Part shown: positions 1 through 29,572 of the stretch, in pieces
How positions within the stretch are numbered: the first letter of the stretch is position 1
Layout: each line of letters starts with the position of its first letter
Origin: a virus
Direction: 5' to 3' (one strand)
Length of the DNA: 29,572 nt
Virus record (IMG/VR): IMGVR_UViG_3300015366_000090
Span: 1 to 29,572 of that record
Program-made: the position numbers and the translations under genes
The notes under the pieces: model-generated
Seen by the model: the letters and a program-made list of their open reading frames with translations, nothing else
Databases searched by the model: none
Told to the model about the DNA's origin: nothing

Positions 1-92
1 CCAAACAAGGCCATACCACGACCACCAATAGGTGTTCGAAAAGCCGGGCAAAACGCACGGATTGGTAACATTGATTCTAGTGTATATCTCAT
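1..92 (-). CDS. Partial CDS at left edge, unknown function
   Basis: The 5' end of a minus-strand gene leaves the window on the left. Thirty codons are visible, beginning MRYTLESMLPIRAF and running without a stop to base 1. The ATG at 90-92 overlaps the TGA of the acetyltransferase gene (ATGA), a typical sign of translational coupling, which supports this start. A second in-frame ATG (residue 8, at 69-71) is possible. The visible part is moderately basic with Pro and Gly turns and shows no recognisable domain. Function unknown; its place after the tail genes suggests a structural or lysis-region gene, but that is only inference from position. Confidence 0.6.
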   Translation of the reverse strand, partial: MRYTLESMLPIRAFCPAFRTPIGGRGMALF

Positions 93-547
93 TTGTTTAT
101 ATCCAATAATTTAGTAAAGTTTTTCTGGTGATGTGTATAACCTAAATAGTCTAAGATCTTACTGTGATCTTGATAAACTTTAGTTGTTATAAACGCACGT
201 CGAACTCCTTTACTTTCTAATAATTTTTCCATTTTAACAAGCAAATCAATACCTGTTCGTCCTTGCCTATGTTGCGGTTGAATGTAATATACATCTTCTG
301 CCGCAACTAAATATCCTTGATGCTTAATATGAGTGTAGGTAAAATACCCAATAAATCCAATCAACTTAGCATCCTTCCTGCATGTCATAAACGTATAACC
401 ATTTGTTCTTTCTAGTCTAGCGTATCTTGCATAATCAGGATCAAATGGCACATCCTTGATTACACTAATTTCTGCATAATGATCCTTTAATAAAGGTTCA
501 ATTTCATCAAGAATACTAGTAATCTTTTCCTCTTGGTAACTAATCAT
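89..547 (-). CDS. GNAT-family N-acetyltransferase
   Basis: A 152-residue protein with the compact size of a GNAT acyltransferase, which transfers an acetyl group from acetyl-CoA to an amine. A strand with DVYYIQPQHRQGRTG (residues 85-99) matches motif A: beta-4 followed by the pyrophosphate-binding loop, usually Q/R-x-x-G-x-G/A and here RQGRTG. A helix follows (IDLLVKMEKLLESKG), then the beta-5 strand RRAFITTK and a C-terminal Y-x-x-H segment. It is the last complete gene after the tail genes and overlaps the next start by ATGA. The leader AGGAATTGAAATG is the same as in front of the phosphoribosyltransferase and polymerase genes. GNAT proteins are common beside phage tail and lysis genes; the substrate is unknown. 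Confidence 0.8.
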   Translation of the reverse strand: MISYQEEKITSILDEIEPLLKDHYAEISVIKDVPFDPDYARYARLERTNGYTFMTCRKDAKLIGFIGYFTYTHIKHQGYLVAAEDVYYIQPQHRQGRTGIDLLVKMEKLLESKGVRRAFITTKVYQDHSKILDYLGYTHHQKNFTKLLDINK

Positions 548-567
548 TTCAATTCCTATTCCATTAA

Positions 568-576
568 GTATTTAGC
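568..576 (-). promoter_or_regulatory. TATAAATA-like element before the GNAT gene
   Basis: The minus strand reads GCTAAATAC, ending about 20 nt before the GNAT start codon, with the ribosome site AGGAATTG in between. It resembles the T4-type late promoter core (TATAAATA) and similar elements before four other genes here. It lies in the loop of a weak inverted repeat (ATTCCA at 558-563, TGGAAT at 582-587). Promoter function is inferred. Confidence 0.3.
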
Positions 577-600
577 AATAGTGGAATGACACCTAAATGG

Positions 601-3600
601 CTATCGTTTAAATTCAGTTACGCTTAATGTAGCTCCACCTGTAAATGTATTAGCATTACCTTGCAAACTACCAAGTATTAAATAATAGGTAATGTCATCC
701 CCTGCAACATAATTAAAATCATTAAAACTTGCACTAATAACTTGTCCATTGGCCACTTGTTGTTGTGGCGGGGGTTGTGTCTGATTAGTAATATCTGCCC
801 AACTACCAAAAAACTGTAAACGTGTATATTCGCTAGTAATATCTGGACTTCCACTATATGATACTGTCCATCCGCTTGATGGATTGACCGCACTCGTATA
901 CATGGCAAAACTTTGTCCAGTAGCATAAAAGCCTTTTTGGCTACCCGGTGCGCCTGCCGTGCATACGCTATATAAATTTCTTAAACCAGATGCAGGAGTA
1001 GTAATACTAAACCAATTAGCTAATGATGTTGGACTATTACTTACATAAACTGTTCCATTGTCTCCAACTGCACACCACCATCCAGCTGGATAAAAACCAC
1101 CAACTGCTGGAGTCCAAGCAACAGCATTTAAATTATTGGTAGTTGGTAATTGTATTTTACTCCAAGTTACTCCACTATTTGTGCTGACCACTACCGTTCC
1201 GCTATCGCCAACAGCAACAAAAGTTGTTCCTGCAACTGCTACATTTGAAGACGTTGGATTAGCACTATTACACGCAACTGCATTTAAATTTTGCAATGTT
1301 ACACCAGTGCCAGTTAATGTCCAAGTTGTAGTGCCACCAACTACTGCACCGACGTTAGCTCCGGTAGTATAATAACTACGTGTATTACGTATAATAGTTC
1401 CCGCAGATCCAACTGCAACAAAAGTAGTTGTTGTATCTGGGGCAGTAGTAGGATAAGGTGTCCAATTTCTTGCTGGACTCTTATTTGCGGCAATGCCATA
1501 TAAATCTTGAAACACTGGGCTAGTTTCAAATGTTCCGACATCTGTAGCAATTGGATTGACTGCTGAATGACCACAACTACGTAATATTGTGCCGCCGGCA
1601 CCAACAACCACAGCTGGACTTATAGGATTAAAACCACCACCACTTATTGGATAATAGTAGTTTAACCAAGCAACGCCATAAGCGGTCATTGAAGGATTTG
1701 AAAAATAATTGCCACCAATAGTTGTATGAATAATACTACTATTACTCATTTGTGTTCTATAGTCTTGACCATAATAGGCAACCCTATTAGGTGTTCCCGA
1801 TCCAGTAGCCCATTGTGCTCCAGATACTGCCGAATTTATTGCACCCGGAGATACTGAGCTAACAGTAGAAAATGTTCCAGTTCCAGAAATATTACCATTG
1901 ATACCAGTTCCGTATAATGCTGTTCCGGTATATGTTCCAAGATTATAAAAATCTCCCGCCGGAGGTAAACTGATACCATCTAAAAATGTTTGTGGAAAAT
2001 AGTTACTTGATCCTGATTTCCATAATTCAACTAAGTTGTATGCTGGATTATCAGGATAGGTATTCATATACACACTATAGTTAATAGTAATACGACTACC
2101 AGTGCTACTGCCATCAGTTTGTGCAACAATAGTTGCTCCTGTTAATCCTAATGGTATACCACGAGTATTATATGGCCACAAATAACCTGGTGATGTTGGT
2201 ATTTGTGTATTACCATTAATAAATTGTATTAAGTTTACTGTTGGGTTACCATTAACTGTAGAGTTTTGTGTAATGCTTTCTAAAGTTAAATTTTGTGTAG
2301 TAATAACGTTTTCAACAATACTACCGCCTAAAATTAATCCAGCGACAGTTAAGTTGGCACCAATTGTAGCATTGGCACCAATGACCAAATTACCACCAAT
2401 TGTAGCATTTGCACCTACTGTTAATTGATTACCAATTGTGGTATTGCCGCCAAAATGTGCGGCACCAGTAGTGTTGGCTAACCAGTATCCAGCACTATTA
2501 ATGTCTCCAAATGTAGCTCCTTGGCTAGTAATATTTCCAACCGTTAATGCATCCGCACTTAATTGGGTTGTAGTAATAGAGCCTGCAACAATACTGTTGC
2601 CTTGTATTGTATTTGCCTGTATTAAATTACCAGTAATAGTTCCGTTAGCAATTTTAACACCAGTAACTGTGCCATCTTGTAAAGTGCGTGTGCTAACTAC
2701 AGCATCATTTAATGCACCGGTAGTAATTAATCCAGTAACAGATAAATTAGCTCCAATTTGTGCGTCGCTACCAACAATTAAATGATCACCAATGTATACG
2801 TTACCGCCAAAGGCTGCTGAGCCTGTGTTGGCCTGTAACCAATAACCATGTGTGTAAATATCGCCTACTGCACCACCACCACCAGAAATGTTAATAGCGT
2901 AAATGTCGTTGGTATTCAATGCCGAGCTGGTAATTGATCCAGTGTAGATAACATTACCAGATACCACGTTGGCCAATACTGATTGCCATAACGGACTGGT
3001 GTTACTACTAAATGATTTGACCACAGTAACTTGATGACCTGGGTAGGCCAAATTTGGATAAAAGAACTGTGCGGTGTCACCCGATATAGGTGTGTATGTT
3101 TGACCATAAGGGCTTACACCAATAGGAGCTATTACGTTAGCACGTGGGGCACTAAAAGCATTACTATACTGTGTGTCAATCCAATATGTAGGATCTGTAT
3201 CTGTAATAACATAACCTAATGGAATAGGTCCTCGGCTACCTTGTGGTCCCGTATTACCGGCAAAGTTACTGGCTAATACCGTTGGATCTGACCATACTGT
3301 GCTTGGACTTGCATTGCCAGCATTGCCACTAAAAATTGCTTGGCTAAGATAAACTAATTGCCCATCTCCAACAGGCACAGTTGCTGACCATACATCAGGA
3401 GTTGTTGGTGGATACAAAACCAAACTGGTAAAGTTGAATTTACCACCTGTGGGTGTTAACGGTGCTGTGTTTGCACGAAAGTATATACTCTCATTGATAA
3501 TTTGATTGGCTGTGGCACCAGTAATAACATCAAGGTTAATTGCTACACCATCTTGCACTTCATTATAGTTAACAGATGGCGGAACGTTGTCTGGTTGAAA

Positions 3601-3993
3601 TAATACTTGTCGGCCGCCTAATGTGGCAAACCATAATACTCTTGTTGTGCCAAAGCCACCAGTTACTCGTGTCCAAATATAACTAGCAGGATTGTTTACA
3701 TTACTAGGAGTTTCATCTGTTGTGTTTAATACACCATACCAACCTTGGTTAATAGGACTAGTTGAAAAGTTTACTGTGCCATCACCACTATTGGCATAGC
3801 GGACGTTTATCCATTGATACAAGTAACCAATAAGTTGATTGTTTGTATTGTTGGTAATTTGGCCAGTAGTAGTATTGGCTACCAATACGTTAGCCGATAT
3901 ACCAGTTGCTTGTCCTAAGTTTGCTAATGCATAATTAAGACTACTAAGGATCTCACCTTGTGAGTCTCCAGCTTCTACTGCAAAGTTTGCCAT
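601..3993 (-). CDS. Large tail fibre/tip protein with C-terminal propeller-like repeats
   Basis: An 1130-residue protein starting MANFAVEAGD, whose ATG overlaps the stop of the upstream tail gene as TAATG. The N-terminal ~240 residues (Trp/Tyr-rich, WTRVTGG and similar) resemble the beta-rich modules of phage tail-tip and fibre proteins. A collagen-like GPQGSRGP stretch follows near residue 250. Residues ~390-560 carry hexapeptide-like repeats (IGANLTVAGLI, IGGNLVIGAN) that could form a beta-helical shaft. Residues ~790-1025 hold at least four copies of V-A-V-G-x-x-G-T-[IV]-[IVY] (for example VAVGDSGTVVVS and CAVGDNGTVYVS) plus a weaker one, typical of Ycf48/BNR-type beta-propeller blades. 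The ending is beta-rich. Likely a receptor-contacting fibre or tip; the assignment rests on composition, repeats and position. Confidence 0.72.
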   Translation of the reverse strand: MANFAVEAGDSQGEILSSLNYALANLGQATGISANVLVANTTTGQITNNTNNQLIGYLYQWINVRYANSGDGTVNFSTSPINQGWYGVLNTTDETPSNVNNPASYIWTRVTGGFGTTRVLWFATLGGRQVLFQPDNVPPSVNYNEVQDGVAINLDVITGATANQIINESIYFRANTAPLTPTGGKFNFTSLVLYPPTTPDVWSATVPVGDGQLVYLSQAIFSGNAGNASPSTVWSDPTVLASNFAGNTGPQGSRGPIPLGYVITDTDPTYWIDTQYSNAFSAPRANVIAPIGVSPYGQTYTPISGDTAQFFYPNLAYPGHQVTVVKSFSSNTSPLWQSVLANVVSGNVIYTGSITSSALNTNDIYAINISGGGGAVGDIYTHGYWLQANTGSAAFGGNVYIGDHLIVGSDAQIGANLSVTGLITTGALNDAVVSTRTLQDGTVTGVKIANGTITGNLIQANTIQGNSIVAGSITTTQLSADALTVGNITSQGATFGDINSAGYWLANTTGAAHFGGNTTIGNQLTVGANATIGGNLVIGANATIGANLTVAGLILGGSIVENVITTQNLTLESITQNSTVNGNPTVNLIQFINGNTQIPTSPGYLWPYNTRGIPLGLTGATIVAQTDGSSTGSRITINYSVYMNTYPDNPAYNLVELWKSGSSNYFPQTFLDGISLPPAGDFYNLGTYTGTALYGTGINGNISGTGTFSTVSSVSPGAINSAVSGAQWATGSGTPNRVAYYGQDYRTQMSNSSIIHTTIGGNYFSNPSMTAYGVAWLNYYYPISGGGFNPISPAVVVGAGGTILRSCGHSAVNPIATDVGTFETSPVFQDLYGIAANKSPARNWTPYPTTAPDTTTTFVAVGSAGTIIRNTRSYYTTGANVGAVVGGTTTWTLTGTGVTLQNLNAVACNSANPTSSNVAVAGTTFVAVGDSGTVVVSTNSGVTWSKIQLPTTNNLNAVAWTPAVGGFYPAGWWCAVGDNGTVYVSNSPTSLANWFSITTPASGLRNLYSVCTAGAPGSQKGFYATGQSFAMYTSAVNPSSGWTVSYSGSPDITSEYTRLQFFGSWADITNQTQPPPQQQVANGQVISASFNDFNYVAGDDITYYLILGSLQGNANTFTGGATLSVTEFKR

Positions 3994-5630
3994 TAACGAT
4001 CATCCTCAATTACGGTCACTTGCCAATTGGTTTGAGTTAGATGCCAAGTATTAGTTGTAGTATTACTTGAAAATATAACACTAACCACACGGTTGTCATT
4101 TTGGTTAATTTGACACCATGGATAGTAAGTATCTATATTCATATTTACCGTTGGTCGGAAGGTGGGTGATTGTCCTACGCTCGAAGCGCCACCAACAGTG
4201 ACATCAATATTGCCATTGCCGGTTATGTTGACAATTTCTGGTAACACACGATGCACCTGAACTTTATTAGAATATGGAATGCCGAAATTGATATTGTCTC
4301 GTCTAAATGTAGATGATATTGCTGTGTTGCCTAAAAAACTTGTCCCTGTGTCTTTTTGCACCAACTGGGCATTGTTTACTCCACCTTGTGCATACACAAC
4401 AGTTCTTGTGGCCAAGTTTGCCACATTGGCAGTATATCTTGGGCTTTCAACTGCATGACAAGCACTACTAATGTCACGTGGTGCATTAAACACATCTAAG
4501 TCATAACGATAGCCCAACATCTTATTGCAAAAGCCAGTTGAATCGAGATCAGGATAATAAATTTCAAATTGGTTCTTGCTGGTATTGTTTACCACAAAGA
4601 TTTGATCTGTGTAATCAGGATTGATGTTGCTGTAAAAATAATCTTTAACACGTTGGTTACCTAAGCTAGAAAAGTTACCGCCTTGGAATACCCAAATATC
4701 ACGTGCATCTAGACCATACACTTGACCATCAATGTTGGCCCAGCAGTTTTCATTCAATAGTCCACGTCCAATGTTAACAATCTTAACACCAAACACAGGT
4801 GCTGTAGTTGATTGATAATTGATTGGACTTAACGCCACTGTATCCCAATAACTACAAATATAAAAGTTACCATTGGCAGGAAACCCATCAACAACAGGAC
4901 CACGAACAGGAATATCTAATTCGTTGGCTGTGTTTAATAATGTAGGTTCCCAAGTTGTTGGACCCGAATTGGTGCCAAAGTTTTGACTCCAGCGAACAGT
5001 ATTTGGATAGTTAACTGTAGTGTTATTGTGTAATTCGGCAGTTAGGTTACCAGCTATCAACAATGATCCTAAATTAGGACTGTTGTATAATCGCATAAAA
5101 CCAGCTTGTAGGCCATCCCAACTATCTGGGTCTGTGCCAGTATAATAGTTCCAAACATAAGTGTTAGGAGTTTGGTCAGCATAACTTTGATCATATAATC
5201 TAAATGCTGTTTCGGTAGGCAACAAATACATTGGTGGATTAATTGTATCGTTAATAAACAATACTTGACCATTCCAACTATCTGTAATGTTGGTATGCAC
5301 AGAATATTGATTGCCAATATAATTAGGACTGGCGGTAGCATCCGGCGTAACTTCTGTAATACCAGATGGATTTACTGCATACCAATGACCAGTTAATGTG
5401 GCACAAACAAACCAATAATCTTCATTTTTCCAAAATCCAGCAGTAACATATATTACTTGACCGGGAACGCGACTTAGAATATTAACATCACCTAAGACAT
5501 TTAAGATACCGCGTGTATCTGTTTCAACATTGAGTCCACTATTGTATTCGTTAGGACCTAACGCACTACTAGGCACGTCAGGTGTAAATGACATTTTCTG
5601 AAAGGGGGTTTTTACTGGATTAACAGCCAT
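3993..5630 (-). CDS. Putative tail/tail-hub structural protein
   Basis: A 545-residue beta-rich protein starting MAVNPVKTPFQKMSF, with ribosome site AAGGA 6 nt before ATG. The N-terminal GLNVETDTRGILNVLGD and the many Trp/Tyr/Asn-rich strands resemble phage structural proteins that sit between adaptor and fibres in P22-like virions (gp10-type tail factors). I cannot confirm that homology by eye. There is no catalytic motif, signal peptide or membrane segment. It is translationally coupled to the large fibre gene downstream (TAATG overlap), so the two are probably made in linked amounts. An alternative is a second fibre-base protein. Confidence 0.6.
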   Translation of the reverse strand: MAVNPVKTPFQKMSFTPDVPSSALGPNEYNSGLNVETDTRGILNVLGDVNILSRVPGQVIYVTAGFWKNEDYWFVCATLTGHWYAVNPSGITEVTPDATASPNYIGNQYSVHTNITDSWNGQVLFINDTINPPMYLLPTETAFRLYDQSYADQTPNTYVWNYYTGTDPDSWDGLQAGFMRLYNSPNLGSLLIAGNLTAELHNNTTVNYPNTVRWSQNFGTNSGPTTWEPTLLNTANELDIPVRGPVVDGFPANGNFYICSYWDTVALSPINYQSTTAPVFGVKIVNIGRGLLNENCWANIDGQVYGLDARDIWVFQGGNFSSLGNQRVKDYFYSNINPDYTDQIFVVNNTSKNQFEIYYPDLDSTGFCNKMLGYRYDLDVFNAPRDISSACHAVESPRYTANVANLATRTVVYAQGGVNNAQLVQKDTGTSFLGNTAISSTFRRDNINFGIPYSNKVQVHRVLPEIVNITGNGNIDVTVGGASSVGQSPTFRPTVNMNIDTYYPWCQINQNDNRVVSVIFSSNTTTNTWHLTQTNWQVTVIEDDR

Positions 5631-5639
5631 CTTTTGTCC

Positions 5640-5918
5640 TTAATCTTTAATCCATGCACAGGCAAATTCATCCCAATGACATGGTGCATCTGGTTTGCGT
5701 GGTATAAACGCATCTCTATCTGGGTCATAGGTATCACCAATGCCAGCAAAATTCTTTCTTAATGGTGTGCCACCTAATAGATGCACACCATGTTGTGTAT
5801 TATAACTGGTTTGTATCCATTCGGCAGGATCACCTACACGCCAAGCATCAATAAAATCTTGTTCAGCGACAATAACTTGTGTTACTGTGCCATCTATAAC
5901 TTGTGCAAAGTGGCTCAT
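5640..5918 (-). CDS. Small conserved phage tail-region protein
   Basis: A 92-residue protein starting MSHFAQVIDGTVTQVIVAEQ, with WIQTSYNT, PLRKNFAGIGDTYD and DAFIPRKP further on. This pattern is familiar from small proteins in the tail-fibre regions of aquatic and cyanobacterial phages: an N-terminal beta-strand pair followed by an aromatic, Pro-rich C-terminus with a W-x-x-x-x-x-C-x-W ending. No enzymatic motif is seen. The ATG overlaps the stop of the glycine-rich gene (ATGA), so it belongs to the same translational unit as the fibre proteins and is probably a virion or fibre-assembly component. Family recognition is from memory of the sequence style, not a search. Confidence 0.65.
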   Translation of the reverse strand: MSHFAQVIDGTVTQVIVAEQDFIDAWRVGDPAEWIQTSYNTQHGVHLLGGTPLRKNFAGIGDTYDPDRDAFIPRKPDAPCHWDEFACAWIKD

Positions 5919-6748
5919 GCTGTGTAAGTTCCTGATCCAGTATATGATAATATGGTATTGCTACCAGATGTTGTTATTGTAACTGTCCCCGAATATGTGC
6001 CAGTATAATTGGCAGTTGGAACACTTAATATAATAACACCTGAACCACCTGAAGTTCCTGTTGGAGTTCCACCACCGGCTCCGCCTCCAAGATTAACAGT
6101 TCCGTTTGTAGCTACAGGACTACCTGAACCAGCATAACCGCCATTACCGCCACCGCCTGATCCACCAATTCCAAATGTTACACCTATAAATGCGCCTGCT
6201 CCGCCGCCACCGCCGCCTGCATAATAAACAGCTGATCCAGTAATACTAGATTGAGATCCAATACCTCCATCGCCAGCAATAAATTTATTTGTAGTAGTAG
6301 CACCTGCGGCGCCAGCGCCGCCACCACCACCACCTGGATAATATATTGGTCCACCATCTGCATAGGTAGCGCCACCACCATCATTACCTTGACCACTTGT
6401 GCCTGTTCCTGCTGTTCCGCGGTCTACAGCACCACCACCTGAACCACCATTGCCACCATCATTACTATTAGTTCCACCACCACCTACAGCAGTTACAGTA
6501 GTTAAACCCGAGCCAGTAATTGTGCTGTTGGAACCATTAGCTCCAGAACCTGCAGATCCGCCTGCACCAACAGTTAATGTATATACCGTGCCTGGTGTTA
6601 AAGAAACGGTATTAGTAAGTAATCCACCTGCACCTGCACCTGAATCGGCATTGGCTGCACCACCCCCAGCTACTGCTAGATAACTGACGTTATATGGAGT
6701 AGCTGTAGGATTGGCGACATAGAGACCTAACTTTGCGGCTCCAAGCAT
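5915..6748 (-). CDS. Glycine-rich tail protein, adhesin-like
   Basis: A 277-residue protein. An N-terminal strand (YNVSYLAVAGGG) is followed by TPGTVYTLTVGAGGSAG and then about 150 residues of Gly/Ser/Ala runs (GGGGGGAGAAG, GGGGGGAGAFIG), ending in GTPTGTSGGSGVIILSVP and a short beta-rich tail. This is the layout of phage Gly-rich domain proteins. In T4-like phages similar Gly-rich loops (gp38 adhesins, polyglycine-II sandwich) make receptor contact at fibre tips. The gene follows the long fibre directly (TAATG overlap), as expected for a tip adhesin. The low-complexity GGN codon runs invite slippage and recombination. Adhesin role is inferred from composition and position. Confidence 0.65.
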   Translation of the reverse strand: MLGAAKLGLYVANPTATPYNVSYLAVAGGGAANADSGAGAGGLLTNTVSLTPGTVYTLTVGAGGSAGSGANGSNSTITGSGLTTVTAVGGGGTNSNDGGNGGSGGGAVDRGTAGTGTSGQGNDGGGATYADGGPIYYPGGGGGGAGAAGATTTNKFIAGDGGIGSQSSITGSAVYYAGGGGGGAGAFIGVTFGIGGSGGGGNGGYAGSGSPVATNGTVNLGGGAGGGTPTGTSGGSGVIILSVPTANYTGTYSGTVTITTSGSNTILSYTGSGTYTA

Positions 6749-9700
6749 TATGCATAACCTTTAACTAAACTGGCTAGATAGTTAGTTCCATCGTAATATA
6801 TGGTTATTGTATCAATTGCACCAACTGCGGTTGATAGTGTTTTGCTACCGCCAGCAAACTTTATGTCTGATGTCAATGTGTAGCTACCAGAACCACCTTG
6901 TGTAATAATTAACGTTACACTTTTGCCTGTGACAAAGTTACTCATGTTGGCAGTATTAATAGTAATGCTGCCAGTTAAGGTCATTGTTTGAACTGGACCT
7001 TGGTTGTTATTAACTGTAACTGTGCCTGACTGATTGCCTAAGGCTACTTGTTTTTCAGCATAAGCATTCAATACAACGTTACTTAAAGTATAACTTTGTG
7101 CGTTGACGTTACTATACCAAGTGCTTGGATCTTGTGTGTAAGCAACCGTTACTGTTGATACGCTACCATATTGTGTAACTTTAGCGTATGTAGTGCTGTT
7201 TGGAATAATGTTACCATAAATTGTGCTACCAACTGGCCAATTAATATTTTTAGTTCCGTAACTGTAAACTAAGAAATCAAACTGTCTAGCTGTCGCAGAA
7301 GTTGTAGCAACAACTGAGATATTACTATCTAAACTAACTTGTTGTAATGAAGCATAGTTAACGTTACCAAGGTAAAATACGTTGCCTGTTAAACTACCAG
7401 AAGTATTGGCAGTAAACTGGAAACCTGGGCTCATTGATCCGGTGTAGGCCACGTTAGAGAATGTGGCTGTTAATGCTGGACTAAAGCCTGCTTGAACAAT
7501 ATTACCGTTAGTAGTAATTGTAGTGGTTGTATCTTCGTTTAATAAAGCATACTTGTTGGTTGCGGTTGAACCCCATCCACTTACAGTATGTAAACCAACT
7601 GCATTGGTAATTGACAAGTTACCAGCAACAATAACGCAACCTGAGAACAAACGTGCCACACCAATATTACTTGCTGTGTAGCCTGTGCCTGTGGTAGCTG
7701 TTTGAACTAAACTGTATGTTCCAGTAGCAAAACCAATGTTGGCACTACCACCAGTTGGTGTTTGTCCAACAAAGTTAAATTGACCAACTGTGTGTCCAGC
7801 TGAACCAGTGCCTAAGATAGTTATACCCGATTGGGCACCAACTAAGGCAAATGAATTGCTAATATTACTGCTGAACCATTGCTTGCCGTTTAATTGGACA
7901 TCTAAGGCTGTCTGCCCGGCACGAACACGATCACTGTTGGTCATACTGTTGGCTGTGCTTGGCCAAACTTGTAAGTATTGATATGTGCCAACAGTATTTT
8001 TATTAACAGCATCGTATTTGCTTTGTAGCGATACGTTACTGCTTAATATCATATTTGTAGTTTGGTTACCTGTTGCTGGCTGTTGTAATATGCCACCTGT
8101 ATAAACAGGCACGTTGGTAATTGTTGATGTTGTTGCTTGGTTACTGGTGCTTGGAGCACTTAATGGGAAGGCATTGGCAAAGATACGACCATTGATGCCA
8201 TCATATAATACGTTGCCGGCTAGATTACCTGAGAATCCTGCGGCTGCGGCTGGTGTAATAGTTGTGCTGTAGTTAACACCGTTGGCCCAGAATATACCTG
8301 ATGTAGTAATAACATTGCCTACGTTGGCTGTGCCAAATACTTTAACACTCTTACCAATGCTACCACCACCAACTAATACAAACGATCCAGTTACTGGAGC
8401 AAGTGAAGCATCACTAACATCTGAAAGATTGGAACTGCTAATAACACCAGTAGCACCAACGCTGACACCGTTATTGCTAATGTATGCGGCTACTTCTGTA
8501 TTACCATATGTAGATTGTGTAGAATATGCGGCACCATTGGTCCAGAATATACCACCACCGGTAATAACATTACCAAATAACCAATTGTTAGCACCCGAAG
8601 TAACCACGTTACCATTTTGAAGTGTTACATTACCCGTTGCGGCTAGTAATGCTGTTTTAGATCCAGCTGGTCCAAATCCACCTTGAATTTGAATACCATC
8701 CATATTAGCGGCACCACTGTCTTTGACAACTAAAGCATAACCACTATAACCAGATAACGAACCACCACCGATATCTATTTGTCCACTAACATTAGTTGTG
8801 GCAGCATTTACATTAAAACTTGGTCCACTGTAGGCTGCATAACCTGCGCCTGCTTGAACTGTTACGTCTGAACTACCATATACGTTACCAGTAGAAATAC
8901 CTACAGTATTGATAATCTTATCACTTAATACTGTGCCACCGTAAACTGGCAAATAAGCGGCAACGTTGGTATTGCTATATGTGTTAGTAGCAAACTGTAT
9001 GTTGGCGTAAGTTTCAAACGCACCAACGTTGGCATTCAGTGTATTAATTGCTGTTGCTTGCGTTGCCGCATTGCTAAACAATGTTGTAATATTAGTTGTA
9101 GCTGTGCCTAGGTTGGCATCAATTACTTGTAATGCAGATTTAGTAGCAAAAGTTAAATTACCGTATGTTTCAAATGCACCTACGTTGGCATTCAATGTTT
9201 GAATGTTTGTGCTGTTGGTTGAAATTGCTGAATTAGCGTAAGTTTGATATGCACCTAAATTAGCATTAATTGTATTAATTGCTGTAGCTTGCGTTGCTGC
9301 ATTGCTAAACAATGTTGTAATATTAGTTGTTGCTGTGCCTAGGTTGGCATCAAGTGTTTGTAATGCTGACTTGGTAGCAAATGTTAAATTACCATATGTT
9401 TCAAACGCACCCACATTGGCATTCAATGTATCAATTTGTGTTTGTTGACTTGCGGCATTGGCTGTTGTGCTGAATGTTAAATTAGCATAAGTTTCAAACG
9501 CACCAACGTTGGCTTGTAATGCAGTAATGGTTGGATCAATCTTAATCCAAGCCGCTGCCTGTGTGTTACCATACGTGCTTGTGCTAAATGTGGCATTAGC
9601 GTAAGTTTCAAACGCACCTAAGTTGGCATTGATTGTATTAATTGCTGTGGCTTGTGTTGCCGCATTACTAAACAATGTATTAATATCAGCGGCCTGACTA

Positions 9701-11016
9701 CCAGCATTGCTTTGCAATGCGGTAATGTTAGTTGTTGCTGTGCCTAGGTTAGCATCAAGTGTTTGAATGCGAGCATTAGCCCAAATTTCATAAGCACCCA
9801 CGTTGGCTTGCAATGCAGTAATAGTTGGATCAATCTTAATCCAGGCAGCGGCCTGAGTGTTACCATAACTTGAAGTGCCAAATGTAGCATTGGCATAAGT
9901 TTCAAATGCACCTAAATTGGCATTTAATGTTTGAATATTAGTTGCGTTGGTCGTGATTGCTGTAGCTTGTGTGGCCGCGTTACTAAACAATGTAGTAATG
10001 TTAGTTGTGGCGGTGCCTAAGTTTGCATCAACGACTTGTAATGCCGACTTGGTAGCAAATGTTAAGTTACCATATGTTTCAAACGCACCTAAGTTAGCGT
10101 TAATTGTTTGTAAGTTGCCCCATATAGCTTTGATATTGCTATCGGTTGGCAAGTATGCCGCAACGTTGGCATTACCAAAACTGCTGGTGCCGAATGTGGC
10201 ATTGGCATAAGTTTCAAATGCACCTAAATTGGCATTTAACGTTTGTAATGCTGTTTTTGTAGCAAACGTAACGTTGGCGTATGTTTGACTGCCGCCAATG
10301 TTGGCCTGAATACCAGTGATAGTAGGATCATATGGCAAGTAAACTGCCACGTTGGCATTGCCATAATTGCTACCTGTGGGTAAGTTAGTTAGTAAACTAC
10401 CATCACCTAAGAAATATGGTGCTGTAATATTGCCGCCGGCGTTGATGCTAGCATCATTACCATAAGTTATGGTCTTTAATGTTCCTGTGCTGTTGCTTTG
10501 AAATACACCACCACCTGCATCTAGGTAGAACCAGGATCCTGTGCCAATATCATATTCGCTAGCAGGAACAGCCTGACCATTGGTCCACTGTAGTTGTGCA
10601 TAGTCTTTACCTTGGACTGCTAATCCAGATTCATTGAATACGGTAAATGCATTTATTGTGCCGCCATAATGTGGTAAGAAACTTGCCACGTTGGCATTAC
10701 CATATCCGCCAGTTGCAGAAGTGACACTAATCGTAGATACACTACTAACACGGCCATCGCCTCCAACTGTTACAACTGGAAAATAATCAACGTTACCATA
10801 TGTTCCAGATATAACACCGCTGGGCAATACGCTGGCCAATACTTTTGTATTTGCGCCAGTTAAACTAAATCCAACTGTTCCTGTGTTGCTTAATAAAGTT
10901 AATAGCTGTTGAGCATTATTTAAAACGCTAGCAGAGCCGCCACCTATATAAAGTCCTGTGGTATTTGTTACTGATGTAGTAACATTGGCGTTACCGTATC
11001 CATATAAACCTGGCAT
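6748..11016 (-). CDS. Long tail fibre with tandem coiled-coil-like repeats
   Basis: A 1422-residue protein starting MPGLYGYGNANV; ribosome site AAGGA lies 8 nt before ATG. Three kinds of repeat build the shaft. The unit [NQ]-A-N-[LV]-G-A-[FY]-E-T-Y-[AG]-N occurs about ten times at residues ~240-680, spaced by GTATTNITTLF-type and LFSNAATQATAI heptad-like segments. The unit [YF]-G-N-[AT]-x-[VA]-A-[AS]-[YWF]-[LI] recurs along the N-terminal two thirds. The C-terminal ~70 residues (GKSVTLIITQGG, FAGGSKTLS, IDTITIYYDGTNY) match a widespread phage fibre C-terminal module. The helical repeats suggest a trimeric rod. Together with the coupled Gly-rich gene this is the main host-binding appendage. 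Confidence 0.85.
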   Translation of the reverse strand: MPGLYGYGNANVTTSVTNTTGLYIGGGSASVLNNAQQLLTLLSNTGTVGFSLTGANTKVLASVLPSGVISGTYGNVDYFPVVTVGGDGRVSSVSTISVTSATGGYGNANVASFLPHYGGTINAFTVFNESGLAVQGKDYAQLQWTNGQAVPASEYDIGTGSWFYLDAGGGVFQSNSTGTLKTITYGNDASINAGGNITAPYFLGDGSLLTNLPTGSNYGNANVAVYLPYDPTITGIQANIGGSQTYANVTFATKTALQTLNANLGAFETYANATFGTSSFGNANVAAYLPTDSNIKAIWGNLQTINANLGAFETYGNLTFATKSALQVVDANLGTATTNITTLFSNAATQATAITTNATNIQTLNANLGAFETYANATFGTSSYGNTQAAAWIKIDPTITALQANVGAYEIWANARIQTLDANLGTATTNITALQSNAGSQAADINTLFSNAATQATAINTINANLGAFETYANATFSTSTYGNTQAAAWIKIDPTITALQANVGAFETYANLTFSTTANAASQQTQIDTLNANVGAFETYGNLTFATKSALQTLDANLGTATTNITTLFSNAATQATAINTINANLGAYQTYANSAISTNSTNIQTLNANVGAFETYGNLTFATKSALQVIDANLGTATTNITTLFSNAATQATAINTLNANVGAFETYANIQFATNTYSNTNVAAYLPVYGGTVLSDKIINTVGISTGNVYGSSDVTVQAGAGYAAYSGPSFNVNAATTNVSGQIDIGGGSLSGYSGYALVVKDSGAANMDGIQIQGGFGPAGSKTALLAATGNVTLQNGNVVTSGANNWLFGNVITGGGIFWTNGAAYSTQSTYGNTEVAAYISNNGVSVGATGVISSSNLSDVSDASLAPVTGSFVLVGGGSIGKSVKVFGTANVGNVITTSGIFWANGVNYSTTITPAAAAGFSGNLAGNVLYDGINGRIFANAFPLSAPSTSNQATTSTITNVPVYTGGILQQPATGNQTTNMILSSNVSLQSKYDAVNKNTVGTYQYLQVWPSTANSMTNSDRVRAGQTALDVQLNGKQWFSSNISNSFALVGAQSGITILGTGSAGHTVGQFNFVGQTPTGGSANIGFATGTYSLVQTATTGTGYTASNIGVARLFSGCVIVAGNLSITNAVGLHTVSGWGSTATNKYALLNEDTTTTITTNGNIVQAGFSPALTATFSNVAYTGSMSPGFQFTANTSGSLTGNVFYLGNVNYASLQQVSLDSNISVVATTSATARQFDFLVYSYGTKNINWPVGSTIYGNIIPNSTTYAKVTQYGSVSTVTVAYTQDPSTWYSNVNAQSYTLSNVVLNAYAEKQVALGNQSGTVTVNNNQGPVQTMTLTGSITINTANMSNFVTGKSVTLIITQGGSGSYTLTSDIKFAGGSKTLSTAVGAIDTITIYYDGTNYLASLVKGYA
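8985..10290 (-). repeat. Degenerate tandem repeats inside the long fibre gene
   Basis: Within the fibre gene, the plus strand repeats segments such as gtttcaaacgcacc and acgttggcattcaatgt about ten times at irregular 60-200-bp intervals, matching the protein repeat NANxGAFETYAN. Copies differ mostly at third codon positions, so the protein repeat is kept while the DNA drifts. Unequal crossing-over here could lengthen or shorten the fibre. Confidence 0.75.
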
Positions 11017-11031
11017 AGCCGATTCCTTAAA

Positions 11032-11754
11032 TTATCTTAGTGTCAATCGTTGATCTCTACGTGGTTGGAAAACTGAAGTTAGTTTTGTATGTCCACCGGA
11101 CCATTTGCCTTTGTTGTTTTGATCTTCAACAGTATCATAGGCAAGATTATATTTGGCTAACCATTGATTAGCATCGTCGGCCATTTTGCGTTTGTAATAA
11201 TAATTATGCAATGTGCCATATACATAACCTTCTGGCCATGACTGTAACACCACATTGTTTTCTATCACTTGTTGTTGGCTGTCTAAACTAAACAGTAACG
11301 GCCAAGTGGTAAAATAATACATGTTAATTTGTGTTCCTTCACTTAGGCCTGGAATGAATTCGTAACTTTGACCTACTTCACTAAACTTACCACGGTATAC
11401 TTGTGGAATGTTAATAGGATATAGATATAAATTATTAATCAACTGCATGGAAATCATGTCGCGATCACCAATACGATCATAAACAATCCAAGGACCAGCA
11501 CCAGCATTGGTATTATTGCTTTGATTAAAAAATAAAATTGGTCTATTCATGTCAGCTGGAATTGGAATAAATCCATTTGCATCAGCTGTGCCAACTGTAG
11601 TCCAAGGATTAGTCCTTAACGCAGGTAACTCAATGTTACGCATCATCAATTCAGCAAGATAGATACATTGCTTGATTTCATAATCGTTTGAACTACCTGT
11701 AAAATCTTTAATGTATTCTACTAACGCTGTTGCGTCTGCAATCATTGTGCTCAT
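11032..11754 (-). CDS. Head-tail adaptor / tail accessory protein (P22 gp4-like)
   Basis: A 240-residue protein starting MSTMIADATALVEYIKDFTG. The N-terminal helix, Y-E-I-K-Q-C-I-Y-L-A-E-L-M-M-R-N-I-E-L-P-A-L-R, then strands around TTVGTADANGFIPIPADM and a C-terminal helical part (YVYGTLHNYYYKRKMADDANQWLAKYNLAYD), fit the helical-bundle adaptors that dock under a P22-type portal and seal the head. Length is somewhat above P22 gp4 (about 166 residues). The position, after capsid and before fibres, fits this role. The start overlaps the stop of the upstream gene as ATGA. Other possible role: a general neck protein. Confidence 0.68.
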   Translation of the reverse strand: MSTMIADATALVEYIKDFTGSSNDYEIKQCIYLAELMMRNIELPALRTNPWTTVGTADANGFIPIPADMNRPILFFNQSNNTNAGAGPWIVYDRIGDRDMISMQLINNLYLYPINIPQVYRGKFSEVGQSYEFIPGLSEGTQINMYYFTTWPLLFSLDSQQQVIENNVVLQSWPEGYVYGTLHNYYYKRKMADDANQWLAKYNLAYDTVEDQNNKGKWSGGHTKLTSVFQPRRDQRLTLR

Positions 11755-12350
11755 ACTTTGGAACCTTTAAAGAATTTGTCCGATCCCATAGGGTTAGGGT
11801 AAGGGACATCAATAGGAATAGGCAATTTACCACCTGGGTAACATACAAATGCGTTATATTCCTTTTCTACTACTCGATAAAATTGTGCTTTTAGTGTGCG
11901 ATCTCTTTTAATAGCGGCCCAGGGCATACCACCAAAAAATTTATAACTAATTTCGTGGGCAATAACTTCTGGCAGCTCCATCCATTTGTAACCAATTTTG
12001 CCATCGGGCATTAAAGGTGCTAATGGATCTAGGTAACCAGCTTCGGCACGTTTGCGATATTCAGCACATTGTTCCATAATATATGGCACATTGAACTGTT
12101 CTTTTTTCATAAAGAATTTTCCGCCATCGCGTCCGGTTGTGGTTAGAATGTTACGACTTTTGTTGTAACCTTCACGTTTCCAATTGCCTTTCATTTCATT
12201 ATACAGTTTGTCATTTTTTAACAAACGATCTGCAATACCATTGTCTTTGGTAGCTAGTCCACCTCGATCCCAGCGGTGGGCATCCTGGTTGAATTCAGGT
12301 TCTGGACCTGTTAATTCTTGTCTATCTTGATAATTATTAAATTCGCTCAT
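11751..12350 (-). CDS. Hypothetical virion-region protein
   Basis: A 199-residue protein. I take the ATG at 12348-12350 (MSEFNNYQDRQEL) as the start; a longer reading needs a TTG six codons earlier with no better ribosome site. It is basic and aromatic (WDRGGLATKDNGIADRL, GRDGGKFFMKKEQF, FFGGMPWAAIKRDRTLKAQFYRVVEKEYN). No known domain is recognised. It sits between the capsid gene and the adaptor and overlaps the adaptor start (ATGA), so a head-completion, internal or maturation role is plausible. The capsid-gene terminator lies only about 20 nt upstream, so its expression depends on readthrough or on a promoter in that short gap. Confidence 0.6.
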   Translation of the reverse strand: MSEFNNYQDRQELTGPEPEFNQDAHRWDRGGLATKDNGIADRLLKNDKLYNEMKGNWKREGYNKSRNILTTTGRDGGKFFMKKEQFNVPYIMEQCAEYRKRAEAGYLDPLAPLMPDGKIGYKWMELPEVIAHEISYKFFGGMPWAAIKRDRTLKAQFYRVVEKEYNAFVCYPGGKLPIPIDVPYPNPMGSDKFFKGSKV

Positions 12351-12370
12351 AATACTATTTAGTGTCAAAG

Positions 12371-12395
12371 GAAAAGGGCCTCAAAGGCCCTTTCC
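12371..12395 (-). terminator. Intrinsic-terminator-like hairpin after the capsid gene
   Basis: AAAGGGCC (12373-12380) and GGCCCTTT (12386-12393) form a perfect 8-bp stem around a 5-nt loop. On the minus strand the 3' side runs into TTTTCCTTT, a weak U-tract. It probably lowers transcription from the abundant capsid message into the neck and tail genes. Confidence 0.65.
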
Positions 12396-12412
12396 ATATC
12401 CGACAAATCTTA

Positions 12413-12428
12413 GTAGTCTTTAGACTAC
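12413..12428 (-). other. Second hairpin between capsid stop and terminator
   Basis: GTAGTC (12413-12418) and GACTAC (12423-12428) pair perfectly around a 4-nt loop, starting 7 nt after the capsid stop codon and followed by no U-tract. It may protect the 3' end of the capsid message or assist the terminator just downstream. Confidence 0.5.
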
Positions 12429-12434
12429 GTTAGA

Positions 12435-13751
12435 TTAAAATGCCTGATTGTCCCATGCACTTAGACGTTGGACGTATACGCTTGGACGTAATACGCCACC
12501 ACCGCTTACTGTTCCAACAACACCGGCTGTTACACCAGCATAGTTACCTGAAGCACTGATGTCATGCAATACAGCTACACCAGCTGGGTTACGAACAATC
12601 AATGTTCCTTCCAAAATAAACTGATCTAGCGATGCGTCAGCATTACTAAACACTTCATTGTTAGGACCTAGATCACGTAAGCTACCCCACTGTAGAACTT
12701 CTTCGTTCAAGAAATAGATCTGGTTGCTTGCGCCTACCTGGTCCATAATCCAAGAATCGAATATCTCATAAGTGTAGTTGAAGTCGCCTTCGTATGTAGC
12801 GATTGTGTCGCCACGCTCAGAATTCACACGGTTAATACCACGGCTTGTAGGCATTGTGTCCGACAAGTGTGTGCGTAGTGAAGTTGGGCAAACGATAGTG
12901 CGGATCTTAGCATTGAAACGCTTTTCAGCTGTTGTTACCAACTGCTTGTATAGACTAGGAGCAAACTGCTGTAATGTTGCAGAATACTCATAGAAGCTAG
13001 AACCTAGGTATTCACCGTTGTTGGTGAATGTTGTGCTACCTGCGGCAGCGGCTTGAGCACCAATATAGAATGCTGAAGTTGCGCCAACTGCATTTGCGCC
13101 AAAACCTAGTGTATCACTGTTTTCAAAGTTGAAAAGTGTAGTGATTTGGTTGCTAGCAATAGCCAAGTTACCTGTGCCATCACCAACGCTGAACGAATGT
13201 GTGCCAGCGAAAGAGTTCAATGAACCCATACGACGACCAATTTGTGTTGCGCCTGTGATTTGTGTGTTACCTGAAGTTGCTGTGCCGCTGTAAGCTGATC
13301 CAGACTGGCCACTATACTTTGTGCCAACTTGGTCATTACGAACGATCTGAGCTTCAACGTCGAACATTAGTTCGATTAGCTGTTTTACTTCCTGGTAAGC
13401 CTGAGGATCACCACCTGATTGCTCAACTGCACGAGCTGTTCCAGTAGCACCAACAACAGTTTGGAAAATCTGTGTGTAGTTGCCCAAGTTAGCACGTTGG
13501 TTGCTTTCAGGAGTAGCTGAACTAACAGCCATACCTTCTGTTGCGGCTTGAATTGCAGGCGCACGATAAACGTCGTTTGTCCACAATGGTAAAGTAGAAA
13601 CTACTTTACGCTTTTTAGCCATACACATGTTTAAAACAGGGGTATCGTCTTTAACACGGTTTGATACATCTAAGTCTAAATCTTTAACAACGATATCGGT
13701 TTGGTATGCTCCAGTGCCGTTACCGATTGCCGAGGTTGTAATAGTTGCCAT
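12435..13751 (-). CDS. Major capsid protein (SU10/DUF5309-like, HK97 fold)
   Basis: A 438-residue protein, MATITTSAIGNGTGAYQTDI. The stretch NLGNYTQIFQTVVGATGTARAVEQSGG followed by an acidic helix ending in FDVEAQIVRNDQVG is the hallmark I know from SU10-type major capsid proteins (DUF5309), which have the HK97 fold. The C-terminal part (FDSWIMDQVGASNQIYFLN, LILVRNP-like EGTLIVRNPAGVAVLHDISA) also fits. It has the strongest ribosome site in the window (AAAAAAGGAGAATTTTA before ATG), as expected for the most abundant virion protein. The scaffold gene lies 22 nt upstream. Two hairpins follow its stop codon. Confidence in role is high, in subfamily moderate. Confidence 0.9.
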   Translation of the reverse strand: MATITTSAIGNGTGAYQTDIVVKDLDLDVSNRVKDDTPVLNMCMAKKRKVVSTLPLWTNDVYRAPAIQAATEGMAVSSATPESNQRANLGNYTQIFQTVVGATGTARAVEQSGGDPQAYQEVKQLIELMFDVEAQIVRNDQVGTKYSGQSGSAYSGTATSGNTQITGATQIGRRMGSLNSFAGTHSFSVGDGTGNLAIASNQITTLFNFENSDTLGFGANAVGATSAFYIGAQAAAAGSTTFTNNGEYLGSSFYEYSATLQQFAPSLYKQLVTTAEKRFNAKIRTIVCPTSLRTHLSDTMPTSRGINRVNSERGDTIATYEGDFNYTYEIFDSWIMDQVGASNQIYFLNEEVLQWGSLRDLGPNNEVFSNADASLDQFILEGTLIVRNPAGVAVLHDISASGNYAGVTAGVVGTVSGGGVLRPSVYVQRLSAWDNQAF

Positions 13752-13773
13752 TAAAATTCTCCTTTTTTAGGCA

Positions 13774-14958
13774 TTATCTTCGACCTGCTCGCATAGCTTT
13801 CATTTTAGCTACAAGCAAGTTATCTTGGGCGTTTCTATCGCCCGCTCTGGCTTTCTCTTGAAGATTAGACATTTCATCCTTTCCAGATTGTATAGCGGTC
13901 CCTGAGCGTCTTGTAGTTAAAGCGGCAATACTGCTTCCAGCACTTTTCGCTTTGGGCCTGTCACGATATTTTAAACCATCTCTTATTAGACTAATGATAT
14001 GCTCATCTGCACTAATAAGATCGATATTATCGATTCCTGGCACTAACTGACCTTTTGCTCCAGCCCAGTCCTTAGATACTTTCTCACGAACTTCCTTAAA
14101 CACATATTCGTTACGCAATTCTTTGTCTTTGAATGCTTTACGATTTGTTTCTAAGATACCTGCTACCTGTTGGCGGCGGATTTCATAGAACTGTTCCAGT
14201 TTAGGTTTCAACTCACGAACTTGTTCAGATTGTTTAGCAATCCAACGTTCATTTTGTTCAATACTTGCTTCTATGCGAGCCCGTTGTGCAGGATCTCTAG
14301 TTTGTGCAAGTTGCTGTTGAAAGGTATTCTGGTAACCTTGCGTTTTTAGGATCTCATCGTAAGCCTTTTGTAACTCTGGCTTGACTGTGAACTCCATCGC
14401 CAATAACAATCCTTCTGCTTCAGCTTGTTTGTTTTGTAAATAGTCATCAAACTCAGCTTTTTGGATTTTTAATTGTCTTGCATCTTCACTTATTGCGGCG
14501 CCTTGGCCTAATATGGCAGCTGCCTTCTTAGCGTCAATTTCAATTTCTTTACCGTTACGCATAAATTTAAATTTTGCGTTAGGGTGAGTTTCTGCAAACT
14601 CTAAGAAATCAATAATATCTTCACTAGACGAATTCTCTTCGCTTACCTCTACTTGAGGGGCTTCAGATTCATCGTTGGCACTATCATACTCTGCTTCTGG
14701 TTCAGCAACTTCTGGCTCTACTAAATCGATATTGCTGTCATTATTGACCTCAACACCTTCTGGTGCCACAGGGGCTTCCACTTTTGCCTCGTTGGAAGAA
14801 CCTGTCTCAGCGGTCTCGGTAGCTCTCAGTTGGTTACGCAAAGTCATTTCTTTCATTGCGGCCATCTTTTGGGCTATTGAATCCAATCCACTACTGACAT
14901 TTTCGACAGGGACCGCCTCGGGTGCGGGGTTAGGTTTGTCGGCTACTATGGTATCCAT
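13774..14958 (-). CDS. Capsid scaffolding protein
   Basis: A 394-residue, strongly charged protein starting MDTIVADKPNPAPEAVPVEN. The first ~110 residues are acidic and disordered-looking (Glu/Asp/Ser/Val-rich). Residues ~115-140 form a small domain (FAETHPNAKFKFMRNGKEIEI), followed by a long Lys/Gln/Glu helix region (~150-280) of the coiled-coil type and a basic C-terminus ending KMKAMRAGRR. Acidic start, helical middle and basic C-terminal hook is the usual design of podovirus scaffolds, whose C-terminus binds the coat protein. The position between portal and major capsid genes supports this. No protease motif seen. Confidence 0.85.
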   Translation of the reverse strand: MDTIVADKPNPAPEAVPVENVSSGLDSIAQKMAAMKEMTLRNQLRATETAETGSSNEAKVEAPVAPEGVEVNNDSNIDLVEPEVAEPEAEYDSANDESEAPQVEVSEENSSSEDIIDFLEFAETHPNAKFKFMRNGKEIEIDAKKAAAILGQGAAISEDARQLKIQKAEFDDYLQNKQAEAEGLLLAMEFTVKPELQKAYDEILKTQGYQNTFQQQLAQTRDPAQRARIEASIEQNERWIAKQSEQVRELKPKLEQFYEIRRQQVAGILETNRKAFKDKELRNEYVFKEVREKVSKDWAGAKGQLVPGIDNIDLISADEHIISLIRDGLKYRDRPKAKSAGSSIAALTTRRSGTAIQSGKDEMSNLQEKARAGDRNAQDNLLVAKMKAMRAGRR

Positions 14959-14974
14959 GGATACTCCTTTTCAA

Positions 14975-15322
14975 TTAAGCGTTGGGCTCTACAGGGGTCT
15001 GCAAAGTTACCACGCGATTTTTCATAAACACCGCTTTTTGAAGCAGGGCTACAAATTCGTCTATTCCAGAGAGTTGATTACTTATAGCAACTCTCAGTTG
15101 GTTATCTTCTGGGGTATGCCCTTTAATATCTATAAGGGCATCAGTTCTTTCAAATTTAAATTGATGAACAAACAAGGCAAAGTCTTTATTTTGCAACAAA
15201 TTCTCTGCACTTGTTCCTACTGTTTTAACACGATCCAGTTGTCCTGGAGTCATAGTCTTGATATTATTCAAGTTCGCAGTCAAGCGATTGTTAAATGCAT
15301 TAATTACATCATCATTGATCAT
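14975..15322 (-). CDS. Hypothetical protein between portal and scaffold
   Basis: A 115-residue, mostly helical protein starting MINDDVINAFNNRLTANLNN, with ribosome site TTGGAACTGAA before ATG. No recognised domain; the C-terminal half has amphipathic helices (FVALLQKAVFMKNRVVTL) and there is no signal peptide. It sits alone between portal and scaffold with 16-22-bp gaps, so it is likely co-expressed with head genes and may be a minor head or assembly protein. A TATAAATA-like element overlaps the portal stop codon 18 nt before its start. Confidence 0.6.
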   Translation of the reverse strand: MINDDVINAFNNRLTANLNNIKTMTPGQLDRVKTVGTSAENLLQNKDFALFVHQFKFERTDALIDIKGHTPEDNQLRVAISNQLSGIDEFVALLQKAVFMKNRVVTLQTPVEPNA

Positions 15323-15340
15323 TTCAGTTCCAATATAAGT

Positions 15341-15349
15341 TTATTTATG
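15341..15349 (-). promoter_or_regulatory. TATAAATA-like element overlapping the portal stop
   Basis: The minus strand reads CATAAATAA; the portal stop codon TAA is part of it. It ends 18 nt before the next start codon, with a GGAAC ribosome site between. One of five similarly placed copies; promoter function inferred. Confidence 0.35.
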
Positions 15350-17633
15350 TTCCGTAAGCCCTGGCCTTATCCTCTGCCAACAAAGAATAGCCTTCTAATT
15401 GGCTACTTGCTGTGTTACCAGAAACTTCAGCTTGGATTTGGTCAGCTTTGACTTTGTCTAAGTTAGCACTTGCTAACTTTTTCTGATCATCTGGGCTAGG
15501 TTGCTTGTTCTTAGCGGATTCCATACCTTGAGCAATCATTTCTTTTACTTCATCTTCAGTTGGCAAGTAAGTATCGCAATCTTTAACGCCCAATACGTAT
15601 AACATATCAGCATAAGGCTTTTTCAACTTCTTATATGCGGCAGGAGTCAAGCTGGCTGACTGAACACCAGCGGCAACTTCCTGCGCTAGACCTTGTTGAG
15701 CCTTCTTGATAATCTGTAAACGTTGCAAACTGTTCTCTTCTGACTTCATACCAAGTGCAAGCTCAATGTGAATGGTCTTACGATCATTAAAATTCATGTC
15801 ATCAAAGCGTTGATAATCCATAAATTCGGCTTTGCCTTCAGGGTGAAACTCTTGTGCCAGTTTTTTAACACCATAATCATCGCCATAAGCTACCAATGTG
15901 CGCCAAATTAGCCAAATAGCATCCTTTAAACCTTCGGCACAGTTCTTGACTGTGTTGTCTTGAATAATTTGGTTTGGACTTAGGGCCAAATTTAACTTGG
16001 CACCACTATTACCTGGATCCATAACCTCTGGATTGAACACATCTTGAGGAGTAGTCATACCAACCATGCTCATTGTATCCTGCTGTAAGCGGTTCAACGA
16101 CTGCTCAATAAAGCTAATATTGCCGTTTGGAGCTGGTAATGGATAGATATCCTTGGCTGGATCAAACTTGCTGTCTAGAATAAAGATAGCGGCTTCGCCA
16201 TCTTGTATCATTTCAAAGTCTAGTTTGTCTGGTTTGACACCAATACGTGGTGTAGCTGTTAGTAATCCCAACTGCAATTCAGCACGATAGCCTGATGTTG
16301 CATATTCCTGCATGGGCACTACTGATTCAGCAATGCTCATACCATAGAAGTTTTGTGGTAATGGCTTGGGAACCATGTTGGCCACAGGGATAAACTCTAC
16401 TTCTTTAGCACTAATAACATATTGTCCTGAGTAAATGAGTTCGATCAGTTCTAGTTCGCCGTCATTATCAATGTCGTAGCGGTTCCAAACAGTCAGCACA
16501 GTAACTTGACGTGCTTCTGGTTCCTGGGCACTATAACCTTGTGCAGGTAGTCCATTGATAGGGACCGAATCTCTTGCGTGTATTGCTAGGTTGTTCAGCA
16601 ACGAGCCAGCTTGGTAGCTACCTACGTTACTGTATTCTGCATAGATCTTGAATTGTTCTAGATCAATGTCTGGATAAAGCTCTGTGGCTTCTTGTATGCT
16701 CATGGGCTTGTAAAAGCCGCAGAATGGTTGTTCTTCGATGCTGATAACAGTTGGGTCACACATCCAATAGTGTTGTGCAATAGGACGGAACTTGACATTA
16801 ACTGTATAGCCAGTTAGTTTATACTTGGCTTCGTAAATGGTATTGCGGCTGATGCTGTCATTGAGTGCATCTTCGCCTTCTTGTAACTGCACATTGTTTT
16901 CTGGACTGTCTTCTTCTGTTAGGTCATGTTCAAAATCACCTGCTGCCATTGCTTGGCTTTGATCCATGCGAGTTTGAAAACCATTTTCATCAGTTTGCTC
17001 TCCAGCATTGGCCAAGAACTCTTGTGTTTCTCGAGTTACCTGTTCTAGGTCTACACGAATCTTACGACGACTTTTACGCAATGCTGTTAAACCAGCGTCA
17101 GCAGCCTGTTGTTCAAATGCTGCCAACTGATCCATTGTGCCGTGTGTGGTAACATAGCGTGTAACGCTTTCACGCATTGGCGCTATCATCATTTCGCCAT
17201 TCTTATGTAAACAAGCATCCATGACCCAATGTTGTAAGATCATGTGTGGATCATTATTTTGGTTGATCAGCTTATGCACCATTTCAGTGGCCTGTCTTGC
17301 GGCCACTTCATCCTCTTCGTTATCGGGCACAAACTCAAAATTGATTTCACCGTTCTGTGCCATACCCTTAACAATAACGCTGGTGGCATAATCAACACAA
17401 GGTTTAACCACAGGGTGGATATAATCTATGCCGTTAACTGGCGCAGTTGATTGACTTACAGCTAAGTTTAAATAGTGATAGTCACTAGCACGGTTAATAT
17501 TATTCTTTGTGGCTAGCAAACGCAAGTTGGCCGCACACTTCTGATCTAGCAAACTCTTCATTTTGACAAAACGAGCCATTTGCCCAGTGTGTCCATTAAG
17601 ATTGCTGATTACAACGTTTTTTAAATCTAACAT
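15345..17633 (-). CDS. Portal protein (P22-type)
   Basis: A 762-residue protein, close to the ~725-residue P22 portal. The N-terminus (MARFVKMKSLLDQKCAANLR), the wing-like region (WVMDACLHKNGEMMIAPMRE), the core (QYVISAKEVEFIPVANMVPKP, NFYGMSIAESVVPMQEY) and the motif GNSGAKLNLALSPNQ followed by a long helical stem fit P22-like portals that form the dodecameric DNA entry ring. The C-terminal ~90 residues are Lys/Glu/Gln-rich helices, like the shorter C-terminal barrels of this group. The gene follows the large terminase and precedes scaffold and capsid, the canonical order. A TATAAATA element lies 24 nt upstream of its start. Confidence 0.88.
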   Translation of the reverse strand: MLDLKNVVISNLNGHTGQMARFVKMKSLLDQKCAANLRLLATKNNINRASDYHYLNLAVSQSTAPVNGIDYIHPVVKPCVDYATSVIVKGMAQNGEINFEFVPDNEEDEVAARQATEMVHKLINQNNDPHMILQHWVMDACLHKNGEMMIAPMRESVTRYVTTHGTMDQLAAFEQQAADAGLTALRKSRRKIRVDLEQVTRETQEFLANAGEQTDENGFQTRMDQSQAMAAGDFEHDLTEEDSPENNVQLQEGEDALNDSISRNTIYEAKYKLTGYTVNVKFRPIAQHYWMCDPTVISIEEQPFCGFYKPMSIQEATELYPDIDLEQFKIYAEYSNVGSYQAGSLLNNLAIHARDSVPINGLPAQGYSAQEPEARQVTVLTVWNRYDIDNDGELELIELIYSGQYVISAKEVEFIPVANMVPKPLPQNFYGMSIAESVVPMQEYATSGYRAELQLGLLTATPRIGVKPDKLDFEMIQDGEAAIFILDSKFDPAKDIYPLPAPNGNISFIEQSLNRLQQDTMSMVGMTTPQDVFNPEVMDPGNSGAKLNLALSPNQIIQDNTVKNCAEGLKDAIWLIWRTLVAYGDDYGVKKLAQEFHPEGKAEFMDYQRFDDMNFNDRKTIHIELALGMKSEENSLQRLQIIKKAQQGLAQEVAAGVQSASLTPAAYKKLKKPYADMLYVLGVKDCDTYLPTEDEVKEMIAQGMESAKNKQPSPDDQKKLASANLDKVKADQIQAEVSGNTASSQLEGYSLLAEDKARAYGT

Positions 17634-17657
17634 AGATTATTCCAGTAGTTATTGTAT

Positions 17658-17665
17658 TATTTATA
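17658..17665 (-). promoter_or_regulatory. Perfect TATAAATA element before the portal gene
   Basis: The minus strand reads TATAAATA exactly, in the 34-nt gap between the terminase stop and the portal start, ending 24 nt before ATG. This is identical to the T4 late promoter consensus. No sigma70 -35 was recognised at the right distance. Best copy of the five in this window. Confidence 0.45.
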
Positions 17666-17667
17666 CG

Positions 17668-19296
17668 CTATTCATTACCACTGTATACACGCTTCCATTC
17701 GGGCATAGTAGTGGTGATTTGCTTTTGTGCTATGCTGGCTTTTAATTGATGTTTAGCAGCCCGAAAGCGTTCTCGAGGACTGCGTCCATCCCAGGTTTCA
17801 GCTAGGCCATTTAAGCACCCTAGTAGTGCATATCGAGCTGAGTCAATGCAGTCATCCGGGTCACTAAAACGTCCCCGATCATCTGCATAATAGTTTTGTG
17901 CTTCACGCAAAAACTCTACACAGTTTTCATTAATGTGTAGTGTGCCCAACTCTAGCATTTGGCGCATGGTGTTGATACCAAAGCTCTTGTGGTTAGTTCT
18001 ACGTCCTTGATCATCTGGCGGATTCATAATAGCTTCTGGATGCACGTTTAGTTCATAACTTTCAAATAACTGTCTGATGCTTAGGCTATTCATAGTATAT
18101 CGTCCAGGTGTTCCAGCATCTGCAGGTAACACAATGGGAGTGCCAAATACTTCAGGTCGCATTAAATGATTTATGTAATTAACTGGGTTTGCTTCTTCGG
18201 TGCCCTTGACCACAATTTGTTTATGTAGCCATGCTTCCTGTTCATTAGGATCCCAGAACATTAGGCTAACCACAGTTTTGTCGTTGACCAAGCCCAAGTC
18301 AAGTGCAATGATACGATGCAATCCACTTGAGCTGGACAGGTCGTAATCACCATTCTTATAAGTAGGCCATTCACGCAATTGAAACACAGCACCTTTGCCC
18401 ATGACAGGAACACCATTGCGGCGAGCATCACGTTCGTGTGGCAAGTAGTCACGTTCCAATTGACGGCGTGTGCTCATTAACAAGAAAGGTTCGCCCCAGG
18501 GATCGTATTCGGGCACATCATCCCATGATACTCTGATGTGTTCATATCCCTCTTCATGGTGCCAAAACTTTGACACCAATCCATTGAGGCCCTTTAGTGG
18601 TGTAAATGAACATAGAACTTGTCCCTGGGTAGTAGCAGTTCTAGTTACAATTTCACTAAAGAAGTCATCTGGTGGTTGTTCATCGAATACGGCAAGGTTC
18701 AATTTAAAACCCTGCATTTGGCGAACTTCTTGTGTGTAGTTGGCAAAGACCAAATAGCTGTTGGTGCCTGACGTGTGACGTATCTCTACGCCCAAGCAAT
18801 TGGCACCATCATTACGCATAGTTTCAAACCTAATGCATTCACGTGGAATAGCGCCAGTGCCTATGTTGTCTGTGATCTTGACATCTTGTGTGCCCAACAA
18901 TTCATTTTGTAAAACCATGGATACCTGTTGCCATCCTTCACCTGCCACCATAGCAGTTATAGGTTTGGCATAACGTTTACCCTCCCACCAGGCAGGATAC
19001 AAACCAGTTAAATGGTAAGCTGTTTCAAAACATGTTGATACAGTTTTACCAATACGGTTAGCGGCTAGGATGCCACGCCGTTCACTGTTACCTGTAGCAA
19101 AGAATCGCTTTTGATGTTCAAATGGTTTAAAGTAACGCAGTTGGTTATAACGCATGTCCTCTTGCACAGCTATAACAAATTCTTGGAACTTGGTCAATGC
19201 GTCAAAAGGCATGCCATTTAAATTGTTGGGATCAAGGTTATGCTGTTCGCACACATAGCGAATGGCACGTCGCATCAACAAATTGGGATCTAACAT
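17668..19296 (-). CDS. terL: Terminase large subunit (packaging ATPase-nuclease)
   Basis: A 542-residue protein of normal TerL length. The ATPase domain has a Walker A-like AANRIGKT (residues 78-85), Walker B LAVFDEQ with D205-E206 and a coupling motif CSFTPLKG (229-236). The RNase H-like nuclease domain has IIALDLG (D333), LPADAG (D393) and DDCIDSARYAL (D485), three acidic residues suited to bind two metals. It cuts concatemeric DNA and drives it into the prohead through the portal. Its ATG follows directly on the stop of the upstream gene (TAAATG). The catalytic residues expected for both activities are present. Role is secure; the subgroup (headful or site-specific) cannot be told. Confidence 0.95.
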   Translation of the reverse strand: MLDPNLLMRRAIRYVCEQHNLDPNNLNGMPFDALTKFQEFVIAVQEDMRYNQLRYFKPFEHQKRFFATGNSERRGILAANRIGKTVSTCFETAYHLTGLYPAWWEGKRYAKPITAMVAGEGWQQVSMVLQNELLGTQDVKITDNIGTGAIPRECIRFETMRNDGANCLGVEIRHTSGTNSYLVFANYTQEVRQMQGFKLNLAVFDEQPPDDFFSEIVTRTATTQGQVLCSFTPLKGLNGLVSKFWHHEEGYEHIRVSWDDVPEYDPWGEPFLLMSTRRQLERDYLPHERDARRNGVPVMGKGAVFQLREWPTYKNGDYDLSSSSGLHRIIALDLGLVNDKTVVSLMFWDPNEQEAWLHKQIVVKGTEEANPVNYINHLMRPEVFGTPIVLPADAGTPGRYTMNSLSIRQLFESYELNVHPEAIMNPPDDQGRRTNHKSFGINTMRQMLELGTLHINENCVEFLREAQNYYADDRGRFSDPDDCIDSARYALLGCLNGLAETWDGRSPRERFRAAKHQLKASIAQKQITTTMPEWKRVYSGNE

Positions 19297-19593
19297 TTAG
19301 AATCCTTTACGGATCAAATCTAGTCTATAAGCTGTTTCGGCAAGGTCGCGTAATTCTATTGTGCTCATACGCCAGGTTTCTGGATTGTCTATTTCACACC
19401 CATCACGCTTGTCTAAACCTGCTTGCAAGCGTTCCATAGTGAGTCTTAAACAATGTTCAACCTGGTTAGGATAACGTTGAGTAAAGCTGTCACGAGCCAC
19501 GGCATTGACCTTTTGTAGTATTCGAGTATCTGATGCTTGACGTTCAGCAACACGCTGACGATCAATGCCAATTGTGCCCTGAATGTCGCTCAT
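19297..19593 (-). CDS. Hypothetical protein upstream of terL
   Basis: A 98-residue, helical, charged protein starting MSDIQGTIGIDRQRVAERQ. I choose the ATG at 19591-19593 because it overlaps the stop of the upstream gene as TAATG; a start four codons earlier (MGQL) is possible. Helix-rich with evenly spaced Arg/Lys (ARDSFTQRYPNQVEHCLRL, IELRDLAETAYRLDLIRKGF). No known domain is recognised. The direct link to terL suggests a packaging helper, and with its small helical fold it is a second candidate for the small terminase role beside the protein at 22228-22605. Confidence 0.62.
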   Translation of the reverse strand: MSDIQGTIGIDRQRVAERQASDTRILQKVNAVARDSFTQRYPNQVEHCLRLTMERLQAGLDKRDGCEIDNPETWRMSTIELRDLAETAYRLDLIRKGF

Positions 19594-20408
19594 TAACTGC
19601 CCCATGGATTGTCAATACTCTGAGCACCATCCTGAACAACGAAGTCACGGTCAATCCAAATGTCCCATTGATTGCTTTTGTTAACACGCAACTTTTGCAT
19701 GTGAGCACGTAAGCGTGTTCCAATAGCTGTAAGTGTGCCGTCACCACGACGAATAACTTGTTCGCCAGTGCGTGGATCAACCCATACGATCTTTTCTGGT
19801 TGCTGTTGACCAAACTTGTTGATCTTGCTACCAATAGCACGACGTCCCAATGGTCCTAGGATTTCGTAAGTGATCATGCTGTTGGCATACTTGCGGAATA
19901 CCACTAGACATTTTTGATCTTCACTGCGCCATTCAGGATCTGGATGTGGAAAGCTGTTGGTGCCAAAGCGTGTAACTAGGCCGCCAGCCTGTGCAATAGA
20001 AGGATCACTTGGGGGAGGTGGTGCCAGAGGTTCTTCGGGGATTAGATCATTCTTATCCAAGTAAGGGTTTTCATTGCCTAATAATTCTTGTGGTGGAATA
20101 ATACCATTAAGCACATCTAGTGCAATTTGATATTTGACCTTGTTGGCACGGCCCTTTAAGTTAAGCACAACACCTGTGGTGTCATAGACAAACTTTTGTA
20201 GCTCAGTGGCTGTAGGAAAGTCAGTCATAAGGCCTTCCATGTCAAAAGCCAAGTTATGCACTACTGGTTTCGGTAGCGTCGGACTAGCTGTTGCATCAGA
20301 AGCCTTTTTGGCTTTTGTTTCTTTTGGGGTTGGAGTTTCTGTGGCCTGGGTAGTTGTGGTAACTTCATTGTCTACTTCCCACATTGATTCAGTTTCTTTC
20401 TTGTTCAT
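19593..20408 (-). CDS. Hypothetical protein with disordered N-terminus
   Basis: A 271-residue protein, MNKKETESMWEVDNEV. Residues ~15-50 are Thr/Pro/Lys-rich and disordered. Residues ~60-110 (FPTATELQKFVYDTTGVVLN, VKYQIALDVLNG) look like a small helical domain. A Pro-rich linker (PEEPLAPPPPSD) leads to a C-terminal domain of ~120 residues with LGRRAIGSKINKFG and WVDPRTGEQVIRRGDG, ending in WDIWIDRDFVVQDG. I do not recognise it. The last codons overlap the next gene (TAATG). The domain layout suits a minor virion or packaging-associated protein. A perfect 11-bp inverted repeat lies just upstream of its ribosome site (AAAGGAACAGCAATG). Confidence 0.62.
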   Translation of the reverse strand: MNKKETESMWEVDNEVTTTTQATETPTPKETKAKKASDATASPTLPKPVVHNLAFDMEGLMTDFPTATELQKFVYDTTGVVLNLKGRANKVKYQIALDVLNGIIPPQELLGNENPYLDKNDLIPEEPLAPPPPSDPSIAQAGGLVTRFGTNSFPHPDPEWRSEDQKCLVVFRKYANSMITYEILGPLGRRAIGSKINKFGQQQPEKIVWVDPRTGEQVIRRGDGTLTAIGTRLRAHMQKLRVNKSNQWDIWIDRDFVVQDGAQSIDNPWGS

Positions 20409-20432
20409 TGCTGTTCCTTTATAAGTTCAATG

Positions 20433-20459
20433 TTGCTGATTGTTAAGGACAATCAGCAA
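20433..20459 (-). other. Perfect 11-bp hairpin in the leader of the 19593-20408 gene
   Basis: TTGCTGATTGT (20433-20443) and ACAATCAGCAA (20449-20459) are perfect inverted repeats with a 5-nt loop. No U-tract follows on either strand, so it is not a typical intrinsic terminator. It lies between two genes and 25 nt before the start at 20408: a possible RNA-stability, processing or protein-binding site. Confidence 0.55.
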
Positions 20460-20528
20460 ACCTTAATCGAAATATTGTTGTTATTATCTTTTAAATTTGC
20501 GTGGCTTAACAATAGACTCAATACCTTC

Positions 20529-20792
20529 TTATCCTTTACGGATGGTATCGGCTGTGTCCTGACCACGGTCTTCATAGGCACGAGTAATGTAGTCAGCTAA
20601 TGGAGCACGTTCTTCTTTGGCAGAAATGAATGCTCCACGCTTGCCATCGTGTGCGCCAGCGTTGCCTGTTCTTGGTCCCATTGCCACGTTGACATTGTCA
20701 CGTGCATGTGGGTTCTTGGTTGTCCAGCTTGATGCCGTTTCCTTGGCAATCTTTACTGGACCGTTTTTTACTGGGTTAATTTGACTTGGCAT
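20529..20792 (-). CDS. Small basic phage protein, possible readthrough extension
   Basis: An 87-residue, Lys/Asn/Arg-rich protein. I choose ATG at 20790-20792 (MPSQINPVKNGPVK) because AAGGA lies 7 nt upstream; a longer reading lacks this. The sequence NPHARDNVNVAMGPRTGN and the C-terminal YITRAYEDRGQDTADTIRKG show no recognised domain. After the TAA the same frame stays open for 14 codons (EGIESIVKPRKFKR) to another stop at 20484, giving a basic C-terminal extension if the first stop is read through or is a recent mutation. It belongs to the cluster of small, coupled proteins between the two terminase-type genes. Confidence 0.65.
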   Translation of the reverse strand: MPSQINPVKNGPVKIAKETASSWTTKNPHARDNVNVAMGPRTGNAGAHDGKRGAFISAKEERAPLADYITRAYEDRGQDTADTIRKG

Positions 20793-20802
20793 TTCATTAT
20801 CC

Positions 20803-21156
20803 TTAATTAGCTGATGAGCCTGGAACAACTGGTGTAGCAAATACAGTAGTTGATCCTGTGTTGGTTATTGCGGCAACATAAACTGTGCCTGGGTTTGGGT
20901 TAAGACCAAAGTTACCTTGAATAGTTAAAGAACCATTTGGTGTTAGGATTGTGCCACCAGCATCAGTGCCTACGCTAGGATGATCCATAGCAATAGCAGC
21001 CGCGTAAGTTGAGAATACGCCAACGTATGCATATACTGTGGCGCTGGCATTGGTAAAGTGGAATGTGTTAGTGCCTGTAGCAACGTTGGCCACGTTAGCT
21101 GTTGCGCCACCTGCTGGTGTTAACGCTTTTGTATTTCCTGCGACTATAATAGACAT
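20803..21156 (-). CDS. Small beta-rich structural-type protein
   Basis: A 117-residue protein, MSIIVAGNTKALTPAGGATA, rich in Thr/Ala/Val/Gly with strand-forming segments (TNTFHFTNASATVYAYVGVF, GTVYVAAITNTGSTTVFATP). It contains no catalytic motif and just five charged residues, and resembles small head-decoration or tail-decoration proteins in composition; specific family not recognised. The stop of the upstream gene is one base from its ATG (TAAAATG with a GGA ribosome site in the upstream coding end). Confidence 0.6.
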   Translation of the reverse strand: MSIIVAGNTKALTPAGGATANVANVATGTNTFHFTNASATVYAYVGVFSTYAAAIAMDHPSVGTDAGGTILTPNGSLTIQGNFGLNPNPGTVYVAAITNTGSTTVFATPVVPGSSAN

Positions 21157-21157
21157 T

Positions 21158-21457
21158 TTACTTGTTTCCTACATTGATGCTGTCGGGGCTACCAGCAAAT
21201 GACTTAACAGTGGCTCCGCCATTAATGCGTCCACCTTGTGCGGCTGTGGCAATAGTCTGTTTAAGTGCATCCTTGGTAGCACTAGGACCAACTTTCATTG
21301 GACTAGAACTAGCATTGCCTTTAAGTGGACCACGACCTACATTTTGACTCAAAGCCCGATCACCAATGCTGTATGGATTGGCGCAACGTGAGCCTTCGTT
21401 CTTACGATTAACGCCAGTGCCAGCCATTCCTGCAAAATCTAAATTTGTGTCTTTCAT
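21158..21457 (-). CDS. Hypothetical small protein
   Basis: A 99-residue protein, MKDTNLDFAGMAGTGVNRKN, rich in Gly/Ser/Asn/Lys, with GDRALSQNVGRGPLKG and GPSATKDALKQTIATAAQGG. It looks low in structure and without recognised domain. Its ATG overlaps the stop of the 56-residue basic gene upstream (ATGA). It lies in the small-protein cluster between terS-like and terL genes; presumably a minor virion or assembly protein. Confidence 0.6.
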   Translation of the reverse strand: MKDTNLDFAGMAGTGVNRKNEGSRCANPYSIGDRALSQNVGRGPLKGNASSSPMKVGPSATKDALKQTIATAAQGGRINGGATVKSFAGSPDSINVGNK

Positions 21458-21624
21458 TTTGTTTTTCCTTTGCGAGCCATTGCTGGCTTCATAATCTTAT
21501 TTACTCTTTTTGTTTTTGTGGTTGCGGCCCTAGCGGCTCTGCTTCCCTGCTTCATAACAGCATCAGTTGGGTTCATTGTGTAAACACCTTTCAATGCCAT
21601 TATTCCTGGTCCTGGCTTTTTCAT
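21454..21624 (-). CDS. Small basic protein
   Basis: A 56-residue protein, MKKPGPGIMALKGVYTMNPT, then AVMKQGSRAARAATTKTKR and VNKIMKPAMARKGKTK. About a quarter of residues are Lys or Arg and only one is acidic, so it is probably nucleic-acid binding or packed with DNA. Start and stop both overlap neighbours as ATGA (21621-21624 and 21454-21457), strong support for a real gene despite its size. AGAAAGGTCACAAGCT upstream supplies a ribosome site. Confidence 0.65.
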   Translation of the reverse strand: MKKPGPGIMALKGVYTMNPTDAVMKQGSRAARAATTKTKRVNKIMKPAMARKGKTK

Positions 21625-21911
21625 AGCTTGTGACCTTTCTCACTAAAGTCTTCTAGGTTGTTTAAGTTGTGTTCTGTTCTAGTCATTTTGGTTGCACTAG
21701 GACGAACAAAACTACCTTCAACAACTGTCTTATGATAACTGTGACTACGTTGTGCGGCATGTGCTGAATGTGGCACAATACTGCCCGCCTGGCTTGCTGG
21801 TTCTCGAGGTGTAGCTCTATTAACTGTAGAACTATTACTAGGATGTTTAACCTGGGCTCTCAAGTTAGGTCCACTTACGCCTGTGCTACGATCGGACCTG
21901 GGAGTTATCAT
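21621..21911 (-). CDS. Hypothetical small protein, His/Ser/Arg-rich
   Basis: A 96-residue protein, MITPRSDRSTGVSGPNLRAQ, with SAHAAQRSHSYHKTVVEGSF and a charged end (NLNNLEDFSEKGHKL). It is basic with many Ser, Pro and His and probably has little fixed fold. Both ends overlap neighbouring genes as ATGA. No family recognised. Confidence 0.6.
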   Translation of the reverse strand: MITPRSDRSTGVSGPNLRAQVKHPSNSSTVNRATPREPASQAGSIVPHSAHAAQRSHSYHKTVVEGSFVRPSATKMTRTEHNLNNLEDFSEKGHKL

Positions 21912-22048
21912 TTTTTTGCCCGACCGCCAGCTGCACGTTTAGTTGCATACGCAATTGCCACAGCCTGCTTAGGAGGTTTACCTGCGGCTATTTCCTTTTT
22001 AACATTTGTCTTAAAGGCTTTTGCACTTTTACTTTTAACTAATGGCAT
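21908..22048 (-). CDS. Small Lys/Ala-rich conserved phage protein
   Basis: A 46-residue protein, MPLVKSKSAKAFKTNVKKEI then AAGKPPKQAVAIAYATKRAA and a basic end. This short K-S-x-x-A-F-x-x-N-[IV]-K-x-E-[IM]-A-A-G-K-P-x-K-Q-A-[VL]-A-I-A-Y pattern is very familiar from many phage and metagenomic genomes, usually annotated as hypothetical. The stop overlaps the next start (ATGA) and the ribosome site AAAGGA lies in the end of the gene before. Very basic; possibly DNA-associated in the virion. Confidence 0.75.
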   Translation of the reverse strand: MPLVKSKSAKAFKTNVKKEIAAGKPPKQAVAIAYATKRAAGGRAKK

Positions 22049-22049
22049 A

Positions 22050-22223
22050 TTATTTTCCTTTACTTACTGCAACAATTTCAACAACATCAGGTTCTTCAAC
22101 TGTGGTGCTGGGCTTGGCTGTAGTTTTTGGTTCCATAAAACGAGCACCAGCTACTTGAGCATGATACTCAGCACTTTTCTTTTGATTGTGCCGACTGTGT
22201 GTAATATCTTTAATTTGAGCCAT
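22050..22223 (-). CDS. Hypothetical small protein
   Basis: A 57-residue protein, MAQIKDITHSRHNQKKSAEY then HAQVAGARFMEPKTT and an acidic C-terminal VEEPDVVEIVAVSKGK. Basic first half, acidic second half. The start lies five bases after the stop of the small-terminase-like gene, whose end supplies AAAGG as ribosome site; the stop is one base before the next ATG. The tight packing supports a real gene. No family recognised. Confidence 0.62.
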   Translation of the reverse strand: MAQIKDITHSRHNQKKSAEYHAQVAGARFMEPKTTAKPSTTVEEPDVVEIVAVSKGK

Positions 22224-22227
22224 ACTA

Positions 22228-22605
22228 TTATTTACCTTTTGTGTTGACCTGGGTTAATGCTGTTAATGCTTCAGCGAAGGCTTCTGCTTTGGCTGCAACA
22301 GCATCTTCACTTTCTACTGTGGTTATCTCTTGCTTGTCAGCCACTAGCTTGCCTAATAGAATCTTTTCATAATCACGCACACCAGCGTGGTCATCACGCT
22401 CAATGGCACGGGCATAGTTAATGGCCACACGTTCGGCAAAACTCATGCCCACGTGGCTTTCAATATGTTCCAATAGATTTTCTAGGCTGACCTTATTGGT
22501 TGAACCTTTGGGACGACCGGCACCTGGACGATAGCCTCCACGTCCTGGTGACTTGATCTTATATCTAGGTTGGCTGGTAACGGTTTCTTTAATGTTATTA
22601 GTCAT
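22228..22605 (-). CDS. Putative terminase small subunit
   Basis: A 125-residue protein with GRGGYRPGAGRPKGSTNK at residues 21-38. The G-Y-R-P-G-A-G-R-P-K-G motif near the N-terminus, followed by a helical domain, is characteristic of many phage small terminases, which bind the packaging start site and load the large subunit. The helical middle (LENLLEHIESHVGMSFAERVAINYARAI) and the Ala/Glu-rich C-terminal helix fit an oligomerising TerS. It lies about 3 kb before terL, separated by the small-protein cluster, which is unusual but not rare. There is no clear ribosome site before its ATG (TATCTTTATG). AT-hook-like motifs of this kind also occur in unrelated DNA-binding proteins. Confidence 0.65.
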   Translation of the reverse strand: MTNNIKETVTSQPRYKIKSPGRGGYRPGAGRPKGSTNKVSLENLLEHIESHVGMSFAERVAINYARAIERDDHAGVRDYEKILLGKLVADKQEITTVESEDAVAAKAEAFAEALTALTQVNTKGK

Positions 22606-22680
22606 AAAGATATTTATGATTGAGATTCCGTGACCCTGATGAGGGCTTGTGCTTTTTGCTTGTCATGCCTCTTTATCTAA

Positions 22681-22836
22681 TCAATCTCTCTTGGGATTCC
22701 GCTCACACCATAGTCTACGCTGTTCTACCAAATCAATTGTTCGTTTAGCGTAAGCATAAAATACCTGGATATTGGTAATAACTCTAATTTCTACATTGCC
22801 CTGTAGTCTTACATCTGTTCCTGGTATTGGTTCCAT
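22681..22836 (-). CDS. Small hypothetical protein after the oxygenase gene
   Basis: A 51-residue protein, MEPIPGTDVRLQGNVEIRVI then TNIQVFYAYAKRTIDLVEQR and a basic end. The ATG follows the oxygenase stop with no gap (TAAATG), as between other coupled genes here. It is a mix of beta and helix with many Arg. No family recognised. Downstream, up to the terS-like start, 75 bases hold no convincing gene, only a 22-codon frame. Confidence 0.55.
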   Translation of the reverse strand: MEPIPGTDVRLQGNVEIRVITNIQVFYAYAKRTIDLVEQRRLWCERNPKRD

Positions 22837-23505
22837 TTAGTCTAACCAAACTACAGGTTCAACTAGTATATCGAATTGTTCTATAGGTCTATTGGTATCT
22901 GTTAATATGTGTATTCTGTGTTGATCACTGGTGTTCTCTATTCTATGTTCTTGTTGTATATCGGCTAGATACAGGTAACCATCAGCTGGTATTGCATATC
23001 TTTGAACTTGACTGTGATCTTGACTTCTAAACATAAATTCTGCTTGGGGATTAGTTTGTATAGCTATATGCCCACGCCAAAATCCATATCGCTTTTGTTC
23101 ATATCGACTGTCTTGATGCCAGGCGCAATCACTGTTGGGTTCTAGGTCAGCAATCCTAGTGCGTTTGGCATTGAATCCCCGTCGGTTTAATTGTTCTATT
23201 AGGGTCTGTGCGGCACCTGTGTATAGTGCTGTAGGCTTTTGGAAACGATATCCATCTGGAAACTGTTGCTTTATTTGTTCTAGTGTTAGGCCGGTAGTTC
23301 CGCCAGTTTGCCAACCATCCCCGATACTGCCTGTATTGCTTTGTATACTCCAACCACCGTGACGTTTTGTTCCTTGGTAAACTTTAGTGTGTTTTGTCAC
23401 TTGCTCGTGGTAATAGTCTTGTAATGCTGCCAAGTCAACTTGGAAGTTGGTTTTAAGTAATACGGCTCGGGTATTGCTCAGGAGGAATTCTTTTAAGGGT
23501 TGCAT
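22837..23505 (-). CDS. 2-oxoglutarate/Fe(II) oxygenase, aspartyl beta-hydroxylase-like
   Basis: A 222-residue protein. I choose ATG at 23503-23505 (MQPLKEFLLS); a longer frame begins with GTG inside a terminator hairpin and is not believable. The double-stranded beta-helix signature is visible: WHQDSRY with the metal ligands H130 and D132, RGHIAIQTN (145-152), GYLYLADIQQ (176-185), EHRIEN with distal ligand H187, and R197 in DQHRIHILTD, likely binding the 2-oxoglutarate carboxylate. The pattern H-x-D ... R-x-H-x-x-x-x-T-N ... H-x-x-x-N-x-x-x-x-x-R resembles the aspartyl/asparaginyl beta-hydroxylase family. It would hydroxylate a protein or small-molecule side chain in the cytoplasm; the substrate is unknown. 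It follows a terminator by 19 nt with no good ribosome site. Confidence 0.78.
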   Translation of the reverse strand: MQPLKEFLLSNTRAVLLKTNFQVDLAALQDYYHEQVTKHTKVYQGTKRHGGWSIQSNTGSIGDGWQTGGTTGLTLEQIKQQFPDGYRFQKPTALYTGAAQTLIEQLNRRGFNAKRTRIADLEPNSDCAWHQDSRYEQKRYGFWRGHIAIQTNPQAEFMFRSQDHSQVQRYAIPADGYLYLADIQQEHRIENTSDQHRIHILTDTNRPIEQFDILVEPVVWLD

Positions 23506-23523
23506 TGTAATACTTATAGACGT

Positions 23524-23550
23524 AAAAAAGCCCACCGTTTAAGATGGGCC
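23524..23550 (-). terminator. Intrinsic terminator
   Basis: On the minus strand GCCCATCTTAAACGGTGGGC folds into a short GC-rich stem and is followed by TTTTTT. It ends the transcript of the 23571-23723 gene. It lies directly before the oxygenase start. A near copy occurs at 24200-24227. Confidence 0.8.
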
Positions 23551-23580
23551 AAAACCTCAACAGGGAGATATTAGGTTTTA
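23546..23580 (-). repeat. 3'-end module, copy 1
   Basis: Plus strand gggccaaaacctcaacaggg followed by agatattaggtttta. Includes the stop codon of the 23571-23723 gene and an inverted pair AAAACCT/AGGTTTT. Nearly identical to 24223-24258 (one extra A there). Both copies run into an intrinsic terminator. Confidence 0.85.
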
Positions 23581-23723
23581 ATTCTTTTAAACCAAAAATT
23601 GTATGGTTCATCAATCTTGATCAATTCCCAACCCTGAGCACCTAACTCATTAAGGTCTGCCAAGGTTTGCGCTTGGCCTTGGTTAAATCTTGCTGTGTAT
23701 AGTTTATATTCCCATTGTGTCAT
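23571..23723 (-). CDS. DUF4177-like small protein
   Basis: A 50-residue protein, MTQWEYKLYTARFNQGQAQT, then LNELGAQGWELIKIDEPYNF and ending FKRIKT. The W-E-Y-K-x-x, L-N-E-L-G-A-Q-G-W-E-L pattern is the hallmark of the short DUF4177-type family, found in bacteria and phages; function unknown. Ribosome site AAGGAC lies just before ATG. The last codons and the 3' UTR are shared almost base for base with the gene at 24249-24548, so one of the two has acquired its end by duplication. Confidence 0.75.
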   Translation of the reverse strand: MTQWEYKLYTARFNQGQAQTLADLNELGAQGWELIKIDEPYNFWFKRIKT

Positions 23724-23759
23724 TGCATGTCCTTAGTAGATAGATTCTAATGCCAATAG

Positions 23760-23903
23760 TTAGGTTTTAAAATTAAATGCTTTAACCAATAGGCCAATGG
23801 TCTTTACACCCAAACACATGACCATGGCTACTAGGCCGATAAAAGCCGCAAAGGTTACCACTGTGCTGATAATCCAAATTCCTGCTAACATGATAAATTC
23901 CAT
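23760..23903 (-). CDS. Small single-pass membrane protein
   Basis: A 47-residue protein starting MEFIMLAGIW, with a continuous hydrophobic stretch from about residue 5 to 40 (IISTVVTFAAFIGLVAMVMC and beyond), long enough for one or a hairpin of two inner-membrane passes, and a short basic end (LVKAFNFKT). AGGAG stands 6 nt before ATG, a strong ribosome site. It lies between two small soluble-protein genes in an operator-controlled unit. Small hydrophobic proteins made early can alter the host membrane or exclude other phages, and holins are alike in size; no lysis genes are near, so no role is assigned. Confidence 0.7.
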   Translation of the reverse strand: MEFIMLAGIWIISTVVTFAAFIGLVAMVMCLGVKTIGLLVKAFNFKT

Positions 23904-23915
23904 CGACTTCTCCTA

Positions 23916-24113
23916 TTAGTAAATAGATTCTAATGCCATTTCATTGAGTTGTTCACGATTCTGATCTGTTAGTTGATCTAACTCATCATCTGACAGTTTG
24001 ACACCATCTGCGTATTCAGCATAACTAAAATACGCATCACAGAAGTCTGGATAATCACGCATATCCACACCATCAATTTCTACGTTTACTACTGCTCGGC
24101 CATTTAATTCCAT
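23916..24113 (-). CDS. Small acidic protein
   Basis: A 65-residue protein, MELNGRAVVNVEIDGVDMRD, with YPDFCDAYFSYAEYADG and DDELDQLTDQNREQLNEMAL. Strongly acidic; the D-[YF]-P-D-F-x-D-A-Y-x-x-x-A-[ED]-Y pattern is familiar from small phage proteins of unknown role. AGGA lies ahead of ATG. It is the first gene after a sigma70-like promoter overlapped by a palindrome, so it heads the operon that also carries the membrane and DUF4177-like genes. Acidic early proteins often mimic DNA or bind host enzymes, which here is speculation. Confidence 0.68.
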   Translation of the reverse strand: MELNGRAVVNVEIDGVDMRDYPDFCDAYFSYAEYADGVKLSDDELDQLTDQNREQLNEMALESIY

Positions 24114-24132
24114 TTTGCTCTTCCTGTTGGTT

Positions 24133-24148
24133 TACTGTATTTACAGTA
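24133..24148. promoter_or_regulatory. Palindromic operator TACTGTATTTACAGTA
   Basis: Perfect 7-2-7 palindrome. It overlaps the -10 box and probable start site of the minus-strand promoter at 24145-24173, the usual place for a repressor. The spacing (CTGT-4-ACAG) is shorter than that of the E. coli LexA box. The regulator is not identified. Confidence 0.65.
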
Positions 24149-24173
24149 TACTATATTGAGCTTTTGTTGTCTG
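24145..24173 (-). promoter_or_regulatory. Sigma70-like promoter for the 24113-23571 gene group
   Basis: Minus-strand -35 CAGACA (24168-24173), 17-bp spacer, -10 TATACT (24145-24150). The -35 is weak, the -10 good. Shares ATAGTATA around the -10 with the promoters at 24800 and 24937. Confidence 0.55.
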
Positions 24174-24196
24174 TTGTTTTTCTGCAACAAATAACC

Positions 24197-24227
24197 ATAA
24201 AAAAAACCCACCTGTTTAGAGTGGGCC
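24197..24227 (-). terminator. Intrinsic terminator after the 24249-24548 gene
   Basis: The minus strand has GGCCCACTCTAAACAGGTGGG followed by TTTTTTTT. Stem CCCAC/GTGGG. Near copy of the terminator at 23524-23550. Confidence 0.82.
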
Positions 24228-24258
24228 AAAAACCTCAACAGGGAGATATTAGGTTTTA
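24223..24258 (-). repeat. 3'-end module, copy 2
   Basis: Near-identical to 23546-23580 (one extra A). Contains the stop codon of the 24249-24548 gene. Confidence 0.85.
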
Positions 24259-24548
24259 GGATAATTGTCAAAGCGTTCGTAACGCGGGTTAATATGCCAT
24301 TTGTCTATTTGTTCTTGGCTAGTGCCACGGTTCTTTAACCAATATTCTACACTTTCTTGCAAGTTCATAGCATCCAATAATTGATCTTTCAATGTCAGGT
24401 GACGGTCTTGTAACATATTCATAAGATCTTTTTTAGTTGGGTGAGTGTGCATTCTGTTGAGTCGCTTTTCTAGCCGGTCAATTCTAGCTTGAAATACATG
24501 CCATTGAACAGATAATTCGTTCTGTGATAAATCTTTAATTAGTGCCAT
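24249..24548 (-). CDS. Hypothetical helical protein
   Basis: A 99-residue protein; ATG at 24546-24548 (MALIKDLSQNELSVQWHVFQ) is chosen because GGGAG lies 10 nt upstream, while the longer frame starts with TTG. Residues ~10-75 look like a long charged coiled coil (ARIDRLEKRLNRMHTH, DLMNMLQDRHLTLKDQLLDA), followed by a short tail. No family recognised. It shares its 3' end with the DUF4177-like gene and is followed by a terminator. It is the second gene of the unit started by the promoter at 24800-24828. Confidence 0.6.
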   Translation of the reverse strand: MALIKDLSQNELSVQWHVFQARIDRLEKRLNRMHTHPTKKDLMNMLQDRHLTLKDQLLDAMNLQESVEYWLKNRGTSQEQIDKWHINPRYERFDNYPKT

Positions 24549-24570
24549 AGTTTTCAATCTCCCTCGGGTT

Positions 24571-24765
24571 TTAATGTGGATTATTTATTTGCTGAAATAT
24601 TTCCCTGATGGTCAGAATCAAAGTCTCTGAATTACTCTTATCCATTATATAGGCTATAAATTTCTCTTGTTCTGATAAAGTCCATTTTTCCAGATTGTTC
24701 CAGATAAACGCTATAACTCTGTCAGTTTCTGCATCTCTCATTTGCTTGTATTCTTCTTGTTTCAT
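24571..24765 (-). CDS. Hypothetical small helical protein
   Basis: A 64-residue protein, MKQEEYKQMRDAETDRVIAF then IWNNLEKWTLSEQEKFIAYI, predominantly helical. AGGGAG precedes ATG by 8 nt, a strong ribosome site, and a strong promoter with perfect -10 box lies 35 bp upstream. First gene of a two-gene unit with 24249-24548. No family recognised; the small size and strong promoter suggest early expression. Confidence 0.65.
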   Translation of the reverse strand: MKQEEYKQMRDAETDRVIAFIWNNLEKWTLSEQEKFIAYIMDKSNSETLILTIREIFQQINNPH

Positions 24766-24795
24766 AGTCTCTTCTCCCTTTGTGTTAAACTATAA

Positions 24796-24808
24796 TAGTA
24801 TTATACTA
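24796..24808. promoter_or_regulatory. Palindrome TAGTATTATACTA over a -10 box
   Basis: Perfect 13-bp palindrome with a central T, covering the -10 of the promoter at 24800-24828. Likely operator or just an AT-rich -10 region; no regulator known. Confidence 0.45.
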
Positions 24809-24828
24809 TATATATATTTATCACGCAA
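24800..24828 (-). promoter_or_regulatory. Strong sigma70-like promoter
   Basis: Minus-strand -35 TTGCGT (24823-24828), 17-bp spacer, perfect -10 TATAAT (24800-24805). Drives the 24765-24249 gene pair. The transcript leader is about 30 nt with a good ribosome site. Confidence 0.72.
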
Positions 24829-24861
24829 GCAAAATAACCGGGTCAAATGGTATTATTTTGC
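24829..24861. promoter_or_regulatory. Inverted repeat GCAAAATAA / TTATTTTGC upstream of promoter
   Basis: Perfect 9-bp arms (24829-24837, 24853-24861) with a 15-bp gap, touching the -35 box of the promoter at 24800-24828 on one side and the terminator on the other. Arm centres are about 24 bp apart, so a dimeric or cooperative regulator could bind. No U-tract on either strand. Confidence 0.5.
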
Positions 24862-24863
24862 CC

Positions 24864-24897
24864 AAAAAAATACCCCAACACCATTGTCAGGGTATTT
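24864..24897 (-). terminator. Strong intrinsic terminator
   Basis: Minus strand AAATACCC (24890-24897) pairs with GGGTATTT (24868-24875), 14-nt loop, and T7 follows the stem. Ends the candidate small RNA and any transcript of the 24943-25266 gene. Confidence 0.88.
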
Positions 24898-24930
24898 CTG
24901 CTACAGGAGGTATAGCATTACTAATCAATT
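24864..24930 (-). ncRNA. Candidate small RNA with anti-Shine-Dalgarno loop
   Basis: A promoter (24937-24965) and a strong terminator (24864-24897) enclose about 67 nt with no plausible gene. The predicted RNA has a first hairpin (TGCTA at 24913-24917, TAGCA at 24899-24903, written on the minus strand as 5' and 3' arms) whose 9-nt loop is TACCTCCTG. The loop thus displays ACCTCCT, the same sequence as the 3' end of 16S rRNA that pairs with ribosome-binding sites. The terminator hairpin follows after two bases. Such an RNA could pair with AGGAGG-type leaders of host or phage mRNAs and block translation. The start site is estimated at 7 nt after the -10 box. Function is inference. Confidence 0.55.
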
Positions 24931-24936
24931 ACTGTT

Positions 24937-24965
24937 AGTATACTATTCTTTTGTGTCTCGGTCAA
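24937..24965 (-). promoter_or_regulatory. Sigma70-like promoter inside the end of the 24943-25266 gene
   Basis: Minus-strand -35 TTGACC (24960-24965), 17-bp spacer, -10 TATACT (24937-24942). The -10 overlaps just past the stop codon of the gene. Only the short RNA unit lies between it and the terminator. Confidence 0.65.
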
Positions 24966-25266
24966 TGACCACATTGGGATTACTGCGTTGATATTCTTCC
25001 AAAAGCATTTGCTTACTGGCATCATCTAAGGTTTTAAATTGTGGTGCTTTCTTTAATCTAGGCCATTCAGGGGTGCCACCCAAACACAAGTGTTCTCTTA
25101 GTGCATCCTGACTTAAATTACGGCTGCATCCTGGGCAACTATATCTAGTCTTAACTTGTCCGGGTGCGCCTTGAACTGGTTGTTGCCCAGGTTTAATAGG
25201 GAACCAGTAGTATTCTCTAAACACACGCCAACCCCTAGTGGCCTTTCTATAAACAGTTATCTTCAC
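24943..25266 (-). CDS. Small putative zinc-binding protein
   Basis: A 107-residue basic protein with a GTG start (25264-25266); no in-frame ATG occurs until near the C-terminus. The N-terminus is rich in Arg/Tyr/Trp (YRKATRGWRVFREYYWFPIK). C44-P-G-C47 and H59-L-C61 (CPGCSRNLSQDALREHLC) form a CCHC-like set suited to bind one zinc. The C-terminal part is charged and helical. No family recognised; a nucleic-acid or host-protein binding role is plausible. The ribosome site is poor. Its last codons contain the promoter of the candidate small RNA. Confidence 0.58.
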   Translation of the reverse strand: MKITVYRKATRGWRVFREYYWFPIKPGQQPVQGAPGQVKTRYSCPGCSRNLSQDALREHLCLGGTPEWPRLKKAPQFKTLDDASKQMLLEEYQRSNPNVVIDRDTKE

Positions 25267-25290
25267 ATAACTATTTAGGTTATTTTGGCT

Positions 25291-25623
25291 TTAGACTAAT
25301 TGTTCTTGACGCACTTGTAGTATGTCCACAACTTCGGCTTCAGTTAAGGGTTCTACTAGACTAGGATAACTGTCTGCTGATATTATGGTCAAACGATCCT
25401 GTGTTGTTTGTGCTGTTCGGCGTAATCCCGTATAAATCCCTAATGGGTTTTCTTTTGTGACTATTTGATCCCAATGACTGCGGGTATAGTTTCTATAAGT
25501 ACTGTCAACTATGGTCATCAATACTTCAAGTGATTCTATGTCTACCCAAGTAATTTCATATATATCTGCATAATTCTTAATACCCATTTTTCTTGTGATA
25601 TCTGATAGTATGTATGTCTTCAT
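25291..25623 (-). CDS. Hypothetical protein
   Basis: A 110-residue acidic protein, MKTYILSDITRKMGIKNYAD, with beta-rich first half (IYEITWVDIESLEVLMTIVD) and a helical C-terminus (LTEAEVVDILQVRQEQLV). AGGAG lies 6 nt before ATG. No recognised domain. It is separated from the phosphoribosyltransferase gene by 65 AT-rich bases containing an AATAAATA element. Confidence 0.6.
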   Translation of the reverse strand: MKTYILSDITRKMGIKNYADIYEITWVDIESLEVLMTIVDSTYRNYTRSHWDQIVTKENPLGIYTGLRRTAQTTQDRLTIISADSYPSLVEPLTEAEVVDILQVRQEQLV

Positions 25624-25644
25624 GTATAACTCCTGTCATACATT

Positions 25645-25652
25645 TATTTATT
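25645..25652 (-). promoter_or_regulatory. AATAAATA element
   Basis: Minus strand AATAAATA, ending 21 nt before the 25623 start codon, with an AGGAG ribosome site between. Same spacing as the other TATAAATA-like elements; function inferred. Confidence 0.3.
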
Positions 25653-25688
25653 ATCAAATTAATATTTTGGGTATTGTGTAATTATCGC

Positions 25689-26339
25689 CTAGTAATATGC
25701 CCCAAAGTCTGGGTCACGCTTGAACTTGCGAACATAAGCTGTCCATGACATGGCAAAGTCTTCGCAGGTAAACAAGCTGATTAGTTCTCTTGAATGCAGG
25801 TAATTTTCTGTGTGTGTGCCTTGTGTTTTATTCATTAAGGTTGCATACTCATGAGCTACTGGCAAGTTGAATGATTCTAGGGTTTTTACTGCTGAACGTA
25901 GTGTGCTTTGGCTACCAGCTACATCATCTACCAACAAGATTGGTCGGCCGGTAATGACGCCTTCGGTAAAGTTTAACAATCCATAAGCCTTGCGTGACTT
26001 TTTAAGTGACATCATTGGTGTTCCTAACAAGCTGGCCATTGCCAATCCTAATGGGACTCCGGCATCTTCACAAGCACCAATCTGCACATCCTGGTTGGGC
26101 AATCTAGCTACCAATAGCTCTGCGGCTGTGAATACAAATTTGGGATCAAACATACATCTACGCAAATAGATTTGCCAAGTGTAAGTTCGATTAGGGGCTT
26201 TGCCAGGAATACCTGGTGCGCCGGGTGCCACGCGATACACAGCCTTGTGTTCTATTTCATCTCTAAGATACTGCATCTTGGCATCAATCACTGCTTGATT
26301 CATTTCCAGTTGTAATGCTTCTAGTCGTTCTGTGTTCAT
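25689..26339 (-). CDS. Phosphoribosyltransferase, orotate PRTase-like
   Basis: A 216-residue type I phosphoribosyltransferase, the size of PyrE. The PRPP-binding motif ILLVDDVAGSQST (residues 134-146) has the two consecutive Asp and the Ser/Thr loop of this fold. EDAGVPLGLAMASLLGTP (91-108) and SLKKSRKAYG (111-120) correspond to the central strand-helix and the basic flexible loop of orotate PRTases, and WQIYLRRCMFDP (55-66) to the N-terminal hood. It probably transfers a base to PRPP (orotate to OMP), supplying pyrimidine nucleotides during phage replication; another base is possible. The leader carries CATAAATA and the ribosome cassette AAAGGAATTGAAATG. Confidence 0.82.
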   Translation of the reverse strand: MNTERLEALQLEMNQAVIDAKMQYLRDEIEHKAVYRVAPGAPGIPGKAPNRTYTWQIYLRRCMFDPKFVFTAAELLVARLPNQDVQIGACEDAGVPLGLAMASLLGTPMMSLKKSRKAYGLLNFTEGVITGRPILLVDDVAGSQSTLRSAVKTLESFNLPVAHEYATLMNKTQGTHTENYLHSRELISLFTCEDFAMSWTAYVRKFKRDPDFGAYY

Positions 26340-26361
26340 TTCAATTCCTTTGTATTATATT

Positions 26362-26369
26362 TATTTATG
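26362..26369 (-). promoter_or_regulatory. CATAAATA element before the PRTase gene
   Basis: Minus strand CATAAATA in the 37-nt gap, 22 nt before the ATG at 26339. One base from the T4 late consensus; function inferred. Confidence 0.35.
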
Positions 26370-26376
26370 CTTGCAA

Positions 26377-26607
26377 TTAATCATTGATTAGAACTAGATA
26401 GTCTGTTTGGCTTAACCAAGAAATATGACATTGGCAAACTTGACAATATATTTCGCCTGCATGTAATCCCTTTCCAGGTCTTATGTCTACGGCATGATTG
26501 CCGTGATCTTTGGGACCTTTAACAGGTTCGGCATCTTTTATACGCTGTGCTTGGCCCCATGCACGTTTTTTAGCTTGCCATTGGCGTTGTGTTAACTTAG
26601 CGGACAT
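26377..26607 (-). CDS. Small zinc-ribbon-like protein
   Basis: A 76-residue protein; ATG at 26605-26607 (MSAKLTQRQW) is chosen because CAGGA lies 8 nt upstream. It overlaps the end of the polymerase-like gene by 11 bases. The basic N-terminal helix is followed by HAVDIRP and EIYCQVCQCHISWLSQTDY, with C55, C58, C60 and H61 close together. H-A-x-x-I-x-x ... Y-C-x-x-C-x-x-H-I-x-W-L-S is a pattern I know from small phage proteins of unknown role. The C-x2-C plus upstream His may bind zinc. Overlap with the polymerase gene suggests a linked role in replication or transcription. Confidence 0.62.
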   Translation of the reverse strand: MSAKLTQRQWQAKKRAWGQAQRIKDAEPVKGPKDHGNHAVDIRPGKGLHAGEIYCQVCQCHISWLSQTDYLVLIND

Positions 26608-28144
26608 TGTAAAATCCTGGTAGTTCATAATGATATTCTGTATAATCAGGTTGATTTTCTTTTTCTATTCTAGCACGTAATTCAGCAATAGAATCATATC
26701 TATTGCAATCCTGGACCTGGGCCATAATATCAGACTGATAACTACATGCGTCCAATTCCTCTTGATAGACTCGATTTTTGTGTTCCTGTTCCTCTAAATT
26801 GTCTTGTTCAAAGCGTTGATTAAATTGTTGATCTGTGCCAATGGGCCAAATGTCTTCGTGTTCTATGCGTATATATTCATATTCTTCTCTTAGAATAATT
26901 TGGCAATCAATGACTGCACTGGTAGGCAATTTTTGTCGATAATAAACACAATCATGCACAGTCATTAAGGGGGTGAGTCCTGTCATTGACTCAATTAATT
27001 GAATAAACTTTTTAGTCAAGTAGGCTTCTGTATTTTGATAGATCCAAGCGAGTTTTTGATTAACTGTCTTACGACGTCCATTGGCATTTTGATATTGATA
27101 TCGTAGGCCTAAATTCCATTCAAAGTCTTGATCTGGCAAGTATGCATCGATAGTGGCATTAATTGTTTTAAGATCTTCTGTGATAAACTTGAACTCAGTT
27201 TGGTTAATCAATCGTTCATATGCATCGGCCGTGTAAACCTGACGTCGTATGGCATTAAATGGATTGTTAATAGGGCGAGCACCAAAGCCTAAACTGGTAA
27301 ACACACTTTTGACTGCATCTTCACTGATACCTACTTCTTTTGCAATGCGTGTGCGTATATTCTTTCTATAACGAATGTAGTCTTCTACTTGTGCTATCTT
27401 GATAGTGGGATCTATGGTCTTGGCAATACTGGCCATGACAGCAAATGAATGTGCTTGGAAATCATATTTGTGGCAAACGCCCAGGGCCGCATGACGAACT
27501 TCCCGGTTCATTCTTTGTAAACTGTTATAATGTCCATATTCACGACCTGTATCTGCCGATTCCCAATATTCAAATAAACAAGTTTTACCATCATGTATTT
27601 GATGTTCTAGATATAATTCCCGTGCTCGTAATAGATTATTAGCCAAGGCATCATAATATTTGCCAGGACCTGTTATTCGTGTTTGTTGTTGTGTGTGTTC
27701 AATAAAACTGGCTAAACTTGCTGTATCTATCTCAATGATCTTGTTGGTTCTTTGAGCTATTTCTTTTCGCTCTCGATCGGTTAATGCCTGCGTTGGCATT
27801 TCTAATAATTCAAACATAATCTGTTCCTTATATATGGGATTTAATTTAACTCTAGATAGTTTACCTATGTTACCCCTAAAGGTAATATCAATCAATCTTG
27901 TTTTTGGGCTTTTTTGTAAAAAGGAAAATAGTCGTTCTCGCGTATTCGTAATGCCACAATCATTATAAACGAATTTACTATTAAAAGATAGTTCTTCGTT
28001 TTCGTTGCCAGGACGAAGTATTGCTTGTTTGATTTCGGGTAAGACAACACTAACATATTTGTTAGCATACCTATCAGCAAGATAGGGTTTGATATCAGGA
28101 TAGATTTTTTTAATCTCATCACTGATTATATTTGATAAATTCAT
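26597..28144 (-). CDS. Putative miniature family-A-type polymerase (DNA or RNA)
   Basis: A 515-residue protein with the family-A palm/fingers motifs in order: TGR (199-201), LQ (209-210), R-x-x-R-x-x-A around R214-R217, motif A YDFQAHSFAVMA with D228, a motif B/O-helix VKSVFTSLGFG with K279 and F287 at K+8, QNTEAYLTK (370-378, compare QGTAADIIK of Pol I), and motif C TVHDCV with H397-D398. The first ~190 residues resemble no exonuclease I know. The steric-gate Glu of DNA polymerases (motif A D+5) is Ser233, more like RNA polymerases; the O-helix Arg at K-4 is Glu275. So it may be a replicative polymerase, primase or single-subunit RNA polymerase. An internal ATG at 27817 has its own AAGGA. 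Three direct repeats lie upstream. Confidence 0.6.
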   Translation of the reverse strand: MNLSNIISDEIKKIYPDIKPYLADRYANKYVSVVLPEIKQAILRPGNENEELSFNSKFVYNDCGITNTRERLFSFLQKSPKTRLIDITFRGNIGKLSRVKLNPIYKEQIMFELLEMPTQALTDRERKEIAQRTNKIIEIDTASLASFIEHTQQQTRITGPGKYYDALANNLLRARELYLEHQIHDGKTCLFEYWESADTGREYGHYNSLQRMNREVRHAALGVCHKYDFQAHSFAVMASIAKTIDPTIKIAQVEDYIRYRKNIRTRIAKEVGISEDAVKSVFTSLGFGARPINNPFNAIRRQVYTADAYERLINQTEFKFITEDLKTINATIDAYLPDQDFEWNLGLRYQYQNANGRRKTVNQKLAWIYQNTEAYLTKKFIQLIESMTGLTPLMTVHDCVYYRQKLPTSAVIDCQIILREEYEYIRIEHEDIWPIGTDQQFNQRFEQDNLEEQEHKNRVYQEELDACSYQSDIMAQVQDCNRYDSIAELRARIEKENQPDYTEYHYELPGFYNVR

Positions 28145-28355
28145 TTCAATTCCTTTTGGTTACGAGTATTAACATACTTACAGATCTCAATCCCTACATC
28201 ATCCATTACATATCTATACATACATCATCTATCTTGTATATCACACGGTAGTGACTTTTTGTGGTTTTGCTACACGGTAGTGACTTTATTTTACTACACG
28301 GTAGTGACTTTTTGCAACCTACATTAATACTTATTTTATCCATAAAAAAAGCCCC
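28145..28355. other. AT-rich intergenic region, possible origin
   Basis: The 211 bases between the polymerase-like gene and the 61-residue gene hold no open frame of note. They contain the three iteron-like repeats, a pair of short TACATCATC repeats (28196-28232), and the terminator at the right. Repeats next to a polymerase gene and AT-rich DNA fit a replication origin, but this is inference. Confidence 0.4.
28243..28313. repeat. Three iteron-like direct repeats upstream of the polymerase gene
   Basis: Three copies of ACACGGTAGTGACTTT at 28243-28258, 28272-28287 and 28296-28311, perfect over 16 bases, with starts 29 and 24 bp apart. All have the same orientation and lie 99-170 bp upstream of the polymerase-like start, in an AT-rich gap without a gene. 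Iterons for a replication protein, a regulator's binding array, or tandem phage promoters (minus strand AAAGTCACTACCGTGT has the TCACTA core of T7-type promoters) are all possible. No other copies were seen in the window. Confidence 0.8.
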
Positions 28356-28372
28356 TCAAATGGGGCTTTTTT
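28344..28372 (-). terminator. Bidirectional intrinsic terminator
   Basis: AAAAAAAGCCCC (28344-28355) and GGGGCTTTTTT (28362-28372) form a long stem with a 6-nt loop and T-runs on both strands. It ends the 28356-28541 transcript, whose stop codon lies inside it, and isolates the repeat region. Confidence 0.9.
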
Positions 28373-28541
28373 GATCAATTTGTCCATAATCGGTATGTTG
28401 ACGTAGATACTGTTCTTCACGTTCACTGATAATGCCCTGTTCAAATAACTTCATTTGTATGGCACGGATAGTATTACGCACATGGGCAGGATTTTTGATG
28501 CCTTTGATAGTGGTTTTGAATGGATCTTGATAGGTTTTCAT
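28356..28541 (-). CDS. Small hypothetical protein, single-gene unit
   Basis: A 61-residue, mostly helical, basic protein, MKTYQDPFKTTIKGIKNPAH, then VRNTIRAIQMKLFEQGIISE. It has its own promoter (28589-28617) and terminator, so it is a single-gene unit facing the polymerase-like gene. There is no good ribosome site directly ahead of ATG; AAAGGTGG lies about 30 nt away, near a possible 31-codon overlapping frame starting with TTG. No family recognised; a small regulator is plausible by context. Confidence 0.58.
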   Translation of the reverse strand: MKTYQDPFKTTIKGIKNPAHVRNTIRAIQMKLFEQGIISEREEQYLRQHTDYGQIDQKSPI

Positions 28542-28588
28542 ATAAAATACTTATGTTTTGGCGCCGCAAATGCCACCTTTATAAGTAT

Positions 28589-28617
28589 ATTGTAACTGGA
28601 GTTAACAGCACCGTCAA
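28589..28617 (-). promoter_or_regulatory. Strong sigma70-like promoter
   Basis: Minus-strand -35 TTGACG (28612-28617), 17-bp spacer with GTTAAC, -10 TACAAT (28589-28594). Drives the 28356-28541 gene. Leader about 40 nt with AAAGGTGG. Confidence 0.75.
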
Positions 28618-28654
28618 GGATGTCGATCACCAAAGGTTTTTGCTGTTTCCCTGA

Positions 28655-28942
28655 TCAGGACCCAATTGACCCAGTTACACTACTACCAAAACGTTGTGCT
28701 TCTGCTTGTTCCACTTGCTCACGATATTCTATAGCTTGGTTAGCCAATTGAATATATTCGGGAGTTAACTGACCCGCCACAATAAAACCACGTAGGATCA
28801 TGGCTACCATACTGTGTATTTCTTGTTCTGATTCTCCAGCTTGTTCTAGCTGTAACACAGCATCTTCCAACATGTGTAGGACGCTGTGATGTTTTTGTTC
28901 TTCAATTAATTGCTTACGCATCTGTGATAATTTAGTGCTCAT
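28655..28942 (-). CDS. Hypothetical helical protein
   Basis: A 95-residue, almost wholly helical protein, MSTKLSQMRKQLIEEQKHHS, with the acidic middle (LQLEQAGESEQEIHSMVAM), a hydrophobic stretch (AMILRGFIVAGQLTPEY) and a Glu/Gln-rich end. No known domain is recognised. GGAG stands 6 nt before ATG and directly behind a terminator U-tract, so the gene appears to be read only when the terminator fails or by a nearby promoter. A control function by attenuation is possible. Confidence 0.6.
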   Translation of the reverse strand: MSTKLSQMRKQLIEEQKHHSVLHMLEDAVLQLEQAGESEQEIHSMVAMILRGFIVAGQLTPEYIQLANQAIEYREQVEQAEAQRFGSSVTGSIGS

Positions 28943-28952
28943 TTAATTCTCC

Positions 28953-28990
28953 AAAAAAGAAGCCCCGGGAATCATGACAAACCCAGGGCT
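28953..28990 (-). terminator. Intrinsic terminator fused to a ribosome site
   Basis: Minus strand AGCCCTGGG (28982-28990) pairs with CCCGGGGCT (28961-28969), 12-nt loop, one G-G or wobble position, followed by TCTTTTTT. GGAG of the next gene follows at once. Confidence 0.8.
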
Positions 28991-29017
28991 AAAGTTACTA
29001 CAGGAAATAGGAAATAC

Positions 29018-29086
29018 GAAGGGCGGACACACAGAGGATTAAGGATTATAACCAATGGCAGTAGGTTACTAGACAACCCGCCCTTC
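29018..29086 (-). other. 69-nt structured segment with 9-bp closing stem
   Basis: GAAGGGCGG (29018-29026) and CCGCCCTTC (29078-29086) are perfect GC-rich arms 51 bases apart. Inside, TAACC and GGTTA form a second stem on the minus strand. It lies between the HNH stop and the terminator at 28953. tRNA-like size, but no T-arm or anticodon stem fits. Possible 3' UTR structure or cis-acting RNA. Confidence 0.5.
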
Positions 29087-29090
29087 ATAA

Positions 29091-29572
29091 TTATTTAGCC
29101 TTGGGTGTTATGTGCCAACGATAACCGCGCCTAAAACTCCAGCGTTTACGTAGGGCTTGTGGTCTAGTAATTGTATAACGAATCATAATATCTTCTATGT
29201 TGGCTGTGCGAACAAAGTCAATGTCTGCTTCTGTATACCTATATACACGATTCTCTTGTTTATGATTGTAAGCATAGCCTTTGGTGCCAAATGGTCTACT
29301 GCTGACAAACAAATCATCTCGGCGCATTTCTACTAATTTGTCCTGCTGTGTGCCTTCTAACAAATGATCTGGATTGATACAAAGTTTATTATGGCAAGTA
29401 TGATTAATGTTGCGTTTGGTAGGCAAGCGATTGTGAGTCATCATCCAAGCTAGCCTATGTGCAGTGATCATGCCACCAATGTTGCCTGTGCTGGTTCTGC
29501 GTCCATCTGCATAGGTAAAGCCTACAAAGCCATAACCTACATTACTGGTAACTCCAGTCCAATTGACACAAC
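29091..29572 (-). CDS. HNH endonuclease, N-terminus beyond the window
   Basis: The frame is open to the right edge, so the gene is truncated by the window; 160 codons are visible. A typical HNH_3-type layout is seen: WTGVTSNVGYGFVGF, AHRLAWMMTHNRLP, NHTCHNKLCINPDHLLEGT with the HNH catalytic and zinc-like residues, then QQDKLVEMRRDD. The C-terminal part (ITRPQALRKRWSFRRGYRWH) may be a DNA-binding helix-turn-helix-like domain. Such free-standing homing endonucleases nick or cut phage DNA and spread within phage genomes. No intron boundaries are visible around it. The first ATG in view (29471) lies inside the domain, so it is not the start. Confidence 0.88.
   Translation of the reverse strand, partial: CVNWTGVTSNVGYGFVGFTYADGRRTSTGNIGGMITAHRLAWMMTHNRLPTKRNINHTCHNKLCINPDHLLEGTQQDKLVEMRRDDLFVSSRPFGTKGYAYNHKQENRVYRYTEADIDFVRTANIEDIMIRYTITRPQALRKRWSFRRGYRWHITPKAK

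Follow-up and report, generated by a model that had tools for sequence, protein, structure and literature searches.

The polymerase gene and its phage

The window analysed here is the whole of IMG/VR record IMGVR_UViG_3300015366_000090, a linear stretch of 29,572 bases. Genes for a large terminase, a portal and an SU10-like major capsid protein identify it as DNA of a tailed phage (Table 1). Its minus strand carries an ORF of 515 codons that begins with an ATG, about 7 bases after an AGGA element, and the coordinates assigned to this ORF by an earlier note, made from the DNA letters alone, are exact. Orthologues are encoded in two other viral contigs, L002 and L003. Searched as a single sequence against Pfam, PHROGs and the PDB sequences, the protein is not placed in any family, and hits to PDDEXK_11 (E 0.0057) and an OLD nuclease (E 0.0035) were set aside as chance matches. 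The protein has no match to Pfam DNA_pol_A above the cut-off, which is a matter of search sensitivity, since such a match does not define the fold. The Pfam and PHROGs searches detected no exonuclease domain, in agreement with the earlier note.

Table 1. Features of the window. Residue numbers refer to the window polymerase.
Feature	Position	Strand	Observations
SU10-like major capsid protein	12435-13751
Portal	15345-17633
Large terminase	17668-19296
110-aa protein, candidate polymerase partner	25291-25623	minus	L002 homologue 122 aa, 55% identical, directly downstream of polymerase
216-aa ORF, phosphoribosyltransferase-type motif (ILLVDDVAGSQST)	25689-26339	minus	From sequence; just downstream of polymerase
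83-aa ORF	26377-26628	minus	Overlaps polymerase gene end by 32 bases; no family match
Polymerase gene (P0001), 515 aa	26597-28144	minus (28144 to 26597)	Orthologues 65% (L002) and 49% (L003) identical
Motif C, H397-D398	26951-26956	minus	Pol I H881-D882; hairpin in model; followed by Cys instead of Glu883
Q370-xx-E373	27026-27037	minus	Q370 aligned with Pol I Gln849
Motif B / O helix, E275-xxx-K279-xxx-T283-xxx-F287-G288	27281-27322	minus	Pol I R754, K758, F762, Y766, G767; model helix 275-286
R264	27353-27355	minus	Invariant in plasmid/phage subset; aligned with Pol I His734, triphosphate side
Motif A, D228-FQAH-S233	27446-27463	minus	D228 = catalytic Asp705; S233 at Glu710 steric gate position
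LQ, residues 209-210	27515-27520	minus	Aligned with Pol I LQN
TGR, residues 199-201	27542-27550	minus	Aligned with Pol I T-G-R668 (HHalign register); G and R invariant in six-protein alignment
N-terminal region, residues 1-180	27605-28144	minus	No exonuclease or detectable known domain; model mainly helical, low confidence
95-aa conserved small protein, upstream of polymerase	28655-28942	minus	46% and 41% identical in L003 and L002 phages
HNH endonuclease	29091-29471	minus	phrog_1872, 5.9e-14; also beside polymerase in L002 and L003

The model of the 110-aa neighbour has a pLDDT of 47.5, too low to resolve its fold. Within the scanned gene set, a Pfam Pribosyltran match (5.8e-5) is recorded for the set rather than for a stated member. 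Elsewhere in the window, a 1130-aa protein (601-3993), probably of a tail fibre or spike, has a hexapeptide-repeat match. A search for tRNAs found none in the window, L002 or L003.

A sister contig, G003 (36,104 bases), is co-linear with the window and permuted: its last gene corresponds to window gene 6748-11016 and its first to window gene 5915-6748. The two ends of G003 (L023:1-810 and the end of L024) meet within a Gly-rich gene with GGT repeats, which the window has intact at 5915-6748. Thus, G003 is a near-complete genome, and its break is probably one of assembly. G003 has a lytic transglycosylase gene and, next to the polymerase, an HNH nuclease gene. It also codes for Cpn10 and a ferritin-like/Dps protein; in the sister phage, the Cpn10, which is GroES-like, lies at L003:8007-8249 and the ferritin-like/Dps protein, which is DNA-binding, at 7226-7675.

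Among the matches listed for the scanned genes of the window and sister genome, which cover part of the G003 ORFs and leave many small unknown ORFs that may hide unrecognised replication genes, no other polymerase, primase, helicase or ligase was recognised. D5 helicase, integrase, resolvase and transposase genes were likewise not recognised in the window or sister genome, and no COG3378 or DUF927 helicase was found downstream of the polymerase. A phrog_16 match was rejected as a phage helicase, being a methyltransferase in L002. A DNA methyltransferase gene (L002:12811-14076) is inserted before the terminase of L002; none was seen there in the window or L003.

The nearest sequenced terminase relative, ctfne034 (53% over 85%), carries Erf, a putative SSB and RusA. 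No such polymerase is annotated in ctfne034 or was found there, including in two unannotated gaps that were searched. Therefore, the polymerase gene is a lineage-specific trait, and phages of the ctfne034 type can live without it.

Homologues, motifs and fold

Scans of viral contigs with the alignments, the core, P0005 and P0007 found no members beyond L002 and L003. Distant relatives are carried by Nitratidesulfovibrio phage SRB7757 (E 4e-7) and by Polaromonas plasmids pW9NP1 and pH8NP1 (E 5e-7 and 2e-3). The pW9NP1 relative adjoins RepA, and the Polaromonas plasmids of relatives carry RepA and a recombinase. Passages found in the plasmid paper describe both as RepA_C replicons and do not mention the gene as a polymerase (PMC6015842). 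Through pH8NP1, relatives were reached in Microcystis phage Ma-LMM01 and its kin and in Vibrio phage GR11A. Another relative is carried by a contig of a Rhodoferax MAG, and the scan of genome contigs gave two plasmid-type loci. One further distant protein, L016, was found among 399 genomes of that MAG's order. This 588-aa relative (L016:610-2376, minus strand) has the sequence YGxxFG and a Gln five residues after the motif-A Asp (D+5), and it is nearer to Pol I than the other relatives. It might be an intermediate.

Several of these loci have features of their own. The 11.9-kb Rhodoferax contig L007 (MTEI01000038.1) is probably a circular plasmid, because parts of the polymerase gene lie at both of its ends. 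In a beta-proteobacterial MAG, the relative at L008:252-1307 appears broken, with the frame lost after motif A. The Ma-LMM01 relative, gp030, adjoins two transposases (gp031 and gp032; L017:7445-10828). A gene for ribonuclease HI comes after that of the 617-aa GR11A relative (L018:8951-11720), which is suggestive of RNA-primer handling.

When a profile built from 11 homologues is aligned to E. coli Pol I, 209 columns are covered and every motif falls in register (HHalign score 58.7), whereas 98 of 100 column shuffles score no higher than 18.3; the two that scored about 135 are end-gap artefacts. In this register TGR falls on TGR668, LQ on LQN, D228 on D705, K279 on K758, F287 on Y766 and HD on H881-D882, and R264 lies on His734. 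Every residue that the earlier note had quoted for its Pol I motif series is present, and in the order it gave. The same profile matches an alignment of E. coli Pol I with T7, SP6 and phiKMV DNA polymerases (Prob 88, E 3.5e-6, 209 columns), as opposed to Prob 0.1 and E 0.6 for RNA polymerases (RNAPs) of the T7 type.

The trio of window, L002 and L003 proteins matches an independent set of plasmid and other-phage proteins (Prob 99, E 5e-18, 354 columns). The trio alone gives no significant profile match to Pol I, and the link to Pol I therefore runs through intermediates. Profile comparisons connect the trio to the plasmid proteins (E 5.6e-14), and these to Ma-LMM01 (1.5e-8), GR11A (2.4e-9) and L016 (3.3e-8). 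L016 matches Pfam DNA_pol_A with E 0.0019, under the family's own cut-off.

In a six-protein alignment that includes three distant members with 17-22% identity to the window protein, the invariant columns are polymerase motifs and little else (G200, R201, L209, Q210, R217, D228, R264, K279, G288, A289, Q370, E373, H397 and D398). Across 12 proteins, D228, K279, G288, Q370 and D398 are invariant. The conserved hairpin Arg and two Asp of family A are present (R201, D228 and D398), and the order of the two catalytic Asp residues (motifs A and C), the hairpin Arg and the O-helix Lys matches that of the family-A superfamily.

In E. coli Pol I numbering, the window protein has Ser for E710, Glu for R754, Thr for F762, Phe for Y766 and Cys for E883. 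The Ser at D+5 and the Glu aligned with the O-helix Arg, both pointed out in the earlier note, are retained in L002 and L003, which keep D228, S233, R264, E275, K279, T283, F287, Q370, H397 and D398. The R754 position is occupied by Ile, Pro or Val in relatives, and this Arg is likewise missing from most of the wider family, Ma-LMM01 among them.

The proposal of a steric gate like that of RNAPs was not supported. The RNAP residue at D+5 is Gly rather than Ser, and F287 is without the Tyr hydroxyl that serves as the ribose sensor of T7 RNAP. In addition, the relatives differ at D+5: those of the plasmids and of Ma-LMM01 carry His there, SRB7757 carries Val, and GR11A, like L016, carries Gln. 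Because of this variation, the sugar gate at D+5 appears from these sequences to be lost or variable in the wider family rather than RNAP-like. Given established work on Klenow E710 mutants and T7 RNAP Y639F, an enzyme that has neither the Glu gate nor the Tyr hydroxyl is expected to discriminate poorly between the sugars of dNTPs and rNTPs.

An AF2 model built from five aligned sequences is of moderate confidence (mean pLDDT 62, pTM 0.51), with pLDDT below 50 at residues 34-109 of the N-terminal region. The C-terminal half of the Rhodoferax relative was left out of the modelling alignment, as it misaligned when added. In the model, strand 223-228 ends at D228, and a hairpin (394-396, 399-402) carries the HD at its turn. 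In a PDB fold search with this model, the top places go to DNA polymerase I structures (E 3e-7); 38 family-A DNA polymerase chains precede any RNAP, and mitochondrial RNAP begins to appear at 2e-3. The matches have low whole-chain TM-scores (0.3-0.4), which is to be expected when a divergent protein is modelled only in part. In a viral library, the best fold match is an uncharacterised 509-aa Caudovirales protein (E 5e-17), and further down is the replication protein of Zamilon virophage (5e-7), whose length and annotation suggest that it is a TV-Pol.

By its PDB matches the model has, at moderate confidence, the palm and fingers of family A, and the gene almost certainly encodes a family-A polymerase fold. 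The profile and structure-model checks that the earlier note had called for, together with the motifs conserved in distant homologues, bear out its description of a miniature family-A-like polymerase. Its term 'RNA-polymerase-like', taken as kinship, is not supported by the same profile and fold rankings, and kinship with T7-type RNAPs beyond the shared core was rejected on the profiles.

Relation to described polymerases

The polymerase class to which this protein is compared is already known (TV-Pol 2008, CCPol 2020, PolA-SSB 2023, divPolA2 2024). The TV-Pol family was described by Iyer, Abhiman and Aravind in 2008 as predicted primase-polymerases, with a minimal family-A core of 400-600 aa that lacks an exonuclease and occurs in phages and mobile elements (PMC2579912). 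The window protein resembles them in size, core and carrier, and it has the hairpin Arg and the two Asp that are absolutely conserved among them. The members named in that study include one from Ma-LMM01 (PMC2579912), and gp030 of this phage, a homologue of the plasmid relatives of the window protein, is presumed to be that member because gp030 adjoins transposases. A direct profile match between the window trio and Ma-LMM01 is not significant, and the link is made via the plasmid proteins. With regard to the bihelical thumb or all-helical N-terminal domain of TV-Pols, the N-terminus of the window protein is modelled as helical at low pLDDT.

Two differences from TV-Pols stand out. The fingers motif RxxxK reads ExxxK (E275-xxx-K279) in the window protein, the plasmid and Ma-LMM01 relatives likewise lacking this Arg, and no D5 helicase or recombinase adjoins the window polymerase. 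Because RxxxK and the helicase linkage are missing, we have not filed the protein as a TV-Pol. Membership in a loose sense, through Ma-LMM01 gp030, is likely.

CCPol, which was the only TV-Pol tested biochemically to its authors' knowledge at publication, primes de novo when bound to its partner MP, which it requires (Bebel 2020, PMC7581432). CCPol-MP and PolA-SSB resemble the window arrangement in that a family-A polymerase is carried on mobile elements with a small protein encoded adjacent to it (PMC7581432, PMC10061031). Primases of these types have so far been found in Bacillota (Rice 2023, PMC10061031). Compared here by its published description rather than by direct sequence comparison, CCPol has a reduced exonuclease, whereas none is detectable in the window protein. 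Unlike the window protein with its Ser and Thr, CCPol keeps E710 and F762, and it uses dNTPs. The window also differs from PolA-SSB loci in that it lacks a COG3378 helicase, and its OB-fold partner is a candidate only.

The divPolA2 proteins are phage family-A polymerases of about 420-540 aa that have an unrelated N-terminal domain and no exonuclease, and in barbaviruses they adjoin a regular PolB (Yutin et al. 2024, PMC11348598). Their similarity to the profile of the window family is weak (Prob 51, E 1.6e-4). In contrast to the window protein, they keep RxxxK, in some members Glu at D+5, and they lack the YG/FG after the O helix. In our tree divPolA2 forms a separate group from the window family (99/98), with weak backbone support (62/15) and with long branches that meet. 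Identity with divPolA2 was rejected on the basis of the weak profile similarity and the separate clade.

Compared with DNA polymerase I (Klenow), TGR, LQ and motifs A, B and C are in register, but the exonuclease is missing and the five substitutions listed above set the window protein apart. With T7-type RNAPs it shares the palm core and the absence of the Glu gate; however, Gly542 and Tyr639 of those enzymes correspond to Ser233 and Phe287, and 515 aa is far shorter than their 816-883. The window polymerase fits a divergent variant of the minimal mobile-element family-A polymerases. This agrees with the suggestion in the earlier note of an unusual divergent branch and of a phage enzyme of the replicase or primase kind.

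Proposed role in phage replication

The reading that we favour, to which we give about an even chance, is that the protein is an active minimal family-A polymerase without an exonuclease, of the TV-Pol-like mobile-element kind, most likely serving phage genome replication as a primase or primase-polymerase. It would make or extend the first stretch of DNA, either copying the first nucleotides on opened phage DNA or extending a nick or transcript, and bulk elongation would be handed to the host replisome. D228 and D398 would hold the metals and K279 would grip the incoming triphosphate, whereas R264 might stand in for the lost O-helix Arg. The open gate (S233, T283 and F287) may result in weak discrimination between deoxy- and ribonucleotides.

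Priming is favoured because the polymerase is the only recognisable replication enzyme among the scanned genes of the near-complete sister genome, and because its homologues reside in elements that need to start replication, beside RepA in pW9NP1 or beside transposases. The predicted activity of TV-Pols (PMC2579912) and the priming by CCPol with MP (PMC7581432) argue in the same direction. Against this reading count the absence of a helicase neighbour, unlike TV-Pol and PolA-SSB loci, the missing RxxxK arginine, the moderate confidence of the AF2 model and the lack of the gene in ctfne034. The putative OB-fold partner, the 110-aa protein, is only a candidate given its poorly resolved model, and CCPol, which needs its partner and keeps E710 and F762, is no close functional proxy.

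Alternatively, the protein might need a primer and work as a DNA polymerase in repair or gap filling rather than as a primase, in which case the lost gate would mean relaxed fidelity. We regard this as possible but somewhat unlikely. Its closest profile and fold matches are indeed DNA polymerases, and large phages such as Ma-LMM01 carry a relative in addition to what is presumably a regular Pol I. A role as a repair enzyme has also been suggested for divPolA2 (PMC11348598). However, only the HNH endonuclease was recognised nearby, with no ligase or other repair gene, and the phage is of a type without another recognisable replication enzyme. Moreover, losing the equivalents of E710, F762 and R754 would be odd for a dNTP-specific extender.

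A further-reaching form of the priming reading is doubtful. It holds that the protein represents a new family-A branch in which an N-helix arginine, R264, has taken over from that of the O helix and the gate against ribose has been taken apart, and that a phage of 36-38 kb has this sugar-permissive primase-polymerase as its sole replication enzyme.

It is improbable that the protein is a single-subunit RNAP transcribing phage genes. The gate Glu is lost as in RNAPs, the HD of motif C is followed by a small residue (Cys or Gly), nearer to the HDS of RNAPs than to the HDE of DNA polymerases, and the same proposal has been made for divPolA2 (PMC11348598). Nevertheless, there is no profile similarity to T7, SP6 or phiKMV RNAPs, RNAPs rank below all 38 DNA polymerase chains in the fold search, no promoter-binding N-terminal domain was recognised in this much shorter protein, and Ser at D+5 with Phe at the Y639 position is not the RNAP pair. 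Least probable of all, and very much so, is a paralogue with little or no catalytic activity that is retained as a DNA-binding scaffold. This would suit the loss of the O-helix Arg here and in relatives, and similar loci do contain RRM-only members that are probably inactive (Rice 2023, PMC10061031). It would not suit the preservation down to about 20% identity of both Asp residues, K279, the TGR Arg, Q370 and H397, for which a dead enzyme has no need.

If the favoured primase or primase-polymerase reading is true, a core that lacks the Glu gate, Phe762 and the O-helix Arg, in a phage without another recognisable replication enzyme, would show how little of Pol I suffices to start DNA synthesis. 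The window protein would also provide a test of whether sugar choice and priming are separable in the superfamily, and the phage and plasmid polymerases would be tied into one testable set.
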